A DNA stretch of 64,000 nucleotides from Branchiostoma lanceolatum (taxonomy: Eukaryota; Chordata; Leptocardii; Amphioxiformes; Branchiostomatidae): positions 29,748,958 through 29,812,957 of the forward strand of contig NC_089722.1 in the NCBI RefSeq assembly GCF_035083965.1, written 5' to 3'. A model generated the notes under the pieces. The model did not search any database, was not told the DNA's origin, and saw nothing but the letters and a program-made list of their open reading frames with translations. The position numbers were made by a program, and so were the translations under genes. Numbering within the stretch: the stretch's first letter is position 1; every line of letters starts with the position of its first letter. Below, piece after piece: positions 1 to 64,000 of this stretch.

Positions 1-85
1 ACAGTTTAACTCTGATGAATCTGATTCCCAACGTTGTAGTGTAAAACTCAAGTAGCGTTGAAAGTACAAAGCGCCAAGCAAGGTT

Positions 86-538
86 GCAACAGCTAAGGGG
101 AAACTTTGGTGACTACAGTACAGTAGATATCCTTGACCTGAGCAAACCTGGGAAAGGAAGTGCCACAGGTCATCAAAACAACTTCCGCAAAATGTATTTG
201 TTGTGTGTGTAGATTGAGAAACACCGGGCTAAGTGTGTATTCAGCATTGTATGTGCCTCGGACCCATTCTCAGGTTGGGAGATTAAACCACTTCAAGTGA
301 ATTATATGGCACTTATTCCACGAAGACAACAGCTAAGGGGAAACTTTGGTGAAACCTGGGAAAGGAAGTGCCACAAGCAGTCAACAAAAACAACTTCCGC
401 AAAATGTATTTGTTGTGGGTGTAGATTGAGGAACACCGGACTAAGTGTGTATTCAGCATTGTACGTGTCTCAGACCCATTCTCAGGTTGGGAGATTAGAC
501 TACTTCAAGTGAATGATATGGCACTTATTCCACAAAGA
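86..538. repeat. two-copy tandem duplication, ~230 bp unit
   Basis: The block starting near 86 (AGCTAAGGGGAAACTTTGG) recurs from about 330, through matching text such as TATTTGTTGTG and TTCAGCATTGTA, to the shared end ATATGGCACTTATTCCAC. The second copy lacks about 30 bp present in the first. No coding exon was recognised between 1 and 966. Confidence 0.8.
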
Positions 539-966
539 CATAAACATAACGACCGTACCTGTTACACTGCTGTCCCCGGTATACATTAGTGCATTGGCGA
601 TAGAAAAGTTTGATACAGAAAAATTCACAAGGAGACGTTCATATCGTTTGAAGTTGTTGATAGTATAATTTGTGCTGTAGTAGCTAGGATGTGTTATACC
701 CACAAATAGGCATACACGTCACGGAGACCTTGAAGAAGTCTTACTATATATGGTCTACAGTAAGTGAAACGTGATACCCCGTAGACCGGCCGCCATCTTG
801 AATATTTGTTCAAGGTTAAAGTCCCTCTTGTTGTTTAGCTACAAAAAAGCAAAAAAAGCACTAACATGAGGCTATTTTTAAGTAACATCCGTGTTTTTTC
901 TTTATCTCCTCTTGTTTCGGATCAAGCTTCTGTTGATATTGATAAAAAATACTTTGTTTTTTTAAG

Positions 967-3900
967 GGCTGGCGTGTGTTCCGACCAGTCAGCCCTGCAC
1001 AGGAAATTGTGGTAAGTCTTTTATGTCAGGGGTTGTAGAAAGTTTATATCAGCACAGTTACTTGTTCTTCAAGGTTGCAATCTTTTTGTTGGAGAGGGGG
1101 GGTCTTTGCATTGCTAGTAGGTTGTCATGTGTGTGGCTTCATAAGTACATGTACTTAGTTGATCAAGTATGAGAGAATAGTGAAGACAGCGTTGAAACTA
1201 CTGTGACTGAGAGAACAAATGAACGTTTACTTTTGGCTTCTGCGAATCATTTTCTATCGCGTAGATCTAAAACTACAATAGAAATTTATAATCCACAACA
1301 TTTCGAATACTTAACGGTACTGCAATGTGTGCAACGTAATCATTTGAACACGTTGGCTATCATTATACACTTTTTCTTCAATTACCAGTCCACGGTGGAT
1401 GGACAGACTGGACGGAGTACACTGATTGTTCGGTAGACTCAGGGACGGGGAAGCGAGTCCGGACCAGAACCTGCACCAACCCCGCCCCGGCCGGCGGCGG
1501 GAACTTCTGCGACGGCGACACCTTCGAGGTCCTGGATTGCTCGGGAGACACCTGTAGTGGTAGGTGCTGTCCATCTCTCCTCCCTTGAAGTTCTCTCAAA
1601 ATCGATGGAATGCTTTATTTTCATATTTTCCATGTCGGGATGATAAACCCTATCACAGTCTAATCTACAGTACCACTCCTGGTCGCCGCGAAAAAAAGTG
1701 GCATAAAACACCGCCAAATTGCCAAATTTCACTCCTTTCAGCATCGCAGATCGCAAGAGGCTCACAATGGGGTTTGAATTTTCTAGGCTTCATTTTACTC
1801 ACGTTACAAAATGCGACCATTTAAGTATGTAAATACAATCATATAACTCTTGACTGCACCCTGTCTCTCACCTTCGATTATCGGTATATGATATACAAAG
1901 CGTTGCTATATTGTCAACATTGTCTTTAACGATTGTCCTTATCATCATCCATGCTCTTAGCCTTAGGGCAACACTTTGCAATAAACTAACAAATGAAATT
2001 AAGCCTTCAACGTTCAATCTACCTTTGTACAGCCGGTGACTACCAGTGGTCGGCGTGGTCGGACTACACGGCCTGTAGTGTGACGTGCGGGTCCAACGGG
2101 GTGCAGACCCGGACCCGGACCTGTACCTGCACCACGACAAGCAACCCCGCCGCCAATGCCACGGAATCGTGCGGCGGAGACAGCGAGGAACGAACCGACT
2201 GTACCGCAACTGTGGCCCCGTGTCCTCGTATGTACCATATTTGTTTTATCCCACAAACTTTCAGCTATAACTTTATTTTTATTTTCAGAGGTGATGTTTG
2301 ATGTTAGCTACTTACTAGAGTGCATCACCGCTGTGTCCGGTACATTCTTTTGTTGATTAAAAAACACAAAACACTTTCTTTCTATCTATGAGTATTTTCA
2401 TCCTCATTTGAGCGAATAAAAGGACAACTGTAACAACAGGTATAAGGTCACCTTAAAGCTATAGCATATCCCTGTCTTAGTAAAAAGTTGATACTGTTAC
2501 AGAAGACTGCCCCGCCCCACATCCTCCTATTCCATTTTTCACACAGATGGGACTTTCTGCGTAGTCAGCAGTCTTCCAAACATCAACTTTTGTAAATTGA
2601 ATAAAAGACTCTTTGTACACAACCGCCAAGTGTTTTATTCGGTGACTGTCACCGTCACCTTTCTCATGACAATTCTGACTCACTTTGCACTGCAGCTATA
2701 GGTGTCGCTGCTTACAGATGCGGTCCCAAAACTTGGTTGTCTTTTTATTCAGTGACTAAGCCCCTATCTCACTGGACTCGCGGCACGTTGGCGGCGTCGC
2801 TGTGTCCTAAACTGGATTTGTGTTACCGTTGACTTCATCAAGGGAATACCATGCAAAATTTTTAAGTATGACTGAAAAGACAACAAAACACACAAAGCGT
2901 AAAAATAATTCGTTTTCATCGATGAAAATCGCTAAGCGGTTTGTGAAATCACCTGATCGCAGCGGGTTCGCCAACGTGCCGCGGGTCCAGTACGATAGGG
3001 GATTTACCAACCTGTTGAAACTATTCACGGATCTGAATTCTTTACCTTGTTAACTGAAGGGACTACCCTAAAGATTGATGAATAAATAAATAAATCTGAC
3101 GCGCGTTTTCCCCGATTTAGAGCACGGCGGCTGGTCGTCCTGGGCTGCCTGGACCAGCTGTCCCGTGACGTGTGGAGGAGGACGGTTGTGGCGGGAGAGA
3201 GAATGTACGAACCCGGCACCTGCTTACGGTGGAAACAACTGTACAGGCGTCACTCACGAAACTGCCGACTGCGCCACCGCGGACTGCCCCAGTAAGTGGT
3301 ATCTTTATAAGCATGACGTCATGAAAATTCACAATGGCCTAGATATGTTGTTTTTGAAAGGCTAAGAAAGACACAAGAGGTGTGCATTTGAGACAAATAG
3401 AAGCCTACCTTAAACGTTTCAATGCACAGGGCACTCCTTCTTCTAATTCTAACGAAAGTTTATATGTGAAGGTAAATAACATTGTGGAGATTTTGTACGC
3501 TATTTCCGTGCACAAAGTAAAGCTCTTACCAACAAGCTTTCAATCAAACAAACAAGTTGAAATGACCCGAAGGCTATGTCACGTGAACTGAACGGGAGTG
3601 TGACGTCAGCAACGGGTCAAAGGTGTCCGGCAGTCCGTATCGGCCCCCGTCTCGGTTGAGGGATGCTTGATGTTTCTGTTTTTTATTGTTTTGCTTTTTC
3701 AAAGAAACACACAGCAACTTTATCATAGTAAAATAAAAGCAAACACTATAGGAGAAAATGGTTTCCTTATTAAGTCACAGTGTTTCCAACTATGTATCAG
3801 ACATTTGCATTAAAAAATGATCAGAGAATAATCTGCATCTACATTCTTACAAATATACATCCAAGTTGCATAGCTATTCAATATATCTAAAGTATGCTCT

Positions 3901-4276
3901 AAGTTTGTATATTTTAGGCGAAACCAATTAAATTTTGTTTTGATGTTTCTGTTCCCTTTCCCCAGCTGAAGTTAATGCGACAGACCAGGACAGCGCTCTG
4001 ACGTCACGCGAGATCATTATCCTGTCTACCCTGCTGCCGATCGTCATCATCCTGATGGTGACGTTAGCGGTGTTCGTCACCCTGTGGCGCGGGGCCAAGA
4101 ACGCTGCTGCCGTCAGTCCGTCCATCGGCATACGGCAAGGCCCGTCTACTGCCGGTCCCATCCCACCACAGGCGGCCGGCGGGAGCCACGATTACATGGG
4201 GGCCTGTCTGGAACACGGTTCCGAACACCCATTCAATGAGAAATACATGAAAAAGCCACCCCCGTATTCTCCTTAA
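967..4276 (+). CDS. TSP1-repeat single-pass membrane protein with PPPY tail (5' incomplete)
   Basis: Five exons join in one frame: 967-1011, 1389-1559, 2033-2227, 3121-3291 and 3966-4276 (stop TAA). All internal junctions are phase 1, with AG/GT borders. Exons 2-4 each encode one thrombospondin type-1 repeat, recognisable from WTDWTEYTDC, WSAWSDYTAC and WSSWAAWTSC plus the paired cysteines. Exon 5 gives a short stalk, a transmembrane segment (ILSTLLPIVIILMVTLAVFV) and a cytoplasmic tail ending KKPPPYSP, a PPxY motif of the WW-domain-binding type. The first listed exon is only 45 nt and encodes a small Cys-rich stretch ending PCTGNC; it may close an earlier repeat. No start codon or signal peptide is visible, so the 5' end probably lies outside the window. 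The tail motif is shared with the two minus-strand TSP1 genes at 38234-43997 and 47154-48731, which suggests one family. Confidence 0.8.
2470..2760. mobile_element. Penelope-like / dispersed repeat remnant
   Basis: The text around ACTTTGCACTGCAGCTATAG and AACTTGGTTGTCTTTTTATT recurs at 36190-36350 and 40000-40165. There it flanks a motif ending GAAACGTTGG or AAACGTCGG. This is a degenerate dispersed element in an intron of the TSP1 gene. The family assignment is tentative. Confidence 0.4.
2761..3001. mobile_element. MITE with ~33-bp terminal inverted repeats
   Basis: The left end CCCCTATCTCACTGGACTCG and the right end, read in reverse complement as CCCCTATCGTACTGGACCCG, match over about 33 bp with few differences. 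The 241-bp element has no coding capacity and lies in the intron between the second and third TSP1 exons. I found no clear target duplication. Confidence 0.7.
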
Positions 4277-5362
4277 TTTTGAGGGAAGAGAATTGATATC
4301 TTAATCACGAAGTCTACTTTCATGTTCAGAATTGCTTTGACGTTTGTATATATATGTCTCGCTTATTCTGATCTGACAGGAATCCTGCTATTAACAAAGT
4401 GTATCATTTAATGTTGTATGCGATCGACGTTTAAGAAATATACCTCGCTGATCCTGTTATTAAATCAACAAGGTGTATAATCTAATATGGCATGCGAATG
4501 TTAATGTAAATTGTCACTGTCACGTCTGTGTCACTGTACAAAATTGCCCTATACATTAGTAACACATCATGATGATATGGTTAAAGAATTCATATCATCA
4601 TATACCTTATCTTGCAACCCTTCTATTTTTTGTCCGTTCCCTTCCATCTTCTTTAGGTTGGGTAGCCAATATCAACCTGTCGATGAATCTTGAGAGGATT
4701 GTTCGACTTGTTGTCAAGATGCATATTACTAAATTTAGTAAGCTTGGGTGAAAATTGATCAATTTGTTGTCACGATAGACTCTTTATCTGTAAGATTTTC
4801 CAAATGTGTACAAATTATGGTATCATAAACTGTCAGGATTTTTTTAAGTGTTGTCGAAATCTGGACTCGCAGCATACCCCAATCGTTTGTAAAGTTTAAA
4901 TTCAGAACACGCTATATTCTTCGGAAGTTCTGTTTGACATGAATAAATGGATGTGTTTTACCTGTGTCTTGTAACAAGAATGGCGAGTCATTCAAGTTCA
5001 GCGGTTACCATTATTGGACATTCCATATTTACGTATTTGCTTGAAAGCAGAGTCATCCAAGCGGCAATATTGTACTTCATCCAGGCGCACCTACCATTGG
5101 GAAATCCCGGTACAAAACCTTTCGCCTTGCTCAGTCAGGAATGTTGTAAGGGAACCGGTTTGGGTCACTACGCACGTGGCTATGTATTACACTTCTTTAT
5201 TGGCACAACAAAACAATAGAGACTTCTCAATGACTTCTACAGCTACTTGCACGGATACACAAAAGTAAAAGCAATGATTTTGAAATAGTAAATACATGAG
5301 TATGTTAGCATAAGGGGTTTAACAATCGTTTACATTACGAGTTATAACTTTTCTTACGGTTT
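4277..5362. other. 3' flank / intergenic, no gene seen
   Basis: This is AT-rich sequence downstream of the TSP1 gene stop. No exon with domain similarity was found. 4437-4672 is duplicated at 14006-14217. Confidence 0.6.
4437..4672 (+). repeat. duplicated segment (partner 14006-14217)
   Basis: Long near-identical text is shared with 14006-14217, for example CTGTACAAAATTGCCC and AGAATTCATATCAT in the same order. It derives from the 3' flank of the TSP1 gene or from a common dispersed repeat. Confidence 0.75.
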
Positions 5363-5363
5363 T

Positions 5364-5463
5364 CACACACACACAGGCGCGCACACATAAACAATACATG
5401 CACATACACATGCAAACAAACATGCACATGTACGCACACACACATGCATACACATACACACAA

Positions 5464-5545
<82 letters not shown>

Positions 5546-5556
5546 GCACATCTAGT
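5364..5556. repeat. CA microsatellite
   Basis: An almost pure (CA)n tract with ATG/TAC interruptions in its left part. Open frames of alternating Cys-Val or His-Thr over it are artefacts of the dinucleotide. Confidence 0.95.
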
Positions 5557-5562
5557 GTTACA

Positions 5563-5812
5563 CTAGGAAGTTGGTCGGATTTTCCTTTCCGTACGCTTGA
5601 GAGAGTAGCGTTGTCCCTTCCACGCCTGCCTGCTGACGCCGTCGTACCCCTCATGAGTGCCCAGATGGTACAGTCCGTTCAGGTTGGAGTGGTGGCAGTA
5701 CCCGTACCACCAGGCGCCCTTCAGCCCCTCCGCGCAGCTGTGAGGGTGCTCATCGCTGTCCCTGTCCTTAGTGCTGAACGGGCGCCCGTTGTGGTAAGCC
5801 ATGCTGTCTCCA
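5563..5812 (-). pseudogene. orphan last exon of a fibrinogen-related domain (FReD) protein
   Basis: The minus frame reads GDSMAYHNGRPFSTKDRDSD, then the two cysteines around WWYGYC, then NLNGLYH, THEGYDGV, QAWKGQRYSLK and a terminal KIRPTS followed by a stop. This is the C-terminal half of a fibrinogen globular domain, including the calcium-site DRDSD region and the canonical end. A plausible 3' splice site sits just upstream (CTACCCCTGGAG, then ACAGCATGG). No other fibrinogen exon is visible between here and the P450 gene. Upstream sequence is a LINE fragment that stays open in the same frame. It is either a stranded exon, a pseudogene, or the last exon of a gene broken by insertion. Confidence 0.75.
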
Positions 5813-6075
5813 GGGGTAGAGGAACATATTAACTTCTCTGCGACACACGCGCGATCATCAGCCTTGCTGTTATCAGGATCCGGAGTGATTCCGTCAATGT
5901 GGATTACAGGGTTGGATTTGCTGATATTGGCTATTGACTTAATGTCCTTGTGCCAGTTGGCTGGGTCATGTCTCCTTAGGTTATGCACCTTACCACTAGC
6001 ACTGTAGAAGGTCTTTCTTGCATGTCGGATTTTCGCCTGTAGTTTGTTACGCAAAGTTTTCCATTCTATCATCAT
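5813..6075 (-). mobile_element. non-LTR retrotransposon ORF fragment
   Basis: The translation contains KIRHARKTFYSASGKVHNLR, DPANWHKDIKSIAN and NPVIHIDGITPDP. This is typical of the segment just before the reverse transcriptase domain of amphioxus LINEs. It is 5'-truncated and runs in frame into the fibrinogen exon at 5812. Confidence 0.6.
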
Positions 6076-7194
6076 TCCATTGTGGAGAGCACTTTGACGT
6101 AGGGATATGAGGTGAACTTAACAAGGGGATGATGGATTTGGAAGGGGATAATGGATTTGGAAGGGGATGATGGATTTGGAAGATGTTTTGAATGTTTGGT
6201 GATGATTGACAAAATCATGCAAATCGGATCGTAATCTGTATGGCTAATGAGGTGGGTGTGCTACATTGAAAAGACCACCACAATAAGCAACAAAACAGCA
6301 GGCTGTTCAAGTTGAAGGAATATAGTTTATTCTAGCCCTAGATTTCACCCTGATTTCTAGATCTGTTTCCGCTTTTGAGTCTTTTCTAAATCTCTCGCTC
6401 TTTTCATGAAGTTATGGAGACGTCGCTGCTATATAATGTAACATAACATGATATGATATAATGCAATATGATATTGATATTGATTAATTCAGATGAATAA
6501 TAAACCTAACTGAGCTGACACTAGAACCAGACTGTCAATAAATCCACATGCCGTATGATAACTGAAAATACTACACATCATATTAATGACATCAATGTAA
6601 AATCACTGACTTGTTTAGCTTTTTAACCATGGCAACTGCTAGAAAGCTGAGCATATGATTTCCTAATAATACATTATCAAATGTACATCTTATAATGTAA
6701 ATATAGTTGATCAGTACTAGTTAGATAGATAGTACATGGGTATGGTACCAATTTCGGTACTTTGATTTAAGTTGAGTCATCAGAATGTAACTGAAGCTAA
6801 ATACATTAAATTCTAAAATGGTAATTATAACACCAATTAATAATATCGTGAAGTAATATAGTAACATTGTCCGGACATCAAAATGTTAGGGTAAAACAGT
6901 ACTGGCATAACACCTACATACATTACGGATTCTGTGGAAATGAAAGGTGCACCTGAAAGTGCGAGCAGAAATGATATGTATTACAACGATGTTTTATATT
7001 GCCCCCTTTCTGTTAACCATATATGCAGATGTTTTCAAATCTGTGACACAATCTAGAACTAGTGTTTTGTTTAGGTCGGAACCTTCATACATTTTACATT
7101 TTTAAATTATCCTCTTCTCATACATCATCCTCTTCTCAATCTCCTGCTAATCATGGATATCACAGGGATCACTACGCATTTTCATTCTTACGTA
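6076..7194. other. intergenic, AT-rich; small minisatellite
   Basis: No gene seen. At about 6125-6182 a 19-bp unit (GGGGATGATGGATTTGGAA) is repeated three times. Confidence 0.6.
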
Positions 7195-10100
7195 TCAGCG
7201 AGAAACGGCACAAAGTTTGAAAGGTGCAGGTGCCATGCTCAGAGACTTGAAGGTCCCTTCGGTGGAAGGTGTAGGAGCGCCCTCTGGCACCTTCAGTGTG
7301 AAGTGCTGCAGGATGGTGGAGAACAAGAGGAACAGTTCCATCTTCGCCAACTGCTCACCTAAGCAGTTTCTACGGCCTGAAATTTAAAAAAAATGAGGAT
7401 TAAGTTAAGTTTTATCAATGCAATGCAAATCTTAAGTATTGAAGTCAACCTGTCCAAAAGAAGACATGTTTCGAATTTCACCAGGAATATACAGCATAAT
7501 GTTGTTTATCATCACCACAGTCGATACTGTTGATTTGGTTGGCATGTTTGAATATCTATTTATAAAACATAAAACAACAATGTAGCAACATAAAACATAC
7601 ACTTCACTTGTTTGTGAACAATTAAGAGATCATCAGGGGGGGAAATCATGGGTGACTTCGCAGAGAAACAATCTGGGACACCCTCCTCTAGCATGCGTAG
7701 TGCTGATCCTACCCGAGGGTTTGCCAAGCATTTGCCGAGCGGGAACAGCACTGCTAGAGAGGGTGGTATGAGAAGTACCTGCAGAAAATGGTAAGAACGA
7801 CGGCGGGTTGTTCACAACCTTGCCGTTACGTCCTTATATAGTTACCTGGCTAATACCGGCAGAGAATGGTAAGAATGATGGAGAGTTGTTCACAACCTTG
7901 CCGTCCTTATATGATCTTATATAGTTTCCTGCAGAGAATGGTAAGAACGACGGTGGGTTGGTCACAGCCTTGCCGTTCTTACATATAGGTACCTGTAGAA
8001 AATGGTAAGAATGCCGGTGGGTTGGCCACAACCTTGCCACCCTTATACAGTTACCTGTAGAGAAGGGTAAGAACGACGGTGGGTTGTTCACAACCTTCCC
8101 GTCCGCATCCAGGAACCGGCTGGGGTCGAAGACTTCCGGGTTGGGCCAGGCTACAGGGTCCATGTGGACGGACCTCAGGTTCGGAACCACCTTATATGGT
8201 TCGGAAAGAAAACAAAACAGCTGTCAGTTTTGTGCGATCTCTGATCAACAGTTCAATAATATTGTATTTCATATGTCTGATAATCAATAGTGTCGTTGAC
8301 ATAAACATATCAATTCATAGTTTTGGTATAAGATCTGTTCTTCTAGTTCTTTCCTTTAGTCACTGACGAAAGAAAGCGGATACTGTCTGAAACGTCTGAC
8401 TGTTTCAAAATTTTATCCAGTTGCTTGAGTAACAAAGATTACATATTCTGAATGGAGTTTAAACTGTAAACGCCAACACAATAAATTGCAAATTTTCGAC
8501 TGGTCAGCTACAGTCTTTGTCAAGGAGTGAACAATCCACTGCTACTGTGACGTCACGTTATGCAGATGAGACACGCGACTCGGTGAGCAGTGGATCATGT
8601 GTTGCAGAAAGTCTATGGCGCCCCCCGTCTCTGTTGAGGGATGGTTGTAAAGAAGCACAGAAGTAGTCGATTGTTCACTCCTTGACAAAGACTGTAGCTG
8701 TTCAGTCGAAAATTTGGGTAAGTCCCATTTATTGTGTTGGCGTTTACAGTTTAAACTCCATTCAGAATGACTTCTACCAACACAGATGAACTTTCAAGTA
8801 AAGATTACATATGTTCCCTCCGGAATGTGGAAACCTCCAAGGCAGGTTGACTCAGCTGTTTTGCGACCGAACAGCACAGGACCGATGTGGCGGATGCGCT
8901 GGGCTTCCATGATGGTGGCGGTGGTGTAGGGAAGCTGGTCTCTGTGCGCCAGACTCGGCTTGGTGGCGCCAAGCACACTGTCAAGTTCAGCCTGGACCTG
9001 GTAGACGCGAGAAAACAAACAACAAACAAACAAACGCGAACATTGCAAGACTTATCTAAATGTACGATTAGACTACAATGATTCTTATCTTTTTCTATTC
9101 AGCATAAAAAGAGTGTCCAAAATAAAGTCGTATCGACAAAATATGACTGAACAAGATATGGGATGTCAAAATCCTTTTTCGGGAAATGTGTACCAATTGC
9201 AGTAATCTTCTGATATAACGTTTATTGATTCTCTCTAACCTTCTGCTGTACATCCGGGTAGAGGATCATGTAGAGTATGGCCCACGTCAGCGTGGCGGCC
9301 GTGGTGTCCGTCCCTGCAATGAAGAGGTCCTGAAGAATGTACACTACGCTCTCTTCATTCAGCCAGGTGCCGCCCCCATCCTTCTGGTTCCGTTGAAGCA
9401 GACAGTATCCTATGAAGTCTCGGGGATCCTCCGGGTCCAGGTTCAGATGGTGTCGTTCTATTTCTTCTCGGATGAACTGCTGTAATTTCTTGGAATGGAG
9501 GCGTACTCCCGCGGCTGGATCTTGAACTGTGTTTTTTCAGAAGAAACAATTCTCTAAAAATGTGGCAAATTTCGTACTTATCCTTCTAAAACGTGTTCCA
9601 TCATATGTCCTTACTTGAAGGAGGTTGAGTCTTTTTTTAACGAACTCGCTCATCTATTAAAGCACTGAACTATTTGTTACTGTAGCAGCTCGAGACGAGC
9701 ATTACTTCACTGACCCATTAGGAGAAGGATGGGTTACGAAGGCTTCTCGGGAAATTCCCTACCCCATTTAGGCCGGAATGTTTTGATCCACTCACATCGG
9801 GGCATGCCCCTACTCTTTTTTGAAAGATGTGGTGGGTTCTTTTACGTGCTCAAGGTGTGACACGGGACCTCCATCCAACGTACTATCCGAGAGACGTCCC
9901 TAACCGAAGCGAGGTACTCATTTTAGGTACTCCTTCGTGAAGTGAGGAGTCTTACGAGTGTCCCTCTCTTCGGCCTCTGTTTCTATATACTGCATGTTCG
10001 ATGCATGATGTAAGTTATATGGTTACTTGCAGCTCTCTCTACCCCCCCCCCCCCCCCCGTGTCGGTTACAAAAGTTTCAGCGTTATCAATCAATCAATCA

Positions 10101-12967
10101 ACCACATAGTCACCTTTAGGGATGTAATGAACGAAAGGAAGTTGCCATTTGACCATCTCAGCTCCAAGTTTCGCCATCGTCGTCTGCAGGTGCTGGAATC
10201 TGGTGTCCCCGTAGTCAAACCGTTTGCCGAAGACCAGGGCGCAGATGATGTTCCCTGCGGCTGTTGCCAGGTCGGTTGAGACAGCAAACGGCCTCCCGCT
10301 GTAACTGGAGATCTTTTGAAGAGGAAGAAGTTAATAGTCTGGGGGGAGATTCTCAGAAGATAGCCTCCATAGCAGGCTCTCTGGGCCTTTTGGGGGCTTA
10401 TGATACACTTTTGCTAAAGACTTCTTTTTGTACTGGGTCGTTTGTGCAGCCAGCCTGTAACCATTTGGCCCGGTTTCGGGCTGACTGCACAAACGACCCA
10501 GTACAAACCGTTTTAAGTGGCGTCGTGTGGGGCAACTGTAGAGCACGCGGCTGTCAAACAATGGGTCCCGGGATCTAATCCCAGGTGTAACCAGAGACAT
10601 GTCCGAACTTGCGCCCCGACGTTGTGCCCTTGGGAAAGGCACTTAACACGACTTTCCTCACTTCACTCAGGTGTAAATGAGTACCTAGATCATCTAGGGT
10701 TAGGACGTCCCTCGGATAGGACGTTAAATGGAGGTCCCGTGTTTGGGGAGAGCAACACCCCGCACACGTTAAAGAACCCACCACACCTTTCGAAAAAGAG
10801 TAGGGGCATGCCCCGGTGTGCGATGGTCCAAATCTTACAGTCCAGTCTGGGATGACATCTTGAAAAGGTGATAGTTCACCTGTTATGTCAATCCTTCCAC
10901 AAAATGTGGTAAATCAAAATAAATAAATAAATAAATAAATGAAAAAGAAGTCATCAGCCAAAGTATGTTATAAGCACAAAAAAGGCCCAGAAAGCCTGCT
11001 ATGGAGGCTACTCAGAATAGGCATAGAAAATGAAAAAAGTGGCCCGCCCTGTACGTAATTAGTCCAGTACCATAGAATGATAGCTTGGTGTCTTTCGATC
11101 ATTTTTATGTATCTCTCGATCATTTCTATGGCAACCATTGCTAAGGAAAGGATACTTCCATAGCAACGGAAAGGCCCATAGTTTTTGCAGTATAATAATT
11201 TAGTGTTAGTATTTAGACAAGAAAAGTCACATGCTTTATTGTTATATATTGTCTGTCCGTCCTTTCATGTTACATGTACTTGCAATTAGCCTACGGGCAA
11301 GAACTTGCAATAAACTTAAACTTATTATTATAACCCTAGCTAGACCTGGGATAGGAAGAGGTCTTGGTCTTTGCAAAAATGTATAAAATCTTAACGACTT
11401 GAGCTAGGACTACCAAACTTAGTCACTTTTCCAAAAAACTTCAGAATAGTGAAGTTAGATTATCAGTTTGGTGTTGCCATGGCAACGGATTTCTGACAGG
11501 CATACATTTTTATTACAATCAACGTTTTCCTGCCAAACCACACGTGTTTTATTACATCGTTAACATCTTATGTAATTTAATGTCACTTTTATGATTTGAA
11601 TCTATAATATATGCTAATTTTATGATATCATTAGTCTAAATCCAAGAAGGTGGGCCGTATCATTAATTAAAGGTATAACTAGGCTATTTTTCCTCTAATT
11701 TTGTCACTACCTCATATTTTGTTAAAAACAAACATTCATGTTAACGATTTTAGTCCATTTCATTTTTAGGTTATATGTTGTATAGTGTATTTTCGCAAAT
11801 TCGAGATTGCCGACTAGTATACTGTATAAATTGCCGACTTACACTGGATAGTAAAGGAATGGGAGGGAAACATGAATTTGCCTGCAAAATAGATTTGTTT
11901 TTAGATTTTTTTCTGCAGTGTGAATTTGTTTCTTGTATGACAAAAGTAAACAACCGCACCTTGACACAAATAAAACGCGCCTCCTCTTGAATTTGATCTT
12001 GTATGCTCCCTCGGCCCATTTTCACTCCAAGTCCTCGGAAGACACTGGCTGCAAACCTCCGCCGTTTCTTGAAGACTTCTCCGTAAGGAGCCATTAAGAT
12101 GTCTATTCAAACAAAACCAAGGCATCATTTGTTTACATTTCATGAGTTATGTACGATAGCTGGCTTCTTTGTTTACCTTATTGTCTAGAATTATTAATAA
12201 TAACTATAAATCCCATCTTAAGTTCTCAACGTTCACAGACAAGAAGAAAACTTAAGTTCTCAACATCACAGAACCCACCCATTATAGGAAAAGTGGGACC
12301 CTCGTCTTCCACTGCGCAAGCTGACAGACGATCTTCGAAACGTCGATCTTTTAAATACTGTAAATGCAGAAATGTTGGCGATGTTCGCGGCAGCCGTTTC
12401 ACCGCGAATTCAAATCCACCGCGAACATTTTGTCCAATACTGTAGCAGTATGTGACTATAGCGCTGCTGCGAACTTGAAACCACCGCGAACACTTCATTT
12501 TTGCCTTGGCGCGAAATAAAAACCACGCGAAATTACATGCATTTACAGTAAAACAGTTGTGCGATGACCTCTCCTAAGAAAATCATACAGCACCTACCCT
12601 GATCACCTCCGGTAGCAACCATGACGGGTCCATCATGCCGCGTAGAATATACATCTTTCTCCATCATTTCCTTCAGAGCCGTGTATCCGCTCACAACACA
12701 TATTTCACCACTCTTTATCTTAACACGATAAACGTCACCGTGCTCTTTGGCCCACTTGCAGAACAGGAGACGATGATCGGTCGTCAGGAAAGTTGGCAAG
12801 TGGTGCAGCAGGGGCCACCCTCCAGGCACCAGCGGAGCCAGGTTACCGGGCCTCTCAACCTAGAGAAACCTCACAGCTAACACAAAGGTGGCAACAAAGA
12901 CCAGAATGGTAGACACGTCCAGCAGGGTGAGCGGGAAGCGTTCTAGGAGCGTGAAGACCTCCGCCAT
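7195..12967 (-). CDS. CYP2-like cytochrome P450, seven exons, one in-frame stop
   Basis: Exons in transcript order: 12967-12598, 12102-11960, 10312-10114, 9526-9240, 8997-8809, 8190-8055, 7376-7195. Phases agree throughout and sum to 1506 nt, 502 codons including the stop, the usual CYP2 length. Landmarks are an N-terminal membrane anchor, APYGEVFKKRRRF (helix C, with Phe where Trp is usual), NIICALVFGKRFDYGD, the I-helix FIAGTDTTAATLTW, the K-helix EAQR, FDPSRF, and the heme loop FSTGRRNCLG with its cysteine ligand. The family is a membrane-bound monooxygenase of the endoplasmic reticulum; the substrate cannot be inferred. Codon 36 (12862-12860) is TAG, between the anchor and the proline-rich hinge. 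This is a recent pseudogene, an allele, an assembly error, or initiation downstream. Introns hold SINEs, a foldback element and a tandem repeat of an exon end. Confidence 0.85.
7782..8060 (-). repeat. tandem repeat of a P450 exon 3' end with its splice donor
   Basis: The terminal ~50 nt of exon 6 (encoding about NNPPSFLPFS) plus adjoining intron is repeated about four more times downstream in the intron, at 60-75-bp spacing. On the minus strand the copies end near 8055 (the true donor), 7994, 7931, 7859 and 7782. Four of the five retain GT after the exon-like end. Confidence 0.85.
8363..8392 (+). ncRNA. hammerhead-like core, decayed copy
   Basis: CTGACGA, a 7-nt arm, loop GGAT, a 7-nt arm, then GAAA. 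Two arm pairs are mismatched relative to the copies at 19187 and 51394. The shared downstream text (TTATCCAGTTGCTTGAGTAA) marks it as part of a dispersed retroelement end. Confidence 0.4.
8446..8768. mobile_element. foldback element with ~80-bp inverted arms
   Basis: The left arm ATTCTGAATGGAGTTTAAAC continues through CTACAGTCTTTGTCAAGGAG. It is matched in inverse by CTCCTTGACAAAGACTGTAG and GTTTAAACTCCATTCAGAAT. It sits in the P450 intron between 8190 and 8809. Confidence 0.8.
9700..9965 (-). mobile_element. SINE-like element, truncated
   Basis: This is the reverse complement of the body of the element at 10515-10850, with shared motifs GCATGCCCCTACTC, GTGGTGGGTTCTTT and ATCCGAGAGACGTCC. 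It lies in a P450 intron. Confidence 0.65.
10428..10507. repeat. short perfect inverted repeat
   Basis: TTGTACTGGGTCGTTTGTGC and its reverse complement GCACAAACGACCCAGTACAA flank a ~25-bp loop. It adjoins the SINE that follows. Confidence 0.85.
10515..10850 (+). mobile_element. tRNA-derived SINE-like element
   Basis: The head resembles a tRNA promoter, with an A-box-like GTAGAGCACGCGG and a B-box-like GGGATCTAATCCCA. The body GGGAAAGGCACTTAACACG recurs in reverse at 9700-9965 and 48178-48375. A short ATAAATA tail follows at about 10918-10940. Confidence 0.6.
12356..12550. mobile_element. mariner-like MITE, copy 1
   Basis: Ends are TACTGTAAATGCA and TGCATTTACAGTA, meaning a TA target site plus CTGTAAATGCA inverted repeat. 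The interior is rich in TTCGCGG/CCGCGAA. Sister copies lie at 13251, 53316 and 61134. Confidence 0.75.
12860..12862 (-). other. in-frame TAG in P450 exon 1 (codon 36)
   Basis: The frame from the ATG at 12967 reads VLAVRFL, then TAG, then VERPGNLAPLVPGG, continuing open to the donor at 12598. Only this codon interrupts an otherwise intact coding sequence. Confidence 0.9.
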
Positions 12968-13250
12968 CGTTACAGTCTAGTAGTCTGTAGCAGACTCCAT
13001 GGGCTGATAGACAAATAAGGCAAATTGGTTTGATAATTTTCCACAGGAGTTAGCCGGTCCTAGAGTTATCATTTGCAACCTACGGTCAAATGAGACAAGC
13101 TCAAATTGCCCTTCCAAGTATCCCTAGTTGGGCCGATTTTTACAAATTGTTCCCCTGACCGGGGATGTCTGGTAGAGACTAGAGGTTTGGCAGTGTAAGC
13201 TGCGTGTGAAACAAGCTACGGAAACCCGATCATTCATGGGTAGGCGGGGC

Positions 13251-13447
13251 TACTGTAAATGCATTTAAGTTCGCATGGTTTTAATTTCGCGGTAGGGAGA
13301 AAATGGAGTGTTCACGGTGGTTTTAAGTTCGCGTTTGAAACAGTCATAGGTGGGCAAAATGTTCGCGGTGGTTTTAAGTTCGCGCTGAAAGCTCACCGCG
13401 AAAACCGCGAACATAAAACCACCCCGAACATTTCTGTATTTACAGTA
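13251..13447. mobile_element. mariner-like MITE, copy 2
   Basis: The same ends as copy 1 (TACTGTAAATGCA and ATTTACAGTA) and the same GGTTTTAAGTTCGCG internal motif, here repeated. Confidence 0.75.
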
Positions 13448-13628
13448 CCTAGTAAAAACGATTAATCATTGTTGTACATGGATGGGCGCTGTAGGTGTGA
13501 TGGGAATGTTGCGTTAATAGCTCACCTTCAACAGTCTGCGGCAGTTTAGGGGGGCAGTGTAAACCTTGTAGCTTCGTTAGGTAAACTATGGGAACAGAAT
13601 TTGTTTATTTTTCTTTCCAAACACTCGG

Positions 13629-13698
13629 TCACGGTATGACGGTACCTGGTGCTACACTGAAGACGGCCCGGAGCCATGCGATGTTGTTCCTTGCAACG
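13629..13698 (+). pseudogene. kringle exon 3' fragment
   Basis: The frame reads [20 protein letters not shown], ending AACG before GTGAGT. This matches the end of the intact kringle exon at 25585-25827 on the other strand. The homology continues about 300 bp into the intron, for example GTTATATACGCGAACACC. It is a dispersed gene fragment with no other kringle exon near it. Confidence 0.8.
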
Positions 13699-14005
13699 GT
13701 GAGTCTGAAATTGACTACTGAACACCAATTCGTAATGCATGATATGTTATATACGCGAACACCTTGTGCTGATTGTACATATTGTTATTCTTTTATCTTG
13801 TATATCAGTTGAGTGTGCACGTTTGTACATGTTTTTGTACTGTTGATTTGAAGACTGTGTAATTCAGTCGGCTGTACATTGTCAAGAAGGTTGTACAGGC
13901 TGCAACGCTGTTTAAGTGTTTTAAGAATCTTTAAATAAACCATTATATGAAATTTGGCAGAATTTTCCTCCATGAATAGACATCTTTTACAGACCAGAAA
14001 TATAC

Positions 14006-14217
14006 TTCGCTTATCCTTTTATTAAATCAACAAAGTGTATGATTTGATATTGCATACGAATGTTAATGTAAATAGACTTCACAGTCGTCTGTGTCGCTGT
14101 ACAAAATTGCCCGATATATTAGTGACACATCATAATGACATGGTTAGAGAATTCATATCATAATATATCTTGTAACTCTTCTATTTTTTTGTTTAGCTTC
14201 TTTAGGTTGAAGCTACT
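14006..14217 (+). repeat. duplicated segment (partner 4437-4672)
   Basis: Near-identical ordered text with the 3' flank of the TSP1 gene. It directly follows the kringle-derived fragment, forming a chimeric duplicated block from 13629 to 14217. Confidence 0.75.
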
Positions 14218-14513
14218 GTAGCCACGTTTGTAAGGAAGTCTTCCGGGCACAAGTCAGTGAAGCGTTACTTTACACCTTTGTTTTGTTTCCTTGAAGGGTT
14301 TACATTTCACGAGTCTGACTTGCAATTCATAGAACATCAGTAAGGGGCGCTTCTTTCAAGCACCCTTCAGGTCAGGTCAACTCAGGTCAATGATTTCCCC
14401 GTGTTTGTTCCTCGGGAGTTATACAAAGTACCAAGGGTGACTCAGCGGGTTTTTACGATCGGATGTAATTCCTGGAAGGCAAAACTACGAAAACCACGCT
14501 CTCCTTTTTCAGC

Positions 14514-14772
14514 ACTCGGTTCCAGTGCTGAAAGTGGCTTCAGCACTGGAAAACCAGTGCTGAGTTAAGTTCAGCACTGGAAAACCAGTGCTGAACTTTC
14601 TTCAGCACTGGAAAACCAGTGCTGAACTTAACTCAGCACTGGAAAACCAGTGCTGAGTGGAGTTCAGCACTGGAGAACTCGACGTCAGCACTGGAAACCG
14701 AGTGCTGAGACAAGCTTCGGCACTGGAAACCGAGTGCTGACAAATATTCCGCACTGGAAAACTAGTGCTGAG
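14514..14772. repeat. array of ~24-bp palindromes, left block
   Basis: Successive hairpin units CAGCACTGG/CCAGTGCTG with 4-5-nt A-rich loops, separated by 5-8 bp. Each unit is self-complementary. Confidence 0.9.
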
Positions 14773-15274
14773 ATACGTTACGGCGGTGACTTACTTGCGA
14801 TTTCAAACCGTAGTATTTTTCCGGACTATTCACTGAAATTTATCCATAGCGCATATCTATGACAGATTTCGATTTCTATATTACCGGGGTAAAGTGCTCT
14901 GACGCTGCTCTGACTATAAATCCTCGACGTGACCGATTTTTGAGTAAGATCTTCCGGTGGGCCAGAGGTTAAAGGGTAACTGCAACGTCATTGGAAGATA
15001 CCATTGTTTGCGGACAAGTTACAAGACACCCGGGAACTCATTTGCCTACCTGAAATAACAATTTCTACTTCCTTATTTAATTTCAAAATGTTAAATTTCA
15101 AAATACTGATTAGCAAACGAACCAATACAATTTTCAAAACACTTTATTTTGAAGCCCATCCATGCCCATCACATCGAGGGCTATCAAGCACCATCGGACG
15201 CACCAACAGCCATGACAGATTTAATATTTCTTGAGATTCATCGCCGGCTCTTCGAGTAGAATATCAGAACCACC

Positions 15275-15317
15275 GGCCCTTTTCAGGGCCACCCAAATCT
15301 CTCACAAAAGAGCTGTA
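15275..15317 (+). promoter_or_regulatory. histone mRNA 3' processing signal (stem-loop plus U7 site)
   Basis: GGCCCT-TTTC-AGGGCC (15275-15290) is the canonical 6-bp stem with a UUUC loop, followed by ACCCA. Fifteen nt downstream, AAAAGAGCTGTA (15306-15317) is complementary to the 5' end of U7 snRNA as I know it. Spacing and flanks are those of replication-dependent histone genes. No recognisable histone ORF precedes it. Confidence 0.8.
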
Positions 15318-15558
15318 TCACATCACAATCACGAAACAAAGATATACAACTTATGACCAGAAAGAAAGAAAGAAATAAAGTTGTTCATTTGCTACACATC
15401 CCTCATACCTATATCTACTATAAAATAATTACACAATGAACAAAATGACAAAATTGTGTCGGAATAAAGTTGGTCATTGTTTATTCTAAATGAATCACAA
15501 AGTAACTAGTAAGTAAGTTAACAAGTGACCATGTTGTACTTCTTACGACTAATACTTC

Positions 15559-16312
15559 TCTCAGCACTGGTAAGAAAAACGTTCCAGTGCTGAAAACACT
15601 TCAGCACTCGTTTTCTAGTGCTGAGTTTTTTTCAGCACTCGTTTTCTAGTGCTGAGTTTTTTTCAGCACTCGTTTTCCAGTGCTGGGGATTTTTCAGCAC
15701 TCGTTTTCCAGTGCTGAATTGTCCCCGAGCACTGGTAAATCCAGTGCGGAAAGCGTGGTTTTTGTACATCAGCACTCGGGCACCAGTGCTGAAAATACTT
15801 CAGCACTCGGTTACCAGTGCTGAAAATACTTCAGCACTCGTTTTCTAGTGCTGAGTTTTTTTCAGCACTCGTTTTCCAGTGCTGAGTTTTTTTCAGCACT
15901 CGTTTTCCAGTGCTGAATTGTCCCCGAGCACTGGTAAATCCAGTGCTGAAGGCGTGGTTTTTGTACATCAGCACTCGGTTCCAGTGCTGACGGCGGTTTC
16001 AGCACTGGGTAACCAGTGCTGAATGACCTTTGACATGACCCGTGACCTGGCGCCGCCGCTCTGTCGCGCATTCAGCACTGGTAACCGAGTGCCGAACTCC
16101 ATTCAGCACTGGAAAACGAGTGCTGAAAGAAACTCAGCACTGGAATACAGCGATTCAGCACTGGAAAACGAGTGCTGAACTTTCTTCAGCACTGGAAAAC
16201 GAGTGCTGAACTTTCTTCAGCACTGGAAAACGAGTGCTGAACTTTCGTCAGCACTGGAAAACCAGTGCTGAGGCCGATTCGTCCGTTGATTCAGCACTGG
16301 AATACCAGTGCG
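15559..16312. repeat. array of ~24-bp palindromes, right block
   Basis: Repeated TTCAGCACTCGTTTTCCAGTGCTGA-type units, more than twenty with the left block, with varying intactness. The orientation of the A/T loop is mostly opposite to that of the left block, then switches back near 16075. Confidence 0.9.
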
Positions 16313-16458
16313 GAAGGCGTGGTTTTCGTAGACTTGCTCCTGGAAGTCCACGATGATCAAACCGACATGTCGTGATGTAAACGCTAATCTTACAAAGCGC
16401 TGAGAAGGATACAATCTTAGCTTTTGTAACCCGGAAGTGACTGAGCTTTCGCGATATT

Positions 16459-18123
16459 ATGGCGACGGGTGAGACCACAGAAACAGCAGAAGAAGCCAAG
16501 AGTCCGGGCTGGTCTATGTGGCTGACGTGTAAGAGCATGAGGGCGAAGTTTCCCTCAGTCCGGCAGATCGCCACAGACGAGCTGGATCGTCTGCTGAAGG
16601 CCCAGCAAGCCTCGGACGGGAGTAACGAGGTCAGAAACAGGGGTCACGAAATTGGGGGAGGGGGGCAAGCGCGCAGTGCTAACCTTTTTGATTTGTCTGT
16701 ATTTGACAAGTTATTGTGATTTACCACCTTTGTAGCCTATGTGCCATGTATTTAGTTTACTGGGGCTCCACATGGTAAGGGGGTGGGTGGGTGTATTGAA
16801 GCCCCGGTAAGCTAATTAGGATGGCACACAGGCTACCACATTTTGTGCATGGGTAACAAACCAAGTGATGAAACCATACTTACGCTACGAGTAACGTTAG
16901 TAGTCTTTTGACATAACTGTTATATATTTGTTTGTTCGTTCCTCTTTGTTAGGTTATATTCGGAAGTTCACCAATTCACTAAAGAAGGGCATTTATTAGC
17001 CAATCAGCACCAAGGACAGGGCATATCATTCTCATCCCCATAATTGGCAAAATTCTCATGATATCAGGTTCTGTTACTGGATTCCAGGCCAGTAGAGGAG
17101 TACTCTATCAGCCACATCCCTGATGCAGTCCGTGTGGACCACGGCGGCGATCTCACACCAGCCCTGGACAGAATACGGCAGGAGAACGACACGTCTCGTC
17201 CGCTGGCAGTCGTAGCCTACTGCTCCGTCGGATACAGGTCATCAGTGGTAGCAAAGAGGTCAGATGTTATCCGTGTTCGTTTGTTTCTTTGTTTCTTTGT
17301 TTGTTTGTTTTTCAGACCCCTTTAGTACCTAGTGGCACATAATGTAGCAAGTTTCCTTGCTGTTTAGGTAGCAGGAAATAATTTTACTGGGAGGGGTTGC
17401 CAGCCCACTTTATGTGCTCAAGGCACCTTTTCGTACACAGGACCCCCATTTATGTCCCTTCCAAAGGACGGGTGCAGCCCTAATCGAGATGCCTTTCCCA
17501 GGATTGAACCGGGGCCTCCCAGTTACCAACTAATTGGAACCAGTAGCTGAACTGTGAGGCTGCTACCAGTTGAGCTACAGGGACGTCCCATTAGCCTGGT
17601 ATACATCCCTATCATAGCTATTGGGCCCGGCCCCTTCTGCCCTTTGCAAACCCGATAAAATATCAGGGATGGATACCAGGTTATTCAGATAATAGGGCCA
17701 CACCAATTTATTTCCTTGGTTGAAGGTTATTTGAAATGAAGAATTGAACAGTCAGGACAACATGAAAGCAGAAACTTAAAGCTGACTACAGTCACTCCCT
17801 GAGACACTGTGTATCAAGGCTTTCCTCTCTGGTTTTATTATGCTTTCCAGGTAAGCATATTTTTCAACCAATATTTAAATCCCCAAATAAACGATCAACT
17901 GTTCATATTGTTGCCTAGGCTTGAGGAGGAACTGAAGAAACTCCCATCAGGCAATTCAAATCGACCAATCAGCATCTACAACCTGGAGGGTAGCCTGTTC
18001 AAATGGGCCAATGAGGGGAGGGCAATGGAGGACAGTGAATGCAAGACGACGACCTTGGCTCACCCATACAGTAGTTTATGGGGAAGGCTACTCAACAAAC
18101 AACTCCACTGCTGGTCAAGATGA
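16459..18123 (+). CDS. small rhodanese-domain protein
   Basis: Three exons: 16459-16629, 17068-17258 and 17919-18123, phases 0 and 2, totalling 567 nt for 188 residues. The ATG at 16459 opens a short N-terminal segment (MATGETTETAEEAKSP). The rhodanese fold begins at VLLLDSRPVEEYSISHIPDA and continues to the active-site loop CSVGYRSS, with the catalytic-type Cys. It ends with the family-typical IYNLEGSLFKWANEGR. Rhodaneses transfer sulfane sulfur or act as persulfide/phosphatase-like modules; the substrate here is unknown. There is no signal peptide or membrane segment, so it is probably cytosolic. Intron 2 contains a SINE and a hairpin element. The start lies about 120 bp beyond the palindrome element, which may therefore sit in the promoter region. 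Confidence 0.85.
16731..16838. mobile_element. short hairpin MITE
   Basis: GTAGCCTATGTGCCAT and TTTACTGGGGCT are matched in inverse by AGCCCCGGTAA and ATGGCACACAGGCTAC. It lies in intron 1 of the rhodanese gene. Confidence 0.65.
17330..17590 (-). mobile_element. tRNA-derived SINE
   Basis: The minus strand begins GTCCCTGTAGCTCAACTGG, a tRNA A box, and carries a B box GGTTCAATCCT about 75 nt later. A SINE body follows (GGGTCCTGTGTACGAAAAGG). It is in intron 2 of the rhodanese gene. Confidence 0.75.
17592..17686. mobile_element. short hairpin MITE
   Basis: AGCCTGGTATACATCCCT is matched in inverse by AGGGATGGATACCAGGTT, with GGGCCCGG near the centre. Confidence 0.65.
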
Positions 18124-19186
18124 TAATTGGTCACATTTATTTTTGTAGTCTTACATGTGAGCAGCCATCATACTAGTACAGGGTGATTCTGTAATTCTTT
18201 CTTGTAAATTTGCATATTAGTTGATTTGGTTCATGCTGAAAATCTTGATTTCCATGCGCTGTATTGATGTTGTCAGCAGGGCTAGCTCTTTATAACAAAC
18301 ACTGGCAAGTTACTGCTTAGCATATGTTTTGCACTTGTTTAATTTCCTGCTTCTGTCTTTCACAGCCAGACCAATGAAATAGATACAGCGCCTAAGGACA
18401 ATCTTCGTAGTGAAGATAAAAATGGATGGCTCAGTATGTTAGTGGAACTTTAGTAGATAATAGATAGATATACATCGTACAGACTTAAGGTTTACCAGGA
18501 CCAAGGAAGCTAACACAATCAACTTACAAAACTTCTGTATTTCTCAGCTAGTTGAGAACATTTCAATGTAACATTACGTGATATTCATGGCATTTCATAG
18601 GATACTGATACGGATATCTTATTAGCTAACGTACATATTATCTTGTTAAGTAACATATATATCTATTATTCATCATTAACATACATACTTATTAAGAAAT
18701 TAACCTAGATATACCACCACATGTTATTGTCTTACAGAAAAGAGCATACCTTCTAAGCGGCACATGTGCATTTTGTTATATCCTGCCGGCTGCCTTTCTG
18801 TAATACAGATTTTTTAAAGTCCTCATTCGGATGAGTTTTGACATTAAAGATATCAATACAGATCAAAGCTTACATGCTAACATTCCTTTTAGAACTCAAA
18901 ACAAATGCAAATACTCTAGTATGATAAGCTATAAAAGTCATTATCGAGAATTGCTTAAAACATTTCATTCTCATCTATCTAAATGAATGCTTTTGCCTCG
19001 GCATATTTTGCCTCCCATCAGACTACACATCATTTCTAAAACAACAGGAGCTAATTGATTCATTAGCATGCAACCTTGTCTTAACTTACTATCCTATTGA
19101 ACCATCTGAAATTGTCTTCCCTTCATTAACATATCCATTAAGAGTTTTGGTATAAAACCCAGTTCTACCAGATCCTTCTTTAGTCA
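18124..19186. other. intergenic, no gene seen
   Basis: AT-rich sequence between the rhodanese gene stop and the LINE-related remnant. No exon was recognised. Confidence 0.6.
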
Positions 19187-19216
19187 CTGACGAAAGATGG
19201 CGGATGCTATCTGAAA
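19187..19216 (+). ncRNA. hammerhead-like core in retroelement end
   Basis: CTGACGA, A, AGATGGC, GGAT, GCTATCT, GAAA. The two 7-nt arms pair fully, with one G-U. Compared with the copy at 51394, one pair has changed from C-G to U-A, a compensatory change. Confidence 0.5.
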
Positions 19217-19229
19217 CGTCTGACTGTTT

Positions 19230-19595
19230 CAAAATCTTATCCAGTTGCTTGAGTAATTATTTTTGGCGTATCTTATTACCTGGATGTCTAACCTTCATCA
19301 ACGTACACATCATTGTTTTCCTACAGCCTTTGCCTGTACTTTCTGTCACTATCGCGCATATGTCCATCCACTATCACAGGATGAGCAACACTTTGTAGTA
19401 GAATGTAGTTTATACATCAAAGAGAGAGCTGAGTTTTATAAACTAATGCAATGTAGGTTTCCCCATTTCATACACCTTAGCAACACAGAAAAGTTCATAT
19501 TTCTAATGGCTTTAGACAACCTCTTGATTATTAAGCACAACTGTACCTATGTTTACATCATTACTAAGAAGCGAGAAGAGGCCAAATCCGTGTAA
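19230..19595 (+). mobile_element. LINE 3' fragment
   Basis: The plus frame reads EQHFVVECSLYIKERAEFYK, then TEKFIFLMALDNLLIIKH, ending at 19595. This resembles the cysteine/histidine-containing C-terminus of LINE reverse transcriptase proteins. A similar fragment lies at 50815-51050. Confidence 0.6.
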
Positions 19596-19761
19596 TTATT
19601 ATTAGACTAGTGCTAGCTTGTCATTGTTTATAAGTATTTGCAAACTGTGACTTTTTCTGTCGTGACCTGTACTGAACCCAGTGGGTATGTGTGTGTACAA
19701 TTAGGTTCTTCATTCACTATCACTGATCGATTAAAAAGTTCTGGCGTCAGGTGAAAATGCC

Positions 19762-21366
19762 CTATATGCGACCAAAGTATAGGGTACAAGGAACTGCGAT
19801 GATGATGCCCACAACGTACAGCACAAGGAACAGCCTATCCAGAACATGAGCCAACAAAGCATAATCCGTGGTGTACTCATCTTCGCCGCTTGTCGCCTGC
19901 GCTAAAGCATCAATGCTGACAGCCAGTTTGTTAACGCTGGCCTCCAGACGGGACATGGCGGCCCCAGCTTCATTATTTGGTTTGATCTTTACCGATGAGG
20001 ACTTCCCAAGGTCGTCCTGCTCAAAGGCGTCGTTTGTGTAGGAACCGAACCTGCCCTTCTTCTTCGTGTAGACGCCGTCACTGGTAACACCGGCGGTACC
20101 GTCAAATGGATCATCATCGTTGTCCTTCAAATTCTTCGTCAGATCTCCCTTGAAAACCGCTCTGTTCAAATAACAAAAGTTGGGAACATGCATCACAAAT
20201 GACTATTACTTTTCAACATGGATCTAACATGGATCTAATCTTAAAGTACCTAGCAGCTTTAGCGAAAACTATAGAGATCATTATGTTTCTATATAACGCT
20301 ATTCGTTGAGCGCTGTCCTCATTACATGGTAAATGGCAACAAATACAAACACTAAACCTTCCACCGCTCTGTTGAAATTCAGGAAAAAGAGTTGAGTACA
20401 ACACAAATTTGTCCTACTCACAGAGACAGTAGCGAAAATCATGCACATATGATCATAATGGTTCTATAGAAACCTTAAAGTTTGCGTTTTGCATTGAGCG
20501 CTATACATCCTGAATACATGGTAAATAGCAACACATACAAACACTTAACCTTCCACATAGATGCATATGTATATGGTAGGTATACATACATTGCCAAGTA
20601 TCTCAGGAAGAATGTCCGAGCCCAGCCAGGCAGGGTCCCCTTCTTGTTGTGGATGCTGAGAACTAAGAGGGTCGTCAGCGTGAAGAGGCCCATCATACCC
20701 ATGGACACGATGATCAGGATAGCTGTTTGGGATGAACATGTAGAGGTATGTGTGGTTACATAGTGTGTATATTAAAAACTACATAATACATAACAACAGT
20801 ATGAAAACAACGAAGAAAGAAAACTATAAGTAATTATGCTTTGAATGATTGTATAGAGATATTTTTCATTGTAAAAGCACAGTCTTTCAAGGCTGTTCTG
20901 AATACAACACATGCAGTGTGACATGGGTTTAGCTGTCACATACACCTTTACAAGAGGGCTGTGCGTTTGCTAGAACAAATGTCGGGATAGGACCGGTCAT
21001 GTCTGGTCAGAAGGAGCTCACCAATGAAGGGCAGGGTTCCGTTCACGGGGAGGAATCCGGTAACGACGACTAGCGACACGACCATGGACAGCATCACGGT
21101 GACGCTGAAGGAGATGCGGTCCCCCTTCTCTATGGGCAGCAGGAACGTGATGGTCATCAGCACCACCAGGATGATGCAGGGAGAGATGGTTGTCGCCAGG
21201 TGATAGCGAGGGTCCCGCTGAAGCTTCACGATCAGGCAGGCGTCTTTGTTGTTGTTGACGGTAGACAGGGTGATGTGGCCGCCCCATTCCCCGTATTTGA
21301 TTGGCGCGGTGGTGTTGGTACATGTCAAGAAGTTTGGGTCATTGTTCCTCTTCGGCTGAGAACAGC
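19762..21366 (-). CDS. mosaic receptor: channel domain M1-M4 (three exons)
   Basis: 21366-21022 holds the pre-M1 region, M1 ([15 protein letters not shown]) and M2. 20722-20590 holds M3 ([20 protein letters not shown]). 20161-19762 holds the acidic intracellular loop and M4 ([20 protein letters not shown]), then TAG. The vicinal cysteines of nicotinic alpha subunits are absent in loop C. Confidence 0.85.
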
Positions 21367-24300
21367 CTGTAGGTACAAACAATGTCGCAATAGATAAAAA
21401 AGATATAGCGATTTAGCATCATTGAACGTTTCTGTGCAGTAACGTCCTCTGTCATGTGCTAATCATCTTGCGTTCCAAATCCGCAGACATTCATAGTTTC
21501 CACGGGAGCGGAACAAACTACAGAGGCGCCGTGAACAAAGGCCGGTCCGGGGCTGAGTGCCTCCCGTGTTCACGGGAGTACCTCTCACAGGTCACATAGT
21601 GTGGGTCTTAAAAAGGCGGAATACCTTTACAATTGTATGATAACAATGAATAAAGAACACTATCAGTATGCAAAACAGCACACTCTTTGCATACTTGCAT
21701 CTTTTATTTTCAGTAATTGTTAGTAGTACCTTATATTAGAAGGCATAAGGTAGATTACAGTAAGAGGGCAGTTCAATATCGATTTGGCCTGGCCCATTTC
21801 CAGTTATGTTAGGAGGCTGCACATTTATAATGATTTTTATCATGATAAGATACATCTCTATAGGTTACCTGTCTATTTTCAGTTCTGAAATATTGATATA
21901 TTATCTATTACAGCTGCTAGAGTGGTATGAAGTATGGTTGTAAAACCAGTTAGATTCAAAGCAGTCATCAAGGTCCTGAATGCGGCTTGTTCATTCAAAA
22001 AAGGTTTTTGCAGTTTTTGATAGATTCATTTTTCACAAACTAATAACGAACGAACGAAACCTACAATTTTTTTTCAAACATAGGGTGAACAGATGTCTGT
22101 GAACATTTGTGACCTTTCCCTTTGATACGTACCCACTTGGTAGTTTTCTCCGGCCGTCCAACAGATAGAACAGGTCATGTTGTCCTGGGGAAACAGGTAA
22201 GGGTCAAGCTCGCATGTAGTGGTGGTCAGCGTCTCTACTGTCCAGTGGACCTTGCCAGTGTTGTCCACCTTCAGCTCTACCTCAGGGAATCCACTGTACT
22301 GCGTGTCCGCACTGTTGGTAGATGATAACTTTATTGCGCAACAATTGTACAAGGTACAAAGTATGGCTGGTACATCACTACAGTTCTATATATATCTAAG
22401 GGCTAATCTACCTAAGAAAAGAGTGTATAGTATGAGTTTAGAAATAGTTCTTACAATCATTGGAGGAATTTCTATCGTCTAGACATTCTTTAATATATTT
22501 TCCAATGTATACAATGCAAGGATTGTCACATATCAATATGCAACAGGGGCTTAACCTTAGTCTTTCTATTAATAGTCAACAACTTAGAAATGTTACAAAG
22601 ACTGCTGGCGAATACAGCCATGGAACAGATGTACCTACTTTGTTTTCAGTATCAGGCTGGGCATCCAAAGGAGACTTGCAGCGATAGAAATATCCGTGAT
22701 ACCACCATAGTCTCCAGTGTGCCAGATTAAACGTCTATCTTTCCACGTCTGAAAGACAATAGAGATATCATTGTCAGCCGAATTATGCTTCATATGATAC
22801 AACTGCATTGAAAGAATACAGCTATCTTGTCTCAAAGCAGAGGAGTGGGTCCAGCTGGTTTTTGACGGGTTTTTAGGTGTTTTGTCGGACTTTCTACCTT
22901 GTCATGTTCTTTTTGACACAAAGTTGAAAGCCCGACAAAAACACCTAAAAACACGCCAAAAACCAGCCGGACCCACTCCTCTGCTTGGAAAGTAACAGTT
23001 ATCCAGGAGTCTGTAATATGTTGTGCAATATCCATGTATCAAGTTGAAAAGACTATTATACTTTCACGATTAAGTACAAGCTATCATGATAATTTCCTAT
23101 CGTCTTACGACATGTACGAGAAATTTCGAAAAGAGAACCATACTAGTATATGTATTGAACATACGTATTCCGTTTTGACGTCAGAGATTATGATTTCCTC
23201 CCGTTCGTCCTAACAAAAATGAAGAGGGTACAAACATGATCAGATTAGTTTCAGCTATGCAATGAGAGTTTTACTCGTTCGCTTGGATTTTAACCAAATC
23301 TTCCCCGTTTTCCCAATGCCCACCATCGGACAAACGTATAGGGCTCATCATCATCATTCGTCCGGATTTACCGGTGAGGTTCAATAGATGATACCATGGT
23401 GGTCTACGGTGGTAGCTGTATTCGTGCTTCTTCACAAGTACCAAAACTATCCATCGTACACAAGGTACGTTGAGCCATCAATAGGATATAACCATCTCGC
23501 GCAGTAACTACATGTATTCATAATATCTAACGGTGCGAAGTTTCAGATTACACGCTTACCAAATTCACGACGTTGACGATGTAGGCCTGGACGCCGAGGC
23601 GTATAAACCTGCTGGGAGGCAGCGCCTTGTTGTACACGTCAGGACTGAGCAGATCATTCACTAGTCGTGCATGGTGGTCCACTGCGGAGAAGGGACACGG
23701 AAAAGAGCCGTCACTTCCGCCCCCTCCAAATTATTGTGGATTGTTAAGTTGATATTGAAAAAAACCAAACATGGCCTACACAGAAGATTTTTGGCTGGGC
23801 TTTTTGGGGGCTAAAAATATGTTATTTTTTTTATTGTAACCGGGCGACTGTGAAGATAGGTTACAATAAGAACTGTGGTACAACTAGAGTTCCACGATCT
23901 CATACCTTGGTGAAATGATGTTAACCTTTTCGAGTGATGTATCATAAATGCTTCTCATTGATTATTCAAATACGGTGATGATGCAAATAAGGTCACCACG
24001 TGCATAAATACTATCAGTTGTTCATATTCTCCACTCAAATAACAACATATAAAAGTCTTATCTGAGCAAAGACGCGAGAATTTCATCATCAATTATGTAA
24101 ATAAGACATTGATTTGCATGATATATGTCTAATGATTGTCTCTTTGACTTTCAAATGCTGGAAGTATCGAATTCCCATCATTTACTGTCTAAAGCCAAAA
24201 CCCCAGCCAAAAAGCCAGCTACGGAGGCTTGACATGCAAAGGTCTTACCGATGAGCAAAACCTACCTGCACAGTCGGGAACAACAGAGGGAGACCACCTT

Positions 24301-27300
24301 CCTATGAGTCCAGTGCCGTTACTGACACACTGAGCCCTGTTTAAGAGATTGTCGTCCTGGACTATGTAGCCTTTGTCACAGATGAACGTGATCCACTCGC
24401 CCAGAGGGTAGAAGTTCAGAAGCGGTCTCCTCTGGCCGAAATCAGGCTTCCCCGGGTCAAGGCAGCCTCTGTCTGCAAGAAGAAAGAGATTTTTTTATTT
24501 GAAAAATATCTTTAACATGCAACATAAAAAAGCAACACACACATAGTGATGACGCGCTCAGGGAAACCCGCTTATTTAAGATACATCACGAAACACGAGA
24601 AACAAAACACGTGACGAAGTATGAAACACTAACAGTACGGGAACAATACAGAAACCGAGGTGCTAAAAAAAGAGATTTTTTGATGAGTCAATAAAGTTAA
24701 TTGTTTTTTAATCAGGTCGTAGCAAACGTCTGCTACTTCAGCTTTCCCTGGATGGTTTATTTGTTTATTTGTTTGTTTATTTCTCTAAAACAGCCTTGTT
24801 GCTGCCTTTGCGCTGAATTGTCCGGTCTGTTTATAATTTTACATATTGGCATACCACATAATGACGGAAAACATTGTCATATCAAAAAACTTTCTAAAGG
24901 TACTACATGCGCATCGTAATTGCAAATATAAACGGTAGTAATTAACTAAAACGCTATTGAGTTAAAATCTTTAAGTGCTGCACAAAATCTTTAAGTGCTA
25001 CAGAAAATGATGCCCCGAGAGTTAAGTCAGACATTGGTGTTGATGCATTGCACTATGGCGCCGCTAGGTGTGACCATACTTAAGTAGTTTCAGCACAACA
25101 CATATTCTAAAGTTGATAATGGTCTGTAAAACATGTCTATTCATGGAGCAAATGTCTGAACTGCCAAATTTCAGACTCACCGTTGCAAGGAACAACATCG
25201 CATAGCTCTGAACTGCCATTTTTCATATAGTGGATTATTTCCATACTACTACACCATATTTTACAAGATAGACTAATTAGCCTAATAGAATGTTACCAGT
25301 GAATGCCATACTCTGTACCTTGTACAATTGTTGTGCAAAAAAGTTATTCATTTATTTATTTAAAGATTCAAACAAGAAAATTAAAACAGCCTCGCAGCCG
25401 GTGCAACCTTCTTGACAACGTACAGCCGGCTGAATTACACTTAAAAATTAATCAACAGTACAAACATGTACAAACGAGCACACTCAACTGATATAAAGAT
25501 AAAAGAATAACAATATGTACAATCAGCAATAGGTGTTCGCGTATATAACATATTATACATGACGAGTTTCAGTTTCAGACTCACCGTTGCAAGGAACAAT
25601 ATCGCATGGCTCCGGGCCGTCTTCAGTGTAGCACCAGGGCATGAACCATCCGCGCAGCGGGTCGGGGTTGGGGTTTCGGCAGTAGTTCTCCTGCAGGTTG
25701 GCCCAGGGGTACTGTGTGATGTAGTATCTGTTGTCGTCTGTGTCCCACCGGAGGCACTCAGCCCCGGACCGGCCTTTGTTCACGGCGCCTCTGTAGTTTG
25801 TTCCGCTCCCGTGGAAACATTGAATGTCTGCGGATTTGGAACGCAAGATGATTAGCAAGTGACAGAGGACGTTACTGCACAGAAACGTTCAATGATGCTT
25901 AATCGCTATATATTTTTTATTTATTAAATGACATTTAATTACAGGACTTGAAGACAAAATATAGTGCCACAGGAAGTCACCAGGTGGTCCATAAACGAAC
26001 GTGTCCTTCATTTATGGACACCGACACCTACCTACATACCTAATTCCATGAAGATACATCCACAATTTCTCAAGTTACGCTGTCCAGACATATAACGTCA
26101 CACAATCAACTGGCACAGAAAATCTAATCTTCTTGTGGAAGGTAAAAAAAAACAGAGAAGAAAGAGGCTCTACAGATGTTGCAATTGAGGTTGACATATA
26201 AGGCATGATAACTACTGAATCACACATGATAAGTGTTGTTGGCTCACCTGTAGCTGTATCTTCTGTCTCTGACGTCAGGGCCTTGGTGTTGTAACAATCT
26301 GAATGCGGGAAAATGTCGCAGGACAGAACCGCCGGCCAGGAACCGTTCCCCAGACACGACGCCCGGACCTCTTCGCACCAAGACCGACAGGGCAGCTGCT
26401 GCCGTAGGAGACTGAAACAAAAATAAAAGTTTCGTTAGTTACGTTCTCTCAGAGCTCAGAATGCCTCTTGTTTTCCCTCAAAGTGGATGCAAACAATTCT
26501 GTTCCTTTCTTATTGTGTTGATTCTGAACACCCTTCAGAAAGCAGAGCCCCTATCGCTCGATTCGTTAGCTATCAATCAATCAGGTTACGCCTCACATCG
26601 TTACTTGAGGTTCAGAACATACCGCCAAATTGTGCCAAATAAGAATAGCTCATTAATCTTTCGTGAGCAACTGTCAGTAACGTCACCAGAGCCGTGCCTA
26701 CCGGGGCTAAAGAGCAGGGCCCCTACGCGAGCGAGTTAACGAATCGAGCGATAGGGGCTCTGCTTTCAGGAGGGTGATTCTGAATGGCGCGGTAACATTC
26801 GTCGAAGGTCTTCTTGATCATACGATTTGGATGTGGCACATATTTAAAGTAGGATGTTACAGAACCATCCTCCGACAAGGATCATCTATGATAGCTTTTG
26901 CGGTAAAAAGACAGCTGGATTCTGTAAGTGTAAGACACATGCAAAAGATCACCCTCAATTTACAATTGTACAACAATCGCACGACGAATGCACCCTCATT
27001 AAATCAGGACCGACCCCTATCGCTCCACGTTAGCCCGCTCGCGTAGGAGCCCTGATCTTCAGCGCCGGTAGACATGGTTCTGGCGACGTCACCACCAAAA
27101 CAGCTTCAGCCAATCAGAGGGTTTGCTAAACCTCATCTGAAGCAAAAGCACAAAGGACGCTGGGAAGCTATCAACCAATCAGGTTACGTCTCACATCGTT
27201 ACTTTAGGTCCAGAACAAATTAACCGCAAAATAAGAATAGCTCATTAAGCAACTGTCAGTAACGGCGCCAGAACCATGTCTACCGGTGCTGAAGATCAGG

Positions 27301-30300
27301 GCCCCTACGCGAGCGAGCTAACGTGGAGCGATATGTGGTCCCGATTTAATGAAGGTAGACGAATGTGACCTTATCGGTTTCGTACCTTTCGTTACAACTC
27401 GGCATGATGACCGCGCATACTAGGTTGCTGACCTGGGGGTGACACGCGGACGAAGCTAAGCCGTGTAGAGCCCCTCCTGGTACCGTGGAGTTCAGGACCT
27501 CCTCAACCGTGTTGTGGTGCAGGGGGTTAGGGAGCGTCATCATGTCGTACTCCGTCCCTTTACACAGCGTAAACTCGGGAGGGATCTCCTCACATTCTGG
27601 AATACAACATTGTTGAGTGAGTAGTAATAATTTTCCACTCACAATTGTGGAATTTTCCACGAGTGAGTAGTAATAATTTTCCACTCACAATTGTGGAATT
27701 TTCCACCCACAATTGTGGAGTGGGTTAGGGAGCGTCACCATGTCGCACTCCGTCCCTTTACACAACGTAAACTCAGGAGGACTCTCCTAACACTCTGGAC
27801 ACCCCCATGAAACTCCTTATGGGCCGTACCCGGAAATATGGGCCGTACCCTGTAACAACTGGCCGTAACGTTACCCAATGGCGGACATCGCCCGGCCACA
27901 GTGCGTAGTCGCGTGAAAGTCGCGTCTAGATACCCTGTAACGCAACGATACACAATCACACATAGCCTATGCTCTGGCAAACATTCGAATTCCTGGCCAC
28001 CTCTCTGCAGAGTGTCGTTGTACAAATCGCCCCCAATTTCGAGAACACTCACGCAAGCTGTGGCGACTTTCACGCGACTACGCACTATGGCCGGGCGATG
28101 TCCGCCATTGGGTACGGCCCATAGTTACAGGGTACGGCCCATATTTCCGGGTACGGCCCATAATGTTACCGGGTACGGCCCATACTTCCAGTTACGGCCC
28201 ATATTTTTACCGGGTACGGCCCACATTTCTGGGTACGGCCCATAAGGAGTTTCATAGGGGTGCTGGAATTCAACACCGATTAGTGAGTGACGCACGAGGT
28301 GATATACTGGTCTCAGTGGTCCTACTTCGACAAACAGAAAGTAACCAACTACGTGGTTGGAAGAGCATAACATGACAACCCTTGCGTCTGTCATCTATAC
28401 CAACATTGTTTTATATTTTCTCGTTTGGTGTTGGAATTTTATGGATGTTTCACGACGATGATGCTTGAACGCAAGTCTGTACCTGGGATGTAAGTGATTC
28501 TAAATTTGTGTACGGTATCAAGAGGGTAAGTAAAAAAATCCACTCACCACAATGTCTCGCCAACATCGTTTTAGATTTTCTCATTTATACTCATATAACG
28601 TTAGTGTTGTAATTCTGCTGTACGTTTCACGATGATTATGCTTGAACGTATGTCGGTACCTGGGATGTAACTGATTCTGAATATGGTGTACAGTATTAAA
28701 GTAAAAAACAATCTACTTACCACAATGTCTCTCGTCAGACCTGTCGCTACAGTCCACCTCTCCGTTACACCGCTGCCACGACTTGATACACGTCACTCCA
28801 TCCGCACAACGGAACTGGCCAACGGTACAGGTAATGAAGACTAGTACAAAACATATCAGTTGGGTTAACTTTCATTTCAGGAGTACGAGTACAGAGTGGG
28901 CATAGCTCAAGGAGGTTACATAGGAAGTACAAACGTGTATGAGAAATCTATCAGGTATTCAGGTATACAACTGCGCACCAAGCAGGTAGGCAGATCGATG
29001 TTTACTTGTGGACAAAAGCAAAGATCAGAGCCTGTTGTTTTATAACGTTATATGCATTGAAATTTTGTCCAAACTGCAGGTCATATGTAGACAACATACA
29101 GAGCAACACACAAGCCTTTCCACTAGACGGCGATCTCTGAGCGACTTTGCAGCGACCAAAAGTTGTATTTGTGTGACTCTTGATTTCTTAATTGGAATAT
29201 GATGCAAGATGCAAAAGTATAATCTAAAAGACAAAAAACACGCAAAAATCGTTTTTTTAAATCGTTCTTTATCTGAAATTAATTAAGCGATCGGTCAAAT
29301 CATTGGAAAGGAATTGTTACTGCCAATCAACTAATCACAATATATGAGGAACCACACCTTTCTCTACAGACGTGTACGTGGCGTTGAATCCTCGCTCCGC
29401 TATCGAACGGTCGGAGGTGAAGAGGATGTTCATGAAGTGACTCGCTGACGTCACGACGCCCGGGTTGGTACCTCCTGTGTAACGACCTGAAAATGTGTGG
29501 GAGATATTACTGCACTGATTTCAAGATCTGGCGGGCAAGATGATAATAACTTTATTGCTCAAAAATTGTTTATTGCTCTGATATCAGAAAAGATACTGAG
29601 ATCCAGGGTTAAGCCCTGCCAGATTGTAACATGATATTATAGATATTGCGGATGTAAGGTTTATTTTGTATTTCTATTTTGTAGTTTGTATTTGACGGTA
29701 CAAAAATAATGAAACAATTGCATATAAAGCTTATCTAATTAAGGGTTAATGACCTGCCCGGGGTGTATATGGTGTCATAACGCCTGGCCATGTGCTATAA
29801 CCACCGGTTTTATGAGGTGGTTATAACACATGGCCAGGCGTTATGAAATCATAAACACCGAGGAATAGGCGGGTCATTAACGTTATTATCATATAGCCTA
29901 TCCAACCAGCTGACCCATATAAGAGAAGACAATTCCTGTATGACGCATCTGTCCTTTTTGTACAGAAGATGATAGATTTCATTTTGAAAACCAAAATTTC
30001 CACAGATAATTTTTAATAACATTGTTATCTTAGCATGTCAAATCTTTTTCAAATCTATTCTATTATCTATTATCACCATTCCTCCCTGCTGGGTGTCTGA
30101 ATACTGTTTTCTTTCCGCCCGTTTAGATTTGACTTGTATTGAAATGGTTTATTCTAATTTGTCATATGCTAACAAAAAGATAACCTCCCCCTCTACGTAA
30201 TGGAACGGTCGAACGGTTGTGTTATGGCGTCATAACAAATGGGCAATGGAGGCTTCTGATTGGTCGACGCCATCTGGCTATGTGATAATATAGCAATAAA

Positions 30301-33300
30301 GCAATAAAGCTTATCTAATATAGCACACAACGTATGGTAATTCAAATAATGATTCTGAAAACATATCCTTTCCACAAAAGACGTGGTATAGGATGAAACT
30401 ATATACTTGTACAGCCTTTTGAAGAACCTCTAATGCCTAGGCACTTACTACAGTTACAGGAAAAACGTAAAACAAGACGATTACCGAGTGAGAATTTGCG
30501 GTTTGTTGTGTCTCCCTGGAACACTTCTACGTGGTCATACCCATCCTCGAGGTTGAAGTCCCCAAAGACCAGTCGGACAGCTTTCTTAAAGTCGACTCTG
30601 ATGCGGTACCGGCATCGCTCCCCGTTAGGATAAGCAGCCGGGTAGAAAGGGGAGCTGAGCCGGCCGCTCTCCGTCATGAAGGCCCCAGATGGACACCCTA
30701 TTGGAAGATTGCCAGTATCTTATTGGTCATTACGAACAACAAATGCTCTATCGTCTTGATTGTATACAAGATAAGTTTCCTAGTTTTCGATAGCACAGAA
30801 ATAAATTCGTATACCTTATGGAACTAGACAAACCATTTACTATAAGCTCCATTTGTTCATTCATCTACAGCTGTCTTATAAAAGTGAGAAGAAACTGAAC
30901 CTGTACATACATAACATAACTAGTCTTTAAATGTAGTAAGATTGCACGTTTTATCATTGTAATTATACTTCTACTTTATCACCATGACATATACTTCGCT
31001 TGTAAGAGCATAAACGTACAATAAAGGTCTTTCATTCATTGATTCTTAATACACCAATTTCTTAATGTCTGTAGTATGTACATCCGTTTGACACTAACTG
31101 ACTATTTGCATCGTCGGTTGATAAGAAAATGTTGAGTGATTGGCATTTGCACAAAAGAGGCAAAAACGTGCATAGTTCGTCAATAAAATGATGCTGGCAG
31201 CCAACTTTCGATATGTGAGCAAATACTTGTTCTATTACAATAGCCACCCCTCCAGAAAAGCACACATGTGTAAATGCATCCCACTTGTGTCACTGGCAGA
31301 AAATGTAAATGCATTGCAAATTGATCGGCTATCTTACCAATACAACGCCAAATGCTTGCTATATGCTTTTCATATAACGATTGTTTGCAGCCGTCTGTCT
31401 TCATAACCTCACCACCAGAAATAGATCACACATGTATACATACATCCCACTGGCACTTCTGACATGCTGAACTGAGGCAGGTAGATACGTTGATATATCG
31501 ATGGGTTATCTAATGCCTAGGTCACATTTCCAAAGCGGGGCCCGGTCGGGCAGCTTGCGGGAACGAAAAATATTAATATATAAAAGACAAAAGAAAGACA
31601 CAAAACGGGAAAAATGGCTCCTAACCATAAATTGTGTGTTTTCTTGATATGCACTTTTTATTTTTCGTTTTCACAAACAGCCCGGCCGGGCCCCGGCTTG
31701 GAAATGTGACCCTAGCATAACCAATACGCCACAAATGGTTGTTCATACCTATATCCACTGCCGTGTAGGTGGCATTGAACCCAACAGCTGTCCCAGTACT
31801 GTCTGATGTGAAGACGACCGTCATGGCGTTAGCGGTGGAGTATATGGTGTCCAGGGTCAGCAGACCAGTGTTCCGAACCCCTGTAATGTAAACCGGAAGC
31901 AAAATGTGTCTACGTCTTTGAATTCTTGATAAAGCTGCCTTTCACACACTTGTTGGCTGTCAGTTTGCCGTAATCCTTATTAGTAAAGTTGCAAAGTATG
32001 GGCATTTTATCGGCAGCTAACAAAAAGACAACTTGCTTCGTCGGATTTCAGAAGGTCTTAACTCGTGATATTCCTTCCTTAGGTACTCAAACGGTGGTCC
32101 GTTATTGTACATTGTATCCTGAATTGAAATTGTGAAATTAGTGAATGTTCGTGTAGTGTTTACGGACATTCTGCAACAATGTGAGTAACGTTAACGGATA
32201 CCCATAATGTCGTCTTTCGCACTTTTCAATCTTTTTCTTCTATTTAGCCAGCCTCGTCTGAAGTAAACCAGAGTCCTCACCTATTTGAGCTTGCCTGTCA
32301 GTGGAGTTTCCGTCATAGATGTCCAAGAAGTCCGAACCTCTCTCAAGGTCAAGCACGGTGAAGGTCAGCCGAATCCGTTTGTCTGGCTCGACCGCGATGT
32401 CGTACCGACATGTCTGGTCGTTTGGGTAGTTCTCAGGGTAGCTCGGACTGGTGAAAACCCCGCTTGCTCCTGTTAGCAGCACCGGTAGGCATCCTATAGG
32501 GGAACAACGTCAGCAATAGACCTCTTTCCAGTTACGGCGGCCATTTTGAATTCCCAGAGGTCAGCTCGGGGTCATGCACCAAAACGAGGCAGTCCCTGAC
32601 TCAGATCCTACTATAACCCTGGGTAATGCCAGTTATACCATCTTCGGTTGTACATTTCGCCCCTCTAAGATGAAATAATCTAATATATGTGCCTTTCATA
32701 TGTAGAAAATATTGTTGTGGACATTTTGACTTATTTTTGGCTAAATTTTTATTCGTTTTCCACAGTTTTTGATGGGTAACTTAAGGACAGTGTCTACATT
32801 TGTATATCCTCCTTAATATCTTTTTACTAGTAGGATTGATACAAGACATGGAAAGACTAGCTGCAGACTGGCATCCTTGTGGGTAAAAAATTAGAACACA
32901 ATTTGCAGTTGTTCTGAGAATTTCTAGATGCCGGGATCCGTTCTGCAAACAAAGCTGTATGGGGTGATTGGGGTCCAATGCAGAACTCAGTGCAGTGGGA
33001 AAGGTGGGGTACAGACTGGTTGCGTTCTTTGTATATTTGTATGTCAGTTTGCTCCAATGATAGTTTTGGTAGCATACACTTCCACAAGTTGAGTCCAGAT
33101 AATTGTGGGCTGAAATTTAGCAGATCTATCCTGTGATTTTGATGATTTCTCAATGCTAAGATCGGCATGGCAAAGAAACGCTATACCCGTAAATGTTATC
33201 GCCAGTGGGACAGGGATCGACCCCAGTCTCTACCAAACTAACTACGCTGGCAACTAGTGATGGGAACGCATCTGTGATTTACCCCGCCTTCCCCACTGAG

Positions 33301-35523
33301 TTCTGCATTGGACTGGACCGGTCGACCCCATAGAGCTTAGTGCAGTGCAGACCGGATCTTGGTATCTAGAACTTGTCGTAACAACTGCCAATTGTCTTCT
33401 AATTTTTTTACCCACAAGAATGCCAGCCTGCAGCTAGTCTTTCCAGGTCTTGTATTAATCCTACTACATATAGTTAAGATATTAAGGAGGATACATGGTA
33501 GAGACTGTCCTTACGTTACCCATCAAAAACTGTGGAAAACGAATAAAAATTTAGCCAAAAATAAGTCAAAATGTCCACAACAATATTTTCTACATATGAA
33601 AGGCACATACATGTATATTAGATTATTTCATCTTAGAGGGGCGAAATGTACAACCGGAGATGGTATAACTGGCATTACCCAGGGTTATAGTAGGATCTGA
33701 GTCAGGGACTGCCTCGTTTTGGTGCATGACCCCGAGCTGACCCCTGGGAATTCAAAATGGCCGCCGTAACTGGAAAGAGGTCTATTGTCATGTCATAGAT
33801 CAACAGAATTTCATATGGTGAAACTGTGATATAGAATATTCAGTCAGCCTGTGTATCCCGTGGTATCCCACCCTATGTATTTACCGGTGGCTATCAATAT
33901 ATCTACGCAGGGTGGTAATGTTTTTGACCAATGTCGTACGTTTTTGTTCATTAGAGAGTAAAGAAAATATTCGCCTGGTTTATGATATTTTTTGGGACAA
34001 GCAGCCAACGCATTCAATTTTCGACGTTTTCGACCAGTGTCGTTTAGGTTCATTGAAGAATAAAGGCAATTCGTCCGTTATGACAGTTGTTTTAACAGCT
34101 GTTGGGGGAAAAGCAGCCATCGTTGCTGCGTTTAAATGAGCTCAATTCAAAGACAATTCGTTTGTTTTAACATAGGTTTTACACACCTGGATCCAATGTT
34201 ATGTAGGAGGCGTTAAACCCCGAGGCCGTCCCTGCCCTGTCCGAAGTGAACACGACCGTCATGACGTTACCTGTAGATTTGATAGGGTCGACGCTCACCT
34301 GACCTGTGTACCGTTCTCCTGTAAATAAAAACAACAACATTTTGATGGCAAACACACCGCGAATAACTTCCTTCCGTGCATTTGACGTTTTTTCTACGTA
34401 GTTAGCCATTTTACATACTGGATACAAGCATAAAACTTTGCCCCGCCCGTCCCCGAATTTAAAAAAAAAATCTTAGGACATTGAAGAAGAGTGACCGGTG
34501 TCACTCGAAATGTCCGGAGGTAATCTCCTTACCTTGTCCAGTTTTAGACATTGATTTGTCTTTAGAGATTGAGTTGTAGAGATTGATATTGTTCACCGAG
34601 ATGTCTAACCTTTATGAACGTAAAATAATTGTTAACTTCCATTAACATCAATCAGCCGGGTTACATAAGTCCGCCACTTTGAAAAACAGTGGGTTTGAGA
34701 GATCTTTAGTGCAGAACCCCCTAGGTATGCACAGTTAAATTAAGATATGCATTGTACTGAGCGGGACGTTGGCTTGGAGATCTGTTTGGACGTATATTTC
34801 AAGGTGGCGGAATTATGTATACATGTACCCTGATGGAATTATATTAGCAGATGTTACCTCTTCCATTTTGGTCGTTTCCGTCATAGACCTCCACGTAGTC
34901 CAGGTCTCTCTCAACGTTGAAGTCAGAAAATGCTAACCGGATCCTCTGACTCCGCTGAACCACGATCTCGTACCGACATCTCTGGTTGCTCGGGTAGTTG
35001 TCCGGATAGTTGGGACTGCTGAATGTCCCAGTTTCCGCTGTCAGTAGAACTGGTCGGCACGCTAGTAGTGGGGAAGGACGTTTTTTGTTACCACAACATA
35101 GCGATAGATATGAAGAATCATAGGCATGCATAGATGTAGCATCTTTTTTAGCACACATATGCCAGCCAATTTGAAACATATTCCATCTTTAAATATATAT
35201 ATAACTTATGACATGGAGCATTAGCATTCATTCACCTACAAACACGTTCCAACTCTAGTCATTAAACACCTAACATTTGGATGAACAGCCGGCCCTTCGG
35301 CCAATCTAGATCGAATTGAACCCCAAAACAAATAGTTGCGATTACTTTTGTTTCTATAGTTACAAGCTACACGTTGATACAATTGTTTGAAATTGAGGAC
35401 GTATGAGCATATCGTTCAAAATAAGATCGAACGAACATTACCTTGTTGCCGTTGCCGTTGCCCAGACACGGAGACTGTCAACAGGACGTGCGCCAGCCCA
35501 GCAAAACTAATGAGGCGCCACAT
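19762..35523 (-). CDS. mosaic Cys-loop receptor: SP-CUBx3-LDLa-FZ-kringle-CCP-LGIC
   Basis: Nineteen exons in one phase-consistent frame: 35523-35442, 35061-34858, 34318-34187, 32493-32281, 31880-31749, 30697-30485, 29486-29358, 28840-28721, 27596-27386, 26411-26248, 25827-25585, 24472-24266, 23681-23560, 23209-23165, 22748-22639, 22311-22133, 21366-21022, 20722-20590, 20161-19762. They sum to 3384 nt, 1127 residues. Order: signal peptide 1-27, three CUBs 28-368, LDLa 369-408, FZ 409-533, kringle 534-614, CCP 615-683, then ligand-binding domain, M1-M3, an intracellular loop of about 110 residues, and M4. The 45-nt and 110-nt exons are hallmarks of nicotinic receptor genes. M2 ([18 protein letters not shown]) has Asp at -1', Leu at 9' and no PAR motif, predicting cation selectivity. 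Ligand contacts are not conserved, so the ligand is unknown. I know of no described receptor with this architecture, but could not search. Confidence 0.85.
21405..21570 (+). pseudogene. inverted copy of the kringle exon 5' half with upstream intron
   Basis: The plus strand carries the same intron text and acceptor (CGTTCCAAATCCGCAG) as upstream of the real kringle exon. Exon-like sequence follows, including TTCCACGGGAGCGGAACAAA. The first kringle Cys codon is changed to AGT and similarity stops after about 75 nt. It lies in the intron between 21366 and 22133. Confidence 0.8.
22133..23681 (-). CDS. mosaic receptor: Cys-loop ligand-binding domain (four exons)
   Basis: 23681-23560 ([19 protein letters not shown]), 23209-23165 (45 nt), 22748-22639 (110 nt, [10 protein letters not shown]) and 22311-22133, containing the Cys-loop [15 protein letters not shown] with 13 residues between cysteines. 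The loop A aspartate is replaced by Ser. The loop B Trp-Tyr region reads CWTAGENYQ. Confidence 0.85.
22833..22988. mobile_element. foldback element, AAGCAGAGG ends (copy 1)
   Basis: Arms of about 60 bp: AAAGCAGAGGAGTGGGTCCA is matched in inverse by the segment ending CCTCTGCTTGG, including TTTTTAGGTGTTTT/AAAACACCTAAAAA. It lies within an intron of the mosaic receptor. Confidence 0.85.
24266..24472 (-). CDS. mosaic receptor: CCP/sushi domain
   Basis: 207 nt, phase 1-1, with four cysteines and the [11 protein letters not shown] ending typical of complement control modules. It ends in phase 1 directly joining the receptor part, so the fusion is in frame. Confidence 0.9.
25168..25206 (-). pseudogene. 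kringle exon terminal fragment
   Basis: The minus strand repeats the last ~30 nt of the kringle exon and its donor (GATGTTGTTCCTTGCAACGG then TGAGTCTG) about 400 bp downstream of the real exon. Confidence 0.7.
25585..25827 (-). CDS. mosaic receptor: kringle domain
   Basis: 243 nt, one exon, phase 1-1, with six cysteines and kringle landmarks [21 protein letters not shown] and DIVPC. Fragments of this exon are scattered at 13629, 21487 and 25168. Confidence 0.9.
26248..27596 (-). CDS. mosaic receptor: Frizzled-type cysteine-rich domain (two exons)
   Basis: 27596-27386 ([20 protein letters not shown] to VIMPSC) and 26411-26248 ([14 protein letters not shown] to HSDC) join in phase 2 and contain the ten FZ cysteines in order. 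The intron carries two hAT-type MITEs. Confidence 0.85.
26529..26776. mobile_element. hAT-type MITE, copy 1
   Basis: Ends are CACCCTTC and its inverse, followed by GAAAGCAGAGCCCCTATCGC on both sides. The exact 8-bp target duplication ATTCTGAA lies at 26521-26528 and 26777-26784. It sits in the FZ-splitting intron. Confidence 0.9.
26991..27357. mobile_element. hAT-type MITE, copy 2
   Basis: Ends are CACCCTCATTAAATC and its inverse. The exact 8-bp target duplication GACGAATG lies at 26983-26990 and 27358-27365. It starts 20 nt inside the intron after the first FZ exon. Confidence 0.9.
27610..27716. repeat. two-copy tandem repeat, ~54 bp
   Basis: GAGTGAGTAGTAATAATTTT followed by CCACTCACAATTGTGGAATT is repeated twice, in the intron between the LDLa and FZ exons. 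Confidence 0.8.
27802..28260. mobile_element. foldback element with GGGTACGGCCCATA subrepeats
   Basis: The left end CCCCATGAAACTCCTTATGG is matched in inverse at the right end (CCATAAGGAGTTTCATAGGG). The right arm holds about seven copies of GGGTACGGCCCATA. The inner arms contain CGACTTTCACGCGACTACGC and its inverse. 459 bp, no ORF. Confidence 0.85.
28721..28840 (-). CDS. mosaic receptor: LDL-receptor class A domain
   Basis: 120 nt, phase 1-1: six cysteines with the calcium-binding DCSDRSDE end. A single, complete LDLa module. Confidence 0.9.
29358..30697 (-). CDS. mosaic receptor: CUB3 (two exons)
   Basis: 30697-30485 encodes [20 protein letters not shown] through DHVEVFQGD. 29486-29358 encodes [20 protein letters not shown]. 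Both are phase 1-1. Confidence 0.85.
29745..29881. mobile_element. hairpin MITE
   Basis: GTTAATGACCTGCCC is matched in inverse by GGGTCATTAAC at the ends. The inner arms CATAACGCCTGGCCATGTG/CACATGGCCAGGCGTTATG are perfect. It lies between the CUB3 exons and the LDLa region. Confidence 0.85.
31749..32493 (-). CDS. mosaic receptor: CUB2 (two exons)
   Basis: 32493-32281 encodes [20 protein letters not shown] through FLDIYDGNS. 31880-31749 encodes [20 protein letters not shown]. The exon sizes 213 and 132 nt match CUB3 first half and CUB1 second half, pointing to tandem module duplication. Confidence 0.85.
32515..33786. mobile_element. 1.27-kb foldback element with ~430-bp arms
   Basis: AATAGACCTCTTTCCAGTTA is matched in inverse by TAACTGGAAAGAGGTCTATT. 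The arms continue through CATTTTGACTTATTTTTGGC and the region around 32870/33420. The central loop of about 400 bp has no transposase. It lies in the intron between CUB1 and CUB2. Confidence 0.9.
34187..34318 (-). CDS. mosaic receptor: CUB1 second half
   Basis: 132 nt, phase 1-1, encoding [20 protein letters not shown]. The usual third CUB cysteine is absent (ERYTG in place of the RYCG type). Confidence 0.85.
34858..35523 (-). CDS. mosaic receptor: signal peptide and CUB1 first half
   Basis: Exon 35523-35442 starts ATG ([20 protein letters not shown]), a cleavable signal peptide. It ends in phase 1, joining 35061-34858, which encodes [20 protein letters not shown] through YVEVYDGN. The start is supported by a hydrophobic core followed by a polar GQRQRQQ stretch and the in-phase join to the first CUB. 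Confidence 0.85.
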
Positions 35524-38233
35524 CAGGACTTCGATGCTAAACAATATGGAACGAAATAGTTGTCAGGATAAATGTTGAAATCTGCTCAAAAACAAACTAG
35601 GCGCCACATAAGGACTTTGATACCCGCCCTAACAAATAATACGATATAAACAGGACATAATCAGGCTAGATGTTGATAAGCTATTTAAGCGTTAAGTAAT
35701 GTTGGAGGTCGCTAACTTTAGAAACTTGTCATATGTTCTTTTCTAAATACTGTAGTCAAACTGTAAACATTTTTTTCACATTCATTTCTTCTGAACCAGC
35801 CTAACAACAAAACAAAAACTGTAAACATTACTAACTCCATCAAGGATGAACTATTGTTGAAGAACATACAGATCCGATCAGAGATTCCTAATGCCACAAC
35901 AAAAGAGTTAAGTACGTTACAATGGGCTTCTATAACACGACCGCCCGAACGTGTGTATCGAGAGACGAGCGAGTTTTGCCCGCAGCTACTTTGTGTAATT
36001 ACCGTAGATGGCCTCGAATGAACCCTACCGTAACGTCAGAGCAAAACAAATTTAGTAATCCACCGGAAATCCCTGTTTGAGTCATGCGAACAATTTTGCA
36101 GCAAACAACAGGCTAGATTTCAGACCAAGTAAGATTAAGGTGCATTTTCGTCAAAATGAAATATATGCTTCTTCTGAATAAAAAAAGAATATTTGTACAC
36201 AACCAAGTATTCTATTCAACCGACGTTTTGGTGACCGTCTGTCGCGTTCTTCAGGGCAATTCTGACTGGTTCACTTTCACTGCAGCTATAGGTGTCACCG
36301 AAACATCGGTTGAATAAAACACTTGGTTGTGTACAAAAAGCCTTTTAATCAGCGACTTCCCAACCTGATGATACTTTTCACAGGTATGCTTCTTGTTGAA
36401 AAAGAAAACAAGGTTGGAACGGATTTAAGACGCCCGTTCTGCACAGTGGTTATGTAGGTCCTTGGTCCCATGGCCTTGGAATTAAGTAGACCTACCAGAG
36501 TGGTAAGAGAGTCTTATCTTACATGTCTTGTCTTCAGTCTTCGTACATGTTAATCGGAAGACAAACTCACAGACGAGTAGATCTTTCTCACGCCAAAACT
36601 GATACCAAGGCGACATGACTTAATCCTAACCGTCTTTACACTTGTCCCTTAACATATCTACACATCAAAAGTCTTGGGGTGACACAGCATCCTACTTGTG
36701 AATCAACATAACAACTTACCTGCACGTCGTTCTCAGAAATGAAGATCGTCTGTGACGTTCCAGTGGCGGAGTAAGTCTTTCTGTGATACCAGAACACAGC
36801 AGAACGTTGTTGAATTTTCGAGTTAAACTCAAAGTCAAAAACTGTCCGCGTCGTTCTGCGCCAGGAAGTAACTAATTACCTCCGATTGCCGAAGCAAGTA
36901 ACGTTAGACACTAACGGAAGCAAACACGGTGTTATGATTGAACAAGTTATGCCTCTCTGATCACAAACTTGGCAAACCGGTTTCGCGTCACTAGTTACTT
37001 CAACCAATGGGCCTGAGACATCCTCAAAGTGCCAAGACCGGGCAAATTCAAACATGTCTTCTGTTAGATGTATATACCCTTCCAACACTGACTCCGGTTT
37101 TCTAGCTACTCTTCGTAGAGTTCTGTGTAGATATGTTACACAGTTACACAGTTTTCCCAGTCAATATCAAACATCATAAAAGATTCATGATCAAAGCACA
37201 GTGTTTCAGTTACACTGAGAATGATATCAGCATGGATTTGTTTTTCCTGATGAGGACTTTCAGATTATTCTTTCATTTATAACGACTCTTATCATTCGGA
37301 ATCAATGCAAAAAGTACAAATATATTCAGTCATACAGATTAAGTAGCAAATAAATTTATTTTCAATTCTTTTTTATGTACACCAGAGCAAACACAAAAGG
37401 ACACTTTACTGCCATTCTTTCATTCAGTCTATCACCTGTCACTCACTACAAATAATGGGCATCAAACAGATCGATGTAGATATATATAGATGATATGATC
37501 ATGACTTAAGGTACTTTGACAAGATAAGGGGTATATCTAAAAAATGCAAATGGCATGTAGAATTATTGGCATTAAACAGGCGTCGATCTGTAGATCATTA
37601 ATCAGTAGATCACAGATGCAAAGCACCGCACCTCTTTGAATCCGATTACAAGTGCAAATTAAACATTCTTGACTTACATATAACAATTCAAAGTGACTTA
37701 TCGAGAAAGATTAGCAACATATTCTCTCACATGGCAAGCGACAAGATCGAAGGCATCCTGGTGTCAAGAAATTTTCTTTTCTTGAATAGTCAAATGATCA
37801 AAGTAGCCCACAAGACTGTCTGACTTTTAAAAGTTATGTACAACGTTTCGTAATGTGTGATAATCCTTAGTGTACCATTGGTGCAAACATTTGCTTCAGT
37901 ATGGTGCCAAAACTTAACCATACTAGTGTTTTTCTGCAAACAGTATTAACTTGATGACATGATACTGATTGTTCATCAGAAAAAGAAAAAAAAGCACATA
38001 AAAGCACCCCTGGAAAGGTAAAGAAAACTATATTTGCTGACAATTATCGCGAAAATACCATTTTCTTTCCTTTTCTAAGGGTGCTTTTTGGTGTTCGTTT
38101 TTTTTCTGATGCACAAACTTTTATAGAGCTGAAGCTTGCACCCACACCACGGATCTTTTCAGAACGTGGCGACTTCTCAAAGCAGCGCGTCGAAGGACCA
38201 GACATCACTAGGACCGGTGACTCTAAGGCAAAC
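35524..38233. other. intergenic between mosaic receptor start and TSP1-WAP gene end
   Basis: This would contain the receptor promoter. No motif is certain. It holds a Penelope-like remnant at about 36190-36350 and a hairpin element at about 37974-38113 (arms TCAGAAAAAGAAAAAAAAGC and its near inverse). No exon seen. Confidence 0.6.
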
Positions 38234-41200
38234 CTATAAAGTGGACACAGGGGGTATGCCAGTGCTGGCTTGGGGGGTGTAGGGTGGTGGCATATCTCCA
38301 GTCTTCAGGGTGGCCAGGCCCACTATAGTAGCAGCGTCCTCTGCAATCGCGCTAGAGACTCCGGCCGCATTATTTTGAGCCGTGCTGTAGTCCCCAACCG
38401 CAATATTTGGTCTGCAGCGGACAACTATTATTGCAACCACGATGAGGGATACGGGAGTCATGACCGCAGGAAGCACTACTTTCAATATTTCCAGACTGTT
38501 GTCGTCTCCATCTACTGTAGAAAACAGATAATCAGATTGAGAAATGTATCATGACAGTCAAGTCACATACTAATCAAATGCGTTGTTTCTTCAAATAACC
38601 ATTTAGATGGAAAGCATGGTGAAAATTTCCCCAGTATATTCTTCAAAATCAGTTATAATATATTGCCGAATTTGAAACCATTGCCTTTATGACGGTTATA
38701 CATCCAGGTAAAGTTAACAAAGATAGTTGTCTCTGAATGTATTCTTATTGCTACCATGTATATCATATCTCTGCAAGTGGCAATTGTATGACGCAAGCAT
38801 CTACAAACCACCCTCCGTGAAAGCAGAGCCCCTATCGCTCGATTCGTTACCTCGTTCCCGAAGGGGCCCTGCTTTTTAGCCCCGGTAGACACGGTTCTGG
38901 TGCCGTCGCCACCAAAACAGCTTCAGCCAATCAGAGGGTTTGCTAAACCTCATCATGAGCAAAAGCGCAAAGGACGTTGGGAAGCTATCAACCAATCAGG
39001 TTACGTCTCACATATCGTTGCTTTAGGTTCAGAACAAATTAACCGCCAAATTGTGCCAAATAAGGATAGCTCATTGATCATTCATGAGCAACTTTCAGTA
39101 ACGTCGCCAGAACCGGGGCTAAAGAGCAGGGCCCCTACGCGAGCTAACGAATCGAGCGACAGGGGCTCTGCTTTCAGGAGGGTGCTACAAACCTGCTTGT
39201 GGCTGAGGCGTGGCCTCCGTGGCCGGTAGTGCTGGCTCTTCACAAACAGCGACCCAGGTCCAGCAGCGCTTGGGGCAGCACAGCCGCCCTCCAGGACAGT
39301 CCCTGTCCGTTTGGCACGTGTCATAGGGATAGCAAGAACCCGCTAACTCAGATCCCTCCGCCGGGCAGGAGCCGACTGTCAAGGTGAAGGAATGGTAGGA
39401 CGTTATTCTCCAAGCAGAGGTTTCGGTCGATTGGGGTAGGAGTGTCCGGGATTTTTTACGAACAGTTTTTTTTTACAACGAACGTAAAAAATCCCGGACA
39501 CTCCTACCCCACTCGACCGAAACCTCTGCTTGGAGAATTGGAGGACGTAATATTGTCAACAATCTGCAGTATACCCGTTAATAGTTTCATCAGGTTGGTT
39601 AATGACCGAATAACAAAGTTCTTAGGTAATGTTGTTGATTGTCCTATCATACTCAATACACTGTTGTTGATAGCAAAAATGTATATATTTAAGAATAGAC
39701 ATATCAAATCAGCTACCTGTAATGGATTTCTCGCTTATGTTAAATATTACCACAGAGTAGAATACATGTATATCATTGCACAAAACTATGGAAAAATTGA
39801 GAAGCATTTAGTTCAGTGGGGGGCACTATGTCATAATTGTTAGATTAGTTGACTGGGAAAAGTTGCAAATTGTATCATTATTTTTGAGTTGCTTTTGTGT
39901 TCACATGTACATGTATCTGTAAATTTCATTGATGTTGGAAATTCTAAATAAAGATTTTAAAAAAGTACTTTATTCACAACCAATGGAATGATAACAGCCG
40001 ACGTTCCAGCGATGACTGTCTGTCATGCTGTGATATACTTAACGTTTGGGTCCGCATTGTTAGCAGCGACACCTAGCTGCAGTGCAAAGTGAACCAGTCA
40101 TTATTGCCATGAGGAAGATGACAGACGGCCATCGAAACGTTGGCTTTTATCATTTCCTTGACTGTGAATAAAGAATATTCAATCGGCAGTGTAGTTTGCA
40201 TTCGCACAGTTTCAGATGTCATGTACATAGAGAAATAACTAGACCTAGGGTGTCTTCCAAATTAGTAACAAAATGTTGAAAAATGGCATAAACTTTAAGT
40301 AAAAGGCTTGTGACCATTGTAAATTGAATCTTTTGAGTTACCTTTATACATGCCAATATCTGTGAAATTTAATATGGTGATGACGAAACTTTTCCGAAAA
40401 CATATTCTAACTAGAGTCCCACGAACACATTATCTTCGCCAAATAATCAAGGCTCATTATGGAGAGTGATTGATATTTACGTGCTTATCACCCCCTGCAA
40501 ATTTGATCATGCACCATACCATTTGGAAGTTATGATGGGGCGAATGAGTCCAGTCTAGATGCGGTTAAAAATCATTTGGTGGTACAGGACTAGTGTACTA
40601 GTGTAATATGTGTAGAGTGTGATGATACAAATGTGAGTCATGAAAAAATAATAGTATGTTGATATTATATGGGCTACAAAGGTTCGATATTGCAGTGTTG
40701 TAATATCGTAATATCATAATATCATGATATCATAATATCATAATATCGTAATATCATAATATCATAATATCATAATATCATAATATCATAATATAAATGA
40801 CATTCATAAATATCATAATATTATAATATCATAATATCATAATATTAAAATATTACAATATCATTATATCATAATATCATAATATAAATGAAATTCATAA
40901 ATATCATAATATCATAATATCATAATATTATAATATCATAATATCATACTATCATACTATCATAATATCGTAATATCGTAATATCGTAATATCATAATAT
41001 CATAATATCATAATATCATAATATCGTAATATCGTAATATCGTAATATCGTAATATCGTAATATCATAATATCATAATATCATAATATCATAATATCATA
41101 ATATCATAATATCGTAATATCATAATATAAATGAAATTCATAAATATCATAATATTATGATATCATAATATCATAATATCGTAATATCATATCATAATAT

Positions 41201-43997
41201 AAATGAAATTCATAAATATCATAATATCATAATATCATAATATTATAATATCATAATATCATAAAATCATAATAACACTTAAAAATCGTTACCATAGCAC
41301 TTGTATGAAATTTGACTACAAGCTTTCTGCGAATTTATAAACTTTCCTCATTCATTATGCAAATTATCGTCTTATTTGCATGGCAAGCAACCATAGCATC
41401 ACCGAAACTATCCACATGCCTTAATCCGTCAATCCCTGCTGGAGTTATTCGTCTCCAAATGTATTTACAAAAACGCCAACTGCAGTTCCAAACGAGCAGC
41501 TAGGGGGCCTTAATTCCCACCACTCACTTGCCGTCCCAGAAGCTATATACTACCAAAAATCATGAACCTGACGCCTCCAGAAAATTTGGCCTCAAACGCT
41601 GCAGTACCTCAAATACCTGCTAGGAGGCCCATTATCGAACTTGACCTTCCTCTTTGACATCACTACCTATCCACGAAATATCATGCACAACCGCCAATAG
41701 CTCCTCGAGTTATGCTGGCGACATACAAACTCTCACACACACAAAGCCTGCTGCAGTTTTGTAGGAAAGCGCCAAATAAATCATTTTTAAACTTGACCTC
41801 CGTTCCCACAATCTCTTCCAAACTACCAAAAATCATTGAGATCCATCAACGTTTCCGTCACTTTTTTTGCCTACATACAAACACAGAAAAATTAAAAGTC
41901 CGCTGCAGTATTGTTGGAAAACGCCAGGTAAACGATTTTTGAACTTGACCTTCCTTTGCACAACCACTACACACCTACCAAATATCATGAAGATCCATCA
42001 AAGGTTTCCCGAGTTATGCTCTTGACATACATACAGACCCACACAACAGCCGGCTCAGCCGAAAACATAATCTGCTCCGAGTTCCTCGGCGAAGATAATT
42101 ATGGCAATTAAAAAGTACTCACCAGTGGCTCCGTTATGACACAACTGACTGCATGGACGGCTATCCCAGCTACTCCCTATGCACTCCCGTCCACCATATG
42201 AGGCATGTTGAGCGACGCTCCTAATCATTTAACACAGGAAAACTAGATTGGTCAAGTTGAGCTTAAAGGCAACCCAAGCAATCGATTAGGGCCCAAAAAT
42301 AGGATTTGAAAGTCAATTTATTTAGTCATTTCTATACATGATTAGTTCAAACAACACTATCACAATGTATAGCGACGTCTATGGTGCAAAATTATGACTT
42401 CGTTGTAATGTGAGAACTCACTAAAAACCGTTGATGGGGTTTTTGTAGGCTTGCGAAACTAAGGAGATCATCGTACAACATATCTTGCACAGTTCTAAAA
42501 TGCTCAAAATATGAAGTTATTACACAAATGTGCTAGACAGTGTTCGTACATGTCAGAACAATAAAGATTTCAGCATTTTTTATTTCCATTTTTTTGGTCC
42601 CTAATATTGCGTTGGTTGCCTTTAAGGAAACCACACAAGAAACGCTTATGTTGACCCTGCGTAACAGAATTCCAGGTAAAGGGACCATAGCTCTGTGAAC
42701 AGCGTATACAAATTTGCGCTGCAGTCACCGTATCACCTTGGTGAGGTGACCTTGCAACAATGCATGATGACCTTGAATGTTGCGGGGGTTGTTTACGCCG
42801 GTATCAATTGCCCCCTCCCTCTATCCATGCGGTATGACATTTCCAAATTTAACGTGGTATTCTAAACACAGCAAAGAGCGTTCAAATTAACTATTTGAGG
42901 GCTGAAATTATCGGGAACTGATATCTAGGTATTTTGGATACTGCGAAAATTTGAACAAGGCATCATTGAGTATGACAAAATTTTTTGTACAGTAGTAGAA
43001 ATGATTTAAATGGGAGATTTTTCCAGACAGAAAGTCATTCTTCAGATTATAAAATTTGTTGGACTTTTTGGTCACGTTTACGACCAAATCAAATCAGGGA
43101 TTTGATTTTTTTTGTCCGCTAAACATACTTCATAAAACAATCGTCTGTGTATAAGGTACTACCTGAAAACAAGGTTGATTAAGGTCAATTAATGGTTTTC
43201 GATGACATCCCAAAACTCCTCAGTCGTACCTCTTGAGTAACTTAAGAAAACAGACAAAATTATGCAACATATATTCGAGGTATACACATCGGCTAATTTC
43301 ATTTTATTTGGGCGATACCAGAGCGAGATGTCGTGTTTGTCTTTTTGAAGATGTTTACAGTTTGCGTTGGCTCCCCGTGACCTCACGGGCGCCTCGGTAA
43401 CCCGATACCCTCCCTTATTGCGGAATGTTGCCCATAGGAACCGACCACCGTGTTTCCCCACAAATACGGAACACTAAATCTACGTGTTGTAGAGCAGATA
43501 TGAAGAATCGAATTCACAATTTCACTACTAATCCGGTTTCTTGTCAAACTTCTTTCCGGCCATTCCCTTTATTGGTCCAGCACAAAAAAGTCTATAAGTA
43601 CAATCGTTCCGGTGCACTGCGTCCTAAAGAGGAAGTGAAACTCCGCATTAAGTAACTTAGATATAGAACCTTATGTTAGACTTTTCCATTGTCTGTCTCA
43701 TACATGTATGTGTATTCATTCAAACTGTCATTTTTCACTTGCAATTGACCGACGGGCATATATTTGTAATAAACTTATCATTATTGGAAAAAGAAATTGG
43801 TTCTTTAGCCAGGAAACCATGTCTAACCTTGTCCGTGTCTGCTGTTCATGACAAGACGAACAAAGAGACCAGGAGGACCAATTAGACCAGACACAGTCCA
43901 CTTGACGTCCAGGGGGTCGTCTTCGTTCATGCCCTTCTGAATCTCCAGTAAAAAAAGTAGCCAACACACAAACCCCAAAAAATCTCGACCACTTCAT
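38234..43997 (-). CDS. secreted-start TSP1-WAP-TM protein with PPPY tail
   Basis: Four exons: 43997-43828, 42220-42123, 39375-39193 and 38514-38234. Phases 2, 1, 1 agree; 732 nt, 243 residues. Exon 1 has a signal peptide (MKWSRFFGVCVLATFF) and the WSNWSSWSLC start of a TSP1 repeat. Exon 2 finishes the repeat (YGGRECIG, RPCSQLC). Exon 3 is a complete WAP four-disulfide core with eight cysteines (DTCQTDRDCPGGRLCCPKRC). Exon 4 gives a transmembrane helix (VMTPVSLIVVAIIVV) and a tail with MPPPYTP. WAP domains often inhibit proteases or act as extracellular adaptors; PPxY motifs bind WW domains, often of NEDD4-family ligases. The role here is unknown. It is paralogous to 47154-48731, from which it differs by the WAP exon. 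Introns are full of mobile elements. Confidence 0.85.
38809..39184. mobile_element. hAT-type MITE, copy 3, inserted at a splice donor
   Basis: Ends are CACCCTCC and GGAGGGTG with internal GAAAGCAGAGCCCCTATCGC. The exact target duplication CTACAAAC lies at 38801-38808 and 39185-39192. The right duplication is the reverse complement of the first eight intron bases (GTTTGTAG) after the WAP exon. Confidence 0.9.
39405..39538. mobile_element. foldback element, AAGCAGAGG ends (copy 2)
   Basis: ATTCTCCAAGCAGAGGTTTC and its inverse flank arms of about 55 bp (GGGGTAGGAGTGTCCGGGAT). The end motif is shared with the element at 22833. Confidence 0.85.
39541..39840 (+). mobile_element. LINE 3' fragment
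   Basis: The frame reads RLVNDRITKFLGNV, then LNTLLLIAKMYIFKNRHIKS, ending near 39840. This resembles the extreme C-terminus of LINE reverse transcriptase ORFs. A short A-rich tail follows at about 39955. Confidence 0.5.
40000..40165 (+). mobile_element. Penelope-like 3' end remnant
   Basis: GCAGTGCAAAGTGAACCAGTCA, then ATGAGGAAGATG, GACGGCCATCGAAACGTTGG. It matches, in part inverted, 36190-36350. Confidence 0.45.
40412..42110. mobile_element. dispersed non-autonomous element, ATTATCTTCGCC ends (copy 1)
   Basis: The start TTATCTTCGCCAAATAATCA and the end GGCGAAGATAATTATG are inverted. The same start, end and internal units (GAAGATCCATCAA, CCGCTGCAGT) occur at 45541-46864. The satellite at 40695-41277 appears to be inserted or expanded inside. 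Confidence 0.6.
40695..41277. repeat. AT-rich satellite, 8-bp unit ATATCATA
   Basis: Long runs of AATATCAT/AATATCGT are interrupted several times by the same longer spacer (ATAAATGAAATTCATAAAT), giving a higher-order pattern. Confidence 0.95.
42267..42621. mobile_element. piggyBac-type MITE, copy 1
   Basis: TTAA at 42263-42266 and 42622-42625. The ends are AGGCAACCCAAGCAAT and the inverse ATTGCGTTGGTTGCCT. No ORF. It lies in intron 1 of the TSP1-WAP gene. Confidence 0.8.
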
Positions 43998-46900
43998 CTT
44001 CGAAAGAAAGAGCAACAACTTTTGAGAGGTGCTTTTAAGAACTGCGTCACGGGGTACGGGGTAATATAACTCCCTTCGGGGGCAAGGAGGTTACATAACT
44101 TCCTTGTTGGGGATATGGAAGGGCCGCAAAGCATGATGGATCTGAACCGCTCATTGGCGCTCGCTGGACTGGGAACTGTTGGCGAATGACAGTCGCCAAT
44201 CTGTGCCAATGGATGACAATTTGTCGCGCCTGAAATGGCGATTTTTGTTTTAAAGTTTTAAAAAATCGCACTTGGCAAAACACCACATCTCTCGGACAGC
44301 CCTGTACCCACAAAAATGCATATGGAACATAGAAAAGTTTTCACGGATGGAGTCAAAAGAAAGGTTTAAGGTCTCAATCCTTCTAGGACATCCGACAAAC
44401 GACAGTGGGAGTTTAGCAATACTCGACTTAAAAAAGCTTTCGATTAAGTCCCCCATAGCACACACACGTACATTTCTCAAAACTGAAGTACCATGGACGC
44501 CAGGGCACTAATTAAGTTTAATGTATACGTAGACAGTGTTACAGGTCATTACAAAACATTATAAAACATTCAAAGCACTCTGTTTCCAAATAGAGTTTCA
44601 ATTACTCTGGGAAAGAAACAGCATGATTCAGCTTTTAGCGTCCCAGGTTATACAACAATCTTTATTGACACAACAAAAGTACAGCGACTTTCGTAAGGTC
44701 TTCTACAATTGGATACAAAAGAATTAGCCTACGTACAAGTATATCGATCACTTATACTACTGGTTCTAAGGTCAAAACATTATTTACCTAGTTATCACGA
44801 ATACTACTAATTCTTATACTAGTATGTATTTTGATTCGGAGACATATTGGTTGGACCAAAGACAATTGTATAAAAGTACAAACTCTGTGACACTGATTAA
44901 GTGGCAGAGAGATTCAATTTCCCCAAGTTAACATTGTCATGTTCACTCAAAACTCAACTGCCATTTCTTTCAAACACATTCCTGTCAACTATTTCTTCAA
45001 TCTATAATCTACGTCATTCACTGCAGATTATGGTAATCAAACGGATTGATGTACCTGAACAAAAATGATATGACTGAAACAACACCAACAATAACACGTA
45101 GACCAAGATTTCTAAAGAAACAATTTGAGCGAATTGTCGTAGAAACTGCGTCATAGATTACAGTTTCAGATGTGAGGGTATTCAAAATGACTTTGGGTAA
45201 TAAGTAACTTATTAGCAGCCGTACAATGATACAACAATGAAGACTATTGTGACAAATGGCTGTCTTTGTATATTAGGTACCCTACTTCACAGCAAGTTAA
45301 CGTAAACAACATTTCCCAACACAAAGTTAATTATACGAATGGCACCCGAAAGATCATTGATTTTGGCCACAAGAAGAAATTTTAATTTTCAGTTCAATTC
45401 TTGTTTTAGAGATCTAGCTACTTGCATATTGATCCTCGCGATACAAAAAGTTTTGTTCTTTCTCTGCGACCACGTATCATACATTATACATATCACACAA
45501 TATGTTGTACTATGACCTCACACACAGCGCTACTGAAAACTAGAGTTCCACGAACACTTTATCTTCGCCAAATAATCAAGGCTTATTATGGAGAGTGATT
45601 AATATTTACATGCTTATCACCCGCTGCAAATTTGATCATGCACCATACCATTTGGAAGTTATCCTGGGGGGGGGGGGAGAATGAGTCCAGTCTAGATAGT
45701 GTTAAAAATCATTTGGTGGTACAGGACTAGTAAATGTGTAGAGTGTGCTGATATATGTAACAAGTTTAATGAACTTTCAGATGCTACAAGTATCGAATTC
45801 CTGCCATTGATCACTATGGAATTATGGTGTTTCCTCATCAATTATGCATATTGGCTCCCATATGCATAATTACCATCTATCTAAATCAAATTATAACTTA
45901 AGCTATTAACAAACCAAAAATCATGATGATCCATTGACCCATTCTTGAGTTATTACCAAATGAAGGGCGCACAGCTGGCACACAGCTGGGTGACCTAAAT
46001 CCCAAGCCAGGCAATCCTCCAAGTGTCCCTGAATTGAGGTCGAGTAACAGCTTTCAATGGGATTATACATTACTCTCTTTAATTATGTAAATGAAGTCCC
46101 AATTTGCATACTATATATTTCATTATGTTAATCATCACCTAAGGTACCTGCGTACCAAAAGCAATAAAGATACAACAGAGCCTGCATGAGTTATCCTCCT
46201 CCAAAGTTTCATACATAAAGGCCCACTGCAGCTCAAAACAAGTCGTCAAGAGGCCCAAACTTACACCACTTGTTCCCTGCCCCAAGACCCATCCACTATA
46301 AAAAAAATCATGAACCTGGCGCCTCCAGAAAATTTCACCCCAAACTTTGAAGCTCCGCTGCAATACTTTAGATACCCGCTAGAAGGCCCATTATCGAACT
46401 TGACCTTCCTTTCTGTAAACCTTACACACCCACTAAGTATCATGCAGAACCATCGACAGCTTCTCGAGTTATGTTGGCGACATACAAATACACATACACA
46501 CAAAGCCCGCTGCAGTACCGACGGAAAATGCCAGGGGAACCATTTTTGAACTTGACCTCCGTTTCTACAACATCTACACACCTGCAAAAAATCATGAAGA
46601 TCCATCAACGTTTCCGTCACTTTTTTTTGCCTACATACAAACACAAAAAATTCAAAGTCCGCTGCAGTACTGTTGAAAAACGCAAGGTGAACCATTTTCG
46701 AACTCGACCTTCCTTTGCACAACCACTACACACCTACCAAAAATCATTAAGATTCATTGAAGTTTTCTTGAGTTATGCTCCTGACATACATACAGACCCA
46801 CCCAACAGATTTTTCAACCGAAAACATAATCCTCCCCGAGTACTAGTACTCGGCGAAGATAATAAACCAGTGACGCTACACGTTTAGTGGACACGGTGTA

Positions 46901-47153
46901 CATACATGTAATGGTGCATAAGTGACATTCACTTGGCAACTTCAATGCCTCGAAGGGTTAAGTGTTTTCAATCACAGTTAAATTACCGTACGCGTTACGA
47001 TAGCAGGAGCCAAACATGTCAGAACCTGCTCTCAACAATATTTTAACCTCATAGAAACCAACGTTACAAATCTGCTGTGTAACGTCATAAATGCAAATTT
47101 TCATTCTTGTCAACGTGGACAAGAAAAGTCTTAATTTCACACACAGATACTAA
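43998..47153. other. intergenic, mostly repeats
   Basis: No gene seen between the two TSP1 paralogues. The main content is the dispersed element at 45541-46864. Confidence 0.6.
45541..46864. mobile_element. dispersed non-autonomous element, ATTATCTTCGCC ends (copy 2)
   Basis: It begins AGAGTTCCACGAACAC and TTATCTTCGCC as at 40412, and ends GGCGAAGATAATAAA. Internally it has diverged tandem units with AAATCATGAAGATCCATCAA and GTCCGCTGCAGTA. Confidence 0.65.
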
Positions 47154-48731
47154 TTACATGGACACCGATGGCATCCCAGGACTTGCTCTGGGGGTGTAGG
47201 CTGGCGGTGCACCTTCGTTCTTTTGGGGGGCCAAGCCCACGATACTTCCCACCATACCCATGTCCTCCACAGCGGTAGTCGTGCTGGAGTTCGCGACCGC
47301 ATTATTCGGACGCTTCCAGCAGACCACGAGTATTGCAACCACAATGACGGTCACGCTGCTCAGAATTGATGGAATTAAAATCTTCATGAGTTCCAAACTG
47401 CTGTCGCCTCCATTTTCTGTGGTGGACAGTAGGGACACAAAGTGAGGATACTATAATTGTGTATCGCAAGCCTATTTAACTTAGCTGAGATCAACGGAAA
47501 GCCATCATTTGTGCCCAAATCACCAGATTTCCTAGGTTACTGACGACAGCAATAAAGATAAGCTAAATGGAGGGAATAACTTGACAAGATTTACCGGCCA
47601 TAGAGTTTCAGATTTGCGAATTATTCACGCCAATTTCTATTTTGTTTTAAGAAACCCCAAAGAGTCTGGTAAAGACTTGACTTTAGAATAGAGAGATGGC
47701 AAATATGTAATACGCTAGCCTGAACACAATAGTCTTTTTCTCACCTGAGTCATTGGTGGTAGAACAGCAGGTAGAACAGCTACAGTCTCCGTTTGAACAG
47801 AACCGATTGCAGGGTCGGTCCTCACTGCTGTACCCACCGCACTCTCTACCACCGTTGGCAGCTTGTCGGACGATGGTCCTATTGAAAAATGAGAGTACTA
47901 GTTACGTTGATGAAGGTTAGACATCCAGGTAGTAAGATACGCCAAAAATAGTTACTCAAGCAACTGGAAAAAATTTCGAAACACAAATTTCGAAACAGAC
48001 TGTTTCGAAATTTTATCCAGTTGCTTGAGTAACCGTTCTTGGCGAGAGTACTAGTTCTTACACGTTTGTACGTACGTATTGCATCATGCCATACCTGGTA
48101 AACCGTCTCATGGCGTAACACACCAGGTCTGTACAAGCTGCGTATCCGGAACAGATTTATTTGACTCACTCACTGACCGGGAAGGACCACTACTTTTTTC
48201 GGATAAGGGTGGCGGGTTTTAGGTGTGGTTCTCCTCAAACGCGGAACCTCCATTTAACGGCCTATCCGAGGGACGTCTTTAGCCGAAACTAGGTACTGGT
48301 GTTCACCTTAGTCGAGTGCGAAAAAAATATGTTAAGTGCCTTAATTCCAAAGGGCACAACATCGGTGTCTGTCAGAAAATCGAACTCAGTATACGTACCG
48401 CCATGTTCAACAACCAAACTATAAGGCCACCGTGTCACCTACATGCAGGACGCGTTCCTCTAAAACGTGCCATTCGATGCTCCAAAAGTTACAAGCTCAG
48501 CCACGAAACGTTTTCTCACCTTGTCCGTGTTTGCTGCCCAGAGCTCCCACCACACGGAGCTGAACAGAGACCCCAGGAGCACCAACTGGACCAGACACAG
48601 TCCACTGGACGTACCGGGGATGGCTGTCTACGTCTCTGTCCCCGAAAGTGTCCGTGTCTGCTGTGCCCTTCCGTGTCGGCAATGAAGAGAGATACCAACA
48701 GGAGCAAAAATGTCGCGATCTCCCAGCGCAT
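47154..48731 (-). CDS. TSP1-TM protein with PPAY tail
   Basis: Three exons: 48731-48520, 47878-47745 and 47416-47154. Phases 2 and 1 agree; 609 nt, 202 residues. Exon 1 carries a signal peptide (MRWEIATFLLLLVSLFIA), a basic stretch and the start of a TSP1 repeat (VWSSWCSWGLC). Exon 2 completes it (NGGRECGG, DRPCNRFC) and adds a cysteine-rich CSCSTCC stretch. Exon 3 has a transmembrane helix (ILSSVTVIVVAILVVCW) and a tail with APPAYTP. Exon borders, the RPN-AV juxtamembrane motif and the ending match the gene at 38234-43997, but there is no WAP exon. The WxxWxxW motif is the usual C-mannosylation site of TSP1 repeats. The function is unknown. Confidence 0.85.
47895..48045. repeat. inverted pair of retroelement 3' tails
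   Basis: ATAGTTACTCAAGCAACTGG and its inverse CCAGTTGCTTGAGTAAC surround TTTCGAAACA repeats. These are the same tails as those following the hammerhead-like cores at 8363 and 19187. Confidence 0.7.
48178..48375 (-). mobile_element. SINE-like element
   Basis: The reverse complement of the SINE body seen at 10515 (GGCCTATCCGAGGGACGTC, TTAAGTGCCTT). It lies in intron 1 of the 202-residue TSP1 gene. Confidence 0.6.
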
Positions 48732-50079
48732 CTTGGCAGAAAGAAACCAACTTTCAGGACTGTTATTTGTGCTGCGTCACATTTCCTGGAAGACCTTTGG
48801 CTTTGCAGGTGAAGGCATACAAACTTAGTAATCAATAAATAACCTTCACGCTTTAACGTTACAAATCGGGCATAATGTGTGACTTATTCTTATCTTAGTA
48901 GAAGAATTTGACAAAGAGACTTTGGACAAGTAGCTGATGTTTATCTACCAAAAGGCTAATAAAAAACGTGTGCAAGAATATTTGTTGCATACATAGGGAC
49001 TGCCTTGAATTGATCCACCGAGTAGTTTTATTTTTACAACTCAGCAGGCTCATGGCCTAGCAGGTGGAACCTGAAAGATTTAACAATTAAGTTTTCAGGC
49101 TCTTCAGCATATTTTGACCAAAATGCAAGACTTATTGATATTTAGGGATTTCTAACTAAGGGCTGTCTCCAGGACCCGTCCCTCCGTCCCATAACGGAAA
49201 TTTTTGTTGGGACGGAAATAATTTCACCCTGGCCGTCCCAAACTTTATGACATGAAATTGATGAATATGTATCTTTGTAAGCTTAAAATGATGAATCTAA
49301 CAACAAAAATACAAAACATTGACTCCCAAACAATGAGTGGGACAGAAAAAATTGAAGCTAGAGACGAAAAATGCATAAAGAGACAAACTGCTTTTGTCAT
49401 CATTCCATGCTTTATTCAACTCCTCTGGAATATCTACATCCAAACAAACCTGCAATATCAAAACATTTCACACATCTTCACAGAAAAACTATCAAGCAAG
49501 AAATGTGGAAGATTTCATCTTTTGCCGTCATTCTATTCTGTGTGTTCATATAAAATATCATGACAATGCAAAGTTGTCGGCATATAGTATTCCAGTTGAC
49601 TGTCATTTGAATACAATCCTCAGTAACATGTACTGAAATAACCTCAGTAACATGTACTGAAATAACCTAATTCCTCTTTGAGAAGTGCAACCTTAAGAAG
49701 ATTTAGCAACGAGAAGTTCAAAGTGTCCTATTGTACATCAACTTGATCGATGATAACATAAGCCTCAAATTGCTGTTAAATGCAAACCATTCTTCAGCTA
49801 ATGATGGATAATACCATTGGAACAAATGGACAAATAGAAAGTGAACTGATATTAGATGGTTATTATCATTGGCACAAATGGAAAAATTGAAAATATAGTT
49901 GAATCAACCAATAAAATCTCTAAACTCTGTCTGATAATCACATTCATGTAGATAACGCATAGATATCTTCTGTGACTTAACAAATGATATTTATAAAACA
50001 AAATGGCTCACGACATAGCAGCTTATGTGACTACATAGAACACCAATTGCATCTCATTAGCATCATCGTTTCTGCTAAC
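48732..50079. other. intergenic; 3' flank of the SelU-like gene
   Basis: On the minus strand this is the 3' UTR side of the selenoprotein gene and should hold its SECIS element, which I could not identify by eye. A 24-bp unit (CAGTAACATGTACTGAAATA) is duplicated at about 49620-49668. Confidence 0.5.
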
Positions 50080-53000
50080 CTAAATTTTGCTTTTCTGGGC
50101 TCTGATGTGCTGGATTTTCTCCACAGCGTTCATGACGTCAGTAAGGTTGGCATGGTGACCAAACTCTTCCTCTGCGTGCTGCAGTAAGATGCCCTGGTTA
50201 CCGCTCCCGACGACAAAGACTCCGCCTAGCAACCGCCCCTCCCCTTCGTAGTTCCCCTCAACCTTCTTCTCCATGACTCGGCGGATGTTGAGCCAGAAAT
50301 TGACCCTCAGGAGACCAGCGAGAGACATCCACCGTTCGTGGGGACCGTAGAATCTTCTCTGAAAGAATCAAACAAAGTATTGCTGTACAGTTATAGGATT
50401 CATAGATGTACATACCAAAAGGAGTCCTTGACTTTTTCCAGTAGCAACTTTTAAACAGCTGCAGTACAAATAAAAAAACTTACGGTTCCAGTGCATGGAA
50501 ATATGAAGAGTTACAAATTAACATTGTATTGACAACAGAGAACAGTAATGCATCAGTCTTATCATTGAGAAGATAAAGCTAAAAGAGACGGGCAACAAAA
50601 CTGAGCTTTTGAATCACTCCAGACAAACCAGAAAGTTTCCTAAAGCAAAAAGAATCTGGGGCTCAAAGGTCCAAAAATTAAATTTCATTACCTGTCTCTT
50701 TAGAAAACAAATTTCTATTAATGAGAATGTTTTATTTGCAAGTTCTTGCCTAAGGGCTAATTACTGTACAGATAGTGCAAGTTAACAATGTTTACAAGTG
50801 GAACAAATGGCTATTCAAAGAACTACTATGGAATACAATCTGCGCTTTTTGGGTTTGACTTCTTTTTTGGAAGCAGCGGAAGACAGTGTAATGAGTGGGT
50901 TTTGAGAGGTTAACAGGGTTCTAGTTTTCTTTTCGTCAGTAATCGTTTGGATATTGTGGTAAGTTTTGGTGACTTCTTTAAAAAGCTCTTTTCTTTCCTG
51001 ATCATTGAAGGGGCAGTTTGAGATAAAATGTATTTCGTCTTCCACCGCTTTTGACATACAATATGCAAACTATATCACATTGCTTTTATATTCAATTAAG
51101 TTAAGGTATTTAGTATCACTGTATTACAGTCTGATCAAGTGCAGGAAGAAAATACCAGTACAACTGTTTTACCTCAAGGTCCAGGAAGACCTTCCCCTGG
51201 AAGTATGGCTGGAACTCTGGCACTCCCCTACTCTCATGGACAACAGCATAGAGAGGGACGCCAGCCTGGTCCAGCTGGGGTTTCAGAGAGGACAGCCCGA
51301 GGGCCTCCTGGAGATGGGGCAAAATCAACAAGACATCAAAAACCTCATACCTCCATCAGATATTCTTAACTGCAGTTCTTTACCCTTTAGTCACTGACGA
51401 AAGACAGCCGATGCTGTCTGAAATGTCTGATTGTTTCACAATTTTATCCAGTAGCTTGAATAACTGTTATTTGGCTTTTTAACTGCAGTTCAATAGAGAT
51501 GGAAAGTTTAAGGTGAGCCAGGGTTGTTTGACGTGATGTGTCCAGTCATTGTCATTGCATACCAGCCTTGCAGGTAAATGGCAAAGGATGGTTAATGTTG
51601 AATGGCTGAACAATACAGAGTCTACAGTAACAGTTCTTTACACATTAAACATCCCTTACCTTGAGTATCCCCTATGGCAGTGGTAACTTTATCTCAACAT
51701 CTGTTTTTGTTAATGGGCAGAAGAGATTTATCTTTTATATCAACTTCCTCCCTACTGAAGTGGCCTTTGGGTACCAAATTTGCATGCAGCACAGACTGAG
51801 GTAGCAGGGAGAAGGTTAAAGATTGTTGAAAACTATTTGTTAATTTGTTTGTTTGACTCACCTCTCTGCACAGCTGTCATCCGGGTCTGCGCACAGCCAT
51901 GATGACGGCACCATGGTTTTTCCACAGTTCCTTTGCCTGCAATTTTCTCTTGTTACTGTCCAGCTCTTCTAAAGCAGCATCTGAGGCAAGTGTGGAAAAA
52001 TGGAGAGTTCAACGAACTTCTGAGTTGTACAAATTTTACTGGCAAATACGGAAAGATTGTAAATTTTCTGTGAGCATTCAAGTTTGCAATGGATGCCAAT
52101 GCCGAGAACAGGTCCTTTGTATTACATTGTGGATGACAGTTCAGAACTATTTTGAGTGCCAGTTTCCCTCAACTAAATTCCTCAAGTACATGTATCTTAA
52201 TGTGAAACTGTAGCTGCATAAGGGTATAGCTGGAACATCTTTTTTGTGATATTGTGACAGTACATCTGCATGTGCCTCTTCTGATCCTACATACAGTCAA
52301 ACCTGGCTGGGAAACCACCTGGCACAGGCAACCACCTGCAGTCACATTCAAACAGTCCCGTCCAATTCTTCATAATCAAGACCCTCTGCCTAGCAACCAA
52401 CTATCCACCACTTTTTTGCTCAACAACTAAAATCGCTTGTCAATGGCACCCAGCCTAGCAGCCATTTTAAGTTGAGTATTACCACAGAGATCTACATGCT
52501 GGATTAAACTCTAAGCAACGGGCAAACCCAGAATCCTCCAAGCTGTATCTTGTGGGGTTGTGGAAGGACTTAACTCGTTTACACTCCTAAACCTTGTGTC
52601 AACCTCTCAGACAGAGAAGTCAGTTGAAATTTTACTTAACCACACACTTAACTGTAAAGGGCGCCACAGCCTTAACATGCAGTCTGCGGGCACAACATCT
52701 ATAGCCTGCGTGCCATCTGATTACTACCGGGGCTCCTACACTCACTACCCTGCTATAGTAACTTAAGCTAAAGTATGTAGCTACCATAGCCCCATTTTCA
52801 CTTATTAAAGCAACAGTCCATGATGAAAAAAAACATGAAAGACCAGAATACCTCTTTAGACTTAAGTTTACCATCATTAACTTTGTTTAATCAGGAAATT
52901 GCTTCTAACAATGGTAACAAAAGGCCACTTCTATTGACCCATATATCCTATGTTGACATTACACTGTTATATCAACAACATTGTGCTACCAAAGCATGTA

Positions 53001-53220
53001 CTAAGAGAAGTTAGCTGACAAAATTCTGCAAATTTCTTCTTGCAATTTCTTTCATACTTATCACCATCTACCAGTTGAGGCTGCGACTGTTACACCTACC
53101 TGCTATGTGTACCAGCTGTGCAGGGATATGTTTAGGTAGCCAGAAGTTCAGGTTGACTGCCACCATTCCCACCACGGCCACACCTACTGCATTCACGATC
53201 CACCCCATTGTCTCCAGCAT
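50080..53220 (-). CDS. SelU/PRXL2-like selenoprotein
   Basis: Four exons: 53220-53100, 51980-51862, 51307-51173 and 50358-50080; 654 nt, 217 residues with Sec. The N-terminus is hydrophobic (VGVAVVGMVAVNLNFWLP), a probable anchor or signal. Next come QAKELWKNHGAVIMAVRRPG, then in-frame TGA, then QLCRE. This is the redox motif position (Cys-x-x-Cys in the human PRXL2A form), so TGA most likely encodes selenocysteine 75 in a UxxC motif. Exon 3 gives ALGLSSLKPQLDQAGVPLYA and FQPYFQGKVFLD. Exon 4 gives RRFYGPHERW, EGEGRLLGGVFVVGSGNQGI and EEEFGHHANL. The family is thioredoxin-like/peroxiredoxin-like and acts in thiol redox control. Intron 3 to exon 4 region contains a LINE fragment. A 3' UTR SECIS is required but not confirmed. 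Confidence 0.88.
50815..51050 (-). mobile_element. LINE 3' fragment
   Basis: The minus frame reads SKAVEDEIHFISNCPFNDQE, then RKELFKEV, the zinc-knuckle-like C-terminus of LINE reverse transcriptase proteins. It is in the last intron of the SelU-like gene. Confidence 0.65.
51394..51423 (+). ncRNA. hammerhead-like core, best-preserved copy
   Basis: CTGACGA, A, then AGACAGC-CGAT-GCTGTCT (perfect 7-bp stem), then GAAA. It matches the conserved CUGANGA/GAAA core of hammerhead ribozymes. Stem I and the cleavage site are not convincingly present. Confidence 0.5.
51877..51879 (-). other. predicted selenocysteine codon (TGA)
   Basis: In frame within RRPG-TGA-QLCRE. The frame stays open on both sides through exon borders that keep family similarity. 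Confidence 0.85.
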
Positions 53221-53315
53221 ACCCCAGTCAGGTGGGGGTTATTCCACTCTCCCTGCAGAAAACATAAGAAAAGTCTGTGCTGTTAATCCAGCTACTGATA
53301 TAATCAAGTCAGCAA

Positions 53316-53535
53316 TACTGTAAATGCATTTAAGTTCACGGGGATTTGATTTAGCAGTAGAGAGAAAATAGAGTGTTCGAAGTGATTTTAAGTTCGCGTT
53401 TGAAACAATAGTAGCGCTACAGTCACATAAATGATAAAGGAAACGCTTTTCGTGGTGGTTTTAAGTTCACGGTAAAGAGTTCACCACGAAAAACGCAAAC
53501 ATAAAACCATTGCGAACTTTTCTGCATTTACAGTA
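53316..53535. mobile_element. mariner-like MITE, copy 3
   Basis: TACTGTAAATGCATTTAAGT at the left, TGCATTTACAGTA at the right, with the same internal GTTTTAAGTTC motifs as copies 1 and 2. Confidence 0.75.
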
Positions 53536-53704
53536 TTGAAATACCTTCTGACATGTTTCTATGTAAAATGTAGGTGAGTTTTAAAAATATCTTAAATTTG
53601 CTTGGAGCACAATTCCTGCTCCTTTAAATGACCATGGAACTTGACGGAACCTCCTTGAAGACATGACATACACTATGTATAAAGAAAGGTTCCCGAGTTA
53701 TTAT

Positions 53705-53780
53705 CTAAGAGAGCTTGCACCTTTAAAAAGCTTTAACTTGCACCTTTAAAAAGCTTCAAATTGTACCTTGAAAAAGCTTG
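53705..53780. repeat. minisatellite, ~26-bp unit, three copies
   Basis: GCTTGCACCTTTAAAAAGCT and variants follow each other three times. Confidence 0.8.
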
Positions 53781-54427
53781 CTCTGTGACTGCTCTGGCAA
53801 AAATGTACGTCAGGCCTCTAGTGCAGACTATTCCTTAACAATCTAATCTATTTGAACTTTCTGTAAGATGCCATGACTCCCACTGTTGCTAGGATACGGT
53901 TAGTTTGTACTTCTTTTAAAGCCAGAAAATGTCAGCGCCGGCGACCATTGTTGCTGGGGTAACCTACTAAAGACTCCTGTGGGTTTGTTTACCTTGGCAG
54001 GAGGACAACAGGAGGACTGAACTAATTTGCCTCCAAAGAAGACGTCAAGAAGACATTTCCATGAAAATCAAGTCTTTGTGACTGCCTCTCTCTGGGTATG
54101 TTTAAGTAAATATTGTTCAGCAGGGTAAGTCATGAGATGTCGTTGAATTAAACAGCATTATACTTGGGAAGGGTGATAAAGAATTCTCAGGTCTGTTTAG
54201 CTGCCTGACTTAGGAAAAATAACATTTAAAAATCAATTTAGCACTGGTTCCCTTCCAACCCACCCCACTCCAATGACTTATCATGAGTATTCATGTGAAA
54301 CAGACAAAAATCATATTACAGAGAGGGTGATGGCATTGCAACTGTCATATATATCCAAAGTAGTATACTGTAGAACTGAATACTAGACTAGTATAAAACC
54401 GTTATAACGTTATAGTCATGTATTTAA

Positions 54428-54928
54428 AGGCACCCAGAGCATTTTGTGAGGCTTGAAAACTGGAAATATTCTAGTTGCTGTAATCTTTATGAAATTGACA
54501 TTTAATGCCACTGTTTACTACATTTGCGTGCGGATTTCTTATCAAAAGTGCTCAAAAGTGGCACAAAAATAAGCTACTTGGTGACCTTTTAGTTGCACGC
54601 GCCTACTGTAAATAGACCGATACCATAGACCCGCCCATCTCCGTCAAAACGTAAAAATTCAAATTTAAAACATAAAAATGCAAATGTCTGACGGACATTT
54701 AGTCACTCTCTCATTGGTCGAACCGCTAATTGTGATGGACAGTCAGGGTCAGTCTATTAGGGCTTGGATTTTCTGTCAGTTCTCACCAGACAACGACATC
54801 GTATCTTTGCTCCTTTAATGTCGATATGTAATGGTATAGTGTTATTGAAACTTACCATATGTAGGTATGACTAGAAATTGGAGTTTTTTTATTCAAGTTT
54901 CAAGCCTCATAAAATGCTCTGGATGCCT
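54428..54928. mobile_element. piggyBac-type MITE, copy 2
   Basis: TTAA at 54424-54427 and 54929-54932. The ends are AGGCACCCAGAGCATTTTGT and its inverse (TAAAATGCTCTGGATGCCT). The first four bases match the element at 42267. Confidence 0.8.
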
Positions 54929-54949
54929 TTAAGAGGCCAGCACGCCCTC

Positions 54950-55160
54950 CCCCTCATGCCAATATTGTGACAGGTGTTATGCAGATCCTGAACTTACAAA
55001 ATTAAGTCCTGACTCCTAATACATCATGATTTTTTTCTCATACGTATACCGTCACGCCCCCCATGCCAATATTGCGACAGGTGTAATGCAGATCCTGAAC
55101 TTACAAATGTCCTGACTCCTGATATATCATGATTTTTTTCTCATACGTATACCGTAACAC
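54950..55160. repeat. two-copy tandem repeat, ~100 bp
   Basis: CATGCCAATATTG, then CAGATCCTGAACTTACAAA and TTTTTTTCTCATACGTATACC, twice in order. Confidence 0.85.
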
Positions 55161-58100
55161 AACTTCTGTTGCAAGCATTATTCAATTTTGCATCGTCCCT
55201 TTTGCAATGGATATAAGAGACGATTGAGAAATTAGGTCATTCCGAAATAAATTATAAATCAAAGCGTGAACAACCTTACGGACGTTGGCCTCTATTACAA
55301 CTTGATTACAAAGGTTACACAAATTTTATGTCCATGATGCGTGAACAACCATTACATGTAAGGCATCCGTATGGCATCTAAAGCTTACAAAATAAAGTCA
55401 AGCGACTCCTAAACGGTGGCAAAATGTCAGCAGTATCATAGGGAAAGATTTTTCTCACCTTCTATGAGAGACCATGTATCGGTGCACCGTTTTGTAACCT
55501 TTGATCAGGAAGCGACTAGCAGACGCCAACCTAATTCAGCGGGCAGCCATCTTGGAATGAACCAAACGTACACTTCTCTGGGGGTGAGCAGAACGGTCCA
55601 CTTCAATAGAAAGGGGTGGATTGGAGCAAGGACTAGGACTATATAACGTTGATTGGAGGGAAGTATCAGCCAAACTTAAGGCAAAACAAAGAAGATGTAA
55701 AACATTAACATTGAATAACAACACCATAAAATACAAAAATTCAAGAAATATGACTCAAAGATAAAACAAAGATTGAAATGATACAAATCAACTAAAGGTA
55801 AATTTGACAGGAAATATATGATTTTACCTTCAGGTGGACTAGCCCAACACCCTTCTGCTCTGTTTATTCTCACTCAAGCACACTTATCATGGTGACCAGC
55901 CCCTCCAGCTCTGTCCTGCCACTTGCTACATTATGTAATCGAAAACCACAGGGTGTGTGCTACATCTCCGGTAACCATGGTGACAGCCACCTGGTCCAGG
56001 CCATTGACCTTATTTGTTTGGAATGGAGGAAGAAACTGAGCAAAAACAATATGTTGCCCTTCCATAATGGTAACATAATAATAACAACACAATGAAATGT
56101 ACTGAAATTCAAGAAATATGACTATAGGGTAAAACAAGGAAGATCGTTAAACACAACACTAAAAATTGTAACGTTAAGTTTATATTTAACGTTAACTTCT
56201 TAATCAATTGATTATGGCCAGCTCAGCACCAAATAATCTTTATATCCTATCTCAGACAATGCAGCAAGGAATCCACATGAAACACAACACTTACAAGAAA
56301 CACTGTTAGCTTGACAGAACTTGAATGTATTGCATTATATTTTTTTTACAATCCTTATCAAGTGCTGTCTGTTAAAATGCCAGACAACACTCCAATGTAT
56401 CACAAAATTCGAGCTTAATACTTACAACTACAAACTCCACTCCTCCACATACAATGACCATACAAGGTTTGTCACGAATATGCAAATTAGCTATTTACTT
56501 AATGATGGCAAGACTGTTGAAAAACAACAGTGAGCAAATCCATCGTAATGACAATGGCATGTATCTGAAGAAGTAAGTTACAGACAGAGGCATTGGGGTT
56601 AAACTTTCTTTTGGACGATAGTTTTGTTGTTCTTCCCTTTTCCTCAATTCCTGGCAATATTTTTACATGAACATCATTTCTTTCCTTGTTCTCACCATGT
56701 AAATTGATTTTTTTGTCCTTTCATTCCACACCTCCGACCTTTTTGCCTGTTCTGGCACAGAAATAGTCGACTGTCCCAAAATGTCTGCCATGAAAACCAC
56801 TCTATATAATAGCCTGATTCCAACATAGTTCTCAGACTATCACTCGATACATATGATTTTTAAAAACTTTCAAACTTTGTCCATCACTGATAATCATTCA
56901 CTGTACTTTGTTTGATCCATGATAATACGCAAGATTACATGGTGGCATTTCATATTTACAGGTTTGCAAGAGCCAAACCTGTATTGTTGTAATGCTGCCT
57001 TCTGGCTGAGCTATACAAAAAAGGAAGTGACAAACTGACATCAGTGATGGACACATTGTGTCACATCGGTGTGCCAACTTTCTACATCGTCTTCAAGAAA
57101 ACCTTTAACACTGCATGAAAGAAGGACTTCTTTCAAGATTGCTGCTGAGAGAATACAGCAGTAAAGTTTTAAGACAACCATTTTTTCTGCGAGGAATGGC
57201 TTACAAGGGTAAACACATGACATCTCGTTAACATCTGCGATCTTTTGACGTACATTTTGCATCATTCCCACACCTACACAACACAAACCTTCCTATTTAC
57301 ATATTACTTATTTCAAGCACCTTCTGAGGAAAGGCAAGTCTCCGTTTGGCAGTAAACCATTGGCAACTACTTTGCTGATTTTGAAGGTATCAGATTCCAA
57401 ATTACAGCGCATGATTCTGATACAACTTACACTTCATTCACACTTCCCCTCTATAGCACTTACATGTACATTTTGTACAGTAATGTTGTCACAATAGTTT
57501 ACCCCATCCCACAATTTAACAGCCTACCCACAATTGGCCTTCAGTAAAACTTCCTTTTAAAAACGTCTTCATAGTAAGAAATCAAACTGACATTATCAGT
57601 GAAAGCATGATCATTCTGTATACATACTGTATCAGTTACACTTTAGATACACACTGTGTAAAAGCTTTTTTTCTACCTTGGTACATTGTACCTTCACCAA
57701 GGACAGTTGTGCAACATAGTGGTGCCACAAGCTATATCCTCCTGTAGGATTGGTCAATTGTGCTCTTGTGACATGCTAATTTAACCAATGATTTTGTCAA
57801 ATTTAAGGAATTTCAGTTGGTGAAATGTGCTATTCTAAGTATAATATTTTTCCACCAATGTGAACAACTTCCTTGTCCAAACAGTCTATGGATGGCATGC
57901 TATATCAACTTTGAACCTTCAAATGATGTAATTCAAGTCGTTTTGCCATATCTATATGAACATACATGTAGCTTGCTGAAAGATAATGCTTGGAAAGTTC
58001 TCTTTGCCTGTGGTACGTAGTCCAAAGCTGCTGAGATAACCCTGCTAAACTTCAAGCTTTATAACCTAGCCAATACTTTGTTAAACATCACTAGAATGTG

Positions 58101-60328
58101 ATACAAATCTGTCAGTCTATACAGACTAGGGCAATACTGCACAACGAAGAAAATCATGAAAAATCATAGCAGAAATAAAAGTAACTTAAAATTCATGCAG
58201 AAACAACAGATGAACATCTTGACAAATCCAGGAATATCTAGTCGTTTTATTCATCTCTTATACCCTGTTAAATATTTACATTTAGCTTTAGCGGCAGGAC
58301 ATACCTGTATACTGTGTGTGGGGGATATTTCTAGAGAAAATACTACTGACAGATACTTAAGATTTGACATTGATGTACAATTTATAGTATAATTAGATTA
58401 TCAAACATAATAATAATCATATTCTTTCCACGGGTGCATTTTCAACTGTCAAAAACGTGAGTAAAATAAGGACACAATCTTTTCAAATTTTCTTTTTGTT
58501 ATCTACTACATTTCTAACAACTACAATTTCCCGACACAAATTGACATTTACTTGATTTAAAAGTGGGTATATTTGACACCTGGGGACACTTATAGTTTGG
58601 CACCAAAGGATATATTGAGAAGGGGATGAAGGGACTAATATGCAATGTTTATTCACTGTGTGTGATACATACCACTGCTAGCAACCATGGCTGGTCTAGC
58701 CCCCCTCCCCCTTCCAACAAAATACAACATTGCTCAGGGAGTACCTTGGATAAGTTAGTGTCGTGTATCAGAAATATATAGAAAATTGTTCAGGCACTCT
58801 TAAATAGCCATCAGTTTGTATGTTACATTTCAGCTAGTTCTTCTGAGATTTGAAAAACAACTTTTACAATGGAGGAAGGGGGAGGGGGGTAGGTGCCAAC
58901 CATGTAGCGTGACAACACATAATTAGGACAACAGAAGCATGGAAAACCCATTATAACTACATACATGTTTATATTTCTGTACTTCACATGGGTTCTCTCT
59001 TTCTATTTCAAATGTGGCTTGAAGCTTTGCTCTTCTCTAAATGATCTCCAAGTTTGTTAGTAATGAAAACATTTTCACCATGATTATTTTTCATCTTTTC
59101 ATGTTATAATTACCCCAGCAAGACACTTTCTTGCCATATTGCATGTCTACACTATATAAATCTAATGCTATCAGTCAAACATTCCTTCTTGAATGATGAA
59201 CACAAAATTTACACCTAGGTAAAAGACACACAAATGGAATAAATATACTCTGGGATATTGTACAATGAAATAACCAAGGGGTTGACTGGGCCTACTACAT
59301 GTACATGAATAGGTTATTAGGCATACAAGGTACATGTTGCTTTTTGTGTAAGTACACAATAAACATTTCAACACTCCGTTAACAATCAGCAACATTTTCA
59401 TTCTTATACATGATTAGCTGGGATTGTGATAGAGTACTAGCATCTGTACAGGCATAACATCATCAATATTAAAGTAAGACACCTTTTGACTCTTTTTTCT
59501 AATCTCCATAGACCACTCTTATGCATACATGTACATGCATTGTGACAGAGTTTAATACAATACAGGTTTGGCTATCGCAAACCTGTAATAATCAAACATT
59601 ATGCAAATAAACAAGCAGATCTGACAAATGAGAAGAGCTTGACTGCTTGGACAAATTTTCATACCGAGGTTTAAGTTAGAAACCGTTACAATTAGCTCAC
59701 AGAAATGTAGATACAGTCTCTATTTAAAATATGTCATAGACATATAGCCTGTGTATTGTTGTGCATTTTCAAGCAGAGTGGAAATTTTAAGGTCAGCCGC
59801 TTACAATCTATACATTATGATTCACTTGCAGCACATACTGTAAAAAGTCCAATTTTGGCAAGTATTTTGTTTTGGCAGATTTGAAATCTATCCTGGTTAA
59901 TATAGATAATGGTAGTACAGATTAACCAGTCTGGGAAAATGTGACATGCCAAATCATTTGCGTGCCAGACCCAAAATGGCTAAAGTGTAGCCAGGCCAAC
60001 AGTAGTACAGTATCGTTGGCAAGAAGTTTGGATTCGATCTTCATTTTCTGACTATATATTACTGGTTATTAACCAGTATTTGAGGGTTCTGAATAGAAAG
60101 TACTGTAAGCTTTTCCAGATATTGTATCCTGTTTTAAATGCCAAACATCTTAGTCGACTGCTTGGAAACACCACTGTCATTATAACGTGAATATGCAAGT
60201 CTAGTATACGGAATCCTATATATACAGGGTTATGGCTACAATTATTTGGTACGCCACATCTTCACCATTCCTTCATCTGGAAATGGTCGTCCTCTTGGTA
60301 GAACACGATGGGTTCCGTGTTACCATGG

Positions 60329-63300
60329 TTACCACTGCTGGTGAGCCCGTATTTCTGTCTCATCAGCTGTTGTCTGTGTACCGCTGCCGCCCCTGCGCCA
60401 GGCTAAAGGGCAAAGGGTAAAGGTCAGTAAAGCTATGTCCTCAGAAAGTTTTTAAAAATTTAGAGTCATTTCCACAGCATATGGTGTATAGGGAGGTGCC
60501 CATCACCACCTTGTTAGCCCTTGGGCCTCACAGTTGTACAAGCATACAAATGTACAGCAGGGTCCACAGTGTGTTCAACTGCATACTCTTTGGTTTGACT
60601 CAGTTTAAGGGGGGACACTGCAAGAATATCACCCACTAGGCTGTTGCTACGGTTGAGTCCTCAGAGAGACAAACCCCCATTTTTGTATTGTAGAGCATAC
60701 CCTACACCAAAGCAACCCATTTCTGGAGACACAGTGCAATATTAGTTGTTACGCACACCTCACCCTAGTAAACTTTTCTGGGAAAATAAATGTATCCAAG
60801 CCCCTGGTTATCTGTGGCTGTTCATAACATTTCCCGTTAGGTGCTAGAAGTAATGTCTTCTGCCATTGTTATGTCCCTAGAAGACAACCCAGCTGGTAAA
60901 ACAAACTCATAAGTCTACCTAAACTGTGTACTCCTGTTGTTTGGGGACCTGTAAAACCCTCCCATATTTCCTGATCATGTGCTGTCGGCGAACATGCGCT
61001 GATCCTGAACCAGGCTGATGGGGCAAAGGTCACATGTCAGAGGACAAATATCATTAAACCCCACATCTTTCTCCAATATGCTGAAACAGTTCTACCTATT
61101 GATCACTCAATTAGTCTTTGCATAATCTTCTAATGCTGTAAATGCAGAAATGTTCGCGATAGTTTTATGTTTGTGGTTTTCGCCATGAACTCCTTACCGT
61201 AAACTTAAAACTACCGTGAAAAGCCGTTCCATTGTGTGACTGTAGCGCTACTATTGTGTCTGACGCGAACTCAAAACCATCGCACACTCCATTTTCTCCT
61301 TACCGCAAAATTAAATCCCTGCAAACATCTCTACATTTACAGTAACTATATTTATCATTGTTGCGGGTAACAGCAATAGAGCACACAGTTCTAGTTAGTG
61401 TTGGTTTTGTGGTACCTACCAGGGGCTCTATAAATGGTCGCTCTCTTTCCCTCTCATCTCTCTCCCTGTGATGTTCATCATGATCTACATATTACACAGG
61501 ACATACGAAATATCAATTTCAGTTCCTTCCACTGATATACATGTAAACACACTCACTCACTATCTGGTTTCATCGTTTTCTTTTATACAAAAAGTATATA
61601 CAAAAATATGTACTGAGATGTATGAAGCACAAAAGATACAAAACCCCACTAAAAAGTGTAGGCTGTGGTACAAGAATACCATTATGTGTAGTGTAAGTCA
61701 ACATGTTGAGACTCTAAATAAGGCAGATGCACAAAAATATAGGTAGTACACACCGTACAGAGTGCTACGGCTGTGAAAGAAGATGCCCTTACCGTCTATA
61801 TACTCTTCTTCCTCTAACAAATTAGCTGTTGAGGGTGCAGAAGAGTTACTGAGTCTGGGAGGAGGTTAAGGAAAAGAGAAGCTGAAACAAATCTACACAT
61901 TGTCACAAGATTTGGTGCAAAAATAAAGACCAATCTATCCATAACAATGGAACCTATTTCTTAGTCCGGAGCACTGATGAAGTGTTACTGATACAACCTT
62001 AGTAAGCTTAATCACACATAAAAATTCTACAGCAGCAAATAAAGGATACAGTTGTTTTCCACTGGGTTTTCCTCTCCTTGAGAATTTCCTAGCCAGCTCA
62101 TTGAACTTCTTTCTTGTGGCTGTATAGGAAAGACAGTAACAAATTAGTGTCATCATCAAAATCTATGGCATCTACATGCATTTTTGCTGATGGTTGATAT
62201 CAACACAATCAACTTTTTGCATATTCTGGTAGTATGGTGCTCTAATCCCCAAGACGGCGGCTTTTTACATTGGTTCAAGGCCACTAAATGTGTCACAAAC
62301 TCATAAAAACGGATTGACTACAAGTCCAAAAGGGATACAAAATGTTGCTTGCTTGATGTGTCATTTGTTTGAGCACCAATTCTTTATTTTGAGTTGAAAA
62401 TTTATTTGAGGAAAAGGGGATAAATTTCTACAGGTGGCACCAGTGCAGGATCTTCTTGAAATTACGGGCACGGCTACAATTTTACTTGCACATGCAAGTG
62501 GTATTTCGAGCCCTGCACTTGGTGCTGTGGAGTGACTTACATTTGCCCATGTGCTTCAGTCTCTCCTTAAACATGGCATCGTCATCCCTGAAGGCTCCCC
62601 CAGCTGCTCCCAGCCCGTCGCCATGGTGAAACCCGCCGTTTTCATGGACGGGCGGCAACGGAGGCATCGGACCTGCACATGGGACGACGGGGGAACAATA
62701 AATCAAACGTCTGACTAAATGTTAAAGATCACACTGATGTGGAAACTGTACCACGCCTCGATGGTGCAGGAATTTATCAAGTGCATGTAACTTCTTAATA
62801 AATGAGTTCTTTCAAGAAATCAATGGAAACAAACTACAGCACACTTACTTTGTACATTGCCAAATGTTAACGAAGTACATCAACCAGAACTCAACCAGCC
62901 TAGTAATACTGTGCTCTAAAAATCGTGCGCATGCAACTATGCAAATCTTATAACTTTACATCTACATGTAGCTATTAAATTATCATGTACTTAAATGAAC
63001 ATCGTACAAAATTGGATAATCCTACCAAATCGTGTACTTTACATCAACCTCCTTGTTTACATCAAATCATCCTACTTGTCATTGTGCAGCACTGTTAATT
63101 CATTCATTTTCATAGGGACTTAGTTTCACAATATAGAAAGGGAAAGAAGGTTTTCACAATGTTTGCAGTTGCAACAATTCTAATACATTGGAAACCCATA
63201 TTTGCAGTGTCATAATTTTGCGGCGGTCAGGTCACTGCATAAACAATCAAAATAAAACACTGCGAACAGTTCAAGATTTATTGTACATGTATCTTAATTG

Positions 63301-63909
63301 AAAGTATACTGTACCGTTTAAGTCTTTCCCTTCCAGTGGCGGGGGAGGGGGTGGAGGTGGGAGAGGGTCTCCAGTCTCTGTTCCCAGGGAACTGTGTCTT
63401 GTCGACCGTAATCGATCTGGGGAGAAAATATAAATGATAGAGATGTGAGACCTTGTCCTGTCCAAAATGGCCACTCCTTTACACTGTTATTGTTCTAATC
63501 CAAACTATATCATGTTCTGCTGCAACCACAAAATCAGACAAAGTGTTAAGCATAGGGGACAATCAAATTTACAAAATCACAGATGGCGAATATGAGAAAT
63601 CTCAGGGAACAATATTTCAGATTAGGAAAATAATACTTAGCTTAACTTCACATAGGTGTACACATTTAGATACTCAATGATCAATCTACAAACCATGATT
63701 TAGTAGAATTGTAAAAATGCACACATACATCATTTTTACACTAAAACCCCTTGGAGGTAACCCATAGCCCACATTGTGCTATATAATAGGCGTAATGGAA
63801 GAAGTACATGATCTAGTTCACACTTACCAAACAGGTTCTTTTTGGATGTCAAGAACAGTTCATACTCGGCAATCACCCTTACTTCAATCCAATTCAATAC
63901 CTTTCCCAT
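60329..63909 (-). CDS. unrecognised proline-rich protein, six exons
   Basis: Exons: 63909-63828, 63416-63315, 62672-62541, 62119-62050, 61854-61793 and 60402-60329. All phases agree; 522 nt, 173 residues. I do not recognise the family. The start MGKVLNWIEVRVIAEYELFL looks like a folded segment. It is followed by a basic stretch, a run of eight prolines (PLPPPPPPPPLEG), a PPLPPVHENGGFHHG stretch, DDDAMFKERLKHMG, a basic TRKKFNELARKFSRRG helix, an acidic LLEEEEYID, and the end TADETEIRAHQQW. There is no signal peptide or membrane helix, so it is probably intracellular, with poly-proline suggesting SH3/EVH1/profilin-type partners. The 5' end may be incomplete: a weak acceptor sits just upstream of the ATG, and transcription could begin beyond 64000. 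The last exon is also open in another frame, but phase favours this one. Confidence 0.6.
61134..61344. mobile_element. mariner-like MITE, copy 4
   Basis: GCTGTAAATGCAGAAATGTTC at the left (the first two bases have drifted from TA), ACATTTACAGTA at the right. It lies in the last intron of the unrecognised gene. Confidence 0.7.
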
Positions 63910-64000
63910 GATGAACACTGTCTACTAAGAACAAACTCTTAAAGATCCTCAAGACTCTCTCAGTTTAAGGATACAACTGGCCTCAAGACTGACACTGCAC

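What the first reader, a model, noticed from the sequence alone, without database searches (positions are those of the whole stretch)
19762..35523. A Cys-loop receptor fused to a CUB-CUB-CUB-LDLa-FZ-kringle-CCP ectodomain
Nineteen exons with matching AG/GT borders and phases give one 1127-residue frame from a signal peptide through eight extracellular modules into a complete ligand-gated channel. The CCP exon ends in phase 1 and the first ligand-binding exon begins with the complementary two bases, so the fusion is not a juxtaposition of two genes. Cys-loop subunits normally have only a signal peptide before the ligand-binding domain. I know of no described receptor with this layout; novelty is not verified.
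Basis: partly seen in the sequence, partly recalled or inferred. Interest (0 to 1): 0.95.

Follow-up and report, generated by a model that had tools for sequence, protein, structure and literature searches.

The report
Nicotinic-type channel with grafted adhesion modules
An animal gene appears to join a nerve-type ion channel subunit to a long outer arm built of CUB, LDL-receptor, Frizzled, kringle and sushi modules, which, if made as one protein, would give a receptor its own built-in anchoring or sensing arm.

Summary
Nineteen exons on the minus strand (35523..19762) close into one 1127-residue frame: signal peptide, three CUB, LDLa, Frizzled, kringle and CCP modules (seven, not eight, before the ligand-binding domain), then a complete Cys-loop subunit. 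The receptor half is nicotinic-like and keeps a 45-nt exon like that of insect nAChR alpha6. All module borders, the join included, are phase 1. In the 584-bp intron at the join no start exon combines a hydrophobic leader with a usable phase-1 donor.

Limits: the phase match is weak evidence, no transcript was available, that intron holds one AATAAA, and false domain combinations have been reported in lancelet gene models.

The pore reads as cation-selective, but one of five acetylcholine-box aromatics is kept and loop C lacks its Cys pair. My best reading is an accessory nicotinic-type subunit with an extracellular anchoring arm; CUB/LDLa, CCP and Frizzled-type proteins act separately on nicotinic receptors elsewhere (LEV-10, LEV-9, CAM-1, MuSK). 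That role is inferred. Species and relatives could not be checked: the protein search was off.

The parts
35442..35523 (-). exon 1: start codon and signal peptide (cleavage near residue 21 is my inference)
   Evidence: best 10-mer Kyte-Doolittle mean 2.11
34858..35061 (-). exon 2: CUB1 first part
34187..34318 (-). exon 3: CUB1 second part
32281..32493 (-). exon 4: CUB2 first part
31749..31880 (-). exon 5: CUB2 second part
30485..30697 (-). exon 6: CUB3 first part
29358..29486 (-). exon 7: CUB3 second part
28721..28840 (-). exon 8: LDLa module, six cysteines
27386..27596 (-). exon 9: Frizzled CRD first part
26248..26411 (-). exon 10: Frizzled CRD second part and linker
   Evidence: ten cysteines in the whole CRD with CX8CX6C and CX3CX6C spacings (pattern quoted)
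25585..25827 (-). exon 11: kringle, six cysteines
24266..24472 (-). exon 12: CCP/sushi, four cysteines, ends in phase 1
23682..24265 (-). intron 12, 584 bp, the join between ectodomain and receptor; no start exon with both a hydrophobic leader and a usable phase-1 donor; one AATAAA at 23835 (0.5 expected)
23560..23681 (-). exon 13: start of ligand-binding domain (nAChR exon 2 position; inferred)
23165..23209 (-). exon 14: 45 nt, phase 0-0, the size of insect nAChR alpha6 exon 3
22639..22748 (-). exon 15: 110 nt; loop A region
22133..22311 (-). exon 16: Cys-loop C809-C823 and loop B Trp827
21022..21366 (-). exon 17: loop C region, M1, M2 pore and the start of M3
20590..20722 (-). exon 18: rest of M3 and start of intracellular loop
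19762..20161 (-). exon 19: intracellular loop, M4, stop codon

Best explanation
One gene encodes a nicotinic-type Cys-loop subunit whose N-terminus is extended by about 660 residues of extracellular modules (CUB x3, LDLa, FZ, kringle, CCP). Shown: the exons, the closed frame, the modules, the pore and Cys-loop motifs. Inferred: it arose when class 1-1 module exons came to lie at the phase-1 boundary between the signal-peptide exon and the first ligand-binding exon of an nAChR gene. The subunit keeps a cation-type pore but has lost four of the five acetylcholine-box aromatics and the loop C cysteine pair, so it most likely joins heteropentamers as an accessory, non-agonist-binding subunit. Its arm, projecting from the top of the ligand-binding domain, would anchor or cluster the receptor by binding extracellular partners, doing in cis what separate CUB/LDLa, CCP or Frizzled-domain proteins do for nicotinic receptors in other animals.
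For: Gene model and phases. Domain hits. LDLa, FZ, kringle and CCP have their usual 6, 10, 6 and 4 cysteines. The receptor part best matches muscle-type nAChR alpha (E 1.2e-36) in the PDB; the best 60 of 198 hits are all nicotinic or 5-HT3 chains. Cys-loop with 13 residues between cysteines; pore E915 (-4'), D918 (-1'), R919 (0'), S921 (2'), T925 (6'), L928 (9'), read from the alignment and positions. Aromatic box from the same alignment: Y93->K774, W55 position->K736, W149->W827 kept; segment 861-884 has no Tyr and no vicinal Cys. 45-nt exon 14 equals exon 3 of insect alpha6 (PMC5111602, passages); introns 1-3 are shared by all vertebrate nAChR genes (PMC6354393, passages). Class 1-1 shuffling and phase-1 signal-peptide introns (PMC8001218, passages). 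No start exon with both a leader and a usable donor in intron 12. Functional analogy: LEV-10 (CUB/LDLa) and LEV-9 (CCP) cluster, and CAM-1/ROR and MuSK act on, nicotinic receptors.
Against: No transcript or second species. Each between-module junction, including CCP-LBD, rests on splice sites and phase only. Intron 12 carries one AATAAA (0.5 expected) and reading through exon 12 gives a stop after 15 codons, while the first AATAAA/ATTAAA after the receptor's own stop codon lies 1418 bases on. Intron 12 also has one stretch with a hydrophobic 10-mer (1.96, near the gene's own 2.11) and, separately, one strong phase-1 donor (9.1), but not together. Each CUB has two cysteines, where many CUBs have four (recalled). 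False domain combinations are argued for in lancelet models. The FZ resembles sizzled/Frizzled-8 and the kringle plasminogen/HGF; no ROR or MuSK chain is among the best 60 of 121 PDB hits, so the ROR/MuSK link is one of module type, not shown descent. No test of clustering was possible. In LEV-10 the LDLa is dispensable.
Confidence: 0.5

Rival explanations
1. Two adjacent genes read as one: a secreted CUB-LDLa-FZ-kringle-CCP protein and a divergent nAChR subunit next to it.
For: False domain combinations are argued for in lancelet gene models (PMC4967905, passages). Phase 1 at the join is expected for both partners anyway. One AATAAA in intron 12, a stop 15 codons past exon 12, and no AATAAA/ATTAAA nearer than 1418 bases after the receptor's stop.
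Against: The receptor half then lacks a signal peptide: exon 13 has no in-frame ATG upstream before a stop, and of the 12 ATG-to-phase-1-GT pairs in intron 12 the two with a hydrophobic leader share a very poor donor (-4.2) and the one with a good donor (9.1) encodes 13 non-hydrophobic residues. Over introns 1-12 the filter gives two overlapping hits, both in intron 8 with a weak donor (4.2), against one on the antisense strand. 584 bp would have to hold a 3' end, promoter and first exon.
Confidence: 0.17
2. Protein-gated channel: the arm is the sensor, for example FZ binding a Wnt-like ligand, and gates a homomeric pore whose own acetylcholine site is lost.
For: One of five acetylcholine-box aromatics is kept and the loop C Cys pair is missing (alignment, positions). 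FZ has ten cysteines with standard spacing. Some bacterial pLGICs carry small-molecule-binding domains at the same place (PMC549065, passages).
Against: No pLGIC gated through such modules is known to me (recalled). Nothing shows coupling between the arm and the LBD. An accessory subunit could lose the box too.
Confidence: 0.18
3. One locus, two products: splicing through intron 12 gives the fused receptor, while retention or polyadenylation in intron 12 gives a secreted ectodomain.
For: Read-through of exon 12 adds 15 residues and a stop; an AATAAA lies at 23835, 430 bp past the exon 12 donor.
Against: The hexamer is expected 0.5 times in 584 bp, so it may be chance; most introns give a stop soon.
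Confidence: 0.1
4. A recent, non-functional assembly in an actively rearranging locus.
For: Fragment copies of the kringle and FZ exons in and near the gene show local duplication.
Against: The chain itself is open over 1127 codons with whole modules, conserved motifs and GC3 of 66.8%; the FZ copy, by contrast, carries a stop and the inverted kringle copy is truncated after 82 nt of the exon.
Confidence: 0.05

Closest known systems
Nicotinic acetylcholine receptor subunits (Cys-loop / pLGIC superfamily)
   Same: LBD with Cys-loop, four membrane helices, cation-type pore, 45-nt exon 3 size, best PDB match
   Different: Seven extra modules before the LBD; four of five ACh-box aromatics and the loop C Cys pair missing; four LBD cysteines beyond the Cys-loop (826, 837, 851, 879)
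Bacterial pLGICs with N-terminal PBP-I or Cache/MCP-N domains (Tasneem et al., PMC549065, passages)
   Same: Extra domains placed between signal peptide and LBD
   Different: Small-molecule-binding domains of another kind, in prokaryotes
LEV-10 (5 CUB + LDLa) and LEV-9 (CCP) of C. elegans (PMC9083331, passages)
   Same: Same module types, needed for nicotinic receptor clustering
   Different: Separate proteins, not covalently part of the receptor; order and number differ
NETO/SOL CUB-containing auxiliary proteins (PMC9083331, passages)
   Same: CUB ectodomains, in NETO and SOL-2 with LDLa, serving ligand-gated channels
   Different: Separate transmembrane proteins, described for glutamate receptors
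ROR / CAM-1 / MuSK receptor kinases
   Same: FZ next to kringle as in ROR2 (PMC6938638, passages); CAM-1 and MuSK act on nicotinic receptor localisation (PMC4237178, passages)
   Different: No kinase here; no ROR or MuSK chain among the 60 listed of 121 PDB hits

Membership tests
Cys-loop (pLGIC) receptor subunit | Neur_chan_LBD plus Neur_chan_memb above curated cut-offs | tested here: met
   91.5 and 61.7 bits against 26 and 28.1
Cys-loop (pLGIC) receptor subunit | Cys-loop with 13 residues between the two Cys and a [YF]PxD motif | tested here: met
   C809..C823 with FPQD inside; motif, spacing recalled
Cys-loop (pLGIC) receptor subunit | four hydrophobic helices | tested here: met
   peaks 896-914, 920-938, 949-967, 1105-1123
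nAChR, cation-selective | E-[R/K] just before M2 | tested here: inconclusive
   D-R (D918, R919): acidic and cation-like, but D for E (motif)
nAChR alpha subunit | vicinal Cys pair and tyrosines in loop C | tested here: not met
   segment 861-884 has one Cys and no Tyr
nAChR, ACh-binding | aromatic box (alpha1 Y93, W149, Y190, Y198; complementary W55) | tested here: not met
   1 of 5 kept (W827); from the phmmer alignment, which is poor around loop C; residue roles recalled
nAChR gene structure | 45-nt exon 3 | tested here: met
   exon 14 is 45 nt, as exon 3 of insect alpha6 (PMC5111602)
nAChR gene structure | 110-nt exon 4 and phases 1/0/0/2 of the first introns | tested here: inconclusive
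   exon 15 is 110 nt and the phases are 1/0/0/2; the vertebrate values are recalled, not checked
Class 1-1 exon-shuffled modular protein | modules bounded by phase-1 introns | tested here: met
   8 of 8 borders of the seven modules are phase 1
Animal Cys-loop receptor, stereotyped architecture | only a signal peptide before the LBD | tested here: not met
   seven modules intervene in the gene model
Single expressed fusion protein | a transcript joining exons 12 and 13 | not testable with these tools
ROR/MuSK-derived FZ-kringle | closest sequence relatives are ROR or MuSK | tested here: inconclusive
   listed PDB hits are plasminogen, HGF, prothrombin, apolipoprotein(a) and sizzled/sFRP3/Frizzled-8; 61 of 121 hits not shown, and whether ROR or MuSK FZ-kringle chains are in that library was not checked

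The most novel reading that the evidence does not exclude
A nicotinic receptor subunit that carries its own synaptic organiser: one polypeptide merges the CUB/LDLa, CCP and Frizzled-kringle module types that elsewhere sit in separate proteins acting on nicotinic receptors, so that the receptor anchors itself, or is switched by an extracellular protein ligand, through up to five covalent arms.
Probability: 0.3. Interest if true: 0.92.

Novelty: new variant of a known kind. Interest (0 to 1): 0.76.

Why it matters
Animal Cys-loop receptors were described as having a stereotyped architecture, and combinations with other domains were said to rest on genome evidence only (PMC549065; PMC4795631). 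A vetted fusion of a nicotinic-type subunit with CUB, LDLa, FZ, kringle and CCP modules would show that exon shuffling can reach this channel family in animals. It would also give a single-molecule test of whether extracellular CUB/CCP/FZ modules are sufficient to cluster or gate nicotinic receptors, a task that other animals give to separate proteins.

Tried and rejected
Phase agreement as proof of fusion: rejected as weak. ROR/MuSK descent of the FZ-kringle pair: not supported. A hidden start exon for the receptor: 14 ATGs in intron 12, five of them with one or more phase-1 GTs (12 pairs); 0 of 12 pairs combine a hydrophobic leader with a usable donor. The two overlapping hits in intron 8 have a weak donor (4.2 by my small PWM), against one hit in the antisense control. 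The bacterial promoter/terminator scan of the join does not apply to animals and is not used. NCBIfam gave TIGR00860 and NF033918 below their cut-offs and adds nothing. Other receptor copies: tblastn of the receptor part against the window showed no second locus, only two chance-level hits outside its exons. Splice-site ranks come from 18 sites, and several acceptors of the model score poorly (for instance those of exons 7, 8 and 9), so they neither prove nor disprove exons. Organism: not shown; a lancelet is a guess from 41% GC and class 1-1 exons.

Literature: all 10 searches used. Searches found 0 papers; listed were 2 of 2, 20 of 98 (15), 20 of 92 (23), 19 of 19 (24), 3 of 3 (27), 12 of 24 (35), 9 of 9 (36) and 15 of 69 (43); none of the 15 listed held Neur_chan_LBD. 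Papers were seen as passages (PMC4795631, of which also section 15 in full; PMC3534327, PMC4967905, PMC4284660, PMC2792709, PMC5111602, PMC8001218, PMC549065, PMC9083331, PMC4237178, PMC6938638, PMC6354393, PMC6526094) or as abstract and outline (PMC3927609). PMC3534327, PMC2792709, PMC6526094 and PMC3927609 gave nothing I rely on.

Full report
What is there. I read the minus strand of 19001-37500 and rebuilt the gene. Nineteen exons from 35523 to 19762 splice with GT..AG at all 18 introns into one frame of 1127 residues. The phases at the borders of the ectodomain modules are 1 in 8 of 8 cases (signal peptide-CUB1, CUB1-CUB2, CUB2-CUB3, CUB3-LDLa, LDLa-FZ, FZ-kringle, kringle-CCP, CCP-LBD). 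Each CUB is itself split by a phase-1 intron, and FZ by a phase-2 intron. Pfam finds three CUB stretches, LDLa, Fz, Kringle, Neur_chan_LBD and Neur_chan_memb above their cut-offs; Sushi is found above its cut-off on exon 12 alone but was not listed at 1e-3 for the whole protein. Against the PDB at E up to 10, exon 12 has 30 hits, the best being complement factor H at 9.8e-05. The 32 ectodomain cysteines divide 2, 2, 2, 6, 10, 6, 4 over the seven modules. LDLa, FZ, kringle and CCP thus have their usual sets; each CUB has two, where many have four (recalled). The FZ spacings 8, 6, 3, 6 fit the pattern quoted in PMC6938638. Exons are GC-rich (54.6%, GC3 66.8%) against introns (39.5%).

The receptor half. 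Against the PDB it matches nicotinic alpha subunits best (E 1.2e-36; 198 distinct sequences matched, the 60 shown all nicotinic or 5-HT3). It has the Cys-loop (C809-C823), four hydrophobic helices and, from the alignment, a pore with E915, D918, R919, S921, T925 and L928 at -4', -1', 0', 2', 6' and 9' (prime numbering recalled). Tasneem et al. give E-[R/K] for cation channels; D-R is a conservative departure, so cation selectivity is likely, not shown. The agonist site is degenerate: alpha1 Y93 is K774, the W55 position is K736, W149 is kept as W827, and the stretch of loop C (861-884) has no tyrosine and no cysteine pair. That is one of five box residues (roles recalled). The alignment is poor around loop C, but the absence of Tyr and of vicinal Cys in that stretch does not depend on it. 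Four further cysteines (826, 837, 851, 879) lie in the LBD, possibly two more disulphides.

One gene or two. For one gene: upstream of exon 13 the frame runs 16 codons back to a stop without ATG. Intron 12 holds 14 ATGs; five have phase-1 GTs, 12 pairs in all. The two pairs with a hydrophobic leader (10-mer 1.96, against 2.11 in the gene's own) share a donor scoring -4.2; the one pair with a good donor (9.1) encodes 13 non-hydrophobic residues. Over introns 1-12 the filter gives two overlapping hits, both in intron 8 with a weak donor, against one on the antisense strand of the same 9792 bases. The intron is of usual size for the gene (584; median 528; range 299-1693). Its donor (CAG/GTAGGT, 7.8) is among the better ones; its acceptor (6.2) is middling. 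Against: there is no transcript support; one AATAAA is present with 0.5 expected; read-through of exon 12 meets a stop after 15 codons; and after the receptor's stop codon the first AATAAA/ATTAAA is 1418 bases away. Banyai and Patthy argued that apparent new domain combinations in lancelets reflect gene-prediction errors (PMC4967905, passages), while Huang et al. argued for very active, phase 1-1 biased exon shuffling there (PMC4284660, passages). I put the single-gene reading at about 0.8.

How it may have arisen. The receptor half keeps family exon structure: exon 14 is 45 nt, as exon 3 of insect nAChR alpha6 (PMC5111602, passages), and the first three introns are shared by all vertebrate nAChR genes (PMC6354393, passages). 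From recall, the 110-nt size of exon 15 and the phases 1/0/0/2 also agree with vertebrate genes. What is missing is the receptor's own signal-peptide exon, and phase-1 introns are in excess near signal-peptide cleavage sites (PMC8001218, passages). Class 1-1 modules placed at that border, with one signal peptide serving the whole, explain the layout simply; this is inference. The locus shows exon copying: an inverted copy of the first 82 nt of the kringle exon with 98 nt of its upstream intron, 172 of 180 bases identical, sits in intron 16; a partial tandem copy of the start of FZ exon 9 has a stop as its second full codon; copies of the end of the kringle exon lie within intron 11 and at 13645-13996.

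What it probably does. A subunit with a cation-type pore but without an acetylcholine box on either face fits an accessory position in a heteropentamer. The N-terminus of the LBD lies at the top of the receptor (established structure, recalled), so the arm would project into the extracellular space. In C. elegans, CUB/LDLa protein LEV-10 and CCP protein LEV-9 are needed to cluster levamisole receptors, and SOL and NETO proteins serve glutamate receptors (PMC9083331, passages). CAM-1, a ROR kinase with a Frizzled-like CRD, is needed for the synaptic localisation of another nicotinic receptor, and MuSK binds Wnts (PMC4237178, passages). I therefore prefer a built-in anchoring arm (0.5), with protein gating (0.18) and two genes (0.17) as the main rivals. 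The ROR/MuSK comparison is by module type only; the listed PDB hits point to plasminogen/HGF and sizzled/Frizzled-8.

Comparison and novelty. Tasneem et al. call known members stereotyped and report N-terminal fusions in prokaryotes, unlike animals (PMC549065, passages); Jaiteh et al. note that associations with other domains are evidenced at genome level only (PMC4795631, section 15). Seven searches of the open-access library showed no such receptor among the papers listed, several lists being cut. Protein databases could not be searched, so an annotated homologue may well exist. I rate it a new variant of a known kind.

Surroundings. Of 10 long ORFs tested, one gave a Pfam hit, a fibrinogen C-terminal domain at 5.6-6.1 kb, minus. 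Of 10 further stretches picked by codon score, nine passed a cut-off: cytochrome P450 on the same strand as the gene (8.1-9.4 kb), TSP1 repeats (1.4-3.3 kb, plus), AhpC-TSA_2 (50.1-51.3 kb, minus) and WAP (39.2-39.4 kb, minus); a rhodanese-like stretch at 17.1 kb scored below its cut-off. On the same strand after the WAP exon, an exon with a hydrophobic segment and a PPPYTP tail ends with a stop near 38.23 kb; that the two belong to one gene is not shown.

Noticed in passing
21389-21568 (+) against 25746-25925 (-): Inverted copy, 172 of 180 bases identical, of the 5' part of the kringle exon with its upstream intron, placed in intron 16, 22 bp before exon 17.
   Followed up: partly
27715-27799 (-): Partial tandem copy (88%) of the start of FZ exon 9 with a stop in the exon frame.
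   Followed up: yes
13645-13996 (+) and 25167-25208: Copies of the 3' end of the kringle exon with intron 11 sequence (83-84%) and a short copy (95%) of the exon end inside intron 11.
   Followed up: partly
32514-33787: Foldback element in intron 3: about 0.5-kb inverted arms, 89% alike.
   Followed up: no
26521-27356 and 38806-39184: Family of related repeats in intron 9 of the gene and next to the upstream WAP exon (78-93%).
   Followed up: no
38234-39391 (-) and 47190-47363 (-): Upstream on the same strand a WAP exon, then an exon with a hydrophobic segment and a PPPYTP tail; a similar hydrophobic/PPAYTP stretch at 47.2 kb.
   Followed up: partly
8071-9446 (-): Cytochrome P450 exons downstream on the same strand.
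   Followed up: no
40701-41274: Tandem array of an 8-base unit, about 70 copies.
   Followed up: no
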